This document shows positions 1 through 64,000 of a stretch of 64,000 nt of DNA, piece by piece. Location: positions 1 through 64,000 of the forward strand of contig JAABQB010000004.1 in NCBI GenBank assembly GCA_011391695.1. The letters run 5' to 3'. A model generated the notes under the pieces. The model did not search any database. It saw nothing but the letters and a program-made list of their open reading frames with translations, and had not been told where the DNA came from. A program made the translations under genes and the position numbers. The DNA is from Desulfobacteraceae bacterium. Lineage in GTDB: Bacteria; Desulfobacterota; Desulfobacteria; Desulfobacterales; RPRI01. Each line of letters begins with the position of its first letter. Position 1 is the first letter of the stretch.

Positions 1-722
1 CATCGGCAGAAAAAAAAGGGGGCAAATATGTATTAAACGGAAACAAGATGTTTATCACAAACGGCCCCATTGCAGACGTTGCTGTTGTGTATGCCAAAAC
101 CCAGACCGAACTTCAGCACGCAGGTATTTCCGCTTTTATAGTTGAAAAAGGGACAAAAGGATTTTCAGCTGGCCCTCCCCTTATAAAGATGGGGGTGAGA
201 ACATCCCACACTTCTGAACTCATTTTCCAGAATTGCGAAATCCCTGCAGAAAATCTTCTCGGAAAGGAAGGGGACGGTTTTTTGATGGCAATGCAGACGG
301 TCGAATGGGACCGCAGCGCGCTCCTTGCACCATTTGTAGGGTCTGCTACATATCTTCTTAAAAAATGCGCCCAGTATGCCAAAGGTCGCGTTCAGTTCGG
401 GCGGCCGATCGCCCAGTTCCAGGCAATAAAACATAAACTTGCGGACATTAGGATATTCGGAGAAGCAGCCCGCTCGCTTGTTTACAGGATCGCCTGGTGC
501 AAGGATCAGGGCCGGCCCTTAAATCATCTTGAAGCGGCGATTGCCAAGCTTTATGTCGGAGACTGGAGCATGGCCCCGACATTCGACGCGGTGCTTATAC
601 ACGGCGGTTACGGCTATTGCCACGAATATGATGTTGAGCGAATTTTCCGTGACAGCAGGCTTGCTCCCATAGGCGGTGGAACTTCAGATATCCAGAAAAT
701 GATTATATCCAAATTGATATGA
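1..722 (+). CDS. acyl-CoA dehydrogenase, 5'-truncated by window edge
   Basis: The frame is open from position 3, so the gene begins outside the window and only about 240 C-terminal residues are seen. The middle and C-terminal acyl-CoA dehydrogenase domains are present: a VLNGNKMFITNGP beta-domain signature, the FAD-binding stretch RVQFGRPIAQFQ, and a C-terminal IGGGTSDIQ motif. Gly replaces the catalytic Glu of the common YEGT motif. A VEWDRSALL segment could supply the base from the isovaleryl-CoA dehydrogenase position instead, which is an inference. It would oxidise an acyl-CoA at alpha-beta and pass electrons to ETF. A second, more divergent family member follows, and the two may form one enzyme. 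Confidence 0.93.
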   Translation, partial: SAEKKGGKYVLNGNKMFITNGPIADVAVVYAKTQTELQHAGISAFIVEKGTKGFSAGPPLIKMGVRTSHTSELIFQNCEIPAENLLGKEGDGFLMAMQTVEWDRSALLAPFVGSATYLLKKCAQYAKGRVQFGRPIAQFQAIKHKLADIRIFGEAARSLVYRIAWCKDQGRPLNHLEAAIAKLYVGDWSMAPTFDAVLIHGGYGYCHEYDVERIFRDSRLAPIGGGTSDIQKMIISKLI

Positions 723-730
723 AGAACTAA

Positions 731-829
731 TCAGGTTGAAAGACTGAAGGCTGAAGATTGAAGGTTGATAGACTGAAGACTGAAGGTTGAAAGTTTTTTA
801 AGATTATTTATGGCCTTCAGCCTTCAGCC
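731..829. repeat. intergenic palindrome with tandem-repeat arms (GAAGGCT type)
   Basis: Degenerate tandem units of about 7 bases (CTGAAGG, CTGAAGA, TTGAAGG) run from 731 to 792. The 13-base segment at 744-756 has an exact inverted copy at 815-827, so the transcript could form a long hairpin between the two acyl-CoA dehydrogenase genes. Confidence 0.8.
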
Positions 830-863
830 TAAACACCTGAATAACTATATTGCAGGAGCATAT

Positions 864-1994
864 ATGAATTTCGACTTTACACAGCAGGACAAAAAGTTAT
901 TTAAAGATATAAATGATATAATGACCGGACTCGCCGGGGAAAGAACTCTTGAAGAGAAAGATTCTCTTTCTGCCGAATTTCTGGTCAGGGAGGCTTTGGA
1001 ACGTCTTGCAAATTCCTTTTATTTAAAGCTCGGAATTGTTAAGGATGAAGATATTCCGGGTTTATGCGCCATGATGGGTGCGATGGAAATTGTATCATCC
1101 TTTTCTCCGTCCCTTTTTCTTTCGGTTGAAATGAGCACGAGGCTTTTCGGAAGAATAATATGCACATTTGGAAATGAAGAGCAGGAGAAAAAGTGGCTTT
1201 CGCCGGTTCTTCGCGGTAAAAAGCTCGGAGCTGTTGCCCTTTCGGAAAAAACCATGAACATAGATAATGATCCGATGGCTACAACCGGAGTCAGGGAAAA
1301 CGGCTTTATCAAAATATCCGGGGCAAAGAATTTCGTAATAAACGGGCCGATAGCCGATTTTACGGCTGTTGCCGGAATCATTGAAAACAAGCCCGCCATT
1401 TTTATCGTCGAAAAGGGACTTAAAGGATTAATACCGGGAAAACGTCTTGAAACAATCGGGTTGGATGGCGCAGTCATTTCAGGATTGATCCTTGATAACT
1501 GCCAGGTAAATGAAGACCAGGTTATAGGCCCGTTTGAGGACAGATCCTTATTCAGCACTCTTAAGATCTGGGAAAACCAGATAATCATAGGATCATCTCT
1601 CGGAATGATGAAATCATCATTTGAATCGGCAAGGGCATATGCAAAAGCCCATAAAACAGGCGGAAAACCTGTTATTGCCTACCAGGAAGTAGGGTTCAAG
1701 CTCGCTGAAATGCTGACCCTTTTCCAGACCTCCCAGCTTTTTGCTTACAGGGCCGTGTGTGCGGCAGAAGGGAAAAACAGGGACGCTGAGGTTTTGACTT
1801 ATTGCGCCAAAGTATTTTGCACCGAAGCTGCGGAAAAGGTTTCAGGATGGGCACTCCAGATACTTTCAGGCGAAGGATATATTTCAGGAAATCCTGCGGA
1901 AAGGGCTTTCAGATGCGCAAAATACAACCAGATAGCCGGAACTTCCACTGAAATATCAAGGGTAAAAATCGGAGATGCGGCAATAGGAGCTTGA
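864..1994 (+). CDS. acyl-CoA dehydrogenase-like protein, divergent subunit
   Basis: This 376-residue protein has acyl-CoA dehydrogenase fold features throughout but degraded motifs. The start at 864 has AGGAG at 854-858; upstream in-frame codons lie inside a repeat. Aligned to its upstream neighbour, the FAD-binding RVQFGRP motif reads HKTGGKP, so the conserved Arg and Phe are missing. The C-terminal catalytic motif reads IAGTSTEI with no Glu. A Glu is present in IWENQIII at the alternative catalytic position. The paired arrangement recalls the alpha2-beta2 dehydrogenases of steroid degradation, in which one subunit is non-catalytic. A non-catalytic partner role is inference. Confidence 0.85.
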   Translation: MNFDFTQQDKKLFKDINDIMTGLAGERTLEEKDSLSAEFLVREALERLANSFYLKLGIVKDEDIPGLCAMMGAMEIVSSFSPSLFLSVEMSTRLFGRIICTFGNEEQEKKWLSPVLRGKKLGAVALSEKTMNIDNDPMATTGVRENGFIKISGAKNFVINGPIADFTAVAGIIENKPAIFIVEKGLKGLIPGKRLETIGLDGAVISGLILDNCQVNEDQVIGPFEDRSLFSTLKIWENQIIIGSSLGMMKSSFESARAYAKAHKTGGKPVIAYQEVGFKLAEMLTLFQTSQLFAYRAVCAAEGKNRDAEVLTYCAKVFCTEAAEKVSGWALQILSGEGYISGNPAERAFRCAKYNQIAGTSTEISRVKIGDAAIGA

Positions 1995-2022
1995 TGCCTG
2001 TATTTTATTTGTGGAGATAAAA

Positions 2023-2694
2023 ATGAAAAAAAACAAAACACCAGAATCTGCCGAAAACAACTCTATATCCAAAACAGCTTTAAGAAGGCAGCGGGAGCGT
2101 GAACACAGGTACGAGAGTATTTTATCGGCTGCCGAATTACTTTTTGCCCGCGAAGGATACCTCCAGGCCAGCATGGAAAGAATCGCGGATTCTGCTGAAG
2201 TCTCTGTCGGGACACTTTATTTCTATTTCAAAAACAAGGAAGATCTTCTTGTGCATCTCCTGGATAAAATAAGCTTCGAATTAAGAGAGTTGCTTGGCTC
2301 GGAATTCATCAAAGCGGATTTTTCCCTTGATGGAATAAAGAGAGCCGGGCATGTTTTTTTCGAAAAATTCTGCCTTAAGTATCCGGATAAGCTCGCAATT
2401 CTTTTTAAAGAATCGATGGGAAGAAGCAATCTTGTTGAAGAGCACCGCAGGCAAATTTTTGACAAACTAATAGCTGATGTTCAGGAGGCGCTTGTGAGGT
2501 TGAGCGACAACCGGAGCTTAAATTACCAGAGCGTTCTTTCTGCGGAAATAATGGCTGTGAGCATACTCGGTATGTACGAGAGAATCGCTTATCATTTTCT
2601 AATATGGCAGGACCGTTCAAAAGAGATGAAAACAATCAGCAATGATACTGTTGCCTTCATCCTTGGCGGAATAAACAACCTTTCCGGGCAGTAA
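2023..2694 (+). CDS. TetR-family transcriptional regulator
   Basis: This 223-residue protein has an N-terminal TetR helix-turn-helix at about residues 25-70. The pattern runs from ILSAAELLFAREGY through ERIADSAEVSVGTLYFYF to the usual NKEDLL. The C-terminal half is a poorly conserved ligand-binding domain. The ATG at 2023 has GGAG at 2013-2016 with suitable spacing; a GTG at 2011 is in frame but overlaps that ribosome binding site. It lies between acyl-CoA dehydrogenase and thiolase-fold genes, so an acyl-CoA-responsive repressor of this cluster, in the manner of FadR or PsrA, is likely. The ligand is not deducible. Confidence 0.93.
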   Translation: MKKNKTPESAENNSISKTALRRQREREHRYESILSAAELLFAREGYLQASMERIADSAEVSVGTLYFYFKNKEDLLVHLLDKISFELRELLGSEFIKADFSLDGIKRAGHVFFEKFCLKYPDKLAILFKESMGRSNLVEEHRRQIFDKLIADVQEALVRLSDNRSLNYQSVLSAEIMAVSILGMYERIAYHFLIWQDRSKEMKTISNDTVAFILGGINNLSGQ

Positions 2695-2720
2695 TAGTGA
2701 ACAAGGAAAAAGCCAATTAT

Positions 2721-2803
2721 TCACACGGAGACACAAAGCCACAAAGAAAGACATTAGGAAAACATCCAGGTTTTTATTTGTGGTATCCGTAATCTTTGTG
2801 TGA
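2721..2803. repeat. intergenic palindrome (CACAAAG type)
   Basis: The left arm TCACACGGAGACACAAAG and the right arm ending CTTTGTGTGA form an imperfect inverted repeat over about 80 bases. Similar elements lie at 10716-10823, 31363-31505 and 54922-54954. Confidence 0.7.
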
Positions 2804-2846
2804 GAACGACATATTACAATTTCATCAGCAAGGTATAAATAAATTT

Positions 2847-3398
2847 ATGCTTTTAAAAGGCGCATTGCATGTTCATACAACCTGTTCCGACGGAAGTCTG
2901 TCGGTTTCGGAAGTGGCAAATGTCTATGAAAGCCTCGGATTCGACTTTATTGCCTTAACCGATCATGATTATCTTTTACGACAGGGATGCTATGATGATG
3001 TAAGCAGTTTAACAACAAAACTCATGATATTTACGGGAGTTGAATTGACAGTTTTTGAAAAGGGGTACGTTCACATAAACCGGATAAGCGGCGACAAGGA
3101 GGTCCTTCATATTTTCAACCATCCTGCGGATCTTGACCTGCCTGTTTCAAAGGTTATTGAACGTATAACTTTAGTCGCAAAGCGTTTCCCAATCGATGCG
3201 ATTGAAATAACTTCAAAGGGCTTTAAGACTCCTGAATTTGATATACCCCGGATTCCGTATTCAAAAGTTGCTTCAGATGATTCTCATACGAGATCAGGAT
3301 GCGGCAGGGCATGGGTAGAGATGGATTGCAGGAGGAATAAGGACAGCATCATAAGGGCAATCAAACTGGGAAAGTTCTGGAATTGTTATGTCGGTTAA
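2847..3398 (+). CDS. PHP-domain metal-dependent phosphoesterase-like protein
   Basis: This protein of about 183 residues has the PHP metal-binding motifs in order: HVHTTCSDGS near the N-terminus, ALTDHDY, FNHPAD in the middle and a late ASDDSH. These are the ligands for a trinuclear metal site used for phosphoester hydrolysis. It matches the short stand-alone PHP proteins rather than the DNA polymerase or histidinol phosphatase forms. The start at 2847 (MLLKGALHVHTT) is chosen because upstream codons fall in a repeat; its ribosome binding site is weak. The substrate is unknown, and its place in an acyl-CoA cluster gives no clear clue. Confidence 0.85.
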   Translation: MLLKGALHVHTTCSDGSLSVSEVANVYESLGFDFIALTDHDYLLRQGCYDDVSSLTTKLMIFTGVELTVFEKGYVHINRISGDKEVLHIFNHPADLDLPVSKVIERITLVAKRFPIDAIEITSKGFKTPEFDIPRIPYSKVASDDSHTRSGCGRAWVEMDCRRNKDSIIRAIKLGKFWNCYVG

Positions 3399-3409
3399 TT
3401 TGTAACAAA

Positions 3410-3503
3410 AGGGGTCAAGGATTCAAGGGTTCGAGGGTTCTGGTGAAAATCATTCAAGAGCGATTTGATTTCCCCTTGAATCCTTGAATCCTCGAACCCT
3501 TTA
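3410..3503. repeat. intergenic palindrome (GGATTCAA type)
   Basis: The left arm is a degenerate tandem series (GGGGTCAAGG, ATTCAAGGG, TTCGAGGG) at 3411-3440. It is answered by CCCCTTGAATCCTTGAATCC and a following CGAACCC at 3472-3500. This is the most frequent repeat family in the window. With the next element it accounts for most of the 310-base gap between genes; no coding potential was seen. Confidence 0.8.
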
Positions 3504-3575
3504 CAATTATTTAAAAGGAGACCTTTGAAGAACATCCAATTTTGCTCAAGTTCAAGGAAGGCGAAAAGTAAAGCT

Positions 3576-3652
3576 TAGGTTCATGGTTCATGGTTTATGG
3601 TTCCTGGTTAAAATAAACAACCAGAAACTACAAACCAGAGACCAGAAACCAA
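3576..3652. repeat. intergenic palindrome (GGTTCATGG / CCAGAAAC type)
   Basis: The left arm repeats GGTTCATGGTTCATGGTTTATGG and the right arm repeats ACCAGAAACTACAAACCAGAGACC in approximate inverted order. A related half-element occurs near 53594-53630. Confidence 0.7.
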
Positions 3653-3709
3653 GTCTTTAAATAAATCGGGCAAAAGGGGTTGTTACGCAAAGGTCGAAAA
3701 GGAGCATTT

Positions 3710-4858
3710 ATGGGAAACAGAGTAGCGATATGCGCCGTAGCGCAAACCACATACGAGCGGGACAAATGGCAACACCGGTTTCAGGGAATGGCGCTGGAGG
3801 TCCTTGAATCTCTGCTTAAACAGACAGGCCTCGGTTTTTCAGAAAAAAACGGCATCGGCATGTCCATAAGCGTTTCAGACGATATTTTCGACGCCCGTAC
3901 AATTTCTGACAACGCGATGACGGATGTTCTCGGAGCCCATTTACGATGTGAGGAGAAAGTTGCCCAGGAAGGAGCCCAGGCTGTTTACTACGGACTTGCG
4001 GCAATAATGTCGGGACACACAGATCTCGTCTTGATAATCGGGCATTGCAAGGAATCACAGGCAAAAAGCCGGAACATGGTAACTCACCTCGCTTTTGATC
4101 CCTTTTATACCCGCCCCGTGGGAATGGACTTTTGCGTTGCCGCCGGACTCCAGGCGCAGGCCTATGCCGAAAAATCAGGAATATTAGACGAACATCTTGC
4201 TGATGTTGTCGTTCGGGCACGCTGCAATGCTGCAAACAATCCTTTCACTCCTGAAATAAAGCCGGTGTCAAAAGAAGAGGTACTGAAGTCACCTATGCTT
4301 GCTGACCCGATCCGCCAGCTTCATGCCTATCCGGTTTCAGACGGTGCAGTCGGGATGGTACTTGCTTCTGAAGAAAGGGCGCGGGAAATTACGAAAAATC
4401 CTGTCTGGATTAAAGGCGTTGGAAATTGCATGGACAGGTTCTTTTTGGGAGACAGGGATCTTGCCTCAAATTTTGCCCTGAAAAAGGCGGCTCAGCGCGC
4501 TTATGACAGGGCCGGTATAAAAAATCCGCGTTCAGCATTCGACGTAATAGAAATATCCGACCAGTATGCGTACCAGAACCCGATGTGGATCGAAGGACTC
4601 GGCATCTGTGATGAAGGCAAAGGAGCGAAATGGCTTGAATCCGGCGGACCGGATAAATTCAAAGTAAATCCTTCAGGCGGAATGCTTGCCGGAAATCCTC
4701 TTATACTCGGTGGACTGGTTCGTTCGGCAGAGGCAGCTTTGCAACTGACAGGGCAGGCGGGAGAAAGACAGGTTAAAGATGCAAAAACCGCTCTTGCACA
4801 CGGTGTCATGGGTCCGGCAGGGCAGTTCCATTCCGTTATAATACTTGAACGTGACTAG
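3710..4858 (+). CDS. SCP-x/Ltp2-like thiolase-fold protein lacking the nucleophilic Cys
   Basis: This 382-residue protein has the thiolase fold. The start ATG at 3710 has AAAAGGAG just upstream, so an in-frame TTG at 3680 was rejected. Where thiolases carry the CASG nucleophile, this protein reads VAQEGAQAV (residues 84-92) with no Cys. The usual GHP histidine motif near the C-terminus is GNP, with Asn at residue 329. The same changes are known in Ltp2-type retro-aldolases of steroid side-chain degradation, which work with a DUF35 partner. Two DUF35 domains are encoded downstream. A carbon-carbon lyase role acting on a beta-hydroxyacyl-CoA is inferred; a scaffold subunit is also possible. Confidence 0.85.
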   Translation: MGNRVAICAVAQTTYERDKWQHRFQGMALEVLESLLKQTGLGFSEKNGIGMSISVSDDIFDARTISDNAMTDVLGAHLRCEEKVAQEGAQAVYYGLAAIMSGHTDLVLIIGHCKESQAKSRNMVTHLAFDPFYTRPVGMDFCVAAGLQAQAYAEKSGILDEHLADVVVRARCNAANNPFTPEIKPVSKEEVLKSPMLADPIRQLHAYPVSDGAVGMVLASEERAREITKNPVWIKGVGNCMDRFFLGDRDLASNFALKKAAQRAYDRAGIKNPRSAFDVIEISDQYAYQNPMWIEGLGICDEGKGAKWLESGGPDKFKVNPSGGMLAGNPLILGGLVRSAEAALQLTGQAGERQVKDAKTALAHGVMGPAGQFHSVIILERD

Positions 4859-4869
4859 GGAGAAAGGCA

Positions 4870-6051
4870 ATGAAAAAAAACAGAAATGTCGGAATCATAG
4901 GAGTCGGGCAGACAGTACATTCCAGTCACCGTGAAGACGTAAATCAGCCTGAAATGATACATGAAGCGGTTTCCGCTGCCTTGAAGCAGGCAGGGATCAC
5001 AATAGATGAAGTAGACTGCATTGTTCATGGAAACATGGAATTGTTCGAAATGGTTCACCAGCCGGACTTATGGCACACTCTCGGAACAGGAGCATATGGA
5101 AAGGAGACGCTGAGGGTAACAACAGGAGGAACAACGGGCGCAACTTTAGTATGCGCTGCCGACCACCTTGTGGCATCAGGTCTTCATGACATAGTGCTGG
5201 CTGTCGGTTTTGAAAAACTGCAGGAAGGGCATACAACAGGCGGAATAACCAACATGGCAGATCCGCTCTGGGGCCGCCAGCTTCAGACCGGCGCCTTAAC
5301 CGGAATGACAGCCGCGGACCTGATAGAGGAATTCGGCGAAGAAAGAGCCAAAAAAGCTTCCATGAAATATCGGATTATCATGGACAAGCATGCCATGAAA
5401 AACGATAAAGCTCACAGAAGGCTCGGGCTTGAATTCGACCAGGCCGATGATCTCGCAAAAAACTCTCCGGCTCTTGTAGGTGAATTAAGAATGATACACA
5501 TGTGCTCCCAGAGCGACGGAGCCTGCGCAATGATTTTTGCGTCCGAAGAAAAAGCGAAGAAACTCTGCAGGCAGCCGGCCTGGATCAAAGATCACGTAAC
5601 AGTCCACAGGGAAGAATTGTTTTGCATTTTCGGGGGCGTCCCGTACCTGACGACCCATAAATATGCGGCACAGAAACTTTATGAAAGAAATGGAATCAAA
5701 GATCCACGCAGGGAAATCGACATGTTTGAGATGTACGACCCTTCAAGCTGGTGGGGACTTGACTGGCTGAGAGAATTTCTTCTGCTCGAAAATGACGAGC
5801 ATATTAAGATGGTTGAAAATGATGAAATTACAATGGATGGCTCTTTCCCGGTCAACCCGTCAGGCGGTGTCATAGCTTCAAATCCGATCGGCGCAACAGC
5901 CATGATAAGGGTTGCGGAAGCGGCGCTCCAGATAATGGGTGAGGCCGGAGAACATCAGGTGAAAAAACCCGTAAACCAGGCAATGGCTTCAGGCTTCGGG
6001 GGAACAATGTGGACTGTTCTTTTTTTATTAACAAAAGAAGTTCCGTGGTAA
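4870..6051 (+). CDS. second SCP-x/Ltp2-like thiolase-fold protein lacking the nucleophilic Cys
   Basis: This 393-residue paralogue starts 11 bases after the previous gene with a good GGGAGAAAGG ribosome binding site. The nucleophile region reads RVTTGGTTGATL (residues 82-93), placing Gly where Cys is expected. The C-terminal motif GGVIASNPIGAT has Asn338 in place of the GHP histidine. A FEMYDPSSWW segment near residue 285 contains a Tyr of the kind implicated in aldolase catalysis in Ltp2. The close spacing suggests a heteromeric complex with the upstream protein and the DUF35 domains encoded downstream. Thiolytic activity looks unlikely from the residues present. Confidence 0.87.
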   Translation: MKKNRNVGIIGVGQTVHSSHREDVNQPEMIHEAVSAALKQAGITIDEVDCIVHGNMELFEMVHQPDLWHTLGTGAYGKETLRVTTGGTTGATLVCAADHLVASGLHDIVLAVGFEKLQEGHTTGGITNMADPLWGRQLQTGALTGMTAADLIEEFGEERAKKASMKYRIIMDKHAMKNDKAHRRLGLEFDQADDLAKNSPALVGELRMIHMCSQSDGACAMIFASEEKAKKLCRQPAWIKDHVTVHREELFCIFGGVPYLTTHKYAAQKLYERNGIKDPRREIDMFEMYDPSSWWGLDWLREFLLLENDEHIKMVENDEITMDGSFPVNPSGGVIASNPIGATAMIRVAEAALQIMGEAGEHQVKKPVNQAMASGFGGTMWTVLFLLTKEVPW

Positions 6052-6059
6052 GAAAATCA

Positions 6060-6152
6060 GGAGCCAAGGATTCGAGGGGTCAAGGGGTCAAGTTAAAACA
6101 GCACCTATTTTTTTCCTTGAACCCTTGAATCCCTGACCCCTTGGACCCTTTT
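6060..6152. repeat. intergenic palindrome (GGATTCAA type)
   Basis: The left arm AAGGATTCGAGGGGTCAAGG is matched by a right arm of CCTTGAACCCTTGAATCC followed by CTGACCCC. It sits between the thiolase-fold pair and the acyl-CoA synthetase, so it could form a hairpin within a shared transcript. Confidence 0.8.
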
Positions 6153-6250
6153 GGAATAAAAAGATAATAAACTAAAAATCTTCGCCTAAAGACCGAAGTT
6201 TTACAATTGGATGATTATCAAAACGCTAATATACAGCACAGGAGGTCATA

Positions 6251-8599
6251 ATGAATCTCGGAATCTTTCTGGACAATGCAGCGGACAAATACAAGGATTC
6301 CATCTATATTAATTTTTACGACAGAGCGATAACATACGGTGAATTCCGCAGCCGCGTGTTTATACTTGCAAATGCATTGAAAAAACTGGGTTTCCGCAAG
6401 GGGGATTTTATCCATGTTCTTGTTCAGAACAGCCCTGAAACACTTATCGCATATTTTGCCATCCAAAGAATCGGGGCTATTGCAGGGCCTATAAACGGCT
6501 GGTGGAAGGCTCCTGAGGTTGAATATCTTTTAAACGACTCTAAGGGAAGAGGCCTTATAATTGAAGATCAGTATCTTCCCATTTTAAAGGAGATCAGGGA
6601 TAAATGTCCTTCCCTTGAAGTTGTGATCGAAGTGGGAAACTCTCCCCAGCCCGGGCATGTTTCCTTCAACGCCCTAATGGAAGAAAAAGACACGACCCCT
6701 GTCGAATCTGATGCGGATATTGAAGATACCGCCTATATTTTTTATACATCCGGAACAACGGGAAATCCAAAAGGAGTTCTGCTGTCCCACAAAAACGTAC
6801 TGGCCGATGTCGGCGGCATAACCGAAGCATTAAAACTCGACGAAAAAATGGTGCTCTTATGCTTCCTCCCCCTGTTCCACGTCAATGCAATGCTGACATG
6901 CACCTTTTCCATGGGAATGGGACACCAGATCATATTGCGGAAAGGTTTCAGCGCAAGCGAATTCTGGGAAGTTGTCGATAAATACAAGGTCAATTTCTGG
7001 TCCGCCGTGCCTGCCGTATATCAGATACTGCTGACCGATCCGACACGCCAGAAATTCGATTTAAGCTCCTTACAATTCGGAGTATGCGGTGCCGCCCCTT
7101 TAACCCCTGAAACATTCACAAAATTCCAGGAAGTCTTTAACATCCCTATTGTTGAAGGATACGGCCTCACCGAGGTGACATGCGTCAGCACGATAAATCC
7201 GAGAGACGGGGTTCGTAAAATCGGATCCATCGGCCTTCCGCTTCCCGGGCAGACGATAAAAATAGTAAATGAGCAGGGCGATGAACTTCCTCCCGGCGCC
7301 GCGGGCGAAATTATTATAGGCGGCGATGCTGTTATGAAAGGGTATTACAATCGACCGGAAGAAACGGCAAAAACAATTATAAACGGATTCCTGCATACCG
7401 GGGATGTCGGCTATAAGGATGACGACGGATATATATTCATTGTCGATAGAATAAAGGATATGATTATAAGGGGTGGCGAAAACATATACCCGAAAGAGAT
7501 CGACAATCTCCTTGCAACTCACCCAAAGATTCAGGAAGCTGCAACAGTCGGTGTGCCGGACAAGACAATGGGCGAAGAGGTGAAAGTATTTATTGTGCCG
7601 CTTGACGATTCGCTTACCGAAGAAGAAGTTGTTAATTTCTGCAAAGAAAAACTGGCGAATTTCAAGGTTCCAAAATATGTCGAAATTATCGACGGAGACT
7701 TTCCGAGAAGCCCTATCGGAAAAGTGCTGAAAAAAGATCTGCGCACATGGGGGCTTACTCCGAGACCGAAGAAAAGCAAGGGTCCTGAAGCGACTGTTGA
7801 AGATATTTTCGGAACTATGGAATCAAGGGTAAACCCCGACGGAGTCAAAGGCATCACCGCCAATTACGGATACGTGATCACAGGAACAGGCGGCGGCGAA
7901 TGGACAGTGTCCTTAAAAGATGGTGTAGTGAAAGTCCTGACAGGTCTGCACACTCCCAATGTTACCACCACTATTTCAGCCAAGGACTGGGTCGCCATTA
8001 CACTCGGGACTCTCGACGGGATGTCCGCTTTCTCCTCGGGCAGGCTCAAAGTCGAAGGCGACATGGGCCTTCTCATGAAGGCAACCAAATTCTTCAAGAA
8101 ATATACGCCTCCGGGTCCTGCCGGAGCCGAAGAGGAAAAGCAGGAGGAACTTATAAGAATCAAGCAGATTCTTTCCATACCACAGAGATTTGCAACAGGC
8201 CCTGTTATGGGGAAATTTTTAAAAGCCTTCAGTGAGAAAAAAATACTGGCAAACAAATGCCCGAAATGCGGAAGGCTTCAGCTCCCGCCGAGAGAAGTTT
8301 GCGCGGAATGCAGAGTCAGGGCAACAGACTGGATAGAAGTTGGACCTGAAGGTATTATAACCATATGCGATATCGCCTACTACGCGAGCCCGGATCCGCT
8401 TTCAGGAGAAAGCAGGGAAACTCCTTACTGTTCGGCTCATTTTCTTCTTGACGGGTGCAAGGGGCATGAAACCCTCTGGCATGAGTTAAAACCCTCGGAC
8501 ATAAAAAGGGCCCGGAAAGGCGCAAGAGTTCGCCCCGTATGGAATGAAGTGCGTATCGGTGCGATAACAGACATAAAATATTTTGAAATAATCGACTGA
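6251..8599 (+). CDS. acyl-CoA synthetase fused to SCP2 and DUF35 (zinc-ribbon OB-fold) domains
   Basis: This 782-residue protein has three parts. Residues 1 to about 510 are an AMP-forming acyl-CoA synthetase with YTSGTTGNPKG near 165, GYGLTE, HTGDVGY and the catalytic Lys491 in SPIGKVLKK. Residues about 516-622 match an SCP2 sterol-carrier domain. Residues about 655-782 are a DUF35 domain whose zinc ribbon begins CPKCG at 670 and continues with CAEC. DUF35 proteins are partners of thiolase-fold enzymes, and SCP2 binds lipophilic acyl groups. The enzyme probably activates a hydrophobic acid and may hand it to the thiolase-fold pair just upstream. GGAGG precedes the start. The frame is uninterrupted, so the fusion appears genuine. 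Confidence 0.93.
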   Translation: MNLGIFLDNAADKYKDSIYINFYDRAITYGEFRSRVFILANALKKLGFRKGDFIHVLVQNSPETLIAYFAIQRIGAIAGPINGWWKAPEVEYLLNDSKGRGLIIEDQYLPILKEIRDKCPSLEVVIEVGNSPQPGHVSFNALMEEKDTTPVESDADIEDTAYIFYTSGTTGNPKGVLLSHKNVLADVGGITEALKLDEKMVLLCFLPLFHVNAMLTCTFSMGMGHQIILRKGFSASEFWEVVDKYKVNFWSAVPAVYQILLTDPTRQKFDLSSLQFGVCGAAPLTPETFTKFQEVFNIPIVEGYGLTEVTCVSTINPRDGVRKIGSIGLPLPGQTIKIVNEQGDELPPGAAGEIIIGGDAVMKGYYNRPEETAKTIINGFLHTGDVGYKDDDGYIFIVDRIKDMIIRGGENIYPKEIDNLLATHPKIQEAATVGVPDKTMGEEVKVFIVPLDDSLTEEEVVNFCKEKLANFKVPKYVEIIDGDFPRSPIGKVLKKDLRTWGLTPRPKKSKGPEATVEDIFGTMESRVNPDGVKGITANYGYVITGTGGGEWTVSLKDGVVKVLTGLHTPNVTTTISAKDWVAITLGTLDGMSAFSSGRLKVEGDMGLLMKATKFFKKYTPPGPAGAEEEKQEELIRIKQILSIPQRFATGPVMGKFLKAFSEKKILANKCPKCGRLQLPPREVCAECRVRATDWIEVGPEGIITICDIAYYASPDPLSGESRETPYCSAHFLLDGCKGHETLWHELKPSDIKRARKGARVRPVWNEVRIGAITDIKYFEIID

Positions 8600-8616
8600 A
8601 CATAGAAGGAGAAATT

Positions 8617-9516
8617 ATGCAATCGGTTAAGGATGACTGCTTTATTGTTGAAGGAAAACTGGCCCTGCCGTACCAGTATTTTGCAGGCCGGACCGGAAGT
8701 CGTTTTCTTATCTCCTTAAGGGATAAAAAAATTATGGGTTTAAAATGCGACAAGTGCAACAGGGTTTTCGTGCCACCCAGGACTCTTTGCGAACAATGCT
8801 TTTCAAACATATCCGAAAACTGGGTCGAGCTGAAAAATAAGGGGATTGTCACCGGCTTTACCATCGTAAGATATGAAGAACCTTATCAGACTGCAAAGCC
8901 GCCCTATATTCTCGCCCTTATAAAAATTAGCGGTTCTGATACGCCGATAGCTCACATAGTAAAAGGTATCCCCTTAAGCAAAATGCGCACGGGCTTGAAA
9001 GTTAAAGCCGTGTTTGCGAAAAAAAGCACTTCCACCATAATGGATATCGATCATTTCAGGTCTGATGAAAAACCGAAGTTTGAACTGGGCTTCACATACG
9101 ATGAGCTTGAAGTCGGCATGTCCGCCTCTTTTACAAAAACGATTTCAGAAACAGATGTATATCTTTTTGCAGGAATTTCAGGCGATTTCAACCCGATGCA
9201 TTTAAACGAGGAGTTTGCGAAAGCAACCCCTTTCGGCACAAGGATCGCCCACGGCGCCCTTCCACAGAGCCTTATAGCTCCTGTTCTTGGCATGAAACTC
9301 CCAGGGCTCGGAACAGTCGCCCTCGAAATTACATGCCGTTTTAAAGCCCCGACATATTTTGGTGATACCATAACCGCAACAGGTGAGGTTTCTGAAAAGA
9401 TTGAAAAGAAGCGCTGGGTCAGGATGGCGCTTACATGGACAAACCAGAAAGGCGAAATCGTGGCGGAAGGCTCTGCTCTTGTTATGCCTCCTGCTCCGAT
9501 GCCGCAGGAAATGTGA
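8617..9516 (+). CDS. DUF35-MaoC fusion, enoyl-CoA hydratase-like
   Basis: This 299-residue protein joins an N-terminal DUF35 domain to a C-terminal MaoC hot-dog domain (about 165-295). The zinc ribbon has Cys44, Cys47, Cys58 and Cys61. The MaoC domain keeps the hydratase motif GDFNPMH with Asp190 and His195 as the catalytic pair. The same domain order occurs in ChsH2, which forms a hydratase with ChsH1 and docks the Ltp2 aldolase. By analogy it would hydrate an enoyl-CoA and present the product to the thiolase-fold proteins. ChsH2 itself has a degenerate MaoC site, whereas this one looks intact, so it may not need a partner. Confidence 0.9.
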   Translation: MQSVKDDCFIVEGKLALPYQYFAGRTGSRFLISLRDKKIMGLKCDKCNRVFVPPRTLCEQCFSNISENWVELKNKGIVTGFTIVRYEEPYQTAKPPYILALIKISGSDTPIAHIVKGIPLSKMRTGLKVKAVFAKKSTSTIMDIDHFRSDEKPKFELGFTYDELEVGMSASFTKTISETDVYLFAGISGDFNPMHLNEEFAKATPFGTRIAHGALPQSLIAPVLGMKLPGLGTVALEITCRFKAPTYFGDTITATGEVSEKIEKKRWVRMALTWTNQKGEIVAEGSALVMPPAPMPQEM

Positions 9517-9524
9517 GGTAAGCT

Positions 9525-10688
9525 ATGGCATTAGAATTTGCTGCAAAGGCTTCCTGCCAGGAATACTTCGGGAAAGCCCATGAAATGGTCCGCCGCTCCG
9601 TAAAGGAATTCGTCGGCAAGGAAATTATCCCTTTTATAGAGGAATGGGAAGAGGAATGCGAATTTCCGCGCTCCCTTTACAAAAAAGCTGCGGAAGTCGG
9701 AATACTTGGAACAGGGTATCCCGAGGAACTGGGAGGAACACCCGGAGACATATTTTTCCAGATAGCCGTCTGGGAAGAACTTATGCGTTCCGGTTCAGGA
9801 GGACTTGTTGCCGGGCTCGGCTCCCTTAATATTGCCATACCTCCCATAGTGAGATCCGGGACCGAAGAGCAGAAAAAGAAATTTGTAAAACCCGTCCTTG
9901 CAGGAGAGAAAATCGCCGCCCTTGCCATCACTGAACCCGAGGGAGGCTCCGATGTCGCAAATATCAGGACAACTGCGGTAAAGGATGGCAATAATTATAT
10001 TGTTAACGGGAGCAAGACTTTTATAACAAGCGGATGCAGGGCCGACCAGATAACATGCGCCGTAAGAACCGGTGAAAACGGGGCTCACGGAATAAGTCTT
10101 CTTATTATTGAATCGAAAACTCCCGGCTATTCGGTCTCAAACAAGCTGAAAAAAACAGGATGGTGGGCTTCCGACACCGCGCAGATATTTTTTGATGACT
10201 GCCGGGTCCCGGTTGAAAATCTTATCGGTAAAGAAAACGAGGGCTTTTACGGCATTATGGAAAATTTTCAGACTGAAAGGCTCCAGCTTTCCATAATGGC
10301 CAATATAACATCACAGTTGGCCCTTGAAGAATCCTTAAAATATGCTAAAAAGAGAGAAGCCTTCGGCCGTCCCATAAAAGGTTTTCAGGTAATACGCCAC
10401 AAGCTTGTCGAAATGGCTACCCTCGTTGAAGTGAGCCGGGAATTCACATACCGCGTAGCCGCTAAAATCGATTCCGGGGCAAACCAGATAAAAGAAATTT
10501 CAATGGCCAAGAATTTTGCCACAAGCGTCAGCGACAGAGTCACATATGAGGCCGTACAGATATTCGGGGGCTACGGATTCATGCGTGGTTATCTAGTTGA
10601 AAGGCTCTTCCGCGATAACAGGATACTCTCTATAGGCGGAGGAACAACAGAAATAATGAAGGAGATCATCTCCAAATTCATAATATAA
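9525..10688 (+). CDS. acyl-CoA dehydrogenase
   Basis: This full-length enzyme of 387 residues follows the MaoC gene by 8 bases, with GAGGTAAG as ribosome binding site. It carries the LAITEPEGGSD loop, the SKTFITSG strand, the FAD-contacting KREAFGRPIKGFQ and a QIFGGYGFMRGY motif. The C-terminal motif is IGGGTTEIM, lacking the Glu of the YEGT type. TERLQLS supplies a Glu at the alternative catalytic position, as in isovaleryl-CoA dehydrogenase. It probably introduces the double bond that the MaoC enzyme hydrates. Branched-chain or bulky substrates are suggested only by the context. Confidence 0.95.
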   Translation: MALEFAAKASCQEYFGKAHEMVRRSVKEFVGKEIIPFIEEWEEECEFPRSLYKKAAEVGILGTGYPEELGGTPGDIFFQIAVWEELMRSGSGGLVAGLGSLNIAIPPIVRSGTEEQKKKFVKPVLAGEKIAALAITEPEGGSDVANIRTTAVKDGNNYIVNGSKTFITSGCRADQITCAVRTGENGAHGISLLIIESKTPGYSVSNKLKKTGWWASDTAQIFFDDCRVPVENLIGKENEGFYGIMENFQTERLQLSIMANITSQLALEESLKYAKKREAFGRPIKGFQVIRHKLVEMATLVEVSREFTYRVAAKIDSGANQIKEISMAKNFATSVSDRVTYEAVQIFGGYGFMRGYLVERLFRDNRILSIGGGTTEIMKEIISKFII

Positions 10689-10715
10689 TGAATTTGTAAT
10701 AAATATGAATCTTTT

Positions 10716-10823
10716 TTTCACACGAAGGCACAAAGGCACGAAGAAAGGCCTGTTGAAAATATTCAGAGTTTTCTTTGTGTCCTCCGTGGTCTTTGTGTGA
10801 GAACGACTTTTTACAAGTCCGTC
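10716..10823. repeat. intergenic palindrome (CACAAAG type) with TTTTTACAAGTCCGTC end
   Basis: TCACACGAAGGCACAAAGG on the left is answered by CTTTGTGTCC and CTTTGTGTGAGAACG on the right. The element ends in ACTTTTTACAAGTCCGTCA, which resembles the terminal inverted repeat of the element at 58552-58705. The repeat abuts the ribosome binding site of the next gene. Confidence 0.75.
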
Positions 10824-10847
10824 AAACTTAAAAGAAAGGGAAACCGT

Positions 10848-12701
10848 ATGGCGCAGGAAATAGCAGACCGGAGGGACATTGATTTTGTTCTTTTTGAACA
10901 ATTGGGAATTGAGGAACTTATTAAGTGTGAAAAATATCGTGAATTCAACAAAAAATCTATCGACCTTGTCATTACGGAAGCGCGGAACCTTGCAATAAAG
11001 GAACTTCTTCCGGCGAATGCCCTTGGCGACAGGGAAGGATGCCGGTTTGAAAACGGAAAAGTGATGGTGCCAGCTTCATATCACCGTTTATTTGATCTTT
11101 ACCGGAAAGGCGAATGGATCGCGATGCTCGATGATACTGAAGCGGGCGGCCAGGGTTTTCCTGTCACGGTAGCGCTAACTGCCGCCGAGTATTTCAACGG
11201 GGCAAACTGTGCCTTTTCAACATATCCCGGCCTCTGCCACGGCGCGGGCAAACTTGTGGAAGTTTTCGGAACGAAGGAACAAAAGGAGCTCTTCCTTGGG
11301 AAAATGTACTCCGGGCAATGGGGCGGCTCCATGCTCCTGACGGAACCTGAAGCTGGCTCCGATGTGGGGAACCTGACAACTTCAGCGAAAAAGAACCCTG
11401 ACGGCACTTATTCAATCACAGGAAGCAAGATCTTTATAACAGGCGGCGAACAGGATCTTACAGAGAATATAATACACCCTGTTCTGGCGCGCATCGAAGG
11501 GGCTCCCGAAGGGACAAAGGGAATATCCCTGTTTTTAGTCCCCAAAATATGGGTTAATGCCGACGGAAGTCTCGGAGAGCAGAATGATGTTGTCTGCACT
11601 GGAATTGAAGAGAAGATGGGCATTCATGGAAGTTCAACATGCAGCTTATCACTGGGAAGCAGGGGCAAATGCCGCGGCACGCTTCTTGGTGAAGAGAACA
11701 AGGGAATGAAGGTAATGTTTCACATGATGAATGAAGCCCGCCTCGGTGTCGGAATCCAGGCTTTTTCCATGGCAAGCGCCGCATATCTGCATGCCCTAAA
11801 TTATGCGAGAAAACGCGTTCAGGGGAGACCGCTTTTAAAGATGTTTGATCAAAGCGCTCCGAGAGTTCCCATAATCGAACATCCCGATGTTCGCCGCATG
11901 CTGATATGGATGAAAGCCCATGTTGAAGGGATGAGAAGCTTCATATATTACATAGGCTGGTGTTTCGACATTCTGAGAACCACGAGCAGTAAGGAAGAAA
12001 GAGAAAAATACTGGGGTTATGTTGAAATCATGACTCCAATAATCAAGGCATACTGCTCGGACAAGGCTTTCGAGGTATGTACTCAGGCCGTTCAGGTTTA
12101 CGGTGGTTACGGATACATTGCGGAATTCCCCGTTGAACAGCTTTTAAGAGACTGCAAGATAACCAGCATATATGAGGGTACAAACGGGATCCAGGCCATG
12201 GATTTGCTTGGCCGCAAGCTGGGCATGAAAAACGGAAAGCCTTTCATTGAACTTCTTGGTGAAATTAATAAAACAATCGCTGAAGCAAAGAAGTATGCAA
12301 AACTGAAAGACTCCGCCGAAAAAGTTGAAGCTGCTGTAAACAAGCTTGGCAAAATATCTCTTCACATCGGGAAAATAGCCATGTCCGAAAAGGTTCTTGT
12401 AGCCTTTGCCCATGCAAGTCCCCTTATGGATGTAATGGGCGATGTCATTATGGCATGGATGCACCTGTGGCGGGCTTCGATTGCCATACCCAAACTCGAA
12501 ATACTCGCAGGAAATGCGGACGGTTCGGTAATAAGAGAAATGGCATCAAAAAACAAAAATGTGGCATATTATGAAGGCCAGTACCATACCGCTGAATATT
12601 TTATCTGCAGCGTTCTTCCTAAAACAATGGGAAACATGGATGCCATATTAAACATAAATGGCGCGCCGATTGATATGCCTGAGGAATCTTTTGGAAGTTA
12701 A
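10848..12701 (+). CDS. large acyl-CoA dehydrogenase (DmdC-like, with C-terminal extension)
   Basis: At 617 residues this belongs to the long acyl-CoA dehydrogenases of about 600 residues that carry an extra C-terminal helical domain, the group that includes 3-methylmercaptopropionyl-CoA dehydrogenase DmdC. The core shows LTEPEAGSDVGN, GSKIFITGG, a GGYGYIAEFPVE segment and IYEGTNGIQAMD with the canonical catalytic Glu. The ATG at 10848 has GAAAGGG at a suitable distance; a GTG at 10797 is in the repeat and was rejected. Members act on short, branched or sulfur-containing acyl-CoAs, so the substrate here cannot be assigned. It may be the last gene of the cluster. Confidence 0.93.
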   Translation: MAQEIADRRDIDFVLFEQLGIEELIKCEKYREFNKKSIDLVITEARNLAIKELLPANALGDREGCRFENGKVMVPASYHRLFDLYRKGEWIAMLDDTEAGGQGFPVTVALTAAEYFNGANCAFSTYPGLCHGAGKLVEVFGTKEQKELFLGKMYSGQWGGSMLLTEPEAGSDVGNLTTSAKKNPDGTYSITGSKIFITGGEQDLTENIIHPVLARIEGAPEGTKGISLFLVPKIWVNADGSLGEQNDVVCTGIEEKMGIHGSSTCSLSLGSRGKCRGTLLGEENKGMKVMFHMMNEARLGVGIQAFSMASAAYLHALNYARKRVQGRPLLKMFDQSAPRVPIIEHPDVRRMLIWMKAHVEGMRSFIYYIGWCFDILRTTSSKEEREKYWGYVEIMTPIIKAYCSDKAFEVCTQAVQVYGGYGYIAEFPVEQLLRDCKITSIYEGTNGIQAMDLLGRKLGMKNGKPFIELLGEINKTIAEAKKYAKLKDSAEKVEAAVNKLGKISLHIGKIAMSEKVLVAFAHASPLMDVMGDVIMAWMHLWRASIAIPKLEILAGNADGSVIREMASKNKNVAYYEGQYHTAEYFICSVLPKTMGNMDAILNINGAPIDMPEESFGS

Positions 12702-12716
12702 TGTTCAGGGTTTCCT

Positions 12717-12784
12717 GTTTTTAAACACTCGAACCCTTGAACCCTGGAATCCTTGACCCCTTTCTCCCAAATAGTGGGGAGAAG
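12717..12784. repeat. half-palindrome (GGATTCAA type) with CTCCCAAATAG tail
   Basis: TCGAACCCTTGAACCC and GGAATCCTTGACCCC run into CTTTCTCCCAAATAGTGGGGAGAAG, itself a small inverted repeat (CTCCC and GGGAG). The same joint occurs in reverse orientation at 29746-29806. The GGGGAG at its end probably serves as the ribosome binding site of the next gene. Confidence 0.7.
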
Positions 12785-12795
12785 AATTATAATTT

Positions 12796-14673
12796 ATGAT
12801 AAGCGTAGAAAATATTACAAAAAGTTACGGCAGTTACGTTCTTTTCGAAGGGGCCGGCTTCAAGATAAACCCTAAAGAGAGGGTTGGCCTTGTAGGCCGG
12901 AACGGCCACGGGAAGACGACTCTGTTTCGGTTGATAAAAAAAGAGGAGTTTCCGGACTCCGGAGCCATAATTGTCCCTAAGCTTTACCGAATCGGCTGCG
13001 TTGAGCAGCATTTGGAATTCACGGAAGACACCGTGCTCAAAGAAGGCATGAAGGGGCTTACCGAAAACGAGAAAGATCATTTCTGGAAGGTTGAAAAAAT
13101 TCTTGCAGGCCTCGGTTTTTCTCAAAATGATTTAAACGCCAATCCGCTTGATCTTTCCGGAGGATTCCAGGTGCGCCTGAATCTTGCCAAGGTGATTGTA
13201 TCAGAACCAGACCTTCTGCTCCTCGACGAACCGACAAACTATCTTGACATTACTTCAATACGCTGGGTCGAGCGCTTTCTTGTCAACTGGCCCCGCGAAC
13301 TCATGCTGATCACTCACGACAGGGGGTTCATGGATAAAATAGTAACCCATACCCTGGGGATACACAGGAAAAAAATCCGCAAGATCGCGGGCAACACAGA
13401 AAAATATTATACACAGACAGCGCAGGATGAGGAGATATATGAAAAAACAAGAGTCAATGATGATAAGCGCAGGAAGGAGATCGAGCTCTTTATAAGCCGG
13501 TTCAGGGCAAAGGCAAGGCTGGCCAACATGGTGCAATCGAGGGTAAAGACCCTGGGCAAGATGGAGAAAAAGGATAAGCTGGAAAGGATTAAAACCCTTG
13601 ATTTCTCATTCAGAAGCGCTCCTTACCGCGGAAAGCGTATTCTTGGCGCAAACGGTATTACTTTCTCATATGATCAGAATATACCCCTTATCAGGGATTT
13701 AGATATAACTATCGGAGCACGTGACAGGGTCTGCGTCATCGGGAAAAACGGCAAAGGCAAAACAACCCTTCTGAAAATTCTTGCCGGCGCTCTTTCACCT
13801 CAAAACGGACAGGTAGATTATAATCCGGCTTCGATCAAAGGTTTTTTTGAACAGACAAACGTGAACCATCTTATTGACAGCCGGACGATAGAAGAGGAAA
13901 TTCTTTATTCCCATCATGATATAGAAAGGCAGACTGCAAGAAACATCTGCGGGGTCATGATGTTCGAAGGAGATTCGGCCTTAAAGAAAATCGGCGTTTT
14001 ATCAGGCGGCGAAAAGAGCAGGGTGCTTCTGGGTAAACTCCTTGCTACACCCGTAAATCTTCTGATCCTGGACGAGCCGACAAACCATCTTGACATGGAC
14101 TCATGCGATGCACTGCTTGCGGCTCTTGACAGTTTTGAAGGCGCAGTAGTCATGGTAACCCACAACGAGATGTTTCTGCACGCTCTTGCCGAACGCCTGA
14201 TTGTATTCCAGGACGAAAAGGTGCATGTATTCGAAGGTACCTATCAGCGGTTTCTTGAAAAGGAAGGGTGGGAAGACGAAAAAGGTCTTGTAAAAAATAT
14301 TTCAGCCTCCGATGACATCCTTGACGCTGGTACAAAAGTAAAAAAGAAAGAACTCAGGCGCCTTCGCTCCGAAATAATCACCGAAAAGTCGAAAACATTA
14401 AAACCGCTCGAGCGGAAAATCGCAAAAACGGAAAACCGGATCGAAGCGCTGGAAAAAGAGCTTACCGAATACACCGAAGCAATGCAGAAGGCATCCGAGG
14501 GAGGAACCGGCAAAAAAATCGTAGAACTTTCCCAGGCTATCTATACCTCCCAGACATCGATAGATAAACTTTTTGACGAGCTTGAAGCGCTTTCGAAAGA
14601 GCTGAACGAAAAAGGCGCCTCTTTTGAAAACAGGCTGAAGCAGCTTGAAATTCCGAATGACGAAAATGAATAG
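12796..14673 (+). CDS. ABC-F family ATPase (Uup/EttA/YdiF type)
   Basis: This 625-residue soluble protein has two ABC ATPase domains in one chain and no membrane segment. Walker A motifs are GRNGHGKTT (34-42) and GKNGKGKTT (316-324); signature motifs are LSGGFQVRL and LSGGEKSRV; Walker B motifs read LLLLDEPTNYLD and LLILDEPTNHLD. A charged linker (about 215-265) separates the domains. The last 120 residues are a coiled-coil C-terminal domain rich in Glu and Lys, as in Uup. ABC-F proteins act on ribosomes, relieving stalls or conferring resistance, and Uup also affects DNA intermediates. The exact subfamily is not settled by eye. Confidence 0.95.
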   Translation: MISVENITKSYGSYVLFEGAGFKINPKERVGLVGRNGHGKTTLFRLIKKEEFPDSGAIIVPKLYRIGCVEQHLEFTEDTVLKEGMKGLTENEKDHFWKVEKILAGLGFSQNDLNANPLDLSGGFQVRLNLAKVIVSEPDLLLLDEPTNYLDITSIRWVERFLVNWPRELMLITHDRGFMDKIVTHTLGIHRKKIRKIAGNTEKYYTQTAQDEEIYEKTRVNDDKRRKEIELFISRFRAKARLANMVQSRVKTLGKMEKKDKLERIKTLDFSFRSAPYRGKRILGANGITFSYDQNIPLIRDLDITIGARDRVCVIGKNGKGKTTLLKILAGALSPQNGQVDYNPASIKGFFEQTNVNHLIDSRTIEEEILYSHHDIERQTARNICGVMMFEGDSALKKIGVLSGGEKSRVLLGKLLATPVNLLILDEPTNHLDMDSCDALLAALDSFEGAVVMVTHNEMFLHALAERLIVFQDEKVHVFEGTYQRFLEKEGWEDEKGLVKNISASDDILDAGTKVKKKELRRLRSEIITEKSKTLKPLERKIAKTENRIEALEKELTEYTEAMQKASEGGTGKKIVELSQAIYTSQTSIDKLFDELEALSKELNEKGASFENRLKQLEIPNDENE

Positions 14674-14686
14674 ATTTTTTCCACTA

Positions 14687-14992
14687 TTATCTTCTATATT
14701 TTCTATAGCCGGCAAGAACCCAGATTAATCCCCATCCAAGAAAAACCGGCCCTATTCCGATATAAAGGAAAGGAAACAGATTTTCGTTCCACGGCTGAAA
14801 AAACAATGCGGCCCCGGCAGTCCATAAAATTGAAACGAATATTGCAAGACGTAAGCGGCCTGAAACAACAAGGCTTTTCGGGGCTGATTTTATAAATCTA
14901 ACTTCCTGCCTTTTTCCCTTCAGCCTGGGCAAAAAAAATATTGCAAATGCAATTAAAGCAACTACGGCTATTTCGTTAAATCCGGAACCCAT
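14687..14992 (-). CDS. small membrane protein of unknown function
   Basis: This 101-residue protein has three hydrophobic segments: one near the N-terminus (VVALIAFAIFF), one central and one near the C-terminus (GPVFLGWGLIWVLAG). It ends in a basic RKYRR tail. The ATG at 14992 has GGAG four bases upstream, which favours it over an in-frame TTG at 15007. The gene converges on the ABC-F gene with a 13-base gap. I do not recognise the family. Good start signals and a plausible membrane topology support a real gene. Confidence 0.6.
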   Translation of the reverse strand: MGSGFNEIAVVALIAFAIFFLPRLKGKRQEVRFIKSAPKSLVVSGRLRLAIFVSILWTAGAALFFQPWNENLFPFLYIGIGPVFLGWGLIWVLAGYRKYRR

Positions 14993-15017
14993 GTTTCTCC
15001 ACTTCAAGTCTATTTAA

Positions 15018-15197
15018 AAAAAATGGTTTCCATCCGGAAACCATTTTTAGACACATGAAAGTTTCCGATTCGGAAATAGGCAATTTGGGGCAAGCTCAAG
15101 GAAATCAAGGGATTGCGCGGAGACATACGCATTGAATGTCGCACAAACAATCCCGAAGATTGACACAGAGATCGCACAAAAGGGCCATTTCCGGATG
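15018..15197. repeat. cluster of TTTCCG palindromes in a 318-base gene-free stretch
   Basis: A hairpin GGTTTCC-ATCC-GGAAACC at 15025-15042 is flanked by A and T runs and could act as a terminator in either direction. TTTCCG-ATT-CGGAAA follows at 15062-15076, and a half-copy ATTTCCGGATG lies at 15187-15197. Nothing coding was seen between 14993 and 15310. Confidence 0.55.
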
Positions 15198-15310
15198 AAT
15201 TTTATGATCTCCTAACATAAATGGATAGGATGGGCAAGCTGTCCGTCAACTATAAAAAGGGGCCAGCGATTTTATCTTGACCAGACGGCATTTGATGCTA
15301 TTAATATTAA

Positions 15311-18300
15311 ATGAAATTAGTAAAAAGAATCATATTATGGGCGTCCTTCGGTGCAGGAATCATTATTATTCTTGCATTGATTATATCGCTTTTACTGCTA
15401 AGCTTTATAGACTCTGAATATCTGAAAACCAAAATAGTCGAGCAGATCTCCCAAAAAACCGGCCATCAGATTGAGATTCAGTCAGTAGATATTCAGTTTT
15501 TTCCGCTCCTTCACGCCGAAATGCACCATGCAAGCCTGTCAGTCCCGGGGGAATACATAATAACCATAGGTACCTTAAAAGCGTATCCTGAAATAATGCC
15601 CTTATTCAAAGGCAAGGTAACTATTAACAAGCTTTATCTTGATACTCCACGCGTAAGAGTATTCATTAATGAAAGATCGGAAGAAGATACAAAATTTTAT
15701 GAAAAAGTTACTTTCGAAGAAATTGAGAAAATATTAAAAACAATTTTTTTAAACAAGGCGGTCAAAGATACAAATCTCTCACTTCAGATCGGGAACGGGA
15801 AAGCCGGCTTTTATGAAGGAAAACGCCTCAATTTTGAGTTTTATAATATTACATTGAATATTAATTTCAGGCCCGACAGGATCACAATAGCATTAAACGG
15901 CAGATCCAGCTTTTGTGAAAAAATATCTGTTAACGGAAAAATTTTCCCCCGTACTTCAACAGGTGAAGGTCGTATTGATTTATTGAATTTAAACCCGAAA
16001 AACGTTTTCGATCATTTTTTTCCGAACTCGGACTTAAAGATTAATGATTCACAAATAAATTTAAAAGCCCGTTTCGATAAGAAAGGATTTCTTAAATTTT
16101 ATTCGAGCTTCGAAGGAGTAATCCCGTCAATCTCATTTCAAAGAAATGCGGATAAGTTGGTTGTCAATGGAAGATACTTTTCTGGTAATTTCACAGCGGA
16201 CAAAAATTGGAATAAAATCACAATCAATAAACTTGAAATAGATAATCCGAAATTAATTCTTTCGGGGAAATTCAGCACAAACAGATCACTTGCTCTGGCT
16301 GAATTTGATCTTGAAGGGAAAAATATTGACATAAACATAACAAGAAAAGCGGCTCTTTTTTTTGCCGGGAATTCCGGTACAACCAAAGAACTATTCGATA
16401 TCATAAAGGACGGGAAAGTCCCGTCCATTTCCATAAAATCTAAGGCGCCATCCGTTTCAGAACTTGTGAATATCGAAAACATATCAATACGGGGAGACAT
16501 TATTGATGGAAAAATTGATGTTCCGGAGCCGCTTCTTGAACTTGAAAGCGTAAAAGGTAATGTTACTGTTTCAGGTGGCATTCTTGAAGGAAATAATCTT
16601 GAAGGTCGTCTGGAAAATTCCACAGCAAAAAATGGAACCCTTAAACTTGGTTTTTCGGAAAAAAGTGACATCTTTTATCTTGATACAGCAATTCATGCCG
16701 ATCTTTCCCGGTTGCCTCCGGTTTTGAAACAGGTTGTGGAGAATGAGTCATTTTTACATGAGCTTTCCCTGATCAAAGAGTGCAGGGGAGAAGCAAACGG
16801 GATTTTGACCGTAAATAAAAGCGCCGGATCAACGCAAGTGAAAGTGAATGTTTCCGAGTTTTCTTTGGATGGGATATATGAGAGATTGCAAAATCCTATA
16901 AAAATAAGCGGAGAAAAATTCTTCCTGGATGATTCACTTATTATTTTTAAACTCAAAAACGCTGCCTGGGGCAAATCTTCAATCTCAAACCTGTCGGCCG
17001 GATTCAGTCATGACAAAGATAATTCCTTTAAAATTTTATCTGAAAAATCGAAAATCGACGCAAATGATATAAACCCTTTTATTTTGTCTTTTCAAAGCGC
17101 CAAAACAGCATTAAAAAACATTTCTTTCCCCGGAGGTACGGTAAACCTGAATAATTTTGAATTGTCCGGGCCCCTTTTTGCTCCTCATTCATGGAGCGTC
17201 AATACTTCAGGTAAAATTGAAAATCTGGTCATTGATTATGATGATTTTTACAGGGAGCCTTTCACAATAACAAGGCTGATATTTAAAACTTCCGGGGAAA
17301 AACCTCCGAACATACTCAAAGAAAACAAGATTGTTATAGAAGAATGCAGGATAGCATCGGGCAGGAGCAATATAGCCTTTAATGGAAACGCTGTTTTGTC
17401 AAAGGGGAAATTACTGCTTGATATGAATGCTACAGCCGATTTTCTGGAATGGTCAACCATAAATGATTTTGCAGATAACAAACTATTTCAAACGGACGAG
17501 ACCAAAAAGAGCTCCGCGGATTCTTTTCTTTCAGGAATAATAAAGGCAAAAGTAAAATATTTTAAATATGGTGATCTGACATTGAACCCTGTTCATGCTG
17601 ATATAACTCTCGGTGCGGGGAATATTCCCATTGCGTTGGTTGACGCGGATCTTTGCGGTGTCTCACTTACCGGAATCATTGAAACCGCACCGGATAAATT
17701 TCAATTCAGAATTTTTCCCTTTGCACGCGAGGGGAAACTCGATTCTTCCATTAACTGCTTTTTCAACAAACGACAGGTGGCAACTGGTTCTTTCAGTTTG
17801 GACAGCGAAATATATACAAAGGGAAAAGGAACCGAAATCACACGGCTGCTTAACGGAACACTAAATTTTAAAGCAAAGGAAGGAAGAATATATCAACTCA
17901 GGTTTTTGTCGAAAATATTCGCCCTTTTGAATCTGACCGAAATTTTCAGGGGTAAAATCCCCGATCTTGTCGGAGAAGGCTTTGCATATAACTCAATAAC
18001 CGCTTCCGGAAAACTGGAAAACGGCAAATTTGTTATTACCAACTTTGTAATCGACGGCGCTTCTATGGCAATAGTCTGCACCGGCAATATCGATCTTAAC
18101 AAAGATAGCATCGACCTTGTCGTGCTGATTTCACCGTTTAAAACCATTGATCTTATTATTAAATATATTCCGGTTGTAACTCAAATACTGGACGGCAATA
18201 TCATATCCATACCATTCAGAGTCACGGGCAAGATTGACGACCCGGATGTTACACCTCTTTCTCCTACCGCGGTCGGGTCAGGAATTTTAAATATGCTTAA

Positions 18301-18391
18301 AAGGACTATAATGCTTCCTATCAGGATAATTCAGCCTGTTAATACAGGCGGCAGCCAAAATTCGGAAGATAAAATTTCTATTGATAAGTAA
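15311..18391 (+). CDS. AsmA-like envelope protein
   Basis: This 1026-residue protein begins with a basic patch and one hydrophobic helix (residues about 7-32), followed by a very long beta-rich periplasmic part. The opening after the helix (SEYLKTKIVEQISQKTGHQI) is the typical AsmA N-terminal pattern. The C-terminal 200 residues resemble the AsmA C-terminal region, with GTLNFKAKEGRIYQLRFLSK and a following ITNFVIDGASM. AsmA/TamB-type proteins form bridge-like beta structures implicated in phospholipid transport to the outer membrane. No strong ribosome binding site is visible, and the 3' end overlaps the convergent murJ gene by 14 bases. Confidence 0.85.
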   Translation: MKLVKRIILWASFGAGIIIILALIISLLLLSFIDSEYLKTKIVEQISQKTGHQIEIQSVDIQFFPLLHAEMHHASLSVPGEYIITIGTLKAYPEIMPLFKGKVTINKLYLDTPRVRVFINERSEEDTKFYEKVTFEEIEKILKTIFLNKAVKDTNLSLQIGNGKAGFYEGKRLNFEFYNITLNINFRPDRITIALNGRSSFCEKISVNGKIFPRTSTGEGRIDLLNLNPKNVFDHFFPNSDLKINDSQINLKARFDKKGFLKFYSSFEGVIPSISFQRNADKLVVNGRYFSGNFTADKNWNKITINKLEIDNPKLILSGKFSTNRSLALAEFDLEGKNIDINITRKAALFFAGNSGTTKELFDIIKDGKVPSISIKSKAPSVSELVNIENISIRGDIIDGKIDVPEPLLELESVKGNVTVSGGILEGNNLEGRLENSTAKNGTLKLGFSEKSDIFYLDTAIHADLSRLPPVLKQVVENESFLHELSLIKECRGEANGILTVNKSAGSTQVKVNVSEFSLDGIYERLQNPIKISGEKFFLDDSLIIFKLKNAAWGKSSISNLSAGFSHDKDNSFKILSEKSKIDANDINPFILSFQSAKTALKNISFPGGTVNLNNFELSGPLFAPHSWSVNTSGKIENLVIDYDDFYREPFTITRLIFKTSGEKPPNILKENKIVIEECRIASGRSNIAFNGNAVLSKGKLLLDMNATADFLEWSTINDFADNKLFQTDETKKSSADSFLSGIIKAKVKYFKYGDLTLNPVHADITLGAGNIPIALVDADLCGVSLTGIIETAPDKFQFRIFPFAREGKLDSSINCFFNKRQVATGSFSLDSEIYTKGKGTEITRLLNGTLNFKAKEGRIYQLRFLSKIFALLNLTEIFRGKIPDLVGEGFAYNSITASGKLENGKFVITNFVIDGASMAIVCTGNIDLNKDSIDLVVLISPFKTIDLIIKYIPVVTQILDGNIISIPFRVTGKIDDPDVTPLSPTAVGSGILNMLKRTIMLPIRIIQPVNTGGSQNSEDKISIDK

Positions 18392-19955
18392 TCTTTTTAA
18401 TTTTCCCTGCAATCCTTTCCGCCATTTCCGATATTTCCTTAATCTTCAGAAGATAGCCGGATGAAACGAATATCACCGCAAATAGGGCTGAAAGCAGTAC
18501 TGATAATAAAAAACTTCCTGAAAAAGTGGTCGTATCAAAACCATTCAAAAACATTCTTTTAAACCACTCAAGCAGAATACCCATTACTGCACTCAACAAA
18601 GTTATCTTTGTAAAAAATAGATATACGGCACGGCTTTTTATATTGCGGCTTTTTTTGTTCCAGAGAGCATAAAGTAAAAACACCTGTAAAAACGCGGAAA
18701 GTGAAATCGCAAGGGCAATCCCGCCTGCGCCCATCACATTCATGCAATAGTAGTAAAGAGGTATGCTGAAAATAACCGCAAGAGTTCCAAAACCCGCCGG
18801 GAAAAGAGTGTTCTGCATGGCATAAAACCCCCTTACTACAACTGTTTGCGCAGCAAAGGCAAATGTTCCTGCAAGGAGAAAAACCAGCAGGCCTGAAGTA
18901 AATTCTGTGGCAGCAGCATCAAATCTTCCCCTCTGGAATAAAATTAAAACTATTTCATGCCTGAGCACCATGGCAAGAACGGAAAACGGGACAACAAGAG
19001 AAAGAGCTCTTAACGTATCATTCAGCAGCTTGTTCATTTCTTCAATTTTATTTTCAGCCACAAGGCGGGCCATAAATGGATAGGTGGCCATTCCGACAGC
19101 CTGGCCGAATAAACCAACCATAATAAACATTATCCTGAGTCCATAGTTAAGAGCTGCAATACTTCCATGAGGTAAAAAACTTCCGAAGAATTTCAAAAAA
19201 AACTCGGTTGAAAACGTCATTGTAAGCCCGAACATGAGCGGCAATGTCAAATAAACATATTTTCTTAAATCAGGATGCATAAAATTAAAGCTTATTTGAA
19301 ATTTCATTCCCGCCTTTTTTGCACCCCAGTACTGGAGGAGAAAACTGCCGGTAAAGGCTCCTCCCAGAACACCCCATGAAAAGCCCTCCATACCAAAGCG
19401 TGAACCAAGCAGCATGCCTCCCGAAATAATACCGATATTGTATAACAGAGGGGCCAGAGCGGGTATTGCAAATCTCTCCTTTGAAAACTGGACCGCCATC
19501 AACAGTCCGCCTAAAAAAAAGAAAAACTGGGCTGGAAGAATTATCCTTGTCATACGAACAGCTTTTGAAAAAATCTGCGGATCACTCAATCCCGGGGCAA
19601 TCAGGGAAACAAGTTGAGGCGCCAAAATCATTGCGATAAGTATCAAAAAGAGCAGCCCGGCCCCGAAACATGTCATTATTAATGAAAAAACACGCCACCC
19701 TTCATCTTCATTGTTATTTGCAAGATAATTTGAAAAGATAGGAATAAACGTAATTGAGAGAAAACCACTTGCAGCAATATGGTTCAGTATTTCAGGAAGA
19801 ACAAATGCGATCTGGTAAGCGTCAACATCTCCGCCTGCACCTCCGGCATATGCGATGGCCATTTCCCTGAAAAGGCCTATCACGCGGCTGAAAAAGACAG
19901 ATGCCATCATAATAGCAGAAGCAATTCCGATTTTTTTATATAAGGCAGGAGACAT
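18378..19955 (-). CDS. murJ: lipid II flippase MurJ (MviN)
   Basis: This 525-residue integral membrane protein has about 14 hydrophobic segments and belongs to the MOP exporter superfamily. The N-terminal stretch SAIMMASVFFSRVIGLFREM matches the MurJ signature, including the conserved SRVxGxxR element. MurJ moves lipid-linked peptidoglycan precursor across the inner membrane and is normally essential. It converges with the AsmA-like gene; the two stop codons overlap. No other cell-wall genes are adjacent, and the 200 bases upstream, shared with the divergent DUF948 gene, show no obvious operator. Confidence 0.95.
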   Translation of the reverse strand: MSPALYKKIGIASAIMMASVFFSRVIGLFREMAIAYAGGAGGDVDAYQIAFVLPEILNHIAASGFLSITFIPIFSNYLANNNEDEGWRVFSLIMTCFGAGLLFLILIAMILAPQLVSLIAPGLSDPQIFSKAVRMTRIILPAQFFFFLGGLLMAVQFSKERFAIPALAPLLYNIGIISGGMLLGSRFGMEGFSWGVLGGAFTGSFLLQYWGAKKAGMKFQISFNFMHPDLRKYVYLTLPLMFGLTMTFSTEFFLKFFGSFLPHGSIAALNYGLRIMFIMVGLFGQAVGMATYPFMARLVAENKIEEMNKLLNDTLRALSLVVPFSVLAMVLRHEIVLILFQRGRFDAAATEFTSGLLVFLLAGTFAFAAQTVVVRGFYAMQNTLFPAGFGTLAVIFSIPLYYYCMNVMGAGGIALAISLSAFLQVFLLYALWNKKSRNIKSRAVYLFFTKITLLSAVMGILLEWFKRMFLNGFDTTTFSGSFLLSVLLSALFAVIFVSSGYLLKIKEISEMAERIAGKIKKITYQ

Positions 19956-20156
19956 AATTTAATTTGTAATGAGCCCGGATTTAAATCAATATAACAACTC
20001 AACAGGTTATATGCTTAATATTCATTATCACAAAAAATCTGAAAAGCACATGATATTGTTTTCAGTATTGTTTCGAAATTCAACTTGCAACTGAAATAGA
20101 ATTATCGTATATCCATGTCAGATTATTTATTCATTTTGCATAGGGAGGGCCGGATT

Positions 20157-20552
20157 TTGGACGCAATGCTCATCACATCTTTTATCCTGGTAGTCTTGAC
20201 CTTTCTTGCTACTATTTTCTTTCTGATATACTCTTTTATTCAGATAAAAAGAGCGGCTGATGCCGTAACCGTATTTCTTGCCGCAACAGAATTGAAAATC
20301 AATCCGGTACTCAAGGAGGCCGAAGAAACATTAAAAAGCATCAGAACTGTAAGCGATGATGTAGGCTCTGTCACATCCAGTGTCAAAGATATATCCGGAA
20401 CCGTTTCTGAACTGGCATTTAAAATTAAGACATTCGGGCTTTTAACAGATGAAATACAAAACCAGCTTTCTGTCAGGATATTGGCCCTTAAGGCAGGAAT
20501 TAAAGCCGCAACAGGTGTGTTATTAAAGCAGGAAAAGAAAGGAGAACTGTAA
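20157..20552 (+). CDS. DUF948-type membrane-anchored protein, TTG start
   Basis: This protein of about 131 residues has one N-terminal membrane segment (ITSFILVVLTFLATIFFLIY) followed by a helical tail with heptad-like repeats (EAEETLKSIRTVSDDVGSV). That is the layout of DUF948 proteins. I place the start at the TTG at 20157 because GGGAGG lies at 20143-20148. An ATG at 20115 has no ribosome binding site, and an ATG at 20166 is too far from it. It is followed after 1 base by a YtxH-like gene, so the two form an operon. Such pairs are commonly linked to general stress, which is family knowledge rather than seen here. Confidence 0.78.
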   Translation: MDAMLITSFILVVLTFLATIFFLIYSFIQIKRAADAVTVFLAATELKINPVLKEAEETLKSIRTVSDDVGSVTSSVKDISGTVSELAFKIKTFGLLTDEIQNQLSVRILALKAGIKAATGVLLKQEKKGEL

Positions 20553-20553
20553 C

Positions 20554-20823
20554 ATGGAAGAAAAAGATTATAGCATAGGATCGTTAGTCGCCTCATTTCT
20601 TTTGGGAGGCATAGTCGGTGCAGGAATCGCGATTTTGCTTGCACCTCAGTCCGGACGCGAAACAAGAGAAAAAATTAAGGAATATGCTGAAAGCGTGAAG
20701 GAAAAAGCTGCTGAATCCGTTCAGAAAGCAAAAAGTGTATTCGAAGATAAGAAATCTGTGCTTACAGCTGCTGTCGAAGCAGGTAAAGAAGCCTATAAGA
20801 AGGAAGCAAACAAACAATCATAA
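20554..20823 (+). CDS. YtxH-domain protein
   Basis: This 89-residue protein has a short glycine-rich membrane segment (SFLLGGIVGAGIAILLAP) immediately followed by QSGRETREKIKEYAE, the characteristic YtxH pattern. An amphipathic Lys/Glu-rich helix extends to the C-terminus. AAGGAG precedes the ATG. It is translationally close to the DUF948 protein, and the two probably form a small membrane-associated assembly. YtxH proteins are stress-induced in Bacillus; the molecular function is unknown. Confidence 0.88.
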   Translation: MEEKDYSIGSLVASFLLGGIVGAGIAILLAPQSGRETREKIKEYAESVKEKAAESVQKAKSVFEDKKSVLTAAVEAGKEAYKKEANKQS

Positions 20824-20845
20824 AACGGATGTTTTCCTTGCCGCA

Positions 20846-20879
20846 CGGGGATGCCCCGCTCTTTTTGGGTGGAGCACCC
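20846..20879 (+). terminator. possible terminator: two short GC-rich hairpins
   Basis: CGGGG-ATG-CCCCG (20846-20858) is followed by CTCTTTTT, and a second hairpin GGGTG-GAG-CACCC lies at 20867-20879. The first has a short stem but a T-run, so it could end the DUF948-YtxH transcript. Confidence 0.35.
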
Positions 20880-20936
20880 CTGCGGACTTTCCCTATAATA
20901 TCAGCAAAACAGACTGCATCTGCAGGTTATCTTTCA

Positions 20937-21410
20937 TCAATCAAGATCAACGGCGGTACCGCATTTATTGCACCGCCTTGCCCCTCTGAAGATTTTATTT
21001 CTACAAGCAGGACAGTAATATCGGGCATCTTCATCCTCTATCCATTTCTCTGTGCCATGCTCACGCCAATATGGAACTGCCCTTAAAATAACTTTTTTTC
21101 CAACGGGCATCGGGAAATTATTAATATGTTCGCAGGGGAAACTTTCGCATTCGTTACATCCTGCAAATCCCTTTTTACTGGTGCAGTCCTTGATTGAGCA
21201 CACTCCGCAAAATACAGATACTCTGCCTGACAGGCAACCGTCGCACAGCAAATCCGCAGTAGTCAGATGCTCAATGCCCGGAATGTTTGTTTTATATACA
21301 CTTAAAAGCTTTTCCAGAAACTTCTGGTTGTTGTCTTTTGTAGCATAATATACACCGCATACACCGCAATACAGCCCGCACGGAGCAATAAGTTCTTGAT
21401 TTATTTCCAT
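20937..21410 (-). CDS. DUF3795-type cysteine-rich protein with C-terminal zinc ribbon
   Basis: This 157-residue protein begins with the APCGLYCGVCGVYYAT motif of DUF3795 and continues with further Cys pairs (CDGCLSG, CGVCSIKDC, CNECESFPC). At the C-terminus, YYCPACRNKIFRGARRCNKCG is a typical short zinc ribbon. The start ATG at 21410 follows AGAGG. Metal or iron-sulfur binding is likely from the spacing; no enzymatic role is known. The protein stands alone on this strand between the YtxH and DUF3617 genes. Confidence 0.82.
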   Translation of the reverse strand: MEINQELIAPCGLYCGVCGVYYATKDNNQKFLEKLLSVYKTNIPGIEHLTTADLLCDGCLSGRVSVFCGVCSIKDCTSKKGFAGCNECESFPCEHINNFPMPVGKKVILRAVPYWREHGTEKWIEDEDARYYCPACRNKIFRGARRCNKCGTAVDLD

Positions 21411-21496
21411 ATACACCTCTTCTTTTGATACTTTTGATAGGATTCCATTTGAGCCTGTCTGTCAAATGGATATTCCTTTATATGGCTACTATACAA

Positions 21497-21928
21497 CTAC
21501 TTGCAATTTCCCATCCACTTCCCGGTCATATTGCTGGTCATTTTGCCCTCACCTCCACCCTGATCAGGAAAGGTCATGTCCATAACACCTTCGTATGTGT
21601 TCCCTTTATACGTTATTTTGCCCGCGCCCTTCATTATGCCATCTTTACTTTTGCATTTTATTGACCAGGATACCGTATTTCCGCTTACATTAACTGACAT
21701 CTTCTCACATTCCTGACCCGGTTCCTCCTTTTTTGGTACAAAGTCGTTTTTGGTAAGACACTGCGTATATTTTACAGGAGGCATCGCCATTGACATTCCG
21801 GGCATTTCCATTTTTGAAGTCATGGTTATCTCCCACAGGCCTTCCTTCATGTCAGGTGCTGCCGCTGCTAAAGACGCCCACATAAACAATAAAGCAACCA
21901 TTAAAAATACAATGACTTTCCTGTTCAT
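21497..21928 (-). CDS. DUF3617-family periplasmic protein
   Basis: This 143-residue protein has a clear signal peptide (KVIVFLMVALLFMWASLAAA) with cleavage near residue 24. The mature start APDMKEGLWEITMTSKMEMP matches DUF3617, which typically begins with GLWE and has a Met-rich stretch and paired cysteines. CxTKNDF and the later QECEK Cys pair are present. AGGAG precedes the ATG. Function is unknown; the family is periplasmic. Confidence 0.83.
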   Translation of the reverse strand: MNRKVIVFLMVALLFMWASLAAAAPDMKEGLWEITMTSKMEMPGMSMAMPPVKYTQCLTKNDFVPKKEEPGQECEKMSVNVSGNTVSWSIKCKSKDGIMKGAGKITYKGNTYEGVMDMTFPDQGGGEGKMTSNMTGKWMGNCK

Positions 21929-22031
21929 TTATTTCTCCTTGTAAATAGTTGTTTGAAACTAAACAGCGAGCACATTCTCTGCTGCTTTTCTTAATCCTTT
22001 TGCCGCAAAGTCCTTATGAAGAACATGTCTT

Positions 22032-22223
22032 TCAAGGAATATGCTTTACTCTCCCGACTTCCCCGCTTTCCAGGCGCACTTTGATTCCATGAGGATGCGT
22101 GGGAGAGTTAGTTAAAATCTCTTTTACAATTCCTTCTGTCAGTATTCCCGTACGTTGATTCTTCTTCAGCACTATAGAAACCCTGGTTCCTGGCGTTATA
22201 ACAGACCTGATTTTTCCATCCAT
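22032..22223 (-). CDS. YwbE-family small protein (DUF2196)
   Basis: This 63-residue protein (MDGKIRSVITPGTRVSIVLKK) carries the YwbE pattern of QRTGILTEGIVKEILTNSP followed by HPHGIKVRLESGEVGRV. An SH3-like beta barrel is expected. The ATG at 22223 has AGGAG eight bases upstream, while a further upstream ATG would add 16 unrelated residues. The molecular function of the family is not established. The 270 bases upstream, to 22497, show nothing I can assign. Confidence 0.85.
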   Translation of the reverse strand: MDGKIRSVITPGTRVSIVLKKNQRTGILTEGIVKEILTNSPTHPHGIKVRLESGEVGRVKHIP

Positions 22224-22497
22224 AACATATTCTCCTGTCAAATATTGACGGAAACGTAAAAAACCCATCAACAGACAGGGAGTGTTTTTAGTCCCAGCAC
22301 CAGTTGATGGCGGAATCGCTTGGATTGGTAATTATCATTTTATTAATCGGTTGTCCAGTTGATCAGCAATAAACAAGTGATGGTATAATACTATCGATTT
22401 GCTACTTATATTCCCATGATTTTATTGAAAGTAAATACAATCCGGAAGATAATTCCGGGACATATTATAATATCCTAAAATATTTTAATAATTTATG

Positions 22498-22524
22498 TTG
22501 ACATTCATACCGGCGCCATATAGA
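22498..22524 (+). promoter_or_regulatory. candidate sigma-70 promoter of the cold-shock gene
   Basis: A perfect TTGACA at 22498-22503 is followed by TATAGA at 22519-22524 (15-base spacer) or TAGAGT at 22521-22526 (17-base spacer). The predicted transcript would have a leader of about 120 bases, as is usual for cspA-type genes. Confidence 0.55.
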
Positions 22525-22542
22525 GTGCGGCAAATCAGTAAA

Positions 22543-22564
22543 GATTTGCAAAGTATTGCAAATC
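22543..22564 (+). promoter_or_regulatory. hairpin in the 5' leader of the cold-shock gene
   Basis: GATTTGCAA (22543-22551) and TTGCAAATC (22556-22564) form a perfect 9-base stem with an AGTA loop. Long structured leaders are thermosensors in CspA-family mRNAs; a similar role here is inference. Confidence 0.45.
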
Positions 22565-22654
22565 GGTTTCGAGCAGAAGGATTGTTCCATGTTGTCAAAG
22601 TGACGACCTGAAGTCAGAGACCTTGATGGTATCTTATGAAAGGAGGAAAACACT

Positions 22655-22855
22655 ATGGCAAATGGAACTGTAAAATGGTTTAATGACAGTAAAGGTTTTG
22701 GCTTCATTGAGCAGGAAAATGGCAAGGATGTGTTCGTTCATCATTCAGCTATTAATTCGACCGGATTTAAATCGCTTTCTGAAGGTGACCGTGTAACATT
22801 CGATGTAGTTGATGGCCCCAAAGGCCCCGGCGCAGCTAATGTAACAAAAGTCTAA
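22655..22855 (+). CDS. cold-shock protein, CspA family
   Basis: This 66-residue single cold-shock domain has both RNA-binding motifs, KGFGFI and DVFVHH. The start is preceded by AAAGGAGG. These proteins bind single-stranded RNA and DNA and melt secondary structure at low temperature or in stationary phase. The gene is monocistronic, with its own candidate promoter and terminator. It could be constitutive rather than cold-induced, since genomes usually carry several copies. Confidence 0.97.
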
Positions 22856-22880
22856 TTAAACGATTATAGATCAAAAATTA

Positions 22881-22916
22881 AAGGCATTCAGGCGTTAGGC
22901 ATGAATGCCTTTTTTA
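22881..22916. terminator. bidirectional intrinsic terminator
   Basis: AAGGCATTCA (22881-22890) and TGAATGCCTT (22902-22911) form a perfect 10-base stem with an 11-base loop, followed by a T-run to 22916. The same hairpin read on the other strand has an A/T-rich flank and lies directly after the stop codon of the convergent alkyl-sulfatase gene. Confidence 0.88.
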
Positions 22917-22918
22917 TT

Positions 22919-24646
22919 TCAATCACTAAAGAGGCCGAGGAAATTAACCATATTAATTATTCCTCCCTCTATCTTTACGTCACCTTTTGCCAGTGCCACG
23001 GCAGGGTTGGCAAGCCTGGTCGCAATCTCTTTCCATATATGGGAATTAACCGTCACTGTTATGTCCGCTTTTTCCGGAAAACGTGGCTCGACTATCGCGA
23101 CTCCACAACGGACGTGTACAGTAAATGCTTCTTTTGTATCCGGAAAATAAAAGCCGGCAACTTTATCGATGTCGACACTTTTTTCAGGATTGAGTTTTAC
23201 ACTCATGCCCGCAAAGATAGCCGCAAGCGGGATTCTGTGGGCCAGATCCGCATCGATTTTAGCCTGTGTCAGTTTTAACCTTCCCTCGGCCTCATGTGCC
23301 TGCGAGAAGTAATAATTCCGGGCATTTGCATTGCCCTGCTGTAATGCAAGCGCACGAAGGGACAAAGCCTTTAATTCAAGTGCTTCGCTCATATCCGGAG
23401 TTATCTGAAGCAGTTTGTCCGTTAGCTCTAAAACCCACTGGTGGTCTTGCTCTGCACTGGCTTTTCTTGCATGCTCAAGGAGCTCTTTATTGCCTCCCGC
23501 AAGCTTTGCAAACCTTTCTGCACGCTCTTTTAATGTAAGTGGATTTAGATCTGTTGAATTCCCGCTGAACCATCCGAGGTACCCGTTATAGATATTTCTA
23601 ACCGACCAGGCGACAGTTCCATAATATTCGCGAAGATATGGTTTTTCCGCCAGATGCCGTGGCAATTTCACTGTTTCCGCAAGTTCATCCGGAGTAAGCC
23701 CTCTGTTTATGCCCCTTATTGTCTGGTCGTGTACAAATTGTATAGCATCCCTGTAGTCAGTAAGTATTGTGTCTATTGTGTTTAATCCTGTGATTGGTCT
23801 CGAATGGCAAGGTACGAGATACTCCGCCTTCAGCAGTAGCATTTTATCAAGGCTCCGAACCCACGCAAGCACATCCCTGTAGCTTGTTCCGCGTATTGTG
23901 TAGAGATTCGGAAAGGACTTGTAATAATCATCCGCTGCAATGAGAACCTTTTTATCCGGCATCCAAACTACAATCTGGTCATCTGTTTCGCCCGGCGCAT
24001 GAATGAGCTCAAGATTTATGCCTGCTATGCTGACTTTCAGGGTTTCACCTGAAAAAGTCTTATTCGGCCTTACGTATGACATTGTTGTTTTATCATTAAA
24101 CTTCAGAAAAGGTCCGATTCCACAGTTTTCAAGTTCGTCGTTTTTCAAAAAAGTGCCGAACATGCGCATAGCCCGTTTATAAGTTATTTCCTGCGTAATT
24201 GCAGTGACTCGATCAAGTTCATCTAATGTTTTCTTATGGGAATAAACATCGATGTTTTTATTTTCTGTAAAAACCCCGGCTCCAAAGACATGATCGGCAT
24301 GATAATGGGTATAAATAATTGCTTTTACAGGTTTTAATGTTATATTATCAAACGCTTTCTTTACGGGTATGGCCGCTTCAACACTCTCCATTACATCAAC
24401 TATAACGACACCGTCCTGCCCTTCAAGCAGAATTGAGTTGGCAAGCCCGTAGCCGATTGCCACATACACGCCATCCGTTACTTTAATGATTTCCTGCTTA
24501 AATTCGGCCGTATGCCCTGTAAGCTCCTTGTTATCAACTTTGGCGGCAGTAACTGTTTTTTTCCACGAACAACCGGACACTGTTAATACACAAGCTGCAA
24601 CATATATTATAAACAACGCTGTTTTTCTTCCCATGTTTGTTTTCAT
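22919..24646 (-). CDS. alkyl-sulfatase (SdsA1-like), predicted lipoprotein
   Basis: This protein of about 575 residues has a metallo-beta-lactamase domain with THYHADH (His114, His116, Asp118, His119) and a DDYYKSFPNLY segment typical of SdsA-type enzymes. A helical dimerisation domain follows (about 350-450), then a C-terminal SCP2-like domain, the known SdsA architecture. Family enzymes hydrolyse alkyl sulfate esters to alcohol and sulfate. The N-terminus has a hydrophobic stretch ending VSGC, a lipobox with Cys26, so it is probably an outer-membrane or periplasmic lipoprotein. The start at 24646 avoids overlap with the upstream gene. Substrates could include other sulfate esters. Confidence 0.9.
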   Translation of the reverse strand: MKTNMGRKTALFIIYVAACVLTVSGCSWKKTVTAAKVDNKELTGHTAEFKQEIIKVTDGVYVAIGYGLANSILLEGQDGVVIVDVMESVEAAIPVKKAFDNITLKPVKAIIYTHYHADHVFGAGVFTENKNIDVYSHKKTLDELDRVTAITQEITYKRAMRMFGTFLKNDELENCGIGPFLKFNDKTTMSYVRPNKTFSGETLKVSIAGINLELIHAPGETDDQIVVWMPDKKVLIAADDYYKSFPNLYTIRGTSYRDVLAWVRSLDKMLLLKAEYLVPCHSRPITGLNTIDTILTDYRDAIQFVHDQTIRGINRGLTPDELAETVKLPRHLAEKPYLREYYGTVAWSVRNIYNGYLGWFSGNSTDLNPLTLKERAERFAKLAGGNKELLEHARKASAEQDHQWVLELTDKLLQITPDMSEALELKALSLRALALQQGNANARNYYFSQAHEAEGRLKLTQAKIDADLAHRIPLAAIFAGMSVKLNPEKSVDIDKVAGFYFPDTKEAFTVHVRCGVAIVEPRFPEKADITVTVNSHIWKEIATRLANPAVALAKGDVKIEGGIINMVNFLGLFSD

Positions 24647-24660
24647 TTGAGGGTCCCCGT

Positions 24661-25500
24661 TCAATTTGAACCGCAATAATTTTCCGCAATTTCAATATAA
24701 TGCAATGCTTCCTCAATCCGCCCTCTTTTCCGACAGCCGTCTGAATAAACACGGCATTTTTCTTTTAAAACCTTTATCGCAAGTTTTTTCTGATTTTCAG
24801 ATAAGAGGCTTTTTTCAATTAGCTTTATAATTGACTGAATTCTATATTTATCAAGGGAATGCATTCCGGATAGCTGGTCTTCATGTCCGCCCCTTTTTAC
24901 AGTCAGAGGCGTATTAATAAGGTATATCGGATGCCGGCAGTTTACCCGGAGCCACATGTCATAATCTTCACAGGCAGGAAGCTTTTCATCGAAAAGACCG
25001 ACAATATCGAAAAGGTTCCTTTTCACCATAACCGCAGACGGGCTTACCATGCAAAGTTCAAGTGATTTTTCAAAAAAGAATTCCGATATCTTTTTATGCC
25101 TTTTCCCGGGATTAACCCTCTTTCCGTTTTTCAGCCATATTTCTTCTGTCTGACATATAAGTGCGCCTGGATTATTTTCAAAAAATGCAAGCTGGATTGA
25201 TAATTTTCCCGGAAGCCACAGGTCGTCCGAATCAAGAAAAGCAATAAAATTTCCGGATGACGAGGTAATGCCTTTATTCCTTGCGGAGCTAACACCTTTA
25301 TTTTTCTGTCTTATAACCTTGATTCTGTTCCCGTAAGAATACAAGATGTCCGAAGTATTATCTTCAGAGCCGTCATCTACCACGATCAGTTCAAAATTGT
25401 AAAATTCCTGGGAAAGGACTGAATCCACTGCCTCTTTTAGTATCCATCCCCTGTTATATGAGGGAATAATCACGCTGACTGTCGGTTTCTTTGATCTCAT
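24661..25500 (-). CDS. family 2 glycosyltransferase
   Basis: This protein of about 279 residues has the GT-A fold beginning VSVIIPSYNRGWILKEAVDS, then the ELIVVDDGSEDNT nucleotide-binding motif and FLDSDDLW with the metal-binding DxD. A GLFDEKLPACEDYDMWLR segment contains the ED acid-base pair. The C-terminus is helical. The MRSKKP start is chosen because upstream residues are encoded by an intergenic repeat. The gene ends 14 bases before the alkyl-sulfatase start and may be cotranscribed. Donor and acceptor sugars are unknown. Confidence 0.92.
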   Translation of the reverse strand: MRSKKPTVSVIIPSYNRGWILKEAVDSVLSQEFYNFELIVVDDGSEDNTSDILYSYGNRIKVIRQKNKGVSSARNKGITSSSGNFIAFLDSDDLWLPGKLSIQLAFFENNPGALICQTEEIWLKNGKRVNPGKRHKKISEFFFEKSLELCMVSPSAVMVKRNLFDIVGLFDEKLPACEDYDMWLRVNCRHPIYLINTPLTVKRGGHEDQLSGMHSLDKYRIQSIIKLIEKSLLSENQKKLAIKVLKEKCRVYSDGCRKRGRIEEALHYIEIAENYCGSN

Positions 25501-25507
25501 ATTATTA

Positions 25508-25580
25508 ATACTTTGGTCTCTGGTCCGTACTTCGTGGTTCGTCACTCGTTGTTCGATTCACGATTAACGATTCACTATAA
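25508..25580. repeat. degenerate tandem repeat (GGTTCGTCACTCG type)
   Basis: A run of related 8-10 base units (GGTCTCTGGTCCGTACTTCG, TGGTTCGTCACTCGTTG, TTCGATTCACGATTAACGATTC) lies just upstream of the glycosyltransferase. It resembles one arm of the other text-like repeats. Confidence 0.5.
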
Positions 25581-25703
25581 TAACAAAGAATAAAATGCAA
25601 TCGTAGCTCCAGAAAACGGATTTGTTTGATATGATGAAAAAATGTTGTCACATTGATATTGTTTTGATACAAGCTTTATAGTTAAATTGTGGCTATATTA
25701 TAA

Positions 25704-25819
25704 ATGATGGACTCGTAAGTCCATCATCAGGCCGAGGGCGAGTAAGCCCCGGCCTGGGGTGTGGGTGGAACCGCTTGAATTTACTTCAAGCGGCGGAAGA
25801 GAGTAATCCCTTTCCCGCC
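25704..25819 (+). ncRNA. candidate structured RNA or repeat element: four consecutive hairpins
   Basis: Four stems follow one another. ATGATGGACT pairs with AGTCCATCAT (25704-25727, loop CGTA). CAGGCCG/GGGC pairs with GCCC/CGGCCTG with one bulged A (25728-25756, loop GAGTAA). CCGCTTGAA pairs with TTCAAGCGG (25771-25793). GGCGG pairs with CCGCC (25792-25819), sharing two bases with the third stem. GTAA or its complement recurs in each loop. No ORF of note covers it. It may be a regulatory RNA, a leader of the ETF-QO gene or a mobile palindromic repeat. Confidence 0.5.
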
Positions 25820-25844
25820 AAGTAAAAAGTCATTTTCTGACTTA

Positions 25845-25950
25845 CAACGAAGTCAATTTTTAGACCAGGCGTAATTATCTAATATTCTTTTAATAATGTT
25901 AATTATACCTGGTTTTGACTTCGTTGCCTATAGGATGCCGTTCGCGGCAT
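25845..25950. repeat. large imperfect palindrome followed by a TTCG hairpin
   Basis: CAACGAAGTCAA (25845-25856) and ACCAGGCGTAATTA (25864-25877) are mirrored by TAATTATACCTGGT (25900-25913) and TTGACTTCGTTG (25915-25926). Next comes ATGCCG-TTCG-CGGCAT (25935-25950), a perfect stem with a stable tetraloop. Together with the preceding four hairpins this fills most of the gap before 26015. Confidence 0.7.
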
Positions 25951-26014
25951 AAAATTGCTTTTTACGAAAGTATCAATAAATGACATAGGATGAAAAATAT
26001 AAAGGTGAGGACAG

Positions 26015-27682
26015 ATGGATATTGTGAGAGAAAAAATTGATTTTGACGTGCTTTTTGTGGGAGGAGGCCCGGCAAGCTTGGCCGGAGCTATCAGGCTAAT
26101 GCAGCTTGCAAAGGAAAAAAATATCAACCTTGAGGTTGCCCTTATTGAGAAAGGAGCAGAAATAGGTGCTCATGCCTTAAGCGGAGCTGTTTTAAACCCA
26201 ATTGCTTTAAGGGAGCTTATCCCCGATTATCCTGAAAAGGGATGTCCCATCGAAACGGTCGTAAGGGACGATGAATTCATATACCTTACAAAAAACTCTT
26301 TTTTTCGTGTTCCTTTGATACCCAGATACATGCACAATAAAGGTTTTTTTGTAATCAGCCTTTCCAAATTTACAAAATGGCTGGGTGAAATTGCCCTGGA
26401 AATGGGCGTAAACATATTTCCTGGATTTGCAGGAAAAGAAGTATTATATGCCGCAAATGATAAGAATGTAGAAGGCATTCGAACAGGAGATAAAGGCCTT
26501 GGAAAAGACGGCACTCCGAAAAGCAACTTTGAGCCCGGAATAGATCTGATGGCAAAAATTACCGTCTTCGGGGAAGGTGCAAGAGGAAGCCTTGTGCAGG
26601 ATATCGCAAAAAAGCTCGACATCTTTTCAGACAAAATGCCCCAGGTTTTTGAAATCGGGATCAAGGAAGTAATACAGCTGCCTGAAAATAATTATTTTTC
26701 TTCAAGTAAAGGGAACGATATCCATACCCTCGGTTATCCTCTTGACTTTGACACACCAGGCGGCGGATTCATATACGAGATGAAGGATAACAAGGTGGCT
26801 ATCGGTTTTCTTGCGGGACTCTGCTATGAAGACCCCATGTTCGACATATATGACGAATTCATAAGGTTCAAAAGCCATCCCTTTGTAGCCGGAATAATAA
26901 AAGATGGAAAAGTTCTGCAGCAGGGAGCCCGCACAGTCTCAACCGGCGGATATTATACCATGCCCAAGCTGTACGCGAACGGCGCCCTTTTTGTGGGAGG
27001 CTGCGCAGCTATTCAGAACACACCGGCCTTAAAAGGAATACATGCTTCGATGAAATCCGGCATGCTGGCCGCTGAGGCAATTATAAGCGCCTTTGAGGAA
27101 AACAGCTTCAATGCCGAGACATTGAGCATATACAAGACTCTTTTTGAAAAAAGCTGGCTCAATGAAGAAATGCTTGAAGGGAGAAATTTTGCCCAGGCAC
27201 TTGCCAAAAAAGGGATTACCAAATTCGTCCATATCGGGGCCCAGTATTTCACAAAAGGCCGGGGCATAAGAGACGGACTATCCACGGAAGATGACTGTAC
27301 TACGCTTAAGTATATAAAAGAATCAGGAGCCGATGCTGAAACAAAAAAGAAAGTCTTTGACGGGACATTGTATGTCGACAAGCTCACAGGAGTCTATCTC
27401 TCAAAGACAATGCACAGGGAAGACCAGCCCTGCCATATAATAGTCCACGACACCAATATATGTGTCAATGAATGTTATGAAAAATATCAGTCTCCATGCA
27501 CAAAATTCTGCCCCGGAAATGTTTATGAAATAGAAGTTGACGAAAAAACAATGAAACGACGGCTTAAACTGAATTTTTCAAACTGCCTCCACTGCAAGAC
27601 ATGCGATATAAAAGATCCTTACAGGAATATAAAGTGGACATGCCCGGAAGGCGGTGAGGGGCCGGGATATACGGTGGTATAA
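26015..27682 (+). CDS. electron transfer flavoprotein:quinone oxidoreductase
   Basis: This 555-residue protein matches ETF-QO over its length. It has an N-terminal FAD-binding VLFVGGGPASLAGA, the GAHALSGAVLNP segment and GGCAAIQNTPALKGIHASMK. A C-terminal ferredoxin-like domain has cysteines in NCLHCKTCDIKDP and a final WTCPEGG, the ligands of one [4Fe-4S] cluster. It accepts electrons from ETF reduced by acyl-CoA dehydrogenases and passes them to membrane quinone, so it is the sink for the many dehydrogenases in this window. ETF subunits are not in the window. The stop codon abuts that of the convergent UbiB-type gene. Confidence 0.96.
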   Translation: MDIVREKIDFDVLFVGGGPASLAGAIRLMQLAKEKNINLEVALIEKGAEIGAHALSGAVLNPIALRELIPDYPEKGCPIETVVRDDEFIYLTKNSFFRVPLIPRYMHNKGFFVISLSKFTKWLGEIALEMGVNIFPGFAGKEVLYAANDKNVEGIRTGDKGLGKDGTPKSNFEPGIDLMAKITVFGEGARGSLVQDIAKKLDIFSDKMPQVFEIGIKEVIQLPENNYFSSSKGNDIHTLGYPLDFDTPGGGFIYEMKDNKVAIGFLAGLCYEDPMFDIYDEFIRFKSHPFVAGIIKDGKVLQQGARTVSTGGYYTMPKLYANGALFVGGCAAIQNTPALKGIHASMKSGMLAAEAIISAFEENSFNAETLSIYKTLFEKSWLNEEMLEGRNFAQALAKKGITKFVHIGAQYFTKGRGIRDGLSTEDDCTTLKYIKESGADAETKKKVFDGTLYVDKLTGVYLSKTMHREDQPCHIIVHDTNICVNECYEKYQSPCTKFCPGNVYEIEVDEKTMKRRLKLNFSNCLHCKTCDIKDPYRNIKWTCPEGGEGPGYTVV

Positions 27683-29380
27683 TTATAATTTTCCTTTTCG
27701 GAGCATGGAAATTAACAGCCATACCCCCATCATGGCTGCGGCCACAAACCCTATTATTCCAAGAAGCGACACCCCGTAGAGCATTGGGGGAATTGCGGAA
27801 GCGAGTATGATTGCCGATCCTATTATAAGGGCGGCTATTATTATTGAAAAAGATATCCTGTTGCTGACCCTGTCATGGGTTGCAAGCACATTATCAAGGC
27901 CGTTATGTTCTATTTTTAATCCAAGCTTCTGGCTCCTCATAAGCCTTGCGATTTCAAGTAAATCCTTTGGAAACTGACGCATGAACTGAAATGATTCAGC
28001 AGCAATCCCCATCATTTCCCCGGTAAGCCTTTGGGGCGTAAACATTTCAAGTCTTATGCGCCTGATAAAAGGTTCCACATGCCCGATCATGTCAAACTCC
28101 GGATCAAGTGAAACAGCAACACTCTCGACAGTGCTCAACGCCTTCATCATCAGAAATATATTTGGAGGGATTCTCAGGCGATGGCGTGAAGTTGCATCAA
28201 GAAGATGCTGTAGAAGCTTTCCGATTTTGATGTCTTTCAGGGGCTTGTAAAGATGCTCTCCCATGAAATCGGCTACATCCCTTTCAAGGAGGCGCGGATC
28301 AGGCAGTTCGTCCCACGTGGTAATTTTCAATATAATCTGGGCCGCTCTCGCCTCGCTCTGGGTGATAATACTTTCTATCAGTTCAACAAAATCTTCCCTT
28401 GTCTGGCGGTCAACAAATCCTGTCATTCCAAAATCAAGCAGACAGATAACATTACCGGGTAGAATAAATATATTTCCGGGATGCGGGTCGGCATGAAAAA
28501 AACCGTGGTCAAAAATCTGTTTAAGATAGATGTCGGCACCACGCGCTGTAATTAATTTTCTGTCAAGGCCGGCTTCATCAATACGCTCTAACTCTGAAAC
28601 TTTTATGCCGTCAATATACTCCATGGTAAGGACATGAGCCGTTGTCATCTCGCGGTATACTTTGGGGACATAGAGCGATCGATCGTCTAAGAACTGATGC
28701 CCTATTCTCTCCATGTTGGAAGCTTCAAGCGTATAGTCGATTTCCCGCTCGAGGGTTCTGGCAAATTCCTCTACGATCCTGACAGGCCGGTAGAGATCCA
28801 TCTCTTCAATGTGTCGTTCCATAAGCATTGCCAGATGAAGCATTATCTCAAGATCGACCTCTATTATTTTCCTGATTCCGGGACGCTGTACTTTTACGGC
28901 AATTTCTTCTCCGTCTTTGAGCCTTGCCCTGTAAACCTGACCGATAGAAGCAGACGCAATCGGAGTCTCATCAAAAGACTCAAACAAATCAACCGGCAAA
29001 ACACCGAGCTCCGATTCTATAATTTTTTTTGCGTCAATAAAAGGAAACGGAGGGACTTCATCCTGAAGTTTTGAAAGTTCCTGCGTGAAGTCAACAGGAA
29101 CAAGGTCGGGGCGGGTGGAAAGGACCTGGCCGAACTTGACGTAGGTCGGGCCGAGTTCTTCGAAAGCCATTCTGATCCTTTCAGCTCTCGTCAGCTTATC
29201 AACCCTGTCGCGCTTTTTTCTTGAAATCATCTGAAGACCTATTTCTATATACTGCTCTATCTTCAGAAGCTCTATGAGGTCTCCGAACCCGTATCTGAAA
29301 AGAACCGCAAGTATCTGCCGGTAGCGGTTGAGATGACGGTATGTCCTCCCTATAACGCCAATTTTTCTTATGCTGAGCAT
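27683..29380 (-). CDS. UbiB/ABC1-family atypical kinase
   Basis: This 565-residue protein has the ABC1/ADCK signature: a KFGQVLSTRPDLVP motif (KxGQ), AIASASIGQVYRA-type Ala-rich loop (here PIASASIGQVYRARL), VKVQRPG with the nucleotide-contacting Lys, and FHADPHPGN with LLDFGMTG as catalytic and metal loops. Two hydrophobic C-terminal helices anchor it to the membrane. Homologues support quinone biosynthesis as ATPases or kinases. In a menaquinone-using anaerobe the exact target is uncertain. A phasin-like gene lies 9 bases upstream on the same strand. Confidence 0.94.
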   Translation of the reverse strand: MLSIRKIGVIGRTYRHLNRYRQILAVLFRYGFGDLIELLKIEQYIEIGLQMISRKKRDRVDKLTRAERIRMAFEELGPTYVKFGQVLSTRPDLVPVDFTQELSKLQDEVPPFPFIDAKKIIESELGVLPVDLFESFDETPIASASIGQVYRARLKDGEEIAVKVQRPGIRKIIEVDLEIMLHLAMLMERHIEEMDLYRPVRIVEEFARTLEREIDYTLEASNMERIGHQFLDDRSLYVPKVYREMTTAHVLTMEYIDGIKVSELERIDEAGLDRKLITARGADIYLKQIFDHGFFHADPHPGNIFILPGNVICLLDFGMTGFVDRQTREDFVELIESIITQSEARAAQIILKITTWDELPDPRLLERDVADFMGEHLYKPLKDIKIGKLLQHLLDATSRHRLRIPPNIFLMMKALSTVESVAVSLDPEFDMIGHVEPFIRRIRLEMFTPQRLTGEMMGIAAESFQFMRQFPKDLLEIARLMRSQKLGLKIEHNGLDNVLATHDRVSNRISFSIIIAALIIGSAIILASAIPPMLYGVSLLGIIGFVAAAMMGVWLLISMLRKGKL

Positions 29381-29389
29381 ATTTGATTT

Positions 29390-29713
29390 TCAGGTCCCGG
29401 CTTTATTTTCCGAATCTGCTCCCTTGATCTTTTTTTTCAGCTCATTTATCTCCTTTTTCAGGGTCTTGATATCATCACTTGTGGCAATATTTCCCTTCTT
29501 CAAGAGATTATTAATCATCTTACCCAGTTTTGCCTCAAGCTTGCCCTGCACTTCATCATACTTCTCTCGGACGTCATCCAGGAATTTTTCCCCTTCCTTC
29601 TCGGACATTTTACTATTTTTGGCAATTATCTTTGCCTTTTTCTCAACTTCATCCCAGGTTTTAAGGGCAAAGCCGACTCCGGTAAGCATTGTTTTTTTTA
29701 CAATATCAAGCAT
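29390..29713 (-). CDS. phasin-like coiled-coil protein
   Basis: This 107-residue, highly charged helical protein begins MLDIVKKTMLTGVGFALKTW, a short hydrophobic stretch typical of polyhydroxyalkanoate-granule-associated (PhaI/phasin-like) proteins. Heptad-rich Lys/Glu coiled coil follows. A perfect AAAGGAGG five bases before the ATG at 29713 fixes the start; the longer reading at 29749 is rejected. It precedes the UbiB-type gene in a likely operon, a frequent pairing in which its role is unclear. No polymer synthase is present here. Confidence 0.8.
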   Translation of the reverse strand: MLDIVKKTMLTGVGFALKTWDEVEKKAKIIAKNSKMSEKEGEKFLDDVREKYDEVQGKLEAKLGKMINNLLKKGNIATSDDIKTLKKEINELKKKIKGADSENKAGT

Positions 29714-29745
29714 GGCAACCTCCTTTGGTGAATTTTGTTCTTCTC

Positions 29746-29930
29746 TCAAATAGTTGGGAGAAAGGGGTCCAGGATTCGAGGATTCAAGGGTTCAAGTGTT
29801 TGTTTTCCAATGGTTTTATCAGAGCTTTTAACATTCTCTCAACATCCCCGATATCTCCGAAGTTGTGACAGGTTTTCTTTGCGGTTTTTTCACTTGAACC
29901 CTCGACCCCTTGAACCCTTGAATCCTACAG
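29746..29930. repeat. split palindrome (GGATTCAA type)
   Basis: AAAGGGGTCCAGGATTCGAGG and tandem GGATTCAAGGGTTCAAG at 29761-29796 are answered at 29889-29929 by CACTTGAACCCTCGACCCC and CTTGAACCCTTGAATCC. The left end carries CTCAAATAGTTGGGAG, shared with the copy near 12765. A 90-base unique loop lies between the arms. Confidence 0.78.
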
Positions 29931-29968
29931 GATCATAAACTAATTTGGAAATGATCCATAAATTTAAA

Positions 29969-31123
29969 TCATTTGAACTTTCCGAGCAGTGCGCTCGCAA
30001 TAGTATTTTTCTGGATCTCTTTTGTTCCCTCATAAATCTCGGTAATTTTCGCATCACGGTAGAACCTCTCAACCTCATATTCGGTCATGTATCCGTAGCC
30101 TCCCAGGAGCTGAATAGCTTCATCGGCCACTTCAACAGCGGTTCGTGCCGCATACATCTTTGCCATTGAAGTCAGTTTCGGATCTATCCTTCCCTGATCA
30201 TAATTCCAAGCGGCCTTGTACGTCATAAGCCTTGCAAGTTCGATTTTTGTAGCCATGTCTGCAAGCTTGTGCTGTGTGACCTGGAACTGGGCTATTTTCT
30301 TCCCGAACTGCTCTCTCTGCTTTACGTATGCAATTGCCCTGTCGAATGCTCCCTGCGCTATTCCAAGGGCCTGGGCTGCAATTAAAATTCTGCTTTCATC
30401 AAAAAACTCAAGCACCTGGTAGAAGCCTTTTCCTTCTTTTCCTACTAGATTTGAAAGAGGAACACGCACATCTTTAAAAACAACTTCAGATGTAGTCATC
30501 ATGCGAATGCCCATTTTGTGGCCGACGTCCGATGTTGTGAGGCCTTTACTCTCCGAATCAACCAGAATCATGCTGATTCCTTTGTGAGTGGGTTTGCATT
30601 CCGGATCTGTCTGGCAAAGAACGGTAAAAAATCCTGCGATTCCGCCGTTGGTGATAAAGGTCTTTGTCCCGTTTATTACCCACTCATTTCCCTCTTTTAC
30701 AGCAGAAGTATTCATGAATGTAATGTCTGAGCCATGGTCCGGCTCAGTAAATGCACCGGCCGATAGCATCTTTCCCTCTGCTACCATGGGAAGATATTTT
30801 GATTTCAGTTCTTCGCTGCCAAACCGCAAAATGCATTCGGAGGCAAAGCTTGAAAGTACCACGCAACTTCCGATAGTTGAATCTTTGCTGCAAAGCTCTT
30901 CTGCAACAAGAATGTTTTCCATAATTCCGAGGCCCTGTCCCGAATATTTCTCAGGAAAATGAATGCCGATGAAACCAAGATCGGCCGCCTTTTTCCAGAT
31001 ATCTCTAGGGAACTCATGCTTTTTATCAAGTTCGAGGGCAAGCTCTTTATCAAATTCCCCTTTTGCAAATTCTCTGGCCGCTTTCTGAATTTCCTTCTGT
31101 GACTTGTTAAGTTCAAAATCCAT
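29969..31123 (-). CDS. acyl-CoA dehydrogenase
   Basis: This complete enzyme of 384 residues has all canonical motifs: SAGAFTEPDHGSD, GTKTFITNGGIAG, KQREQFGKKIAQFQ, QLLGGYGYMTEYEVE and IYEGTKEIQ with the catalytic Glu at the standard position. The best match by eye is the short-/medium-chain butyryl-CoA dehydrogenase group. GGGGG lies just upstream of the ATG. It is separated from the phasin and UbiB genes by a repeat and may be a single-gene unit. Confidence 0.96.
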   Translation of the reverse strand: MDFELNKSQKEIQKAAREFAKGEFDKELALELDKKHEFPRDIWKKAADLGFIGIHFPEKYSGQGLGIMENILVAEELCSKDSTIGSCVVLSSFASECILRFGSEELKSKYLPMVAEGKMLSAGAFTEPDHGSDITFMNTSAVKEGNEWVINGTKTFITNGGIAGFFTVLCQTDPECKPTHKGISMILVDSESKGLTTSDVGHKMGIRMMTTSEVVFKDVRVPLSNLVGKEGKGFYQVLEFFDESRILIAAQALGIAQGAFDRAIAYVKQREQFGKKIAQFQVTQHKLADMATKIELARLMTYKAAWNYDQGRIDPKLTSMAKMYAARTAVEVADEAIQLLGGYGYMTEYEVERFYRDAKITEIYEGTKEIQKNTIASALLGKFK

Positions 31124-31362
31124 CTTTGATACCCCCTGATAATTTGTTGTCTGTTGCCACTGAAATTGTTAAGGTATTAAGTATTTATAATTTATACAAG
31201 TTGTTAACTTCTTAACATACGGCCTTTTCTTTTGCAAGGAGTTTAAACCTTTCCCTGCAATATTGAAGAGTTAAATTATTCAGCTAACTGCATGCTAAAA
31301 AGTTGCTTGACTGTTTGTTCCATCTATTTTAAGTACCCTGAAATTGTTATCAGATTTATTTT

Positions 31363-31505
31363 TGATGGCTTTGTAAAAAGTCAGGATCTCACACCAAGCC
31401 ACAAAGATCGCAAAGTTAGCATTTTGATATTAAATGAATTTTTTCTTCGTGTTCTTAGTGCCTTTGTGAGAAAATATAGTTTTTATGAGTTTATCATTTT
31501 TAAGT
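31363..31505. repeat. palindromic element (CACAAAG type) with TTTGTAAAAAGTC ends
   Basis: The element opens TGATGGCTTTGTAAAAAGTCAGG followed by CTCACACCAAGCCACAAAG. It closes with GTGCCTTTGTGAGAAAATATAG and TTTTTATGAGTTTATCA, an imperfect inverted counterpart. It fills the middle of the 415-base gap between 31124 and 31538; the rest is A/T-rich with nothing recognised. Confidence 0.7.
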
Positions 31506-31538
31506 AAACGTTAGAATTATATAAAGGAATTTAAGTAT

Positions 31539-32288
31539 ATGCCTTTTTCTATTGCCCTTGCCGGAAAAGGAGGCACAGGTAAAACAACCATTTCAGGGCT
31601 GCTGATAAAATATTTGACTGCCAGGGGGAAAATACCAGTCCTTGCTGTAGATGCCGATTCCAACGCCAATTTTAACGAAGTCCTCGGATTATCCGTAAAC
31701 GAAACTCTTGGAAGCGCCAGAGAAGAAATGAAAAAAGGGGTTGTTCCCGGCGGCATGACCAAGGATGTTTTCATGTCAATGAAGCTTGAACATGCTGTCG
31801 TGGAAGCTCCGGGGTACGATCTTGTGGTAATGGGACAACCTGAAGGATCGGGCTGCTACTGTGCGGCAAACACCCTATTGACCGGTTTTCTTGAGCGCCT
31901 GACGGATAATTATCCCTACATCGTTATTGATAATGAAGCCGGAATGGAACACATCAGCCGGCTTACCACAAAAAATGTCGACATTCTCCTTATTGTTTCA
32001 GATACATCAAGGCGAGGTCTTCAGGCGGCATTAAGGATCAACGAACTATCTAAAAATTTGAAAATTGGTGTCGGTGAAAGCCATATCATAATCAACCGAT
32101 GCAAAGAAAATCCATCTTCCGATATATTAAATATGATTAAGGAAGCGGGAATCAATCTTGCCGGAACAATTCCGGAAGATAAAACTCTATATGAATATGA
32201 TTTGAACGGACGCCCGACAATAGAATTGCCTTATGATAACAGTGTTGTAAAGGCTGCTTTTGGAATATTTGACAAGATTGTCAAGTAG
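31539..32288 (+). CDS. CooC-like P-loop ATPase (nickel/CODH-type maturation)
   Basis: This 249-residue MinD/ParA-superfamily ATPase has the deviant Walker A GKGGTGKTT (residues 9-17), DADSNANFNEVLG, and GCYCAAN with Cys106 and Cys108, the metal-binding pair of CooC dimers. CooC proteins deliver or insert nickel during maturation of carbon monoxide dehydrogenase/acetyl-CoA synthase; relatives without a local partner are common. No CODH gene lies in the window. It opens a run of co-oriented genes ending at 38159, starting with a deacetylase 24 bases downstream. Another metalloenzyme as target is possible. Confidence 0.88.
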   Translation: MPFSIALAGKGGTGKTTISGLLIKYLTARGKIPVLAVDADSNANFNEVLGLSVNETLGSAREEMKKGVVPGGMTKDVFMSMKLEHAVVEAPGYDLVVMGQPEGSGCYCAANTLLTGFLERLTDNYPYIVIDNEAGMEHISRLTTKNVDILLIVSDTSRRGLQAALRINELSKNLKIGVGESHIIINRCKENPSSDILNMIKEAGINLAGTIPEDKTLYEYDLNGRPTIELPYDNSVVKAAFGIFDKIVK

Positions 32289-32312
32289 ATACATATGAGG
32301 ATATAACAACAT

Positions 32313-33269
32313 ATGAAGAAAACAGGCTTTTTGTACGATGAAGCTTACATGCTCCACGATACCGGCCCCTACCATCCCGAAACAGCCGAAAGATTAATAA
32401 GCATTTATAACGGAATAAAAGAAGCCGGTCTTCTTCCGAAGCTTACTCTCCTTAAAGGAAAGCAGGCAGATATGAAATGGATAGAAACCGTCCATGATTT
32501 GTCTTATATCCGTCGCTTCGAGGAGCTCTGTCTCTCCGGAAAAAAAATGCTCGATTATCCGGACAACCAGATGTGCATGTATACTTATGAAACAGCCCTT
32601 CTTGCGGTCGGAGGAATATTAAATGCCGTAAATCTTGTAATGAAGGGTGATCTGGATAATGTCTTTTGTGCTGTAAGGCCCCCCGGCCATCACGCCGAGA
32701 AAAACAAGGCGATGGGTTTTTGCTATTTCAATAATGTTGCTATTGCGGCAAAATATATCCAGCAGGCATGCGGAATTAAAAAGGTAATGATTGTTGATTT
32801 TGATGTTCATCACGGTAATGGAACCCAGCACATATTTGAACAGGATCCGACGGTTTTCTACTATTCGATTCACCAGCATCCTTCTTTTGCCTATCCCGGA
32901 ACAGGCCGTGAATTCGAATACGGCACAGGTGAAGGATATGGTTTTACAAAAAATTCTCTGGCCTTGCCCGGCTGGGGAGATGAAGACTATAAAAAACTCA
33001 TTGAAAATGATCTTTTGCCTGCATTCGAAAGATTTGAGCCTGAAGTGGTTATAACATCAACAGGATTTGATGCTCATATTGATGATGATATGTCGGATAT
33101 AAAGATTTCCACGGAAGGATTCTCCTGGATAATGAAAAAGATTTTCGATATGGCTGAAAAATATGCAAAAGGAAGACTTATCTCTGTTCTCGAAGGGGGA
33201 TATTCTTTAGCCAGACTTCCCGAGCTTGCAAGGAACCATGTTGAAATTCTTTTAAATATAAAGGGGTAG
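32313..33269 (+). CDS. histone deacetylase-family protein (AcuC-like)
   Basis: This 318-residue arginase/deacetylase-fold enzyme has the class II-like HDAC motifs VRPPGHHAE (His126-His127), VDFDVHHGNG (zinc ligands), PGTGREFEYG and a late VLEGGYSL. Bacterial members include AcuC, which deacetylates and activates acetyl-CoA synthetase, and acetylpolyamine hydrolases. The next gene encodes a CBS protein like AcuB, which supports the AcuC reading. Likely substrates are acyl-CoA synthetases such as that at 6251-8599; this is inference. Confidence 0.9.
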   Translation: MKKTGFLYDEAYMLHDTGPYHPETAERLISIYNGIKEAGLLPKLTLLKGKQADMKWIETVHDLSYIRRFEELCLSGKKMLDYPDNQMCMYTYETALLAVGGILNAVNLVMKGDLDNVFCAVRPPGHHAEKNKAMGFCYFNNVAIAAKYIQQACGIKKVMIVDFDVHHGNGTQHIFEQDPTVFYYSIHQHPSFAYPGTGREFEYGTGEGYGFTKNSLALPGWGDEDYKKLIENDLLPAFERFEPEVVITSTGFDAHIDDDMSDIKISTEGFSWIMKKIFDMAEKYAKGRLISVLEGGYSLARLPELARNHVEILLNIKG

Positions 33270-33395
33270 GAATGCAAATGTTTGTTATTGCATCCCGGCT
33301 TGGAAAGAAATAACGTGCTACCAATAAGGTTCTTTATGTGGTACTTCCATATAACCTGATTAGAGGGCACAAGAAATGGGGCGTTGGAGGATAAT

Positions 33396-34103
33396 ATGTT
33401 TGTCAGCAAATCAATGACCAGCAATGTTGTAACTGTAAATAAGGATGCCGGAATCTTTGAAGCAAAAGATAAGATGGCAACTTACTGCATCAGGCATCTT
33501 CCCGTTATAGAGGAGGACAACAGGCTAATAGGAATAATTACAGACCGGGATATAAGGAGCGCCCTGCCGTCTGATATTCTGCACGATTATGAAGCTTGCG
33601 AGGAGAAGGAAAAAGAAAAGGTCTCCAATCTTAAGGTAAAGGATATTATGACCATAAATCCTGTTACCGTTTCTCCTTCATACACAATTCAGGATGTCCT
33701 TTTGCTCGTTCTGAAAACAAAGGTAGGCGCATTCCCTGTTGTTGATGAAAAGGGGAAGCTTAAGGGAATTATTTCGGTTGATGATCTGCTCAGAGCTTTC
33801 GTAAACGTTCTCGGAATAGGCGAACCGGGAACGCTTTTGTGCATCCTCGTTGAAGAAAAGCTCGGACAGATGAAGAAAATCGTTGATGCCATTACGGAGG
33901 AAAATGTCTCTTTCGGCAGCATTCTTGTTGCGAGATACTGGGATGAAGGCAAGCGCGCCGTATTTCCATACCTTTTGACCCAGAACATAAGCCCCGTAAA
34001 GAAAAAACTTCAGAAAATGGGCTACACACTTCTCGATCCTATGGAATGGTATATGGACCAGATAAATAAAAATCCGAAGGAAGAGGGCATCAAACGCAGC
34101 TGA
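33396..34103 (+). CDS. CBS-domain protein (AcuB-like)
   Basis: This 235-residue protein has two CBS motifs in tandem. The first is residues about 1-55 (SKSMTSNVVTVNKDAGIFEA to GIITDRDIR) and the second about 75-135 (VKDIMTINPVTVSPSYTIQD to GIISVDDLLRAF). A C-terminal region of about 90 residues could be ACT-like. The ATG at 33396 has GGAGG five bases upstream. CBS pairs sense adenine nucleotides or acyl-adenylates. AcuB, of the same layout, is encoded with AcuC in Bacillus. Its stop codon overlaps the next start (TGATG), so translation is coupled. Confidence 0.87.
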   Translation: MFVSKSMTSNVVTVNKDAGIFEAKDKMATYCIRHLPVIEEDNRLIGIITDRDIRSALPSDILHDYEACEEKEKEKVSNLKVKDIMTINPVTVSPSYTIQDVLLLVLKTKVGAFPVVDEKGKLKGIISVDDLLRAFVNVLGIGEPGTLLCILVEEKLGQMKKIVDAITEENVSFGSILVARYWDEGKRAVFPYLLTQNISPVKKKLQKMGYTLLDPMEWYMDQINKNPKEEGIKRS

Positions 34104-34930
34104 TGAACATAGCAGCGGATACTCCTTACAAGGATCTTTACATCTACTACCTTGAAGGCCGTATAAATTCTGACCATGGAATCTTCGGCGCCGAATTTAT
34201 AGGTAACTGGGAAGAAGACAACTTCTCATTTCTTTTCTTTAAAACACCATCCCGCGAAAAAATTGATGAGATCCTTTTAGCCCATCCGGGACTGACACTG
34301 ATAGACAACTATCAGATGACATATGACGAGTGGCAGGGGGAAAGGCCATTTCCGCTTAATATAGGCCGTTTTGTAATAACCGCACCGTGGGCGCTTTCCG
34401 ATAATATTGACGAAGGCATTAAAATTATCCTTGACCCGGGTGTCGTTTTTGGCACAGGGACTCATCCTACAACACATGACTGCATAGAAGCGCTCGAAAT
34501 GTCTTTTTCAAACGAAAAGATTGAATCAGCCCTGGACCTGGGGACAGGCACCGGGGTTCTTGCCATAGCAGCAGCATATCTCGGTGCAAAAAAAATTCTT
34601 GCCGCAGATATTAATTATCTTGCCGCTAATACGGCCAAAAAGAACTTCTTTTTAAACGGGATGCAGGACAGAATTCTGTCCATACAGGGGTTGGCACAGG
34701 ATTGCATAGAACTCCCGGCTGACCTGTTAATCGCTAATATTCACCATGACATCATGAAGGTTCTCATCCGGTCGGAGGGTTTTTTGAATAAAAAATGCTT
34801 TATATTGTCGGGGCTGTTAAAAAGTGAAGCGAAAGAGATTGACCTGCAATTATCAAAACTTCCTGTTAAAATAGTGCAAAAATGGGATTGTAACGGCATC
34901 TGGCATACATTTTTAGGGAAAACCTTTTAA
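34103..34930 (+). CDS. PrmA-like protein methyltransferase
   Basis: This 275-residue class I SAM methyltransferase resembles ribosomal protein L11 methyltransferase. It has FGTGTHPTTHDCIEALE, motif I ALDLGTGTGVLAIAAAYLGA, ADINYLAANTAKKN and LIANIHHDI where PrmA usually has NIL. The N-terminal 100 residues correspond to a substrate-binding domain. Whether it acts on L11 or another protein is open. Its translational coupling to the CBS gene and the neighbouring deacylases hint at a wider protein-modification role. It is the only PrmA-type gene in the window. Confidence 0.85.
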   Translation: MNIAADTPYKDLYIYYLEGRINSDHGIFGAEFIGNWEEDNFSFLFFKTPSREKIDEILLAHPGLTLIDNYQMTYDEWQGERPFPLNIGRFVITAPWALSDNIDEGIKIILDPGVVFGTGTHPTTHDCIEALEMSFSNEKIESALDLGTGTGVLAIAAAYLGAKKILAADINYLAANTAKKNFFLNGMQDRILSIQGLAQDCIELPADLLIANIHHDIMKVLIRSEGFLNKKCFILSGLLKSEAKEIDLQLSKLPVKIVQKWDCNGIWHTFLGKTF

Positions 34931-34949
34931 TTCAAGAAAGGCTATCATA

Positions 34950-35789
34950 ATGTATATCAAGTCCTGGGGGTCCAGAGGGTCTATTTCTGTTTCCGGAAGG
35001 GATTACTTGAAATATGGTGGAGATACAACGTGCATTGAAATCAGGGCCGATAGCGGAGATATAATCATTATAGATGCAGGAACCGGAATCCGGCGCCTCG
35101 GCAATCAACTCATCGAAGAAAACCTGTATAAATACAATTTTATTTTTACCCATGCTCATTGGGATCATCTGATGGGCTTTCCTTTTTTCAAGCCTTTATA
35201 TTCAAAACATTCCGAATTTATTATGCACAAATGCCCATTTCACAGTAAATTCGTGGAGACGATACTTTCAAAAGTTATGACTCCACCCAATTTCCCTGTG
35301 AGATACTCGGACCTCAAAGCAAATATAGCCTATCCCGATGCTTGCCCGGCCTCCTTTGAAATAGGCTCTGTAACAATTACCCCGATCCCTTTGAGCCACC
35401 CGAACAACGGAAGCGGATATAAATTTAGCGAAGACGGAAAAACTTTTATTTTCATCTCCGATAATGAACTGGGCTTTATTCACAAGGGTGGCCTTCCCGT
35501 AAAATCTTATATAGAATTTTCTGCCGAAGCCGATCTTCTTATTCACGATGCTGAATACACTCCTGAAGAATATGAACATCATAAGGAATGGGGACATTCA
35601 ACATATTCGCAGGCTCTTTCCGTAGCTTTTAAGGCGGGAGTTAAAAGATTTGGTCTTTTCCATCATAGTCCAGAAAGATCCGACAGTGAAATAGATGAAT
35701 TGGTTGAAATATGCAGACAAACCGCTGCTGAAAAAAGACATAATCTCGATTGCTTCGGTGTCTCATGTGATATGGTTTTCAGCTTATAA
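34950..35789 (+). CDS. metallo-beta-lactamase-fold hydrolase
   Basis: This 279-residue protein has the metallo-hydrolase motif THAHWDH, an IIIIDAGTGIRRLG strand, LLIHDAEYTPEEY with a metal Asp, and a late FGLFHHSPERSD with His ligands. It belongs to the PhnP/RNase Z-like branch of small phosphodiesterases. It is cotranscribed, by spacing, with the methyltransferase upstream and Sir2 downstream. A cyclic-nucleotide or phosphodiester substrate is plausible from the fold, but nothing in the sequence fixes it. Confidence 0.87.
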   Translation: MYIKSWGSRGSISVSGRDYLKYGGDTTCIEIRADSGDIIIIDAGTGIRRLGNQLIEENLYKYNFIFTHAHWDHLMGFPFFKPLYSKHSEFIMHKCPFHSKFVETILSKVMTPPNFPVRYSDLKANIAYPDACPASFEIGSVTITPIPLSHPNNGSGYKFSEDGKTFIFISDNELGFIHKGGLPVKSYIEFSAEADLLIHDAEYTPEEYEHHKEWGHSTYSQALSVAFKAGVKRFGLFHHSPERSDSEIDELVEICRQTAAEKRHNLDCFGVSCDMVFSL

Positions 35790-35857
35790 TCCGGAGCGCA
35801 TCTGAAGGGAAGATCAATTTGGGTTTGATATCCGGGGCAGTGAGAAGGAACACTATT

Positions 35858-36613
35858 ATGGAAGATCTAATCAAAAAGGCAGCCAGGGATCTTGCAGGGT
35901 CAAATAAAGTTATTGCCCTTACGGGCGCCGGCATTTCTGTTGAAAGCGGCATCCCTCCTTTTCGCGGCAAGGGTGGATTATGGGAAAAGATTGATCCCAT
36001 GGAATTTGCGCATATTGATGCCTTCTTGCGGGATCCAGCAAAAGTCTGGAATATTCTTATAAGGGAGATGAAAGATATTGTTGACAAAGCCAGACCGAAC
36101 GAAGCGCACAATGGTTTGGCAAAACTTGAAAAGCTCGGGATACTCAACTCAATTATAACCCAGAATGTTGACGGGCTTCACCAGATGGCGGGAAACAGCG
36201 ATGTTATAGAATTTCACGGCAACTTTGCATGGCAGAAATGCCTTGATTGCGGGAAAAAAATTGAAACTTTCAAAATATCCCTGAATGAGATTCCACCCAA
36301 ATGTTCCTGCGGAGGAATTTTAAGACCGGACTGTGTTTTCTTCGGTGAAATGATATCTCCTGATCATCTTGTGCGTTCACGAAGGGTTTCTTATGAATGC
36401 GATATAATGCTGGTTATAGGAACATCGGCGCTCGTCCAGCCGGCAGCATACATGCCTGTCATAGCAAAAGAATCAGGAGCCACGGTAATTGAAATCAATC
36501 CGGAAAGCACCCCTCTTACAGGAAGCATAAGCGACTACCTGATAAAGGGGAATGCCGGAAAAATCATAAGAGAAATTGTTACTGAAGTAGAACGTATCAT
36601 GCAGAGCATGTAA
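35858..36613 (+). CDS. Sir2-family NAD-dependent protein deacylase
   Basis: This sirtuin of about 251 residues has TGAGISVESGIPPFRG (residues 22 onwards), ITQNVDGLHQMAG and VIEFHGN with catalytic His120. The zinc module has Cys128/Cys131 and Cys149/Cys151; GTSALVQPAAYMP follows. It removes acyl groups from lysines using NAD. The start at ATG 35858 has AAGGA upstream; an earlier TTG in frame is less likely. With the AcuC-like enzyme 2.6 kb upstream this gives two lysine deacylases of unrelated mechanism in one gene run, suited to control of acyl-CoA synthetases. Acyl specificity is not predictable here. Confidence 0.94.
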   Translation: MEDLIKKAARDLAGSNKVIALTGAGISVESGIPPFRGKGGLWEKIDPMEFAHIDAFLRDPAKVWNILIREMKDIVDKARPNEAHNGLAKLEKLGILNSIITQNVDGLHQMAGNSDVIEFHGNFAWQKCLDCGKKIETFKISLNEIPPKCSCGGILRPDCVFFGEMISPDHLVRSRRVSYECDIMLVIGTSALVQPAAYMPVIAKESGATVIEINPESTPLTGSISDYLIKGNAGKIIREIVTEVERIMQSM

Positions 36614-36614
36614 A

Positions 36615-38159
36615 ATGTCTGAACTTGAAAACGGCTGGATAAAAAGAGTCTCTGTCACGCCCCCTTCCATTGAAGACAACACTGCGGATGCAGACAGGCT
36701 GGAAAGAGAGTTGATGGCCATTCTCAAAACGGAAAGGGTCGATATCGACCTGTCTGTTCTTGCAGATCTCCCGGAGCTGTTCAGAAAGAGCAATTATAAT
36801 TTACGCTGCGTTCTTTCTAAAGATCACAGAAAGTGGCGCCTTTCCGGAATATCATCCGATGATATGGACAGGTTAACCGGCTTAGCGGTTGATCTTGGCA
36901 CGACCACCGTTGTGTTAAGGTTGATTGATCTTTCAACCGGCCTTGCTCTGGCTGAAAGCTCTTTCATAAATCCCCAGATATCAATCGGGCCTGATATCCT
37001 TACAAGATTGCATTTTGCCGAAAAAGAGAACGGGCTCTGTGAACTGAACAGGCTGATAATTGAAGGATTGAACCGAGCCATAGCAGAACTGTGCAAATCC
37101 TGCAAAATAGGACATTCCGACATATATCTCCTTTCCGTGGCGGGAAATACATCCATGACCCATCTTTTTCTCGGGTTAAATCCCCGCTGGATTATCCGGG
37201 AGCCCTATATCCCGGTCACAAACAGACCGGGCAGTATCAGTGCCCGCGAGCTTGGAATAACAGCAAATAAATCCGCCGGGGTTTTTATTTTCCCGAACAC
37301 GGGAAGTTATTTCGGAGGAGACCTTGTTGCCGGGATTTTATATTCGGGCTTGAACAGTGGCGAGAATACATCTATCCTCGTAGATGTCGGGACAAATGCC
37401 GAAGTTGTCATAGGGAATAAAAACTGGCTGGTTGCCTGCGCCGGGGCTGCCGGGCCGGCTCTTGAAGGAGGGGTCACAAAGATGGGCATGATGGCGGGCC
37501 CCGGAGTAATTGACAAGGTTTCTGTTGATTCGGAAACCGGGCATTTTTCAATTCATACAATCGAAGGCCTTCCCCCCAGGGGCATTTGCGGTTCAGGCCT
37601 CATAGATCTTGCGGCAGGTCTTTTCCTCTCCGGCATGGTAGACATAAGGGGAAAATTTGTACCAGAGGCATGTAAGGGGAGATTAAAAGAGAATGAAGGA
37701 TTAAAATACTTTGTTCTTGTTCCGGCAAATGAATCTGCAGAGGAGAATGATCTTTCAATAAGCCAGGCCGATCTTGACAGCCTCATAAGATCCAAAGCAG
37801 CCATGTACACCATACTTGAAACCATTGCCTCTTATGTCGGGATTTCACTTTCAGAGCTCTCGATGTTTTATGTGGCGGGTACTTTCGGCTCCCTTATCAA
37901 TCCGCGCTCAGCCATTACCATCGGAATGATGCCGGATCTTCCTGAGGGCGCCTATAAGTCCATTGGGAACAGCTCTCTTGAAGGCGCTTCCATGCTTCTT
38001 AAAAACCACAGATTAATTGATGAAATTGATGCCATCAGAAACAGCATTACTTATATCGAATTGAATGTAAACCAGGATTTCATGAACCGGTTTTCTGCCG
38101 CCAGATTTATCCCACACACAAATCTTTCGCTTTTCCCATCGGTCAATTCTGATCCGTAA
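36615..38159 (+). CDS. ASKHA-domain corrinoid-activation protein (DUF4445/RACE type), no ferredoxin domain
   Basis: This 514-residue protein carries the ATP-binding ASKHA fold: GLAVDLGTTTVVLRLIDL near residue 93, SVAGNTSMTHLFLG, ILVDVGTNAEVVIG, CAGAAGPALEGG and FYVAGTFGSLINP. The C-terminal RFSAARFIPHTNLSLFPSV is typical of RACE proteins (RamA-type activators), which reduce corrinoid cofactors at ATP cost. Usual members have an N-terminal [2Fe-2S] ferredoxin domain; here the first 90 residues contain only one Cys. It starts 1 base after Sir2. A repeat fragment begins at its stop codon. An electron donor in trans, or a regulatory role, is inferred. Confidence 0.88.
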   Translation: MSELENGWIKRVSVTPPSIEDNTADADRLERELMAILKTERVDIDLSVLADLPELFRKSNYNLRCVLSKDHRKWRLSGISSDDMDRLTGLAVDLGTTTVVLRLIDLSTGLALAESSFINPQISIGPDILTRLHFAEKENGLCELNRLIIEGLNRAIAELCKSCKIGHSDIYLLSVAGNTSMTHLFLGLNPRWIIREPYIPVTNRPGSISARELGITANKSAGVFIFPNTGSYFGGDLVAGILYSGLNSGENTSILVDVGTNAEVVIGNKNWLVACAGAAGPALEGGVTKMGMMAGPGVIDKVSVDSETGHFSIHTIEGLPPRGICGSGLIDLAAGLFLSGMVDIRGKFVPEACKGRLKENEGLKYFVLVPANESAEENDLSISQADLDSLIRSKAAMYTILETIASYVGISLSELSMFYVAGTFGSLINPRSAITIGMMPDLPEGAYKSIGNSSLEGASMLLKNHRLIDEIDAIRNSITYIELNVNQDFMNRFSAARFIPHTNLSLFPSVNSDP

Positions 38160-38270
38160 AAAGTCGAAGTCCAGACGGCAAAGTAACAAAATCCTGTCAA
38201 TTCGTTGCGAAGCAACTTGCCAGATCTCCGCAATCAAATCCGCATCCGAGATTAATCCAAACATTTGAAG
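38156..38270. repeat. partial MITE-like element with hairpin
   Basis: CGTAAAAAGTCGAAGTCC and then GACGGCAAAGTAACAAAATCC resemble the left end of the element at 58552-58705. A small GTTGCGAAGCAAC hairpin follows at 38204-38216. The TAA stop of the upstream gene lies at the element boundary. No coding function seen. Confidence 0.5.
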
Positions 38271-39392
38271 TCAGGGGGATGCAGCGGTTGCAGAGGTCTG
38301 TGCTGGAGACGCTGGTTCACGAATGCAACGGACGAGCACGGTGACTACGGTACCACGGTTGGCAATTTCGGTATTCTCCAGTTTGGAGGAAGCGGACGAA
38401 GACGTGAAATCGACATACTGAGCTGCGAGGAACGATCGCACAATGTCGCCTCGGATTGCGAAATTGATGTTCTGAGGCAAATCGCCGGTGCTTTTCGCCA
38501 GCTTGAGGGCATCGAGCTTGGAGACCACAATTCCAATGACATTGCCCGCCGCGTCGAAAACCGGCCCTCCGCTGTTTCCACGCTGGATCGGGACATCGAT
38601 CTGCATATGCGCGGGATTGCCACTCACCCCCACCGTCGAGTTCACGTGGCCGAAACTGATATTGGGTTGCGCGCTGAGCACGTTGACCAGCGGGTATCCG
38701 ATTACGGCCACCGGTTCGCCCAATTTTGGCGCCGCATCCTGACGCAGCGGCGCTGCCAGTGGAAAAGATGCTTCCACAGCGAGAAGCGCGAGATCCAGAG
38801 CCGGGTCTGCATTCCGAAGAGTGGCCTTGACGGTTCGGTTGGAATCGAGAACGATTTGAAAGGAGTCGCATTGGCGGACCACATGCTCGTTGGTCAGGAT
38901 GAGCCCGTTCGGGGTGATCACGATGCCAGACCCGGTCGAAATGGTCCGCACGGCCGGTTTCGCAGGTACGGCTTTCTTCAGTGCCACTGCCGCTCCGCCA
39001 TCAGTGTACCCCGCGATATAGTCGCAAGCCTGCTTCATGGCCGCAGCGACGTCGGATCCTTTCTCCGGCGCGGCAAATTTCGACTTCCAATCTCTTCGAA
39101 AATCGATGTGCGTCAGTTTCCCGCCTTCGCCAAAGTATTGCGTCATCTCCAAGGAGACTTTCTCCTCATTGCAGAGCACATAATACTGGCTGCGCGTGGT
39201 GGAATAAGCCTTGCCTGATGCAAGCTTCTGCGGGTTCACATACGCGCGATTCAGGAGGAAGATGCCGTACATTCCTATCGAGTCAAGGTCGACCTGTGAT
39301 TGATAGATTGCCGTCGACGGGAGAGGTTTCCAATCAGCGCCCAATAAAGTGGGCGTCAGGACCATCAAGGCCAAAAACCACAAATAGCGCAT
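38271..39392 (-). CDS. secreted trypsin-like serine protease with N-terminal adhesin-E-like domain
   Basis: This protein of about 373 residues starts with a signal peptide (YLWFLALMVLTPTLLGA). A region of about 100 residues resembles surface-adhesin protein E-type domains, followed by a trypsin-like domain with the triad His in LTNEHVV, Asp in DLALLAV and Ser in GNSGGPV, close to HtrA. There is no PDZ domain. The gene is visibly richer in G+C than its neighbours and has long open frames on the opposite strand as a result, which suggests horizontal acquisition. Export by Sec is expected. It is divergent from the adjacent type II secretion operon and could be one of its substrates. The start is uncertain between 39392 and 39413. 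Confidence 0.87.
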   Translation of the reverse strand: MRYLWFLALMVLTPTLLGADWKPLPSTAIYQSQVDLDSIGMYGIFLLNRAYVNPQKLASGKAYSTTRSQYYVLCNEEKVSLEMTQYFGEGGKLTHIDFRRDWKSKFAAPEKGSDVAAAMKQACDYIAGYTDGGAAVALKKAVPAKPAVRTISTGSGIVITPNGLILTNEHVVRQCDSFQIVLDSNRTVKATLRNADPALDLALLAVEASFPLAAPLRQDAAPKLGEPVAVIGYPLVNVLSAQPNISFGHVNSTVGVSGNPAHMQIDVPIQRGNSGGPVFDAAGNVIGIVVSKLDALKLAKSTGDLPQNINFAIRGDIVRSFLAAQYVDFTSSSASSKLENTEIANRGTVVTVLVRCIREPASPAQTSATAASP

Positions 39393-39996
39393 ATTCCGTT
39401 CAGATCTTTGCATGGTGGTAGTTTCCGTCTATTCTCTTCGGATTCACAACTCTCGGCCAGGATTTCCATTTAGGGAAAACCTCTTCAATGTCGAAATTCT
39501 CCAACAATATGAAGAAGAACAAGCAATAGTGACACACAAATTAATATATGGGGATAGCACCGGAGTGTCAAGGAGATTCAGGGACCGCAAATTCTTTCAC
39601 TTCTGAAGACTCATTAGAGCGCTCCAAACTTCTCCATAGATTCTTGCTCTTGCATTAACTTTCAGAATATCGTCACCTTTTTTCTGGACAATTCTAAAGA
39701 AACCAAAATTTGTCACAAGCCACATAATAGTCTCCGGGGAAAAGTTCCAACCAATCGATATTAAATAGTAAATCAATCGATTATTTGACTCGGAAAGGAG
39801 TGAAGCCTTGCGTTTCAACGAGCAAAGAGGAGACATTAAATAAATTCTGATATGATGGGTGGCCGGAATGGCGCGGATTACGCTCCACTCTTGCGGAAAT
39901 TAGCTAATAATTGAAATTATTTGCATAAAATGAAAATAAATTGTATCTTAATAATATACGGAAAATTGAACGAAAAAATGCTTTATCGGAAAGATC
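39393..39996. other. gene-free, A/T-rich stretch with possible mobile-element remnant
   Basis: About 600 bases without a convincing gene. A 79-codon frame on the - strand (39597-39836) has no ribosome binding site and no recognised family. GGGTGGCCGGAATGGCGCGG at 39857-39876 recalls degenerate sequences I associate with insertion-sequence ends; that is recollection, not proof. The last 100 bases are very A/T-rich and probably contain the promoter of the secretion operon, but no clear pair of boxes stands out. Confidence 0.4.
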
Positions 39997-40869
39997 ATGG
40001 AGATAATTGACTGGCGAGCCCAAAATTCTAAAATATTAGTCCTGGTTAACGTATTGCTCGGGATAGTCCTTTTTATTTTTGTTCTGATCTTCGTACGGAA
40101 CATCATCGCAAAAGTTTATAAGGCAAGAGATGCAAAAGCTCCCATTCTTTCCCAGGTTGCAACCACAAAATACGGAAGGAAGAACCCTAAAGAATATGAA
40201 ACCATCCTTAAAAATAATCCATTCGGTTTCCAGGCCGGTACTCTGAAACCGCTAACCGGCCTGTCGGATAAGGCGCTTCCTGTCTTTGACATTAAACTGA
40301 TAGGTACAATTTCAGATAACGCGCGTTACAGTTATGCCGTGTTTCTCGGCAAAGACAAAAAGCAGGAGATCTTTAAGAAAGGTGATTCCGTTTTCGGAAG
40401 GGGTTTGCTCAGGCGGGTTGAGAAAAGCAAGGTGTTTATTGAGGAAGGAGGTATTTTAACGGAAATTCCCATATCGGATGTGATAGCAACCGATATGGAT
40501 TTTGCCCCTCTCAGTAGTGAATTGCCTGATCATGTGAAAAGTGTAGGTGAAGGGGAGTACCTGATCGATCAGGAAGCTCTTCAACAAGCCCTGGACAATC
40601 CCAATCAGATCATGACTGGTGCGAGATTAATCCCTAATATGGTAAATAACAAGCAAGAAGGATTTATTCTGAAGGAAGTTAAAAAGGGCGGAATATATGA
40701 CAGCATGGGCTTGAGAAATGGAGACACTCTTTTGCAGATAAACGATTACAATATTTCAAACCCCGCGAATGCCCTTCAGGCATTTACTGCCCTGAGGGGA
40801 ATGGACACGGTGCGACTCGATATTATAAGGTCCGGCGCAAAAACGACAATGACCTATCAAATAAGATAA
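39997..40869 (+). CDS. gspC: type II secretion protein GspC
   Basis: This 290-residue inner-membrane protein opens with a short cytoplasmic segment and one membrane helix (VLVNVLLGIVLFIFVLIFV). A periplasmic homology region follows (FDIKLIGTISDNARYSYAVF), then a C-terminal PDZ domain (about 205-290, with GGIYDSMGLRNGDTLLQIND). GspC links the inner-membrane platform to the secretin. The start has GGAAAG upstream. It opens an operon running to about 51151. The classical members have similar length. Confidence 0.92.
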   Translation: MEIIDWRAQNSKILVLVNVLLGIVLFIFVLIFVRNIIAKVYKARDAKAPILSQVATTKYGRKNPKEYETILKNNPFGFQAGTLKPLTGLSDKALPVFDIKLIGTISDNARYSYAVFLGKDKKQEIFKKGDSVFGRGLLRRVEKSKVFIEEGGILTEIPISDVIATDMDFAPLSSELPDHVKSVGEGEYLIDQEALQQALDNPNQIMTGARLIPNMVNNKQEGFILKEVKKGGIYDSMGLRNGDTLLQINDYNISNPANALQAFTALRGMDTVRLDIIRSGAKTTMTYQIR

Positions 40870-40885
40870 GGAGAAGACAAACAGG

Positions 40886-43012
40886 ATGGGCAAAAAAATC
40901 ATATGTATGTTGTTATTGTTTATCTCCTTTACATTCGCTTCGGGTATTGCGTCGAATGCTTTTGGAGTTGCTACGGAGGAGGAGAAGGTAACCATCAATT
41001 TCGTGGATGTTGACCTTCCGGTCATTGCGAGATTTTTCAGCGAAATTACCAAGAAAAATTTTATTTTTGATGATAGGATTAAGGGTAAGATCACGATTAT
41101 CGCTCCATCAAAAATCAGCGTGGACGATGCCTTCAATCTCTTTACATCTGTGCTGGCATTAAAAGGGTTTACCTTTGTTTCCACCACTGCCGGCACCTAC
41201 AAAATTATCCCCACCATGGAAGCAAAGCAGAGAGGACTGGAGGTTTCAGGGGACAGGTCTCCTGTCAACGAAAGCTATATCGCGAGACTTATACCTCTCA
41301 AAGATATTTCCGCAGACGAGGTCATTAAGTTTATCCGGCCTATGGTATCGAGAGAAGGTTATGCCTCGGCATTCGGTCCCGGGAATATGCTGCTGGTTAT
41401 AGATTCAGGAACAAATATAGAGAAGATAGCTTCCATCATAGAGGCTATAGACCGACCATCTATGGTTGGAACGCCTGAAATTATCTATCTCAAGCACGCG
41501 AGCGCCGAAGCTGTTGCCAAAATACTCAATGAGGGCATAAGCCAGAGACGACAGGCAGCAACGCCGCAGACCCTTCCAGATGCAACAGCGAAGGCAATCG
41601 CGGACCAGAGGTTAAATGCCGTTATTCTTTTTGGAGATAAAATTGCTGTTGGATTAATGCAATCCCTTGTTTCACTGCTTGATGTTCGCTCCCCGGAAAC
41701 CCAGGGGATCATCAATGTCTGTTTCCTGGAGAATGCTGATGCCACCGAACTTTCAAAAGTACTGGAGAGTCTTGTAAAAGTAAAACAGGTTCAACCGCCA
41801 GCGGCAACGGTGACGGCATTTGAGACTGTCGGAGGGATAACCATAACGGCGGATAAAGCTTCCAACGCCCTGGTAGTCGTTGCCTCTCCTGCAGATTACC
41901 GGAATTTGTCCCAGGTCATAAAACAGCTCGATAAAAGGAGGAGGCAGGTGTTCGTGGAAGCAATGATTGCCGAAGTCTCTATCGATAAGCTGCTTGAACT
42001 GGGGACTAAATGGCGGGCCGCAGCTCTTTCGGATGGAGAGCCTGTTCTGGTGGGAGGCGTTGGGACGGTTGATGCTTCCACGATCAGCTCTATACTTACC
42101 GGCATGACAGGTCTTGCGCTGGGCGGTGTGGCCAATTACTTCACGGTACCGCAGGAATTCATCCCGGGGGCAACTTCGGACATGAGGATGCCGGGAATTA
42201 CGGCACTATTCAGCCTGAGCGATTTCAAGGGCGCGGTAAATGTCCTCTCGACACCGCAGATTCTGACATCCGATAATAAGGAGGCAGAAATCCTTGTCGG
42301 TGAGAACATACCCATGATCTCAAAGAGAGAGAGAGACGTCACAACAACTTCAACTGTTCTTACTTCCATTGAACGTAAAGATGTCGGCATTATGTTGAAG
42401 CTGACCCCCCAGATCAACGAAGGGGAATTTGTTAAACTTGACATATATCAGGAGATTTCAGCGCAGAAGCAGGAATCTGAAAATGTTATCACCTCTGTCG
42501 GTCCCACTATGACCAAAAGATCTACGAAGACATCCGTGGTGGTGAAGGATAAACAGTCCGTCGTGATCGGAGGGCTCATGTCGGAGAGGGATGAAGATCT
42601 CATTACCAAGGTCCCTCTTCTGGGAGATATCCCCATCCTGGGATGGCTGTTTAAATACAAGAGCACCAACAAGAAGAAGACAAATCTTTTGATATTTCTT
42701 ACCCCCTATATCATTAAGGAACCCTCGTCTCTTTCCAGACTTTCCCATAGCAAGCTCAACGATTATGTGAAGAATGAAAAACAGTACGTGACGGATGAAC
42801 TGTTTGTTACGTTCAGGGAAGGTGTAACCGGGGAGGCTATCCTGGAGATAATAAACGGGCAGAAGGCAGTTGTTTTTAAAACCACCGAGGGAAGAATTTA
42901 TCACCTTAAGCTCGATAAAGAGCAGGAGCTTCAAGATGCTGTCAATAAGTTTTCGGCCTTGCCGGAGGTGCAGAAGGTTGAGCCTGTCCCGAGGATCATA
43001 TTATCCGAATAA
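40886..43012 (+). CDS. gspD: type II secretion secretin GspD
   Basis: This 708-residue outer-membrane secretin has a signal peptide (about 1-26). N0 to N3 domains follow, starting VTINFVDVDLPVIARFFSEI, with repeated IIEAIDRPS and KQLDKRRRQVFVEAMIAEVS elements. The C-terminal secretin core includes VNVLSTPQILTSDNKEAEI and VPLLGDIPILGWLFKY. A roughly 90-residue tail after the barrel is unusual and lacks an obvious S-domain match. It forms the multimeric channel through which folded proteins leave. It lies 16 bases after gspC. Confidence 0.97.
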   Translation: MGKKIICMLLLFISFTFASGIASNAFGVATEEEKVTINFVDVDLPVIARFFSEITKKNFIFDDRIKGKITIIAPSKISVDDAFNLFTSVLALKGFTFVSTTAGTYKIIPTMEAKQRGLEVSGDRSPVNESYIARLIPLKDISADEVIKFIRPMVSREGYASAFGPGNMLLVIDSGTNIEKIASIIEAIDRPSMVGTPEIIYLKHASAEAVAKILNEGISQRRQAATPQTLPDATAKAIADQRLNAVILFGDKIAVGLMQSLVSLLDVRSPETQGIINVCFLENADATELSKVLESLVKVKQVQPPAATVTAFETVGGITITADKASNALVVVASPADYRNLSQVIKQLDKRRRQVFVEAMIAEVSIDKLLELGTKWRAAALSDGEPVLVGGVGTVDASTISSILTGMTGLALGGVANYFTVPQEFIPGATSDMRMPGITALFSLSDFKGAVNVLSTPQILTSDNKEAEILVGENIPMISKRERDVTTTSTVLTSIERKDVGIMLKLTPQINEGEFVKLDIYQEISAQKQESENVITSVGPTMTKRSTKTSVVVKDKQSVVIGGLMSERDEDLITKVPLLGDIPILGWLFKYKSTNKKKTNLLIFLTPYIIKEPSSLSRLSHSKLNDYVKNEKQYVTDELFVTFREGVTGEAILEIINGQKAVVFKTTEGRIYHLKLDKEQELQDAVNKFSALPEVQKVEPVPRIILSE

Positions 43013-43095
43013 TTATCAACAATGGCTCAAAAATCAGGTGCTTAGTTCTTTAATCAGGAGATTGGAGAACAGGAAATTTACAAAGGTATTTTCAT

Positions 43096-44616
43096 TTGGA
43101 AGTTATAGAACATATTCAAGATAACGATGTGGAGATGGCGCTGCTGAGAGAGGTTCCCTACTTTTTTGCGAGGAACAATCTTGTCATGCCGTTGAGGAGG
43201 AGAGAAAGTTATTTCGTTGCCGCGGTTGTGGAAGAGAAAGGTCTCCTGGCCGCTGCTGAACTGGCCAGAAAATACCGGCTGACTCTTTATCCCCTGAAGG
43301 CAGGGCAGAAAGTTGTTATTGATGCAATCAGCAAGTTCTACGGCCAGATAGGCACTGCCGAGGAGGTGATGGATAATATTGCCGGAGAAGACCTGTCATC
43401 CGTAGCCACGGAGTTTGAAAAACCGCGCGATATTCTTGAACTTACAGAAGATGCGCCGATTATACGACTTCTTAACGCCCTTTTCCAGCAGGCAGCCAAA
43501 GAGAGGGCCAGCGACATTCATATAGAGCCTTATGAAAAAGATCTGAATGTGAGGATGAGGGTTGACGGAATCCTGCACAGGGTTCTTAGCCCTCCGAAAA
43601 TCATCCAGGACGCCCTGATCAGCAGGGTGAAGATCATGGCAAATCTCGATATTGCCGAGAAGAGGCTGCCTCAGGATGGCCGGATAAGACTTCTTGTAGG
43701 CGGGCAGGATATTGATCTTCGGGTATCTATCGTCCCCACCGCGTTTGGAGAGAGGGCGGTATTGAGGCTGCTGAACAGGAAACAGGGGCTAATCGGTCTT
43801 TATGAGGTAGGTTTTGATAAAAAGGATGAAGAGAGATTTGAAAGGTTATTGGAGAAAACGAGCGGAATCATTCTCGTAACCGGGCCAACGGGGAGCGGTA
43901 AGACAACGACTCTCTATGCGGCGATAAACAGGGTTCACACGGAAGATAGAAACATTATAACGGTAGAAGATCCTATAGAGTATCAATTGAAGGGCATAGG
44001 GCAGATGCAGGTTAATCCTAAAATCGGCCTAACTTTTGCTTCCGGTCTGAGATCATTCTTAAGACAGGACCCTGATATTATCATGATCGGTGAAATCCGC
44101 GACTTTGAAACCGCTGAAATTGCTATTCAAGCCTCCCTGACGGGTCATCTTGTCTTAAGCACACTCCATACAAATGATGCCGCCTCTGCCGTTGTCAGAC
44201 TCACAGATATGGGCATGGAACCATTTCTTGTCGCGTCGTCTTTGGTCGCTGTTCTTGCCCAGCGTCTTGTCAGGACCATTTGCCCCTATTGTAAGGAGGA
44301 GTTTACACCAACACCTTTGGAAGCTGCATATTTTTCCTCACCGGTTCAGGTATTATACAGAGGAAAGGGATGTCGGATGTGCAAGGAAACCGGTTATCTC
44401 GGAAGAACAGGAATCTTTGAATTTCTTTATGTAGACAACGAAATAAGGCAAATGATTTCCGGACGTGCGGATTCACGGGCCATGAAGGATTATGCCGTTT
44501 CGCGGGGCATGAGAACCCTTCACATGGATGGCCTGGAAAAGGTCATGAAAGGGATTACATCATTACAGGAAATCCTGAGAGTTACGCAGAAGGACTATGC
44601 CGATATTTCAGTATAA
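43096..44616 (+). CDS. gspE: type II secretion ATPase GspE
   Basis: This 506-residue secretion ATPase has an N-terminal GspL-binding domain, Walker A GPTGSGKTTTLYA, an Asp box, Walker B DPDIIMIGEIRDFETAE and the His box LVLSTLHTNDA. A zinc-binding four-Cys motif is present (CPYCKE and CRMCKE). The start appears to be TTG at 43096 with AAAGG nine bases upstream; the first ATG in frame would remove part of the N-terminal domain. The 3' end overlaps gspF by 20 bases. Confidence 0.96.
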   Translation: MEVIEHIQDNDVEMALLREVPYFFARNNLVMPLRRRESYFVAAVVEEKGLLAAAELARKYRLTLYPLKAGQKVVIDAISKFYGQIGTAEEVMDNIAGEDLSSVATEFEKPRDILELTEDAPIIRLLNALFQQAAKERASDIHIEPYEKDLNVRMRVDGILHRVLSPPKIIQDALISRVKIMANLDIAEKRLPQDGRIRLLVGGQDIDLRVSIVPTAFGERAVLRLLNRKQGLIGLYEVGFDKKDEERFERLLEKTSGIILVTGPTGSGKTTTLYAAINRVHTEDRNIITVEDPIEYQLKGIGQMQVNPKIGLTFASGLRSFLRQDPDIIMIGEIRDFETAEIAIQASLTGHLVLSTLHTNDAASAVVRLTDMGMEPFLVASSLVAVLAQRLVRTICPYCKEEFTPTPLEAAYFSSPVQVLYRGKGCRMCKETGYLGRTGIFEFLYVDNEIRQMISGRADSRAMKDYAVSRGMRTLHMDGLEKVMKGITSLQEILRVTQKDYADISV

Positions 44617-45772
44617 GGGATACAATTCAGAAGGAATGGAAACGTCAGGCGCTGTCGAAGCCCAGGGGCGTAGTGATGCCATAGCCGTCATAAAGGCTAA
44701 ACAGATCTTTCCCGCAGAGATTTTAGAGATAATCAGGAAACGTGAAATAGGCATATTCCGGAGGAAAGATGAGACCTTTCTGCCGGATATGACGCGTCAT
44801 CTGGCAATGCTTCTCTCCTCCGGAGTTCCGTTAATGGATGCCTTCCATTCCCTCGCCTCTGAATACAACGGATTTTACGGGGATCTGCTTACGGAAATAC
44901 GGGAGCGGGTTTCCGGCGGTGCGAGTCTGCACAGGGCATTGAAGGATTACGGCAATATTTTTCCAGAATATTATATTAATATGGTTCAGGCAGGCGAGGA
45001 AAGCGGATCTTTAGACATGGTTCTTATAAAGATTGCGGATTTTCTGGAGAAGCAGGCTTCCATAAAAGAGAGAGTACGTTCGGCAATGGTTTATCCTGTT
45101 TTAATGATCGGTGTGAGCATCCTTGTTCTTTTCTTTATTTTTTCTTTTATCATGCCGAAAATTGTCGTAATATTTTCAGAGACCAGGGGTTCGCTGCCTT
45201 TTATTACTGTTATTCTGATATCGATAAGCAATTTCGTTGCAAAATACTGGTGGGTAATACTTGCCGTATGCGCAGCAGCAATCGGATTTTTAAGGAAGTT
45301 ATTTCGTGATTCCAGATCTCAGGTTGATCGAATTATTCTCAAACTGCCCGGCAACATCGTCCAGAGTCTCTATTATGCAAGATTTGCAAGGACGATGGGG
45401 GTTCTTCTCGATGGAGGCATTCCGGTATTAAAGGCGCTGAAACTTTCCGCAAAATCGATTGGCAACATGGAACTGGAAACTTCGGTTCTGGGCACCGTGG
45501 AAAAAGTGGCAGCGGGACAGCAGATTTCCTCCTCCCTGACAGGATTTCCGCCCCTATTAATCAGGCTTGTCTCAACCGGCGAAAAAAGCGGCAAGCTGGC
45601 GGAGACACTGCACAGGGCCGCCTCATCGTATGAAGAACAGTTCGGCAGGAAGATAGAAAGGGCGTTGTCTTTATTTGAGCCGGCCATGATTCTCTTAATG
45701 GGTTTTGTGGTTTGTATTATTGTCCTTGCCGTTTTACTCCCCATATTCCAGATGAATCAGTTGATAAAATGA
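44597..45772 (+). CDS. gspF: type II secretion inner-membrane protein GspF
   Basis: This 391-residue polytopic protein has the T2SS_F repeat twice: TRHLAMLLSSGVPLMDAF near 75 and ARTMGVLLDGGIPVLKALK near 275. Three membrane helices are present (about 170-195, 215-235 and 365-385). GspF is the platform core that couples ATPase turnover to pseudopilus assembly. It overlaps gspE, indicating coupled translation. No oddities of length or motif. Confidence 0.96.
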   Translation: MPIFQYKGYNSEGMETSGAVEAQGRSDAIAVIKAKQIFPAEILEIIRKREIGIFRRKDETFLPDMTRHLAMLLSSGVPLMDAFHSLASEYNGFYGDLLTEIRERVSGGASLHRALKDYGNIFPEYYINMVQAGEESGSLDMVLIKIADFLEKQASIKERVRSAMVYPVLMIGVSILVLFFIFSFIMPKIVVIFSETRGSLPFITVILISISNFVAKYWWVILAVCAAAIGFLRKLFRDSRSQVDRIILKLPGNIVQSLYYARFARTMGVLLDGGIPVLKALKLSAKSIGNMELETSVLGTVEKVAAGQQISSSLTGFPPLLIRLVSTGEKSGKLAETLHRAASSYEEQFGRKIERALSLFEPAMILLMGFVVCIIVLAVLLPIFQMNQLIK

Positions 45773-45832
45773 TAATACCTTTTTTGGAAAAGGGGGATAT
45801 GGATAATTTAACAGGTTGTTTTCAGGTGAAAA

Positions 45833-46276
45833 ATGCAAAAACATTTTATTCCCATAAGGGGTTTTACTCTCCTTGAGCTCATTATAGTGGTTTTCATCCT
45901 GAGTCTTTTAGTCACCATCGTGGCGCCAAGAATCATCGGCAGAACGGATGATGCCCGCGTGGCAGAAGCAAAGGTGCAGATCAAAAATTTCGAGACCGCA
46001 CTAAAACTTTTTAAGATAGATAACGGTTTCTATCCGGACACGCAGCAGGGCCTTGAGTCTCTTGCAGAAAGACCCGCGACAGGACGGATACCGAAAAACT
46101 ACAGGTCGGGAGGATATTTGGAACAGAAGAAGATTCCCCCTGATCCGTGGGGGAGTCCCTACTTATACATATCGCCGGGCATGCACGGAGATTTCGACAT
46201 CATGAGTTACGGAGCCGATGAGAAAGAAGGTGGAGAGAGTATAGATGCGGACATCAAAAGCTGGGATTTACAGTAA
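45833..46276 (+). CDS. gspG: major pseudopilin GspG
   Basis: This 147-residue protein has a leader ending in Gly10 followed by FTLLELIIVVFILSLLVTIV, the type IV prepilin cleavage and assembly signal with Glu5. The C-terminal part has the GspG calcium-loop context: YPDTQQGLESLAERP, then PDPWGSPYLYISPG. It forms the body of the pseudopilus. Processing needs a prepilin peptidase not encoded here. Confidence 0.97.
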   Translation: MQKHFIPIRGFTLLELIIVVFILSLLVTIVAPRIIGRTDDARVAEAKVQIKNFETALKLFKIDNGFYPDTQQGLESLAERPATGRIPKNYRSGGYLEQKKIPPDPWGSPYLYISPGMHGDFDIMSYGADEKEGGESIDADIKSWDLQ

Positions 46277-46709
46277 GGGGTTTACCCTCTTGGAATTAAT
46301 TGTGGTGATTTTCATCGTCTCCCTGATGCTCATGGTATCCTTTCCGTATTTTACCATAAGTGAAGGGGGTAAGTTGAAATCAGAGGCGGCGCTTTTAGCT
46401 TCCGTTCTGCGGTATCTTAATGATAGTGCGGTATCTGCTAAAGAGACATACGGGGTAAAAATTGATTTGCGAGAGAAAACAGTGAGTTATAAAGGACCGG
46501 ATGGCGAAAAAATTGAAAGAATTGATGAGCTGTCAAGTGTTTCATTACAATCGAAGGGTACGGTCTCGGACGGGGAAGTGATTCTCTTTTTCACTCCGAC
46601 AGGTGCCTCCGAAAGTTTTACAATTCATTTGCAGGGCGAGGATTCCGCCATCGCGGTCAGCTCAAATTCTCTCAGTGGAAGGATCGGGATACAGCCGCAG
46701 GAGGGATAA
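46245..46709 (+). CDS. gspH: minor pseudopilin GspH
   Basis: This 154-residue protein has the prepilin signal G-FTLLELIVVIFIVSLMLMVS after a 12-residue leader and a beta-rich C-terminal domain (VSSNSLSGRIGI near the end) typical of GspH/FimT. It overlaps gspG by 32 bases. The position between G and I supports the assignment; sequence conservation in H proteins is low beyond the helix. Confidence 0.9.
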   Translation: MRTSKAGIYSKGFTLLELIVVIFIVSLMLMVSFPYFTISEGGKLKSEAALLASVLRYLNDSAVSAKETYGVKIDLREKTVSYKGPDGEKIERIDELSSVSLQSKGTVSDGEVILFFTPTGASESFTIHLQGEDSAIAVSSNSLSGRIGIQPQEG

Positions 46710-46712
46710 AAA

Positions 46713-47048
46713 ATGCAGAAAGGATTTACTCTCCTTGAGATCATGATAAGCCTTGCCATTGTGGGAGGGCTTCTGCTGACCCTGATTTCTTCGTTGAATT
46801 ACCACCTGGGTGTTGCCGGGAGACAGATTGTAGTTACGAATATTACCAGTCTGGCGAAGGAAAAGATATATGAGATGGAAAAGAATCCTTCCTCTGGTCG
46901 TGGAAATTTCCCGGAACCGTATTCCCGCTTTCATTATGAGACAAAGGTGATGAATTCTTCTTTCCCGGGTATGTTGGAAATATGGGTAACAGTAAGTGAG
47001 GGAAAAGAGATCCTGAAACTTTCCGAGATAATACGCAAATCTTCATGA
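46713..47048 (+). CDS. gspI: minor pseudopilin GspI
   Basis: This 111-residue protein has a very short leader (MQKG) and FTLLEIMISLAIVGGLLLT. The soluble part is small, as is normal for GspI, which nucleates the pseudopilus tip with J and K. It follows gspH by 3 bases, with AGGAGG at the end of the previous gene as ribosome binding site. Confidence 0.9.
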   Translation: MQKGFTLLEIMISLAIVGGLLLTLISSLNYHLGVAGRQIVVTNITSLAKEKIYEMEKNPSSGRGNFPEPYSRFHYETKVMNSSFPGMLEIWVTVSEGKEILKLSEIIRKSS

Positions 47049-47064
47049 TGCATAAAAATAAAAA

Positions 47065-47700
47065 ATGAAAAAACAATCTGTCCCGTTTTACCAGAAAGGG
47101 TTTACATTATTAGAGCTCTTAATCGCTATAGCAATAATGTCCGCGGTGCTGGCTGCCCTTTATCATACGTTCTTTCTCTCTCACAGAGCGCTTATTTCCA
47201 TGGATGACTCTCTCCTGAAACTTCAGGAATCACGTTCTTTCGTGGACATCTTAAAAAGGGAGATTGAATCCGTACTTTACTCTCCGGACAACAGATACTG
47301 TGTATTCAAGATGGATGACAAAGATTTTTACGGTCGCCAGACTTCCCGGCTGGTAATGACTTCGCTTTCCCCTTTAATAAACGGAATGGCAAAGATAACC
47401 TATGGCGTTGAAGAGATAGCCGGCAAACTGATCATAACAAAAGAAATGCTCCCGGCCATGTCTCAACCTTCAGAGAGCCGGAAGGTTGACCTGCTGGAAG
47501 ACGTGGAGTCTTTTACCGTGGAAGGTAAGTACGGAGACCGGTGGGTAAAAACATGGGACAGCGCTTTGGCAAAAGGCATCCCGGACGAGGTAAGGATCTC
47601 CGTTACGTTATTTATTACAAACGGAGAGAAACAGGATCGGACCAGAGATCCCTTTTCTATTTCAGATATTGCAAAACCGAGAATTGGGAAGAGGTTATGA
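47065..47700 (+). CDS. gspJ: minor pseudopilin GspJ
   Basis: This 211-residue protein has a prepilin signal G-FTLLELLIAIAIMSAVLAAL after an 11-residue leader. A longer beta-rich C-terminal domain contains the SFTVEGKYGDRWVKTWDS pattern common in GspJ. The stop overlaps the gspK start by 4 bases (ATGA). It belongs to the tip complex with I and K. Confidence 0.92.
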   Translation: MKKQSVPFYQKGFTLLELLIAIAIMSAVLAALYHTFFLSHRALISMDDSLLKLQESRSFVDILKREIESVLYSPDNRYCVFKMDDKDFYGRQTSRLVMTSLSPLINGMAKITYGVEEIAGKLIITKEMLPAMSQPSESRKVDLLEDVESFTVEGKYGDRWVKTWDSALAKGIPDEVRISVTLFITNGEKQDRTRDPFSISDIAKPRIGKRL

Positions 47701-48611
47701 TAGGCTCAAATAAAGGGATGGCGTTGGTGCTTACACTGATGATCATGGCGATCATGATGGCCATGGTTGTCGAGTTCTCCTATGGTGTCTATACGACGAA
47801 TGCAAGCCTCCACAACTGGCAGGCCAGCCAGAAACTGTCCCTGATCGCTAAATCGGGATTAACACTTGCGTTAAAAACCATATCGGACAATCAGGCCCTT
47901 TATACGTATACCTATCCCGGAAAGATTGATATCCCGGTGGAAAATATGTTCGCCGCGGCTGATGAAGAATTTGGCGGTAAAATCCTCATCCGTGTGGAGG
48001 ATGAAAACGCAAAATTTAATCTCAATGCCATCGTATGGCCCAATGGAGAAACAAATGAAGCCGCCCTCGCGTCGTTTGAAAGACTTCTGAAAAATCTTCA
48101 ACTTGACGGACAAATTGCTTATAAGGTTGCTGACTGGATAGATCATGACAGTGATCAAAGATCGGGAGAATCGGAAAAGGGAGCCAAAAACGCCTATATG
48201 GACAGTTGCGATGAGCTTTACCTTATCCCGGGAGTTGATTCCCGGATGTACAAAATACTGGAGCCTTTTATAACGGTCTATGGTGCGGACACAATCTCCT
48301 CTTCTATCGTAAATATCAACAGTGCCCCATTGCCTGTAATCATCTCTCTTGATGATAATATTACGGAACAGCTTGCGGAAAGGATTATAAAATACAGGGA
48401 GATGGAGCCGCTTAAAGGACCGAGTGATCTCGTAAAAATCGCCGGTTTTGATGGCCCCCTGGGACAGTCTCTCATGGGCAGGATTACAGTAAAGGCTGTA
48501 AATTTTCGGATAACATCAATAGCAGAGGATAATAATATAAAAAGAATCATAGAATGTGTTGCATGGAATAAAGACGGTGGCTTTGTAACCAGATACTGGA
48601 GGGAAATCTGA
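47697..48611 (+). CDS. gspK: minor pseudopilin GspK
   Basis: This 304-residue protein starts at the ATG overlapping the gspJ stop, with GGGAAGAGG upstream; a longer upstream frame is read-through in gspJ and was rejected. The leader ends in a Lys-Gly, followed by MALVLTLMIMAIMMAMVVEF, lacking Glu5 as is usual for K. The large globular domain has LNAIVWPN, VADWIDHDSD and PGVDSRMYKILEPF with a later helix-hairpin-helix-like LAERIIKYREME. It caps the pseudopilus. Confidence 0.93.
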   Translation: MIGSNKGMALVLTLMIMAIMMAMVVEFSYGVYTTNASLHNWQASQKLSLIAKSGLTLALKTISDNQALYTYTYPGKIDIPVENMFAAADEEFGGKILIRVEDENAKFNLNAIVWPNGETNEAALASFERLLKNLQLDGQIAYKVADWIDHDSDQRSGESEKGAKNAYMDSCDELYLIPGVDSRMYKILEPFITVYGADTISSSIVNINSAPLPVIISLDDNITEQLAERIIKYREMEPLKGPSDLVKIAGFDGPLGQSLMGRITVKAVNFRITSIAEDNNIKRIIECVAWNKDGGFVTRYWREI

Positions 48612-49727
48612 TTGACGATGAGAAAAATCGGCTTCATTGATATTCATCCCCGGGATGCGGCTTCTTCATCCGGCCCTGAACAGGAAGGTCTGGAATGGCA
48701 GGATAATGCCCTCATCTATATATTTAAAGATTACTCGGGGAGATATGAACTTGATGAGACACTGGAGTATTCATCTGACGCGGTTCCGGCGGATATCGCT
48801 GAATTTTATGTAAGCGTTCCCGTAGAATTGCTGAATTTCCGGATAATTAATCTCCCCTATTCCGATAAGGAAATATTACGCAAAGTAATACCCCTGGAAC
48901 TGGAAAATCTCACCATGGTTAATCCTCAGGATATTGTTTTTGAAACGGTGCTTCTGAATGGTACCGGCAGTAAATTCGATGTCCTTGTTGTCTATGCCGG
49001 CAAAAGCAGCCTTGATGATCTCATCGGAAAGCTTGCCCTGAAAAACATTGACCCGCGCATCATAACGTCCATTGACCTCCGTAAAATTATCCAGGCTGGT
49101 ACCGCCGGGGAACCTATTTCCGCCGGGCACCTCGCAAATTTAGGCAGGCCGGTAGAGTTTAACAGGGTCAGCGCAGCAGGAGAGGAACTTTCCACCCCGA
49201 CTATCAATCTCAGGACAGGCTCTTTGGCGTACACAAAAGACATTGCAAAGATAAGACGCAACCTCAAAAAAACGGCGATTCTGGGTATTTTACTGGCGAT
49301 CGTTATCAATGCGGGTATTGTTTTTAACCTGGTAATGACAAAAAAAGAGATTTCTTCACACAAAAAAGAAATACGGAATATGTACACTTCACTTTTTCCC
49401 GATGAAAAGAAGATAGCAGATGAATTGTACCAGATGAAGTCTCATATCAGCGGGATGAAAGAAAAGAGTGATGCCTTGACAGGTGTGAATCCCCTCAACT
49501 TCCTGCTGGAGATATCTCAGAAACCGGCAGAAGGGATCACATATAGTGAAATTCAACTTGAAAAAGGATTTATTAAAATGATGGCCGAGGCGACCTCGAT
49601 GGAGGCCGTTGACAGAGAGAGGCGCAGACTTTCCGAATATCTGTCGGATGTCTCCGTTTCGAATGTTAAACCGGTGTCCAATGGAAGGATTTTCTTCACC
49701 GTCGCCGCGAAGGAAAAACCGATATGA
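48612..49727 (+). CDS. gspL: type II secretion protein GspL
   Basis: This 371-residue protein has an N-terminal cytoplasmic actin-like domain (about 1-215), which contacts GspE, and one membrane helix (AILGILLAIVINAGIVFNLV). A periplasmic ferredoxin-like domain ends in the C-terminus. The probable start is TTG at 48612, with GGAGGG eight bases upstream; an ATG at 48618 is the alternative. The cytoplasmic domain is poorly conserved, so the assignment relies on topology and operon position. Confidence 0.85.
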   Translation: MTMRKIGFIDIHPRDAASSSGPEQEGLEWQDNALIYIFKDYSGRYELDETLEYSSDAVPADIAEFYVSVPVELLNFRIINLPYSDKEILRKVIPLELENLTMVNPQDIVFETVLLNGTGSKFDVLVVYAGKSSLDDLIGKLALKNIDPRIITSIDLRKIIQAGTAGEPISAGHLANLGRPVEFNRVSAAGEELSTPTINLRTGSLAYTKDIAKIRRNLKKTAILGILLAIVINAGIVFNLVMTKKEISSHKKEIRNMYTSLFPDEKKIADELYQMKSHISGMKEKSDALTGVNPLNFLLEISQKPAEGITYSEIQLEKGFIKMMAEATSMEAVDRERRRLSEYLSDVSVSNVKPVSNGRIFFTVAAKEKPI

Positions 49728-50290
49728 ACATGAGTGTAACGGACTTCATCGCAAACTTATCACAGTATGTCAGGAGAAAGAACTCCCGTAATACCATCAT
49801 CTTTTTTTTAGCTCTTCTATGCCTTTACATCCTGATCGTCCCTGCCTTTATCTTCGAGAAAAAAGCGGAAAGAGAACTATCTGCACTCCAGACAAGGTTG
49901 AATCAGTTTTCCGATTTAACTAACGAATATAATAAACTGAAAGAGCGGGTAAGTGCCATTGAAGGTAAAAAGTCGCTGTCAAAAGTCAGGAGTATCATCC
50001 TCGCGGCAGATGAAGTACTTTTATCGTTAGGTATTAAAGAAAAGATGAAATCAATAAAAGGCATTGAAGGCAGAGACATCGGCGGGCAGACGAACGAAGA
50101 AAGTGCCGAGGTTCAAATCGAAAAGGTCACCATGAATGAACTTGTTCATATCTTTTATAAAATAGAGAACGCCCCCATGCTCCTCTCAATTAAGAAAGTG
50201 TCAATAAAAAAATCATTTGCAGCCCCGGAACTCTTAGATGTCACAATGACAATTTCACTATTCACCGGCCCGCCTGATAGTCTTAAATGA
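49724..50290 (+). CDS. gspM: type II secretion protein GspM
   Basis: This 188-residue protein has one membrane helix (TIIFFLALLCLYILIVPAFI), a periplasmic coiled coil (ERELSALQTRLNQFSDL) and a small alpha-beta domain. Its start overlaps gspL by 4 bases. It partners GspL in the inner-membrane platform. Identification is from position and architecture, since M proteins diverge strongly. Confidence 0.82.
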   Translation: MNMSVTDFIANLSQYVRRKNSRNTIIFFLALLCLYILIVPAFIFEKKAERELSALQTRLNQFSDLTNEYNKLKERVSAIEGKKSLSKVRSIILAADEVLLSLGIKEKMKSIKGIEGRDIGGQTNEESAEVQIEKVTMNELVHIFYKIENAPMLLSIKKVSIKKSFAAPELLDVTMTISLFTGPPDSLK

Positions 50291-50362
50291 AACATTCATG
50301 CCTATCACCTGTTGCGACACAGCCTTTTTATGTGAGAGGGGCAGTATGAGGGGTTTTTTCAG

Positions 50363-51151
50363 ATGAAAAAAATAACCATCATTATTGCGTTTGGCTTATC
50401 CGCTCTTTGGGGGCTATGGCTGATCGCCATTCCTGAAGGTTTTATCACAAATTATATCGAAAATTCCCTTATAAAAAGCGGAATGAAGATCGAGACAGAT
50501 GGTTTTAAAAAAGGGCTTTTTTATAATTTCAGTATAAAAAGTATTAACGTGACTGGTAAAAATAACGTTCCAATGTTGACAATTAAAGATGTGGAAGCAA
50601 GACTCAACTTTACCTCGGTTGTCAAACTTACTCCCCAAGTATATTTCAACGGCAATATAAATAACGGGGAAATCCATGGAAACATCAGTCTCAAAGGTGC
50701 AGACGGGGTGTCAATAATTAATGGGAGCAACATTAATATACAGGACATCCCTGCTTTCGGGCGACTCGGAATTCAAGGGACAGGAAACCTCACCTTCGAT
50801 CTTTGGCATATGAATAACCGAAGTGAAATCAAATTCTCTCTGGGTGATGCAAATACGGGTGGCTCCTTCTCAGGCACCGGCATTCTCCCATTAGATATCT
50901 TTCAAAAGGTGCGGGGAGCGCTGGTCATAGAGAATGAACTCGCCTCTGTAAAATCTCTGGTACTGGAAGGAAAAGGAATATATGCGAGGGTAAAGGGGGA
51001 TATAAGAAGGAATAATCAGAACTTAAAAATCGAGGTGATGGTTAATTCTTCTCAATCAGGCCTGCCATCTCTCAAACTTATTGAGCAGTTCAAGGTTTCA
51101 CCGGGATATTACGTTATTCCACTTCCTTATTTTAAAATCTTTCCCGAATAG
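50363..51151 (+). CDS. gspN: type II secretion protein GspN
   Basis: This 262-residue protein has one N-terminal membrane helix (IIIAFGLSALWGLWLIA) and a beta-rich periplasmic region that resembles GspN and AsmA-type repeats (GNISLKGADGVSIINGSNIN). GspN is dispensable in many systems; the delta-proteobacterial form is usually the last gene, as here. Spacing from gspM is 72 bases. Nothing terminator-like follows directly. Confidence 0.8.
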   Translation: MKKITIIIAFGLSALWGLWLIAIPEGFITNYIENSLIKSGMKIETDGFKKGLFYNFSIKSINVTGKNNVPMLTIKDVEARLNFTSVVKLTPQVYFNGNINNGEIHGNISLKGADGVSIINGSNINIQDIPAFGRLGIQGTGNLTFDLWHMNNRSEIKFSLGDANTGGSFSGTGILPLDIFQKVRGALVIENELASVKSLVLEGKGIYARVKGDIRRNNQNLKIEVMVNSSQSGLPSLKLIEQFKVSPGYYVIPLPYFKIFPE

Positions 51152-51237
51152 ATATATAGTAGTTGTCAGAATAATGTTCCGATTGGAGCAGATCAATTTG
51201 TTTGGGTATGGATAAATAAATCAAAGAATATCGTACA

Positions 51238-51276
51238 TCGTACATCGAATATCGAAGCGCGATGTTCGATGTACGA
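51238..51276. repeat. palindrome with tandem TCGTACA arms
   Basis: TCGTACATCGAA (51238-51249) and TTCGATGTACGA (51265-51276) are a perfect 12-base inverted repeat. The left arm is preceded by another copy of TCGTACA, as in the other families of tandem-armed palindromes. It lies between the convergent gspN and gcdA ends. Confidence 0.75.
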
Positions 51277-51331
51277 ACGGCGGTGTTTTGGGCGGACACC
51301 AGAATCCCAACCAGACCGGTACCAATCATCT

Positions 51332-53065
51332 TTATCCTTTTATAGATCTTGGAGTAAGCATCTGGTGCTGCGGGCAGATTGATATTGGATTCTGGTAAGA
51401 GGCGCCCGTGAAGGCAACGAGATATTTTCTTAAATCCGATAAATTGACCACTTCATCTACTAGACCATGCTTTGCGCAATAAGCAGGTCTGGAATAATCA
51501 TAATATTCTTGAGCCAGCTTGTTCATGCTGTCGATTATCGGTTCAAGAGGCTTCCCGGCTGCTTTTTCCTTTACCAGCCTGCGTGAATAAGATGCTGCAG
51601 CGGCCGTTTCACCGTGCATAACGTAAATTTCTGTTGTGGCTAACCCTACTGTAAATGCATTGTGCCTGTTTGCGGTCGGACCTCCCATTATGTAATGGGC
51701 TGCCGCAGAGCCTTTTCTTAAGACAACCAGAAGCTGAGGCACTTCCGTCTGCTGAATGGAATAAATGAGAGACTGGCCAAGGCCGAGGAGTTCGGCTTTT
51801 TCCGCAATATCGCCGACATCAATTCCGGAAGTATCCTGGAACCATATGATGGGGATTCTGTCACGCCCGCATAATGTGACGAATTCATTCATCTTGATAA
51901 GACCCTGCCTGTAAAGTTTCCCGCCGATTCCCGGGTAAGTCGCATATTCGGGATAATTTTCCTTGAGAAGTCCCTGGTTATTTCCGATACACCCGACCAC
52001 AAACCCATCCAGTTTGCACAAACCCGTATAAACCTCGGGGCCGTAATCAGGGCGGTACTCCATGTGTTCACTCCCATCAACCAGGCGGGACAGAATATCT
52101 TTGAAATCATAAGTCCTCTTCTGATTGAAAGGAAGCAGATAATAAAGCTCATCGGTGGAAAATTTGGGAGTTTTCGGCTCTGCCACCCTGAAAAATTTAG
52201 GGTTATATGCAGGCATATCCTTCATATAATCTTTAAGGCCGTCAAGAACGCCCGTCTCTTCTTCATAAACATATCTGAAAAAGCCAGTTGAATCGTAATG
52301 AACCTCAACGGACCCCGGCGGCTTGGCCTTGAACTGCTTTGCAGAGGAAATAAGCATTTCGGCGCCTTCCAGATCAAAGTGCCCTTTGGGAGACATTCCG
52401 CTTAAAATGCCGCCGCCGCCGACCGCGATATTACAGTTTTTATGGGCAAACAAAACAGTCGGACTTATTGCCTGGTAGCCTCCGCCTGCCGGGTTGGTGC
52501 CGTATAAACCGGCTAAAATCGGAATTCCCATGATTTCAAGTTCTGCATGCCTGAAAAATGTTGTTCCAGATCCACGGCGGCTACCGTAAAACTTCTCCTG
52601 CTCGGGTAATTTCACTCCGCTGCAGTTTACAAGCCAGATAAGAGGGATATGAAGCCTCTTGGCAAGATCGGTGACCCGCAGCACATTTTCAGCCTGTCCG
52701 GGAAGCCAGGCCCCTGCCATGACCTTGTTGTCAAACCCGATGATAACAGCCCATTTGCCGGATATTTTACCAAGACCATCAATAACATTGGTGGTTCCTT
52801 CAGGATTATTCGTGGGGTTGAAAATGGTGTGCAAAGGGCACCATGTTCCAGGATCAACCAGATATGCGAGCCTCTGCCAGACGGTCATCTCGCCTCTTTC
52901 ATTTATTTTTTCGGCCGGCATCCCGGCATTTTTTACCTTTTCAACCTCGGCCTTCACCTGGTTTTCAACATCTTTTATTTGTGTAACATTATCCTTGTTG
53001 CTTTTTTTCTGTCCCTCTGAAAGCACTCTGCCGAAATCAGGCATTTTTTCAAAATAAGGTTTCAT
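51332..53065 (-). CDS. gcdA: glutaconyl-CoA decarboxylase alpha subunit (carboxyltransferase)
   Basis: This 577-residue carboxyltransferase matches GcdA of Acidaminococcus-type glutaconyl-CoA decarboxylase closely over its length. It shows the GKWAVIIGFDNK, GAWLPGQAENVLR, YGTNPAGGGYQAISPTV and GIGGKLYRQGLIKMNEFVTL segments and a C-terminal PISICPQHQMLTPR. It transfers carboxyl from glutaconyl-CoA to a biotin carrier. The membrane and biotin subunits are not in the window. The upstream genes encode a glutaryl-CoA dehydrogenase-like enzyme, consistent with a two-step route from glutaryl-CoA to crotonyl-CoA that can drive sodium export. Confidence 0.94.
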   Translation of the reverse strand: MKPYFEKMPDFGRVLSEGQKKSNKDNVTQIKDVENQVKAEVEKVKNAGMPAEKINERGEMTVWQRLAYLVDPGTWCPLHTIFNPTNNPEGTTNVIDGLGKISGKWAVIIGFDNKVMAGAWLPGQAENVLRVTDLAKRLHIPLIWLVNCSGVKLPEQEKFYGSRRGSGTTFFRHAELEIMGIPILAGLYGTNPAGGGYQAISPTVLFAHKNCNIAVGGGGILSGMSPKGHFDLEGAEMLISSAKQFKAKPPGSVEVHYDSTGFFRYVYEEETGVLDGLKDYMKDMPAYNPKFFRVAEPKTPKFSTDELYYLLPFNQKRTYDFKDILSRLVDGSEHMEYRPDYGPEVYTGLCKLDGFVVGCIGNNQGLLKENYPEYATYPGIGGKLYRQGLIKMNEFVTLCGRDRIPIIWFQDTSGIDVGDIAEKAELLGLGQSLIYSIQQTEVPQLLVVLRKGSAAAHYIMGGPTANRHNAFTVGLATTEIYVMHGETAAAASYSRRLVKEKAAGKPLEPIIDSMNKLAQEYYDYSRPAYCAKHGLVDEVVNLSDLRKYLVAFTGASYQNPISICPQHQMLTPRSIKG

Positions 53066-53186
53066 TGTCTAACTCCCGGTAACATCTGTCTGGTTGATAT
53101 TGTAAGTGCAACAATTGCACGGTTCATTAATTTATAAAGTATTATTCTTCAACAACAATTATGTTTGACTTAATCGTTGGTTATTC

Positions 53187-53588
53187 TCAAGCAATCGGCC
53201 ACAATCCTTTTTCTTCAAGAACCCCTTTTAATACTTTTAAAGCTGAATTTGTTGCAGGAACACCCCCGTATATGCAGGTCTGAAATATCACTTCTGCTAT
53301 TTCTTCCGGTTTGCAGCCGACATTCAACGCAGCATGTATGTGCAGTTTCAATTCGTCAAGGCGCGATAAAACAGTCAGAGCCGCAACTGTAATAAGCTGC
53401 CTTGTAGTATGAGGAATTTTTTCCCTTGCATACATCTGACCGGTGATAAAAAGAGAAAGATCGTTTGCAAGGTTCCTGTCAAAGGATTTCCAGAGTTCGT
53501 AAGGCCTTTCGCCTGTTACATCCTTAAAATAAAGAGCGGCTGTCTTTTTTGTTTTTTCAACTATGTCGTCTTTCAAATTATGCTCCAC
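53187..53588 (-). CDS. carboxymuconolactone decarboxylase-family protein
   Basis: This 133-residue protein has the CMD fold with TTRQLITVAALTVLSRLDEL and KLHIHAALNVGCKPEEIAEV. There is a single Cys where AhpD-type members carry a CxxC, so peroxidase activity is unlikely. In this gene set it lies between the dehydrogenase and gcdA, but its reaction is unknown. The frame is clean with an in-frame ATG at 53588. Confidence 0.87.
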   Translation of the reverse strand: MEHNLKDDIVEKTKKTAALYFKDVTGERPYELWKSFDRNLANDLSLFITGQMYAREKIPHTTRQLITVAALTVLSRLDELKLHIHAALNVGCKPEEIAEVIFQTCIYGGVPATNSALKVLKGVLEEKGLWPIA

Positions 53589-53593
53589 ATAAG

Positions 53594-53722
53594 ATCAGGT
53601 TTCTGGTTTCTGGTTTGAAGTCTCTGGTTTTTTTATGCCCCCGCTTTTCCGGTCACTCGAACCCTTGAACCCTGCCGTAGGCCCGCCAATAGGTGTGGCG
53701 GGAACCCTCGAACCCTTGACTT
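53594..53722. repeat. intergenic repeats (CTGGTTTC and GGATTCAA types)
   Basis: GGTTTCTGGTTTCTGGTTTG at 53599-53618 is followed by TCGAACCCTTGAACCC at 53658-53673, a CCCGCC/GGCGGG hairpin (53682-53702) and a second CTCGAACCCTTGAC at 53706-53719. It combines half-arms of two repeat families. Confidence 0.7.
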
Positions 53723-54886
53723 TTATCTGTTTGCCTTTCTTATTCCAAGCTGATCCTGGGCTATTATCCATTTACATATATTTGACGACCCTTCCACCAT
53801 GGTATATGTCGGGGTATCCCTGTAATAGCGGGCAACGGGATATTCTGTTGAGTAACCATATGCGCCAAGGATACGCATTGCGTAGTTGGCACACTTTGTC
53901 ACAGTTTCACCCGCAAAATATTTGGCATGAGCAACATCAAGACCATTGTTAAGATTCCCCTCGTCTTTTACCCAGGCTGCTTTATAAACGAGAAGGCGTG
54001 CAGCCTCTATTTCAGCCGACATCTGTGCAATCATGTCCTGGTTCATCTGGAATTCCCGGATAAGTTTTCCAAACTGTTTGCGGGTATTGCAGTATTTGAC
54101 CGCGGCATCAAGACAGGCCTGTGCAAGCCCGACGGCACCGGCAGCAGCAGAAAGTCTGGTCTGGTTCAGCGAGCTGAAAACTATTTTGGCGCCATCACCC
54201 GGTTTGCCGAGAATATTTTCCTTGGGGACCCTTGTTTCTGTCAGGAATATTTCGCCGGTCGGAGATGAGTGTGAGCCCATTTTGTCGAGACCTGACGTTT
54301 TGACGCCATTGAAATTTTTCAGTTCAACAACAAAAGCGGAAAGCCCCTTTGATCCGGCAGCGCGGTCGGTGTAAGCATAATAAATAACAAGATCGGCATA
54401 ATTGGCATTTGAGATCCATGTTTTCGAACCATTTAACAACCAGTGATCTCCCTTATCTTCAGCTGTTGAAACCATTGACATAACATCCGATCCGGCATCA
54501 GGTTCGGTAATGGCAAAACCCCCGACATAATCGGCAGAGACAAGCTTCGGGATATATTTCTTTTTTGTTTCTTCACTTCCGTATTTGAAGATGGTGTATG
54601 CACAACCGAGGGTTTGCATATTGATCTGGACTCTTAAAGAGCTTGAAGCTCTTGCGATTTCTTCAGTGACTATCATTGCCGCCAGCCAGCCCATGTCGTC
54701 ACCTCCGTATTCTTCAGGAATAACCGTCCCGAAAAAACCGAGCTCTCCCATTGGTTTCAAGGCTTCCTTGTAGGGAAAGTAATGGTTTTTATCCCATTCA
54801 TCGGCGTTAGGGGCAATTTTTTTTGCTGCAAACTCGCGGACGGCTTTCCGCAACATCTCAAGTTCCTTGGATAGGGCAAAATGCAT
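53723..54886 (-). CDS. acyl-CoA dehydrogenase, glutaryl-CoA dehydrogenase-like
   Basis: This complete 387-residue enzyme has GGFAITEPDAGSD, SKTWISNANYADL, NTRKQFGKLIREFQ and MRILGAYGYSTEY. The C-terminal motif is TMVEGSSNICKW, with the catalytic Glu present but Val where decarboxylating glutaryl-CoA dehydrogenases have Tyr. A Tyr-to-Val/Ala change at this point has been linked to non-decarboxylating enzymes in sulfate reducers. AGGAGG precedes the ATG. The neighbouring gcdA fits conversion of glutaryl-CoA to glutaconyl-CoA. An alicyclic acyl-CoA dehydrogenase (cyclohexane- or cyclohexene-carboxyl-CoA) is the main alternative. Confidence 0.9.
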   Translation of the reverse strand: MHFALSKELEMLRKAVREFAAKKIAPNADEWDKNHYFPYKEALKPMGELGFFGTVIPEEYGGDDMGWLAAMIVTEEIARASSSLRVQINMQTLGCAYTIFKYGSEETKKKYIPKLVSADYVGGFAITEPDAGSDVMSMVSTAEDKGDHWLLNGSKTWISNANYADLVIYYAYTDRAAGSKGLSAFVVELKNFNGVKTSGLDKMGSHSSPTGEIFLTETRVPKENILGKPGDGAKIVFSSLNQTRLSAAAGAVGLAQACLDAAVKYCNTRKQFGKLIREFQMNQDMIAQMSAEIEAARLLVYKAAWVKDEGNLNNGLDVAHAKYFAGETVTKCANYAMRILGAYGYSTEYPVARYYRDTPTYTMVEGSSNICKWIIAQDQLGIRKANR

Positions 54887-54921
54887 TTAAAAATCCTCCT
54901 GTTATTCGATAATCTTAAATC

Positions 54922-54954
54922 TCACACAAAGGGCACATTTGTGGCTTTGTGTGA
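54922..54954. repeat. short palindrome (CACAAAG type)
   Basis: TCACACAAAG (54922-54931) and CTTTGTGTGA (54945-54954) are exact inverses around an inner GCACATTTGTGG. It is the minimal form of the CACAAAG family and sits just upstream of the dehydrogenase gene. Confidence 0.8.
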
Positions 54955-55039
54955 AAACATTAATAGTTCGTAAAACAATATAAGCTACAATATAACTGTT
55001 TTATGACAGAAACCAGCATGCCTTGTCAATGACACTTTT

Positions 55040-56332
55040 TTAAATTTCAACCCGTTTAACAAGTTCCAAGGCAGATTCAAGAACAGTCTCTCTGAAAACC
55101 AGTTTTAATGAGGCATTAAGCATATCCACGTTAATGACTTTTTTAATCTTTGCCAGGATAGCAAGAGAAACAAGCGCCCAGTCCTGACTTTTAATTCCCC
55201 TGGTTTTAAAATCGACATTAAGCATGGTTGCGCGGCTTTCCGGGATGTCAACCCCGGCGGCCTTTATAATCAAGGTGCTTTCATCAAGATCGCTGAAAAC
55301 ATAGCGCCTGCGGTCAACTCCTTCCTGTGCAAGAGCAATAATAACAGAGGGTTTCTCAATTCCGCTGTACCCTATGTCATCCGGAGAAAGGATTATTTCG
55401 CTTATTGAAGGTCCGCGCAGAACAGTAATATTGTAATCGTTTTTCTGTGTTACATTCAGCCCGGCAGTAATGCCCGCGATACACAGGATGTCACCGGATG
55501 TAATTATTCTTTGCCCGGCGCTTCCGAGTATCATTACTTCCTGCCTGTCTGATTCGGGAAAAATAAATTCCGCCCTGATTCCTCCTGGAGGGGCAACTTT
55601 TTTGAGTTTTGAGCTGATCTCCCGGTAATTATGGCCGTATTCTATCCTTTTATTCTCTTCCACGATGCCTGAACATGAAGAAAGACCGGCAAGAGATTCG
55701 TCAATGATCTGCGGGGTAAGCTTGTTTCTTTTTGTATATCTGCCGGGACATATCCCCCAAATGTCGATAATAGAGAACCCGTCGAATCTGACTGCTTTTT
55801 CAATTTCATCGGGCAGGTCGCCGCTGTAGCTTGAACATCGTGCAACATACGGCGCACCGGCAGACCGGGCTATATCGCAAACATCAAGAGGCTTTTCGAG
55901 CCTGTTCAGAAAACCCGAACCGACCTGTGCTTCCGGGGGGGTTGTGACGGAAAACTGCCCTCCGGTCATGCCGAAATTGAAATTATTCAGGATAAGAAGG
56001 GTAAGATTAAGATTTCGCCTGCACGCAGCGAGAAGGTGGGCTCCGCCGATTCCAAGTCCCCCGTCACCCATTGTTACTATTACGTTCAAATCGGGTTTTG
56101 CCATTTTAATGCCTGCTGCATATGTCAATGCCCGTCCATGGATACCGTGAAATGCGTGGGTGTTAAAAAAAGTATCGAAAAGGCCTGAACAGCCGATATC
56201 GCTTACAATTACTACATTCTCTCCGGAAAGGCCCATGTTTGAAAGGGCCTTGTCGAGAGCCTTTGTGATCCGTTCATGAGAACAGCCGGGACAGAAAACA
56301 GGCGGCCTGCCGGTATTTAATAAACTATTCAT
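55040..56332 (-). CDS. 2-oxoacid:ferredoxin oxidoreductase, beta subunit fused to gamma domain
   Basis: Residues 1 to about 250 of this 430-residue protein are a thiamine-diphosphate-binding beta subunit, with PVFCPGCSHERI, VSDIGCSG, MGDGGLGIGGAH and NNFNFGMTGGQ. Residues about 255-430 match a gamma domain, with VMILGSAGQRIITSGDILC, GLNVTQKNDYN and a ALAQEG-like strand. Fusions of gamma to alpha are more usual. It overlaps the alpha gene by 8 bases. The enzyme decarboxylates a 2-oxoacid to acyl-CoA with ferredoxin reduction; 2-oxoglutarate, branched-chain or aryl substrates are all possible. No ferredoxin-type delta subunit is adjacent. Confidence 0.88.
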   Translation of the reverse strand: MNSLLNTGRPPVFCPGCSHERITKALDKALSNMGLSGENVVIVSDIGCSGLFDTFFNTHAFHGIHGRALTYAAGIKMAKPDLNVIVTMGDGGLGIGGAHLLAACRRNLNLTLLILNNFNFGMTGGQFSVTTPPEAQVGSGFLNRLEKPLDVCDIARSAGAPYVARCSSYSGDLPDEIEKAVRFDGFSIIDIWGICPGRYTKRNKLTPQIIDESLAGLSSCSGIVEENKRIEYGHNYREISSKLKKVAPPGGIRAEFIFPESDRQEVMILGSAGQRIITSGDILCIAGITAGLNVTQKNDYNITVLRGPSISEIILSPDDIGYSGIEKPSVIIALAQEGVDRRRYVFSDLDESTLIIKAAGVDIPESRATMLNVDFKTRGIKSQDWALVSLAILAKIKKVINVDMLNASLKLVFRETVLESALELVKRVEI

Positions 56333-57443
56333 TGCTGATTGCCTCCATAATCTGACGCGGTGTTATAAGCCTGCCGTCCATCCGGCCGAAAAATTTGACT
56401 TTTTTATCCGGCAGAATGCGCTCTATTTCACAAACGTACTGGCCCATATTCATCTCAAAAACGAAGACATTTTTCGCGTTTTTGGCCTTATCCCGGATGA
56501 GGTTTTCAGGAACCGGCCACAGAGTTTTCAGTATAAGAAGAGATAACGGTTTCCCTGCTTTTTTCTGTTCGTCGATAACCACTTTTGCGGCACGACCCGT
56601 TACTCCATAGGTTATAATAAGGGTCTCGGCATTCTCTTCGATGAAGCTTGCATGGAAGCTGAAAGAGTCTATTGCCGATTCGAGTTTGTTTTTCAGCCTG
56701 TTCTGGAACCGGGAAATAATACCGGGATCGGTTGTAATATATCCATCCGCCCCGTGAGTGGATGAGGTCTGCCGGACTAATGTTTTGCCGCCGATAGGAA
56801 GAAATTCCGGAATCATGCTGCCTTCTTTTACCGCAAAGGGGAGAAAGTTTTCTTCTTTTGATTGAATGCGGTCGATTATCCGGGGCTTTTCGACAGCATC
56901 AAGATCTATGCTCTCTTTTGTCATGGCTATTTCTTTGTTGGATGCCAGAAAAACAGGGCATCTGAACTCTTCGGCAAGATTAAAAGCATGCATTGTCAAA
57001 ACAAAGCAGTCTTTAATATCAACAGGAGCCAGAACAATTACAGGCAATCCCCCGCTGTTTCCCCAGCGCATGAAGTTAATATCACCGTCGGCCCCGCGCG
57101 TTGCGGAACCGGTAGATGGGCCGAGTCTCTGGACATTTACTATTACAAGCGGAATTTCACTTCCAATGGCAAATGAAATCTGTTCGCTGTAAAGGCTTAT
57201 GCCGGGACCCGATGTCGCGGTCATTGATTTCAAACCGGCCATTGAAGCGCCTAAACAGTATCCCATGGAAGCAATTTCATCTTCTCCCTGAAGGCAGATA
57301 CCGCCGGCAGGAGGCATAATTCTGAGCAGGGTGTTAAAAATAGTTGTAGCCGGAGTAATGGGATATCCGGCAAAAAATCTGCATCCTGAAGTCATTGCTC
57401 CCCATGCAACCGCCTCATTTCCTTCCAATAAAGATAAAGACAT
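56325..57443 (-). CDS. 2-oxoacid:ferredoxin oxidoreductase alpha subunit
   Basis: This 372-residue alpha subunit has LLEGNEAVAWGAM at the start, FFAGYPITPATTIF, GEDEIASMGYCLGASMAG and MTATSGPGISLYSEQ. It pairs with the downstream beta-gamma protein to form the active site. The ATG at 57443 follows GGAG by five bases; an upstream in-frame ATG at 57473 is less likely. The PSTGSATRGADGDI segment is typical of KorA-type enzymes. Substrate cannot be fixed by eye. Confidence 0.92.
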   Translation of the reverse strand: MSLSLLEGNEAVAWGAMTSGCRFFAGYPITPATTIFNTLLRIMPPAGGICLQGEDEIASMGYCLGASMAGLKSMTATSGPGISLYSEQISFAIGSEIPLVIVNVQRLGPSTGSATRGADGDINFMRWGNSGGLPVIVLAPVDIKDCFVLTMHAFNLAEEFRCPVFLASNKEIAMTKESIDLDAVEKPRIIDRIQSKEENFLPFAVKEGSMIPEFLPIGGKTLVRQTSSTHGADGYITTDPGIISRFQNRLKNKLESAIDSFSFHASFIEENAETLIITYGVTGRAAKVVIDEQKKAGKPLSLLILKTLWPVPENLIRDKAKNAKNVFVFEMNMGQYVCEIERILPDKKVKFFGRMDGRLITPRQIMEAISNE

Positions 57444-57560
57444 GGTTTCTCCTGAAAATTGATTGAGTCTCATACGGCATTGTTTTTGCCCCAGCAGGCA
57501 TGAATAGGCATATACAAAAATCGGGGAAAAATAGAAAGTAAAAAAGATTTATTCAGATGG

Positions 57561-58526
57561 TCAGCTTATTTCGCTTACTATTTTTGAAGCAGGAACCAGA
57601 TTAACCTTTTCTTGAAGATATGGCAGCATTTCCCGTATAATCTTATATGTTGCATGGTGTGGATGGATTATTCCAATGGCTTCACCATTCTTATCCGCAA
57701 TTTTAACAAGGAGTTTTATCTGATTACGGATAAAGTCGGAATCCTGGCGATGGTCAAGAAAAACATCTCTTTCTGCAAAAGGGACCTTTAAAAGCCGTGC
57801 TGATGGCCCGCAGATTGTCATGGCTGTTGTTCGGCTGTCGATAAAGAAAAGGCCTCTTTTTTTCAGAACAGTGAATATCTGGTACATCTGGGTGTCTATG
57901 GCGGTCATCTTTGACCCCATATGGTTGTTTACGCCTTTAATGAACGGAATGTCATCAATATCATTATTGAGCTGCTCTATCAGCTTGTCGGGAGTCATGT
58001 CTGTCAGCAGCGCTCCGGGGCCTGGAGATACCTGGGGGTATTCGTCAGCTTCCATAGGCAGATGAAGCATTATTTCGATACCTTTTTCATGCGCCGCTTT
58101 TGCAATGCTTTTTTGAAAAGGGCTGAAAGGAAGCACTGAAAACGTGAAGGGGATGCCAAGTTCAAGATAATTTTTTGCCAGATTATTGTCATATCCGAGA
58201 TCATCAATGATTATGGCTACATTGGGCAGGGATTTATCGGGCTGCTTCCTGGGTTTTACAACGGTTTTTTTGAAGGATTCTTCACTTTTTGGATAAACTT
58301 CAAAAACAATCTGCTTTGATGGCGGCGCTTTTTTTTCCTGTTTTTGTGCCTGCCGTGCAGGAGTGGATTGCTTCTGGAATAAGAGGTAATCGGCAAGGAA
58401 TCCGGCCCCGACAACTAAAATAAGAAGAATGAATACTCCTAAGAGAGCTTTCTTTATATTAGCTTTAAGAGGACCTCCTTTTTTGGGTCCGCCGCCGCTT
58501 TGTTTCGGTTTTTTGCTTTTAGCCAT
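57561..58526 (-). CDS. divergent polysaccharide deacetylase (YibQ-like)
   Basis: This protein of about 321 residues has one membrane anchor (ALLGVFILLILVVGAGFLA), a Lys/Pro-rich linker and a NodB-like domain starting NVAIIIDDLGYD. It includes LPFSPFQKSIAKAAHEKG, MLHLPMEADEYP and HPHHATYKII. The family is annotated as divergent polysaccharide deacetylase and usually sits beside an S41 protease, as here, suggesting an envelope role. The start MAKSKKP at 58526 is chosen because the upstream 45 bases belong to a repeat element. Activity is unproven for the family. Confidence 0.9.
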   Translation of the reverse strand: MAKSKKPKQSGGGPKKGGPLKANIKKALLGVFILLILVVGAGFLADYLLFQKQSTPARQAQKQEKKAPPSKQIVFEVYPKSEESFKKTVVKPRKQPDKSLPNVAIIIDDLGYDNNLAKNYLELGIPFTFSVLPFSPFQKSIAKAAHEKGIEIMLHLPMEADEYPQVSPGPGALLTDMTPDKLIEQLNNDIDDIPFIKGVNNHMGSKMTAIDTQMYQIFTVLKKRGLFFIDSRTTAMTICGPSARLLKVPFAERDVFLDHRQDSDFIRNQIKLLVKIADKNGEAIGIIHPHHATYKIIREMLPYLQEKVNLVPASKIVSEIS

Positions 58527-58551
58527 AGGTGCTTTCGGATTGATCAGGGTT

Positions 58552-58705
58552 GATGAACTCGTAAAAAGCAAAATTCGGACGGCAAAGTAAAAAGTTCAAG
58601 TTCAAGGCGTCGCGAATCTTGAGGAATGAGGCGTACATAAAAGTACGCCGCAATGACGAAAGATGAAGCGCAACGAAGAAATCGGACTTTTTACGAAGCC
58701 GTCAA
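58552..58705. mobile_element. MITE-like element with terminal inverted repeats
   Basis: The ends read TGATGAACTCGTAAAAAGC and, inverted, TGACGGCTTCGTAAAAAGTC, an imperfect terminal inverted repeat. The inside contains GGCAAAGTAAAAAGTTCAAG, an AAAGTACGCCGC/GCGTACATAAAAGTACGC palindrome and GCGCAACGAAG. No coding capacity. Partial relatives are at 38156-38195, 10796-10823 and 31363-31385. It lies between the deacetylase and protease genes. Confidence 0.65.
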
Positions 58706-60099
58706 GGTTTAATTTTATCTTTGAATATTTCATAGCTTAAAAGGATTTCAAGGCCATGCATCACCTGATTGTCTGACTGAAGTCCTTCAACTGTCAGGGG
58801 CCCCATCCTGTAATCCATCTCCCGGCTCTTCTTCTTTTTCAGGATATCTTTTTTATCCTTATCGGGTTTATTATCTGAATCCGGCTGGATATCTTTTCCC
58901 TTTCCGTCTTTCTTTTCATCAGAGGTTGCTCCAAGATGGTTTCTTAAATCCTTTTCTTTTATCGTGCCCTCATCATCATATATGCTTTCGTCGCCAGGCG
59001 TTTTATGTCTTAAAACAATATCAGGTTCGATTCCTTTGGCCTGTATTGATCTTCCGTTTGGAGTGTAATATCTTGCAATTGTCAGCTTGAGGGCATAGCC
59101 GTCCCGCAATGTTTCAACGCTCTGAACAGATCCTTTCCCGAAAGAGGTTGTTCCTAAAATCAGAGCTCTTTTATGATCCTGAAGAGCTCCGGCTACTATT
59201 TCCGATGCACTTGCGCTTCCGCTGTTTATCAGGATAACCATTGGGTAGGTGCGTTTGACTTTATCCGGATGAGCAGTAAAGATTCTTGAATTTTTTTTGA
59301 GACGCCCCTCTATGGAAAGAATTTTTCCTTCTTCAAGAAAAATGTCGGAAACCTTGATAGCCTGGGTTAAAAGGCCTCCCCCGTTATCCCGAAGATCGAG
59401 AATGAGTCCTTTCAGCGGGGTTGCCCCGGACTCCAGCTTTTCAAGAGTTTTAATAAAATCATCCGTAGTGTTGCCGGTAAAATTTGTAATCCATATATAT
59501 CCGTAACCCGGTTTGATGACCAAAGATTTTATGCTTTCAACAGGTATTATATCTCTCGTGAGTGTGAATTCAAGCGGTTCAGAAAGTCCTTCGCGTGCTA
59601 CGGTTACGACAACGGATGTCCCTTTTGGCCCCCTCATTTTGCTGACAGCCTCACGCAGGTCCTTCGGAACAACACCGTTAATTTTGATTATTCTATCCTT
59701 TGCTTTTATTCCTGCTTTAAATGCAGGAGTTCCTTCGATTGGCGATATTACTGTAACAAGTCCATTTTGCAATGTTATGTGAATGCCAATGCCGGGAAAT
59801 TCCCCTTCAGAATCAATCTGCAAATCTTCGTAGGCTTCAGGAGGAAGAAGAGATGAATGCGGGTCCAGGCTCTGAACCATGCCCTGTACGGCTTTTTGTA
59901 TCAAATCTTTTGTGTCAACAGGGTCAACGTAATTGTTTTCTATTATATCAATTACATCGCTGAAAACTTTAAGTCCTTTGTATGTCTCTTCGCTGCTCGC
60001 CGAAAGATCCCGGTAATAACCTGTCCCCAGAGTCAAAAAAACAGCTGCGATTACAACTGTCATCCAAAGTTTTATATGGCGATTTTTCTTTAAGCTCAT
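58702..60099 (-). CDS. S41-family C-terminal processing protease (CtpA-like)
   Basis: This 465-residue periplasmic protease has a signal anchor (VVIAAVFLTLGTGYY), a PDZ domain (about 95-175, from GIGIHITLQNG) and the S41 peptidase core. Nucleophile Ser lies in LINSGSASASEI near residue 290 and the general-base Lys in TSFGKGSVQ. The C-terminal tail is highly charged (KDGKGKDIQPDSDNKPDKDK). Such enzymes trim C-termini of envelope proteins. It lies upstream of the YibQ-like gene on the same strand, with the MITE between them. Confidence 0.95.
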   Translation of the reverse strand: MSLKKNRHIKLWMTVVIAAVFLTLGTGYYRDLSASSEETYKGLKVFSDVIDIIENNYVDPVDTKDLIQKAVQGMVQSLDPHSSLLPPEAYEDLQIDSEGEFPGIGIHITLQNGLVTVISPIEGTPAFKAGIKAKDRIIKINGVVPKDLREAVSKMRGPKGTSVVVTVAREGLSEPLEFTLTRDIIPVESIKSLVIKPGYGYIWITNFTGNTTDDFIKTLEKLESGATPLKGLILDLRDNGGGLLTQAIKVSDIFLEEGKILSIEGRLKKNSRIFTAHPDKVKRTYPMVILINSGSASASEIVAGALQDHKRALILGTTSFGKGSVQSVETLRDGYALKLTIARYYTPNGRSIQAKGIEPDIVLRHKTPGDESIYDDEGTIKEKDLRNHLGATSDEKKDGKGKDIQPDSDNKPDKDKKDILKKKKSREMDYRMGPLTVEGLQSDNQVMHGLEILLSYEIFKDKIKP

Positions 60100-60161
60100 T
60101 TTATACTCCTTCTATCCCTTCCTGATCCATTCGAGAGGATCAACGGGTCTCCCGTGGTCGT

Positions 60162-61490
60162 TCATTCGATAAGTTCCATGCTCAATGCCCTCGAGAGGGA
60201 GGCTTTCGAAATTTTAAAATCGTAAAGCGCGTTGAAATAATTTGTCATTGTTCTTGAAAGTAATGTCTGTGCATCAAGAACATCTGTTGAAGTGGATATC
60301 TGTTCTTTATAGCGCTCCTGGCTTATTCTTAAATTTTCCTTTGCCTGTTCAGTTGCTTTCTGAACAGTTACAATGTTGCTTTCAGCCTCTTTTGTTTTAA
60401 GGAAATACTGCTTAACTTCGAGCCTGATTTTATCGATAATTTCATCCTTATTCAGCTTTGCCTGCTGAAGCTGACTTTTCTTCACTTTCTCTCCATAACA
60501 GGTTTTTCCCCATTCCCAGAAATTCCATGAGGCTAAAGCAGATATATTCCAGCTGTTGGGATCTGAAATTCCACTGCCCCCGTCAACGTCCCAGTCTGTT
60601 CCGCGCTGATAGCGGGTTCCTGAGAGAGTTACGGTCGGGTAGTAATCTTTTTTTGCAAGCGCCACCTCTTTTTCCGCCATTTCAATTTGAAGATCCGCCA
60701 ATTTTATTTCAAGACGATTCTTTTCGGCAAGATCGATATAATAACCAAGCTCCTTTGCAAGCGGTGTATAATCAAGTACATCCTCAAGAACAACAGAGGC
60801 ATTGACATGCCTTCTTAAAATATTGTTGAAATCCGCTTTTGCAACTTCCAGGTTGTTCCTTGCGATAGTAAGATCCTGGCGGGAATTGGCCAGTTCGACC
60901 TGTGACTTAAGCAGATCATTCAGCGGAGTCATTCCGACTTCGTAAAAAGATTTTGCCACGTTTTCATGAGACAAAAGCAGGGTAACAGTATCTTCCAGCA
61001 CGCTTTGAATTTTAATTGCCTTTAAAACAGAAAAATATGCCCTGCTGGCTTGATAAATAATATCAAGACGAACAAATTTCTCGTTTAAGTCTGCCGCATC
61101 GAGTCCGAGGCCGGCAAGCCTATAGCTGTTTAATATGGAAAATCCCGCAAAAAGAGGCTGTGTAACAGACGCAGCGAAAACATACTCGTCTTCCGGAGTT
61201 GTTATACCGAGCAGGCGGTTTGAAATTTCCTCGTAATTATGCTTGTACTGGTACGCTGCGTTAAATGTCGGGAAGAAATTCGCTCTCGAAGCGTTTTTTG
61301 CTGCGGTTGCGGCATTAATTTTTTCTTTTGCCTTCAACAGTCCAATATTATTGTTGATTGCCGTTTGGATTGTTTTTTCAAGAGAAAAAACCTCAGGGGT
61401 TTCACCTGCTTTTGAAGCTGAAGAAAAAAGAAGAATGATTCCAATAATAAAAACAACAAATTGCAGATTAGCTTTAGTCATTTTATACAC
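60162..61490 (-). CDS. TolC-family outer-membrane efflux protein
   Basis: This 442-residue protein has a signal peptide (FVVFIIGIILLFSSASKAG) and two OEP repeats rich in long helices: TIQTAINNNIGLLKAKEKIN at the start and EIKLADLQIEMAEKEVALAK in the second half. This is the TolC trimer channel architecture. No inner-membrane pump or adaptor gene is next to it in the window. It might serve a type I secretion or efflux partner elsewhere. Confidence 0.93.
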   Translation of the reverse strand: MYKMTKANLQFVVFIIGIILLFSSASKAGETPEVFSLEKTIQTAINNNIGLLKAKEKINAATAAKNASRANFFPTFNAAYQYKHNYEEISNRLLGITTPEDEYVFAASVTQPLFAGFSILNSYRLAGLGLDAADLNEKFVRLDIIYQASRAYFSVLKAIKIQSVLEDTVTLLLSHENVAKSFYEVGMTPLNDLLKSQVELANSRQDLTIARNNLEVAKADFNNILRRHVNASVVLEDVLDYTPLAKELGYYIDLAEKNRLEIKLADLQIEMAEKEVALAKKDYYPTVTLSGTRYQRGTDWDVDGGSGISDPNSWNISALASWNFWEWGKTCYGEKVKKSQLQQAKLNKDEIIDKIRLEVKQYFLKTKEAESNIVTVQKATEQAKENLRISQERYKEQISTSTDVLDAQTLLSRTMTNYFNALYDFKISKASLSRALSMELIE

Positions 61491-61518
61491 GGAGTTTATA
61501 TTCCTTTTAGAGTTTTGG

Positions 61519-61547
61519 TTGACCCGTTCATAATTAATTGCTATTTA
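61519..61547 (+). promoter_or_regulatory. candidate sigma-70 promoter upstream of pyrE
   Basis: TTGACC at 61519-61524 and TATTTA at 61542-61547 are separated by exactly 17 bases. Transcription would begin near 61554 and run toward pyrE, entering the hairpin and terminator below. Confidence 0.55.
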
Positions 61548-61551
61548 AAAT

Positions 61552-61641
61552 TGAGCCCGAAGGAATGCTTTAAGAGTTTTCCTTGCTCAAAGCCTCTGCC
61601 GATCCCATAAAAGCTTCTTCCTTTTCGGTGGGGGCTTTTTT
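61552..61641 (+). ncRNA. candidate small RNA or attenuated leader ending in a terminator
   Basis: GAGC (61553-61556) and GCTC (61585-61588) enclose AAGGAA (61560-61565) and TTCCTT (61579-61584), giving a two-part stem. This is directly followed by AAAGCC (61589-61594) and GGCTTT (61633-61638), with inner CCGA (61599-61602) and TCGG (61625-61628). The last stem ends in a six-T run, a standard intrinsic terminator. With the promoter above this is an 85-90 base unit. It could be an independent small RNA, or a leader that controls read-through into pyrE 175 bases on. Confidence 0.5.
61589..61641 (+). terminator. intrinsic terminator in the pyrE upstream region
   Basis: The stem AAAGCCTC pairs with GGGGGCTTT allowing one G-T pair, with a second stem CCGA/TCGG inside, followed by T-run 61636-61641. 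It is on the + strand where no upstream + strand gene needs it, since the neighbouring TolC gene is transcribed leftwards from 61490. Confidence 0.65.
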
Positions 61642-61696
61642 ATATCTTAAGAGCCTGATAAAATCAATAGTTTGTTGTTATTTGTGTAAAAATAAG

Positions 61697-61790
61697 GACT
61701 AAAGGGGCCAAGGGTTCAAGGATTCAAGGATTCAAGTGAACAAAAATTGGGTTCCAGGATTCCAGGATTGAAGGGGGCTGGGATTCAAAT
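61697..61790. repeat. tandem half-arms (GGATTCAA type)
   Basis: GGGGCCAAGGGTTCAAGG and tandem ATTCAAGG (61703-61736) are followed by GGGTTCCAGGATTCCAGGAT and GGCTGGGATTCAAATG. This is a head-to-tail form without an inverted partner, just upstream of the pyrE ribosome binding site. Confidence 0.7.
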
Positions 61791-61815
61791 GAAAATATAG
61801 AGGAGCGCGTGTTTA

Positions 61816-62385
61816 ATGAAACAGGAACTTGTCGATTTGATTTGCCGGAAATCTTTTAAGTACAGCGAGGAGCCGGTATTTAAACTTGTGTCGGGCAGGA
61901 TGAGCAATTTCTATGTTAACTGCAAACCGGTTACACTCAGTCCGAGAGGCATGTTTCTTGCCGGACATCTTGTTTTTGACGAGATTAAGGATCTGAATGT
62001 TGCCGGCGTGGGAGGACTTACTTTTGGCGCAGATCCGATAGCGGTTGCAACTGCCTTTGCATCAGAGCTGAAAGAAAAACCTGTGAATGCCTTTTCCATC
62101 AGAAAAACAATGAAAGATCACGGCATAATAAGGTGGATAGAAGGAGATTTGGCGAAGGGAGACAGGGTTGTAATAATAGATGATGTTGCAACTACCGGAG
62201 GTTCAACAATAAAGGCTATTGAGAGAGCCCGTTCAGAAGGCATGGAGGTTATTAAGGCCGTGATACTTGTTGACCGGCAGGAAGGCGGCGTTGAGAATAT
62301 CAAAAAACATGTTGAAGATGTTACATCAATTGTTACAAGGGATGAGCTTATGAAACACTGGAGGGTAATAAATAAACCCGGATAG
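61816..62385 (+). CDS. pyrE: orotate phosphoribosyltransferase
   Basis: This 189-residue enzyme has the type I PRTase fold. PRPP-binding motif [15 protein letters not shown] lies near residues 115-130, with [13 protein letters not shown] near the N-terminus and [14 protein letters not shown]. It makes orotidine 5'-phosphate in pyrimidine synthesis. The start at 61816 has GAGGAGCG upstream. A hairpin-terminator unit lies 175 bases earlier, and pyrimidine-dependent attenuation is possible. Neighbouring genes are unrelated to pyrimidines. Confidence 0.94.
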
Positions 62386-62399
62386 ATTCCAGATGGAAA

Positions 62400-62771
62400 C
62401 TAAAAACATCTGTATGTTGCACAGGCATCATCCGATTCCCAGGCTGTAACGCTTGATACCTTTATTAGAGGATCGTCAATCTTTTCCTGTAATTCCTTAG
62501 CGATTTTCATTGCTATAATTTCAGAGGATGGATTGGCGCCTTTAAACCACTCCAGTTCATTTAGAAATTTGTGATCAAGGTCCGCCATTATTTCTGAAAC
62601 GTGTTTTTTAATCTGTCCAAAATCCATAATAACCCCGGCGTCATTTAACTTGTCACCCTTCACACAGACTTCTATTTTCCAGTTATGGCCATGCAGGTTT
62701 TCGCATTTTGCTGCTACAAGTTTAAGCTGATGCGCCGCTGAAAAATGATTTAATACTTTTAGTTCAAACAT
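62400..62771 (-). CDS. queD: 6-carboxy-tetrahydropterin synthase (QueD-like)
   Basis: This 123-residue enzyme of the 6-pyruvoyltetrahydropterin synthase family has zinc ligands His14, His27 and His29 (FSAAHQ and LHGHNW), catalytic Cys23 and a C-terminal VTAWESDDACATY. The short length and CENLHGHNW motif fit QueD of queuosine synthesis. It lies 16 bases after the dnaJ stop, in the same direction, so it may be cotranscribed with it. No other queuosine gene is in the window. Confidence 0.88.
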   Translation of the reverse strand: MFELKVLNHFSAAHQLKLVAAKCENLHGHNWKIEVCVKGDKLNDAGVIMDFGQIKKHVSEIMADLDHKFLNELEWFKGANPSSEIIAMKIAKELQEKIDDPLIKVSSVTAWESDDACATYRCF

Positions 62772-62787
62772 GGTGATATGCCCTTTT

Positions 62788-63903
62788 CTAATTGGCAGAA
62801 CTTCCTGAACCGCTCTTAAGGATGTTTCTTAATTTATTGGATAATTTGTTTGTTTCCAGTTTGGCAAATTCCTGCAGGAGAGATTCCTGTTTTTTTGTCA
62901 GGTTTGTTGGCGTCTTTATAGCTATTTGAATAATAAGATCTCCCCGCCCGTTATGTCTTAAGTGGGGAATGCCTTCACTCTGCAAACGTATCAAATCTCC
63001 AGGTTGTGTTCCTTTAGGAATCTCGACGGATTTTTTGCCGTTTAGAGTCGAAACGGTTAACTTGTCGCCAAGCGCGGCCTGAACGAATGAGATCGGAATT
63101 CTGCAGTAAACATCATTTTCATGCCGTTCAAAGAATTCATGCGGCTCAACCTGTACAAATACATACAGGTCTCCGCTGGAGGCTCCATGGGCGCCCGTTT
63201 CTCCCTCTCCGGTGAGGCGTAACCGTGATCCGGAATCTACTCCTGCCGGGATCTTGACGGAGACTTTTTTATTAACGATAACCTGTCCGGCGCCCCGGCA
63301 ATTCTTACATGGATTAGGTATTGTCTGCCCGGCCCCTCTGCAGTAATGGCAAGTTGTTCTTACTGTGAAGAAGCCCTGGTTTCGTGATAGCTGTCCTGAG
63401 CCGCGGCAATGACGGCAGGTTTCAGGATGAGATCCGGGTTCGCTGCGGGTTCCCTTGCATACGGAACAAACCTCTTTTTTTTCAAGGTTTATCTCCTTTT
63501 CGATACCAAAAGCAGCTTCCATAAAGCTGAGAGTCAGGTCATAACGAAGATCCGCGCCTCTTTGAGATCTGCTTTGTGAACGTCTCCCGTTTCCGAATCC
63601 AAAAAAACCTTCAAAAATATCACTGAAGCTGGAGAATATGTCTTCAAAGCCGCCAAATCCTGAAAAACCGGAACCTTCAAGACCCTGATGCCCGTACTGA
63701 TCATAAATAGCCTTTTTTTGGGGATCATGAAGAACTTCATATGCTTCTGCAGCTTCCTTGAATTTTTCTTCCGACTCCTTGTCGTCAGGATTTCTGTCAG
63801 GATGGTATTTTAATGCGAGTTTTCGGTAAACGGTTTTTAATTCTTCAGGAGTCGCATTCCGGGCAACGCCCAGAATTTCATAGTAATCACGTTTATTTGC
63901 CAT
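62788..63903 (-). CDS. dnaJ: chaperone DnaJ
   Basis: This 371-residue type I DnaJ has the J domain with HPD (34-36), a Gly/Phe-rich linker ([12 protein letters not shown]) and four CxxCxGxG-type zinc repeats ([32 protein letters not shown]). The C-terminal substrate-binding domain includes [17 protein letters not shown]. It delivers clients to DnaK and stimulates its ATPase. It is separated from a DnaK gene, which is not in this window. The 97 bases upstream to the window end show no clear heat-shock element. Confidence 0.97.
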
Positions 63904-64000
63904 TTGTTTTCCGTAGCAGATTAAATATTAAGAACCATAAATATGTTGTTTTTGCAAAAACCCATAGCTTTTGAAAATAATATTCTAAAATAATGCCGAA

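Follow-up and report, generated by a model that had tools for sequence, protein, structure and literature searches.

This locus raises the question of whether a hydratase that carries a complete MaoC active site and is fused to a DUF35 docking domain could work without a partner subunit while bound to an aldolase. The gene, hereafter DUF35M-MaoC, lies in a 64,000-nucleotide stretch of a Desulfobacteraceae bacterium contig (the window; JAABQB010000004.1, positions 1 to 64,000). A precedent is Shy of Comamonas testosteroni, described in 2024, in which an N-terminal DUF35 domain precedes a C-terminal MaoC domain with its dyad, and whose homodimer binds the aldolase Sal through DUF35 (PMC11321319). 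The abstract of the Sal paper calls the Shy DUF35 domain C-terminal, yet the Shy zinc residues are given as 31-47 (PMC12329534), and the domain is placed at the N-terminus in PMC10398937 as well. ChsH2 carries DUF35 at its C-terminus and is described as lacking the dyad (PMC11321319). With the publication of Shy, the central idea of a self-sufficient docked hydratase is already known. As far as we have seen, the novelty lies in a MaoC domain of PhaJ-like type, in a heteromeric setting that resembles an aldolase, and in the exchange of MaoC and a beta-keto acid cleavage enzyme (BKACE) on one docking domain.

A contig scan with peptide patterns of thioB, a thiolase-like gene upstream of DUF35M-MaoC (Table 1), returned 218 relatives. 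Of these, the best 80 were retained; they fall in 75 loci with 103 thioB instances, and a few of the 75 loci duplicate records from other genomes that were compared. Near relatives dominate the best 80 of 218, with 88 of the 103 instances at 60% identity or more, so that the invariance counts given below are inflated. The 75 loci come mostly from Desulfobacterales, Syntrophaceae/Smithella and Spirochaetota, and further from Desulfohalobiaceae, Schekmanbacteria and single other taxa. Their usual gene order, among these best 80 of 218, is PHP-thioA-thioB-[ligase]-[SCP2]n-DUF35L-DUF35M. In the same set, thioA is directly upstream of thioB in 92 of the 93 instances with sufficient flanking sequence, and 52 of 53 testable instances have two or more DUF35 ORFs downstream, a count of any such ORF within 4.6 kb that may take in one from a following module. 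The ligase-SCP2-DUF35 triple fusion recurs in relatives, where one to three stretches that look like SCP2 copies separate the ligase from DUF35.

Table 1. Genes around DUF35M-MaoC, in window coordinates
Feature	Position	Strand	Remarks
Acyl-CoA dehydrogenase, C-terminal part	48..722	+	By comparison with relatives; seems cut at base 1 of the contig (C61), which is the window start; the counterpart in G053 has 398 aa
Divergent acyl-CoA dehydrogenase-like protein	810..1994	+	28-65% identity outside the genus
TetR-family regulator	2011..2694	+	Best NCBIfam match FadR, 57.8 bits, under the cut-off of 200
PHP-domain protein	2796..3398	+	Usually directly upstream of thioA in relatives
thioA, thiolase-superfamily subunit lacking the nucleophilic Cys and, in most cases, the motif Tyr	3680..4858	+	Start possibly ~10 codons downstream, judged by relatives
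thioB, thiolase-superfamily subunit without nucleophilic Cys (Gly87)	4870..6051	+	Presumed catalytic subunit
Ligase-SCP2-DUF35L fusion, 782 aa	6251..8599	+	AMP-forming acyl-CoA ligase 8-491, SCP2 carrier 528-616, DUF35L zinc ribbon 662-691
DUF35M-MaoC	8617..9516	+	ATG ORF, 299 aa, 17 bases past the preceding ORF; zinc-ribbon/OB docking domain ~aa 20-150, short linker, PhaJ-like MaoC ~aa 157-295
Acyl-CoA dehydrogenase	9525..10688	+	Starts 8 bases past DUF35M-MaoC
Acyl-CoA dehydrogenase with Acyl-CoA_dh_C extension, 634 aa	10797..12701	+	

An earlier, sequence-only reading of the locus had proposed a DUF35-MaoC fusion with an intact hydratase site, and both the open reading frame and the site were confirmed. 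Three Pfam domains, zf-ChsH2 (35-63, 7.8e-8), OB_ChsH2_C (69-133, 3.6e-8) and MaoC (173-271, 2.4e-21), exceed their curated cut-offs and are therefore not chance matches; NCBIfam gave no equivalog above cut-off for this protein. The dyad Asp190/His195 sits in the D-x-N-P-x-H motif of GDFNPMH, where the alignment with Aeromonas PhaJ (1iq6) has no gaps, and both residues are unchanged in all 24 aligned fused proteins (the window and 23 loci from the best 80 of 218 matches). The zinc ligands C44, C47, C58 and C61, a C4 site with canonical spacing, are equally invariant in these proteins (24/24, same best 80 of 218). Residues 13-18 do not vary across the fused proteins aligned from the window and the best 80 of 218 matches even though residues 1-19 have a pLDDT below 50 in the AF2 monomer, as would be expected of a docking segment. 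Over the 23 loci (best 80 of 218 matches), which belong mostly to Desulfobacterales and in two cases to Desulfohalobiaceae, identity to the fusion is 48-91% for DUF35M and 75-97% for MaoC. A frameshift or assembly artefact as the source of the fusion was ruled out, since it recurs in many other assemblies, including two complete Desulfosarcina chromosomes (L053, L059); the D. widdelii orthologue spans L053:14539-15426.

The MaoC part resembles PhaJ, the (R)-specific enoyl-CoA hydratase, in its ungapped alignment, dyad, hot-dog fold and near-canonical central helix, and differs from it in being preceded by a DUF35 domain. The AF2 monomer, built from 26 sequences, has a mean pLDDT of 80.8 and a pTM of 0.48, the five models ranging in mean pLDDT from 80.8 to 68.4. 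Its central helix is modelled over residues 214-227 (14 residues) and is followed by 6 residues to the next strand, the block having a pLDDT of 75-83. By comparison, this helix has 16 residues in PhaJ, three fewer in PaaZ, and 9 in Shy and ChsH2 (PMC11321319). The top VIA-align matches of the model are PhaJ1 (Z 18.7 over 140 residues) and PhaJ (Z 18.4, 1.9 Å over 131); its DUF35 part matches 6ok1_B (Z 13.8) and 9myr_B (Z 13.4), DUF35 domains solved with aldolases. ShyMaoC (8vwr) is absent among the 50 matches listed, which excludes nothing, and by sequence the MaoC part scores 6.7e-29 against PhaJ1 vs 0.0036 against 8vwr. A hydratase function of DUF35M-MaoC is likely. Given the PhaJ-like fold and sequence and the near-canonical modelled helix, a steroid-sized cleft is unlikely.

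As for self-sufficiency, the complete dyad, the PhaJ-like monomer model and the absence of any other PF01575 match from the contig argue for it. Genome-wide there are four PF01575 matches, namely the fused gene, a 149-aa MaoC protein with its own dyad motif on contig C87, on C71 a HadAB-like protein of 295 aa that scores below the NCBIfam cut-off and has no dyad pattern, and on C60 a weak match. A profile run around the 75 loci (best 80 of 218) found 26 MaoC-like stretches, two of them unfused (L066, L073); these two score weaker and are separated from the fused gene by about 7 and 4 kb. A partner such as the MaoC-like protein of C71 could in principle pair in trans; nothing in the gene order suggests such a partner.

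The order of domains called ChsH2-like in that reading turned out to be the reverse. ChsH1-ChsH2 with Ltp2 (Mycobacterium, Thermomonospora) offers an analogy in that MaoC and DUF35 share one polypeptide that docks on a thiolase-like aldolase; a ChsH1H2-Ltp2-type system is also the subject of a separate Comamonas study (PMC12502768). Yet ChsH2 is arranged as MaoC-DUF35, is without the dyad and needs ChsH1, whereas here DUF35 is N-terminal, the dyad is complete and the contig holds no second PF01575 match. With the order reversed and the dyad present, the comparison with ChsH2 was dropped. The arrangement is that of Shy, for which hydration and aldol docking in one polypeptide are already on record with Sal; for our protein the combination is plausible.

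Might DUF35M-MaoC then be truly orthologous to Shy and act with a Sal-type aldolase as a hydratase of steroid (bile-acid) side chains? The two share the domain order, an own dyad and the lack of a partner MaoC gene nearby, thiolase-like neighbours without Cys are found at both, and an SCP2 domain is close by. The zinc site of Shy is C3H1, C-x3-H-x8-C-x2-C (PMC12329534), vs C4 here. The steroid cleft is remodelled in Shy, in contrast to the PhaJ-like MaoC of our protein, with its far weaker match to 8vwr, and the 9-residue helix and long loop with an auxiliary domain of Shy stand against the modelled 14-residue helix and 6-residue loop. Shy has one Sal partner with a YDCY motif, whereas here a thioA/thioB pair is present, thioB has YDPS (YDP, not YDC), and a second DUF35 is carried on the ligase-SCP2 protein. 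Membership in Shy was ruled out by the zinc site, the modelled central helix and the partner motif, and we regard orthology as very improbable.

Nor is the presumed aldol partner a single aldolase; it is a pair of thiolase-like proteins without Cys, thioA and thioB, with the second DUF35 on the upstream ligase-SCP2 protein. Residues were counted in 98 thioB rows (from the 103 instances plus the window) and 92 thioA rows, those under 360 aa having been dropped. Among the best 80 of 218 matches, the thioB nucleophile column holds Gly87 in 98/98 rows, and Tyr289, Pro291 and Asn338 are kept just as strictly (98/98). For thioA, the MAFFT alignment shows Gly or Ser in this column in 87 of the 92 rows and gaps in 5; the window residue is Gly98 in a register that is uncertain, pairwise alignment pointing to Ala95 instead, and columns 93, 94 and 95 hold Cys in 7, 1 and 1 of the 92 rows. 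With no Cys at the nucleophile column in the 98 thioB rows or in the 92 thioA rows, 5 of which are gapped there, a true thiolase as partner was ruled out.

Sal of C. testosteroni has Gly at the nucleophile position, a catalytic Tyr302 and an essential Cys304, and the corresponding Tyr of TcLtp2 is Tyr294 (PMC12329534). Aligned through the SCP2-thiolase, thioB Tyr289 takes the position of these Tyr residues and Pro291 that of CtSal Cys304 and the Ltp2 His. As Pro replaces Cys304/His, thioB lacks the known proton donor, and retro-aldol cleavage is a tentative assignment; a Tyr base of this kind is compatible with an aldolase and does not prove one. The structure model of thioB (mean pLDDT 79.9, pTM 0.87) is closest to thiolases with DUF35 partners (6esq_A, Z 45.0) and to the SCP2-thiolase (Z 44.0), ahead of Ltp2 (Z 37.9) and Sal (Z 37.2), a point against an aldolase role.

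The nearest NCBIfam families are PRK08313 (cut-off 514 bits), of which thioB at 276.9 and thioA at 228 bits fall far short, and PRK07937 (cut-off 419 bits), where thioA is below at 187.7. A Streptomyces clavuligerus plasmid encodes a homologous pair within PRK07937 and PRK08313, which we take to be actinobacterial Ltp4 and Ltp3. This pair is 24-35% identical to thioA/thioB and likewise without nucleophilic Cys, the Cys-less state having been compared with this pair only. One tandem DUF35-DUF35 protein precedes it, which fits one DUF35 per thiolase-like subunit. Our proteins thus resemble Ltp3-Ltp4 as a pair of adjacent thiolase-like subunits and differ in lying below the NCBIfam cut-offs. Ltp3-Ltp4 has been described as a heteromeric aldol-lyase of C24-branched sterol side chains, acting once the branch has been carboxylated and hydration has taken place (PMC6678751), and both proteins have been named aldol-lyases required for branched chains (PMC4761994, PMC6273163).

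DUF35M does not always carry a MaoC domain. Of the 103 thioB instances (best 80 of 218), 71 showed the DUF35M slot: 23 with a MaoC fusion, 22 with a BKACE fusion and 26 with neither. Four of these 26 run into a contig edge, and one, L083, is a DUF35M-BKACE with a broken frame. Many of the 32 instances in which no DUF35M was seen end at contig edges. DUF35M-BKACE takes the same slot as DUF35M-MaoC (for example, L101:4827-6254) in Syntrophaceae, Smithella and Spirochaetota. Pfam placed the BKACE domain of 5 of the 22 fusions in PF05853 (1.4e-90 to 3.9e-94), and the others were recognised by BLAST to one of these five; NCBIfam gave no equivalog over the cut-off for the four BKACEs scanned (best 282.3 bits vs 382). 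Separate BKACE genes with 67-73% identity stand near the module in L046, L066 and L073, which are MaoC-fused, and in unfused L097, and a weak one (29%) is found in L078; among MaoC-fused loci with at least 6.3 kb upstream, 3 of 16 have a separate BKACE. A CoA-transferase-like gene is present in 12 of the 22 BKACE-fused loci, with PF01144 in both loci scanned (L108, L088). The CoA-transferase-family pair (331 and 256 aa in L108) occurs in L084, L088, L108 and other BKACE-fused loci, in several of them between two thioA/thioB modules, and has no NCBIfam equivalog above cut-off.

Within the same bacterial order, each half also has near relatives without the fusion, DUF35M in G021 (68%) and MaoC in G024 (67-68%). 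These close unfused relatives suggest that DUF35M and MaoC may have been fused in an event separate from that in Shy. The MaoC-domain tree permits a single origin of the fusion, with a support of only 8, and the thioB tree requires four changes for the MaoC label and two for the BKACE label. Among plasmid records, 469 match DUF35M-MaoC and 5 cover at least 80% of the protein; on an Azospirillum plasmid, one of those records, thiolase-like, OB-fold and MaoC proteins are encoded by three separate neighbouring genes. Fusions of DUF35 to SCP2 and to hot-dog dehydratases, as well as tandem DUF35, were noted in 2010 (PMC2954200); the BKACE and AMP-ligase fusions found here are not named in that paper's passages on DUF35 fusions. 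We found no literature, among open-licence papers, on BKACE with DUF35 or an aldol-lyase, nor on DUF35 with DUF849.

How might these proteins act together? The nine operon products scanned with Pfam include no 3-hydroxyacyl-CoA dehydrogenase, no second hydratase and no Cys-bearing thiolase. An operon with a ligase, a carrier, dehydrogenases and a hydratase but without these enzymes follows the logic of Shy-Sal and ChsH-Ltp2, in which hydration precedes retro-aldol cleavage. We read DUF35M-MaoC as a docked, self-sufficient (R)-specific enoyl-CoA hydratase on a thioA-thioB aldol-lyase, a reading that we hold to be fairly probable as a whole and in which activity, homodimer, docking, retro-aldol cleavage and substrate class are all inferred. 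The ligase/SCP2 protein would activate and carry the substrate, which would then pass to an acyl-CoA dehydrogenase, to MaoC and to the aldol-lyase. MaoC, which would probably form a homodimer as in PhaJ, with both active sites complete, would convert enoyl-CoA to 3-hydroxyacyl-CoA. DUF35M, with its C4 zinc-ribbon/OB fold, would anchor this hydratase on the thioA-thioB complex; through DUF35L, the ligase and SCP2 carrier encoded upstream would be held there as well. Having no nucleophile for thiolysis, thioA-thioB would most likely cleave 3-hydroxyacyl-CoA by a retro-aldol reaction, as reported for the related Ltp3-Ltp4 pair of actinobacteria. A tertiary beta-carbon could thereby be passed without a 3-hydroxyacyl-CoA dehydrogenase or thiolase, the substrates presumably being beta-branched acyl-CoAs. 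For Shy-Sal, no significant channeling has been reported, so that tethering need not bring a kinetic benefit.

The fact that 48 of the 71 seen DUF35M slots (best 80 of 218) are without MaoC counts against a docked hydratase. It would suit a fusion that serves mere convenience of co-expression, with MaoC as a general beta-oxidation hydratase, DUF35M serving thioA/thioB, and the two reactions at different steps; so would the lone MaoC of G024, whose neighbourhood includes a canonical SCP2-thiolase with its Cys and a further DUF35 gene. That the fusion is kept over 23 loci of the best 80 of 218, at the identities given above, and that the scanned operon products offer no other hydratase make this explanation unlikely in our view. 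It is also conceivable that thioA-thioB is a condensing or acyl-transfer enzyme, biosynthetic and PhlABC-like or HMG-CoA-synthase-like, whose product MaoC dehydrates. MaoC reactions are reversible, the thioB fold resembles the thiolase-fold subunits of PhlABC and of the archaeal thiolase/HMG-CoA synthase (in these systems, as in BbsAB, DUF35 accompanies thiolase-fold enzymes), and the second module of the genome adjoins an HMG-CoA reductase gene. However, the solved condensing members of DUF35 complexes use a nucleophilic Cys, which neither thioA nor thioB has, and the neighbours look degradative, with a ligase, four acyl-CoA dehydrogenase-like genes and a TetR regulator; we consider a condensing role quite improbable.

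The aldol-lyase reading may be extended to the BKACE fusions. It is tempting to speculate that thioA-thioB with its two DUF35 slots forms a scaffold of plug-in type that serves an anaerobic way past beta-branches and substitutes for HMG-CoA lyase, although we regard this wider proposal as tentative and, taken as a whole, rather doubtful. One slot would hold SCP2, often with a ligase; the other would hold either MaoC, making 3-hydroxyacyl-CoA (Desulfobacterales), or BKACE, removing the product (Syntrophaceae, Spirochaetota). BKACE enzymes convert a beta-keto acid and acetyl-CoA to acyl-CoA and acetoacetate. If the substrate were a 3-hydroxy-3-alkylglutaryl-CoA, its beta-branch carboxylated as reported for C24-branched sterols, cleavage would release a free beta-keto acid, which BKACE and acetyl-CoA could turn into acyl-CoA and acetoacetate. 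In the Ltp3-Ltp4 route, thioesterification of the freed carboxylate is mandatory (PMC6678751); BKACE chemistry would meet this need and may thus link both fusion partners in one pathway. The operon in the window has no carboxylase among its genes, and a plain beta-methyl enoyl-CoA, which would yield a ketone, is just as conceivable a substrate. The only BKACE of this genome is encoded on contig C20, where it follows genes for a ligase, carboxyltransferase, biotin carboxylase, biotin carrier and enoyl-CoA hydratase and precedes those for an acyl-CoA dehydrogenase and TetR; with just 30% identity to the module BKACE, it makes the connection weaker in this genome.

Our results suggest that the self-sufficient DUF35-MaoC build is apparently not restricted to steroid degraders. 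It occurs here in an anaerobic operon with a core common to Thermodesulfobacteriota, Spirochaetota and others, and the hydratase there is PhaJ-like. The exchange of MaoC and BKACE on one docking domain is a clue to the role of the thiolase-like pair that sequence alone leaves open. If the aldol-lyase reading is true, the operon would provide a step by which branched lipids are cleaved at a C-C bond in anoxic sediments; should the scaffold proposal hold too, the module would be a functional substitute for HMG-CoA lyase in anaerobic isoprenoid or sterol side-chain breakdown.

Several neighbouring features were observed along the way. In the C20 run (L123, G000:C20, 2389-11783), the TetR gene is 42% identical to that of the window operon, and an HMG-CoA lyase gene was not noticed among the genes of the run. 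The window itself encodes another acyl-CoA carboxyltransferase and acyl-CoA dehydrogenase (51332-54886, strand -), adjoined by pyruvate:ferredoxin oxidoreductase-like genes (55040-57473), and an alkyl-sulfatase-like metallo-beta-lactamase with an SCP2-like C-terminal domain (22919-24676, strand -). The second thioA/thioB/DUF35 module of the genome (L038, G000:C50, 4431-11048) adjoins, besides the HMG-CoA reductase gene, those of a metallo-beta-lactamase and a 292-aa protein without Pfam match, relatives of which are also found at modules in L088, L102, L106-L108, L110 and L112.

Follow-up and report, generated by a model that had tools for sequence, protein, structure and literature searches.

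The window analysed here, a stretch of 64,000 nucleotides from a Desulfobacteraceae bacterium, contains an ETF-QO gene that is preceded by a dense array of hairpins. The array is placed between divergent genes, runs in the sense orientation to ETF-QO and lies 3' of a promoter-like block that is conserved in the genus (Table 1). A first-pass annotation, made from the sequence alone, described it as four consecutive stems followed by a long imperfect palindrome and a perfect hairpin with a UUCG loop, and considered a structured leader RNA, a small RNA or a mobile palindromic repeat as its possible nature. The four stems are indeed found in a row, and the region folds far beyond chance: the + strand of the 271 bases from 25690 to 25960 reaches −111.5 kcal/mol compared to a mean of −68.0 for shuffled sequences (z = −7.9), the − strand has a z of −11.1, and on either strand 0 of 200 shuffles fold as well. 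The palindrome of 82 bases is present with perfect arms of 12 nt, as is the cUUCGg hairpin, and two stems do compete for bases, as the extended stem 3 and stem 4 both lay claim to G25792 and G25793. A GTAA sequence had been placed in or near each loop, which is correct for loops 1, 2 and 4, while loop 3 has TTTAC. Neither the GTAA loops nor the UUCG loop are a conserved trait of the family, both being limited to the window copy or its closest relatives. A fifth small stem can be added to the original four, and the extent first given to the array, 25704 to 25950, cuts off the right terminal repeat of the true unit.

Table 1. Features of the element upstream of ETF-QO and of its surroundings in the window
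Feature	Position	Strand	Basis
Promoter-like site in genus-conserved block upstream of ETF-QO	25653..25682	+	agreement with the consensus only, with about 2 chance matches expected over the stretch
Target duplication, left copy, ATAAA	25700..25704		flank comparison; 4-5-bp duplications in 61% of 140 family members
Whole MITE, 271 bp	25705..25975	+	terminal repeats, duplication, empty sites
Left terminal repeat (TGATGGACTCGTAA...), self-folded as stem 1	25705..25726	+	repeat comparison, folding
Module A, covarying multi-hairpin interior	25705..25852	+	covariance model R1, 151 bits
Stem 1	25704..25727
Stem 2	25728..25756	+	folding, covariance alignment
Conserved GGGTGGAACC, unpaired in the module A consensus	25763..25772	+
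Stem 3, compensatory changes strongest here	25773..25791 (25771-25793 extended)	+
Stem 4, rival of extended stem 3	25792..25819	+
Stem 5, inner terminal-repeat hairpin at the module A/module B junction	25827..25843	+
Imperfect palindrome, 82 bases, module B	25845..25926	+
Hairpin ATGCCG-TTCG-CGGCAT at the right end of module B; loop not conserved	25935..25950	+
Right terminal repeat	25956..25975	-
Target duplication, right copy, ATAAA	25976..25980
ETF-QO gene, downstream	26015..27682	+	PF05187 and PF21162

The array upstream of ETF-QO is almost certainly one MITE, a transposon without a transposase of its own, and as such belongs to a known kind of element. It is shorter than 500 bp, has no coding capacity, and its inverted ends of about 20 bp, which recur at 58 sites in the genome, are flanked on both sides by the same target-site duplication. 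Copies are many and dispersed, and empty sites are present. The same ends also bound 1.9-kb IS1182-like insertion sequences in related genomes, with 4-5-bp duplications of the same type, which further identifies the element as a MITE. The mobile palindromic repeat among the three original proposals is thereby borne out, as the ends, the duplication, the empty site, the dispersed family and the matching transposase-bearing insertion sequence are all directly visible. A chimeric build can be seen as well.

The empty site was found by comparing ETF-QO orthologues within the genus. In G007, with an ETF-QO protein identity of 94%, as well as in G001 and G008, the element is absent and the sequence runs through (...GTGGCTATATTATAAAACAACC... 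in G007); the window sequence minus the element and minus one duplication aligns to all three. The closest relative, G004 (96%), has a 118-bp element at the same point (L243), with ends of the same kind, another interior and TAGA duplications. The insertion point shared by G004 and the window suggests a preferred target or hot spot, or else an exchange of the interior within an ancestral insertion. The window copy follows the promoter-like block and precedes the ETF-QO start codon, so that it probably belongs to the ETF-QO 5' untranslated leader. No terminator-like site was found between 25500 and 26060. An inverted-repeat block, TATAGTTAAATTGTGGCTATA at 25677-25699, is conserved upstream of ETF-QO across the genus and is possibly an operator at the ETF-QO promoter.

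A search of the window's own genome yielded about 20 strong partial copies, which make up two blocks, one matching 25705-25852 (module A) and the other approximately 25840-25975 (module B). Read out to their ends, these copies have a terminal inverted repeat in common, TGATGGACTCGTAAAAAGTC. With up to 3 mismatches allowed, the 21-base terminal repeat occurs at the 58 sites mentioned above compared to 0 for the reversed control, and at up to 594 sites in relatives. The genome with 594 copies, a 4.3-Mb draft of the same order (G027), has no IS1182-like transposase detectable at E 1e-30. An exact-pattern scan of public genomes for the terminal repeat gave, among the matches listed, mostly Desulfobacterota records. 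In the literature text that was searched, no match to the terminal-repeat sequence was found, nor was a publication joining MITE, Desulfobact*, transposase and inverted repeats.

Duplication statistics were derived from 140 end-bounded elements gathered from all loci. A matching 4-mer sits exactly at the ends in 76 of these (54%, versus 2.6% in shuffled pairings) and a matching 5-mer in 10 (7%, versus 0.9%), and there are almost no duplications at offsets other than the exact ends. In the 4-bp class, the flanking sequences reveal CA-ANNT-TG as the approximate preferred target, with A at −1 in 91% and T at +1 in 94%. The spacing of adjoining elements is exactly 4 nt in 15 cases and 5 nt in 3, and no other spacing between −8 and 30 was found. 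Insertion beside an existing duplication would give this pattern, since the junction sequence, ATCA-NNNN-TGAT, is a target of the same kind; it looks as though new elements favour junctions that older ones have created. Abutting same-ended elements can be seen at L022 (1004-1047), L132 (7733-7776), L206, L211 and other loci. Long inverted-repeat targets in the style of IS1272 were rejected, as the flanks are no more palindromic than shuffled pairs. The window itself holds further same-ended elements: one at 31364-31498 with another interior (CACAAAGATCGCAAAG...CTTTGTGAGAAAATATAG) and apparently TTTT on both flanks, one at 58551-58704 with an interior of the G004 type (TGATGAACTCGTAAAAAGC...GACTTTTTACGAAGCCGTCA), and a fourth, more decayed element at 10686-10824 with a CACGAAGGCACAAAGG interior.

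Two interior modules make up the window element, a chimera whose parts meet at the inner terminal-repeat hairpin, AAAAAGTC. Over its left 140 bp, as far as ...AAAAAGTCATTTTCTGACTT, the element agrees with module A of other copies, after which the usual right end of module A (TTTACGAAGGTATCA) is replaced by module B. Module A is joined to different right parts at the same AAAAAGTC in L316, L256 and L259, and the right-end block of module B follows various left parts in L010, L024, L026, L028, L029, L199, L312, L313 and L316, indicating that swaps of interior modules recur.

A candidate for the enzyme that moves these elements is found at L182, where two such ends 1.9 kb apart enclose a DDE transposase of 580 amino acids with PF13751, PF01609 and PF05598 domains. 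Related transposases occur in 22 of 194 genomes of the order; both ends are visible at 14 loci, 1.88-1.92 kb apart, with 4- or 5-bp duplications of the same kind in 8 of the 14. The best NCBIfam match is the IS1182 model, yet its scores of 152 and 164 bits are below the cut-off of 270, and the transposase is therefore called IS1182-like. The partner resembles the IS1182 family (e.g., IS1272, PMC5678879) in the domain content of the transposase, a length of about 1.9 kb and inverted ends. IS1272 replaces inverted repeats and makes no duplication (PMC5678879), whereas the elements described here leave duplications of 4-5 bp and their flanks are not long palindromes. Neither a match to the IS1182-like transposase nor any DDE_Tnp_1 (PF01609) transposase was found in the own genome, and since this is a draft of 116 contigs, a copy may have been lost or collapsed in the assembly. 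Another long pair of ends, at L199, is not a transposase source, as it encloses ordinary genes and no transposase. The MITE has probably been mobilised in trans by a transposase of the IS1182-like type.

Beyond its mobility, module A has properties that point to a role of its transcript. The first-pass annotation had proposed a covariance search in related genomes, and with a model built from 31 copies, module A was detected in 30 out of 389 genomes of the order, among them all 10 of the genus, nearly always at full length and with its ends. Covariation supports the module A fold among these related copies: a MAFFT alignment that was not fitted to the structure contains 43 cells with two-sided changes compared to 14.7 in shuffles, and in the 91-copy alignment, which was fitted to the structure, there are 271 compared to 62, spread over 43 of 49 pairs. 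Hairpin 3 reads CCGC..GCGG, CCAT..ATGG, CCAC..GTGG, CCGA..TCGG or CCATCCG..CGGATGG depending on the lineage, while GTGGAACC around its start is nearly fixed as the stems change. Among the 57 best copies, G-U outnumbers A-C by 43 to 11 in the interior helices compared to 18 to 15 in the two end-derived helices, an excess that becomes weaker (144 to 106) when decayed copies are added; because the copies are related, the covariation and wobble counts are not independent. The interior excess of G-U would be the mark of pairing in the + strand transcript. When the window and further copies were searched against Rfam, the element had no matches beyond chance.

The orientation of module A points in the same direction. 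Between co-directional genes, with open reading frames standing in for genes without annotation, 31 copies of module A are sense and 9 antisense (p = 7 × 10−4), and at other cut-offs the ratio ranges from 22:4 to 34:13. In contrast, the two large clusters with the same ends and other interiors have no such bias (8:8 and 10:13). One interior of the family thus carries three separate signs of selection on the sense-strand RNA, namely covariation, the excess of G-U and orientation. From these patterns, selection on module A at the RNA level appears probable, and an RNA-level role in cis likely. The novelty would lie in the RNA interior, which covaries, is strand-selected and has a conserved GGGUGGAACC strand, inside an element of a known kind.

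The same observations could be read as a plain MITE without any role as RNA, in which palindromes are kept by DNA processes, either template switching that perfects imperfect palindromes or cruciform-dependent transposition. Both strands fold strongly, repair of palindromes also yields two-sided changes, and some copies (L142, L277, L280) have new perfect palindromes inside their stems, all consistent with this notion. The bias in orientation would then come only from the loss of harmful antisense copies, in which the unpaired C-rich GGTTCCACCCTCACCCC of the reverse strand resembles a Rho entry site. However, palindrome repair does not predict that G-U exceeds A-C in the interior helices only, a fixed unpaired GTGGAACC between changing stems is not expected, and there is no reason why orientation should matter in module A only. 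We consider it rather unlikely that the element is nothing but a plain MITE, while part of the orientation bias may be the mere removal of harmful antisense copies. That the element is the source of a separate trans-acting small RNA is highly improbable. A small RNA would suit the strong fold, and MITE-derived small RNAs have been reported in Coxiella (PMC10969869), but the orientation bias of module A relative to neighbouring genes speaks for an effect in cis, the element does not include the + strand promoter-like site, and the region has no recognisable terminator; nothing that was found lends support to this part of the original annotation.

The structured leader RNA of the first-pass annotation survives in a different form. 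The element probably sits in the ETF-QO leader, and module A has the signs of RNA-level selection described above; a leader dedicated to ETF-QO is refuted by the empty sites in relatives and by the copies beside many unrelated genes. A gene-specific regulatory leader, such as a riboswitch or T-box, which the position before the start codon and ten conserved bases similar to the T-box core might have suggested, has hardly any probability left given the three empty sites, the other interior in G004 and the missing Rfam match. The GGGUGGAACC strand resembles the T-box core, AGGGUGGNACC. Unlike a T-box leader, module A has no Rfam match, no CCCU partner directly after the next hairpin and no terminator-like site, and assignment as a T-box was rejected on these grounds; the likeness serves as a lead only.

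A MITE whose module A most likely acts in cis as RNA is, taken as a whole, a likely explanation of the locus. An IS1182-like DDE transposase, supplied by a relative or formerly resident in the genome, would recognise the TGATNNNNTCGTAAAAAGTC ends in trans; the insertion sites would be AT-rich and CA-ANNT-TG-like, with 4 or 5 bp duplicated at each. The window copy would have landed in the ETF-QO leader, 3' of the promoter-like block and 5' of the ribosome-binding site. As part of whichever mRNA contains it, module A would then most likely serve as a cis-acting RNA. The sense transcript is predicted to form a row of hairpins around an exposed G-rich GGGUGGAACC strand, a fold that would let the element sit in leaders or between the genes of operons while downstream expression is not cut off, possibly in that Rho is kept away or a point of processing is set. 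In the antisense transcript, a C-rich stretch would be left unpaired and could attract Rho. A specific role of module A in anti-polarity or processing is a tentative proposal, and the broader notion that it is a mobile cis-acting RNA device, selected in the sense orientation for anti-polarity, processing or sensing and transposed into the leaders and operons of many Desulfobacterota genes, is held just as guardedly. Sensing would possibly involve the T-box-like GGGUGGAACC strand.

Related elements are known from other bacteria. Chunjie, a MITE of Geobacter uraniireducens of 178-235 bp, is similar to the window MITE in size, terminal inverted repeats and short target duplications, and has many intergenic copies of varying length, some within operons, with a stable predicted transcript structure (PMC10969869). 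Chunjie is likened here by description, and the interior covariation and strand-specific selection of module A set the present element apart, as we found no such claim in the review's account (PMC10969869). Correia, ERIC and BOX elements are likewise mobile palindromic repeats in mRNA, again likened by description. Transcripts carrying Correia and ERIC elements are processed by RNases, and the pneumococcal BOX elements are modular with a possible T-box motif (PMC10969869); the modular build and the mention of a T-box motif have parallels in the window MITE. The proposed RNA role therefore has precedents.

An odd array of hairpins thus becomes a recognised insertion with empty-site controls, belonging to a very abundant repeat family of the Desulfobacterota that is tied to a type of transposase. 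The family offers a test case for how a mobile repeat might become an RNA element, with one interior that has covariation, strand-specific wobble and a sense bias, and same-ended sister elements without orientation bias as the contrast for module A. If the proposed role is true, a single genome may have the same transposed RNA module in many of its operons.
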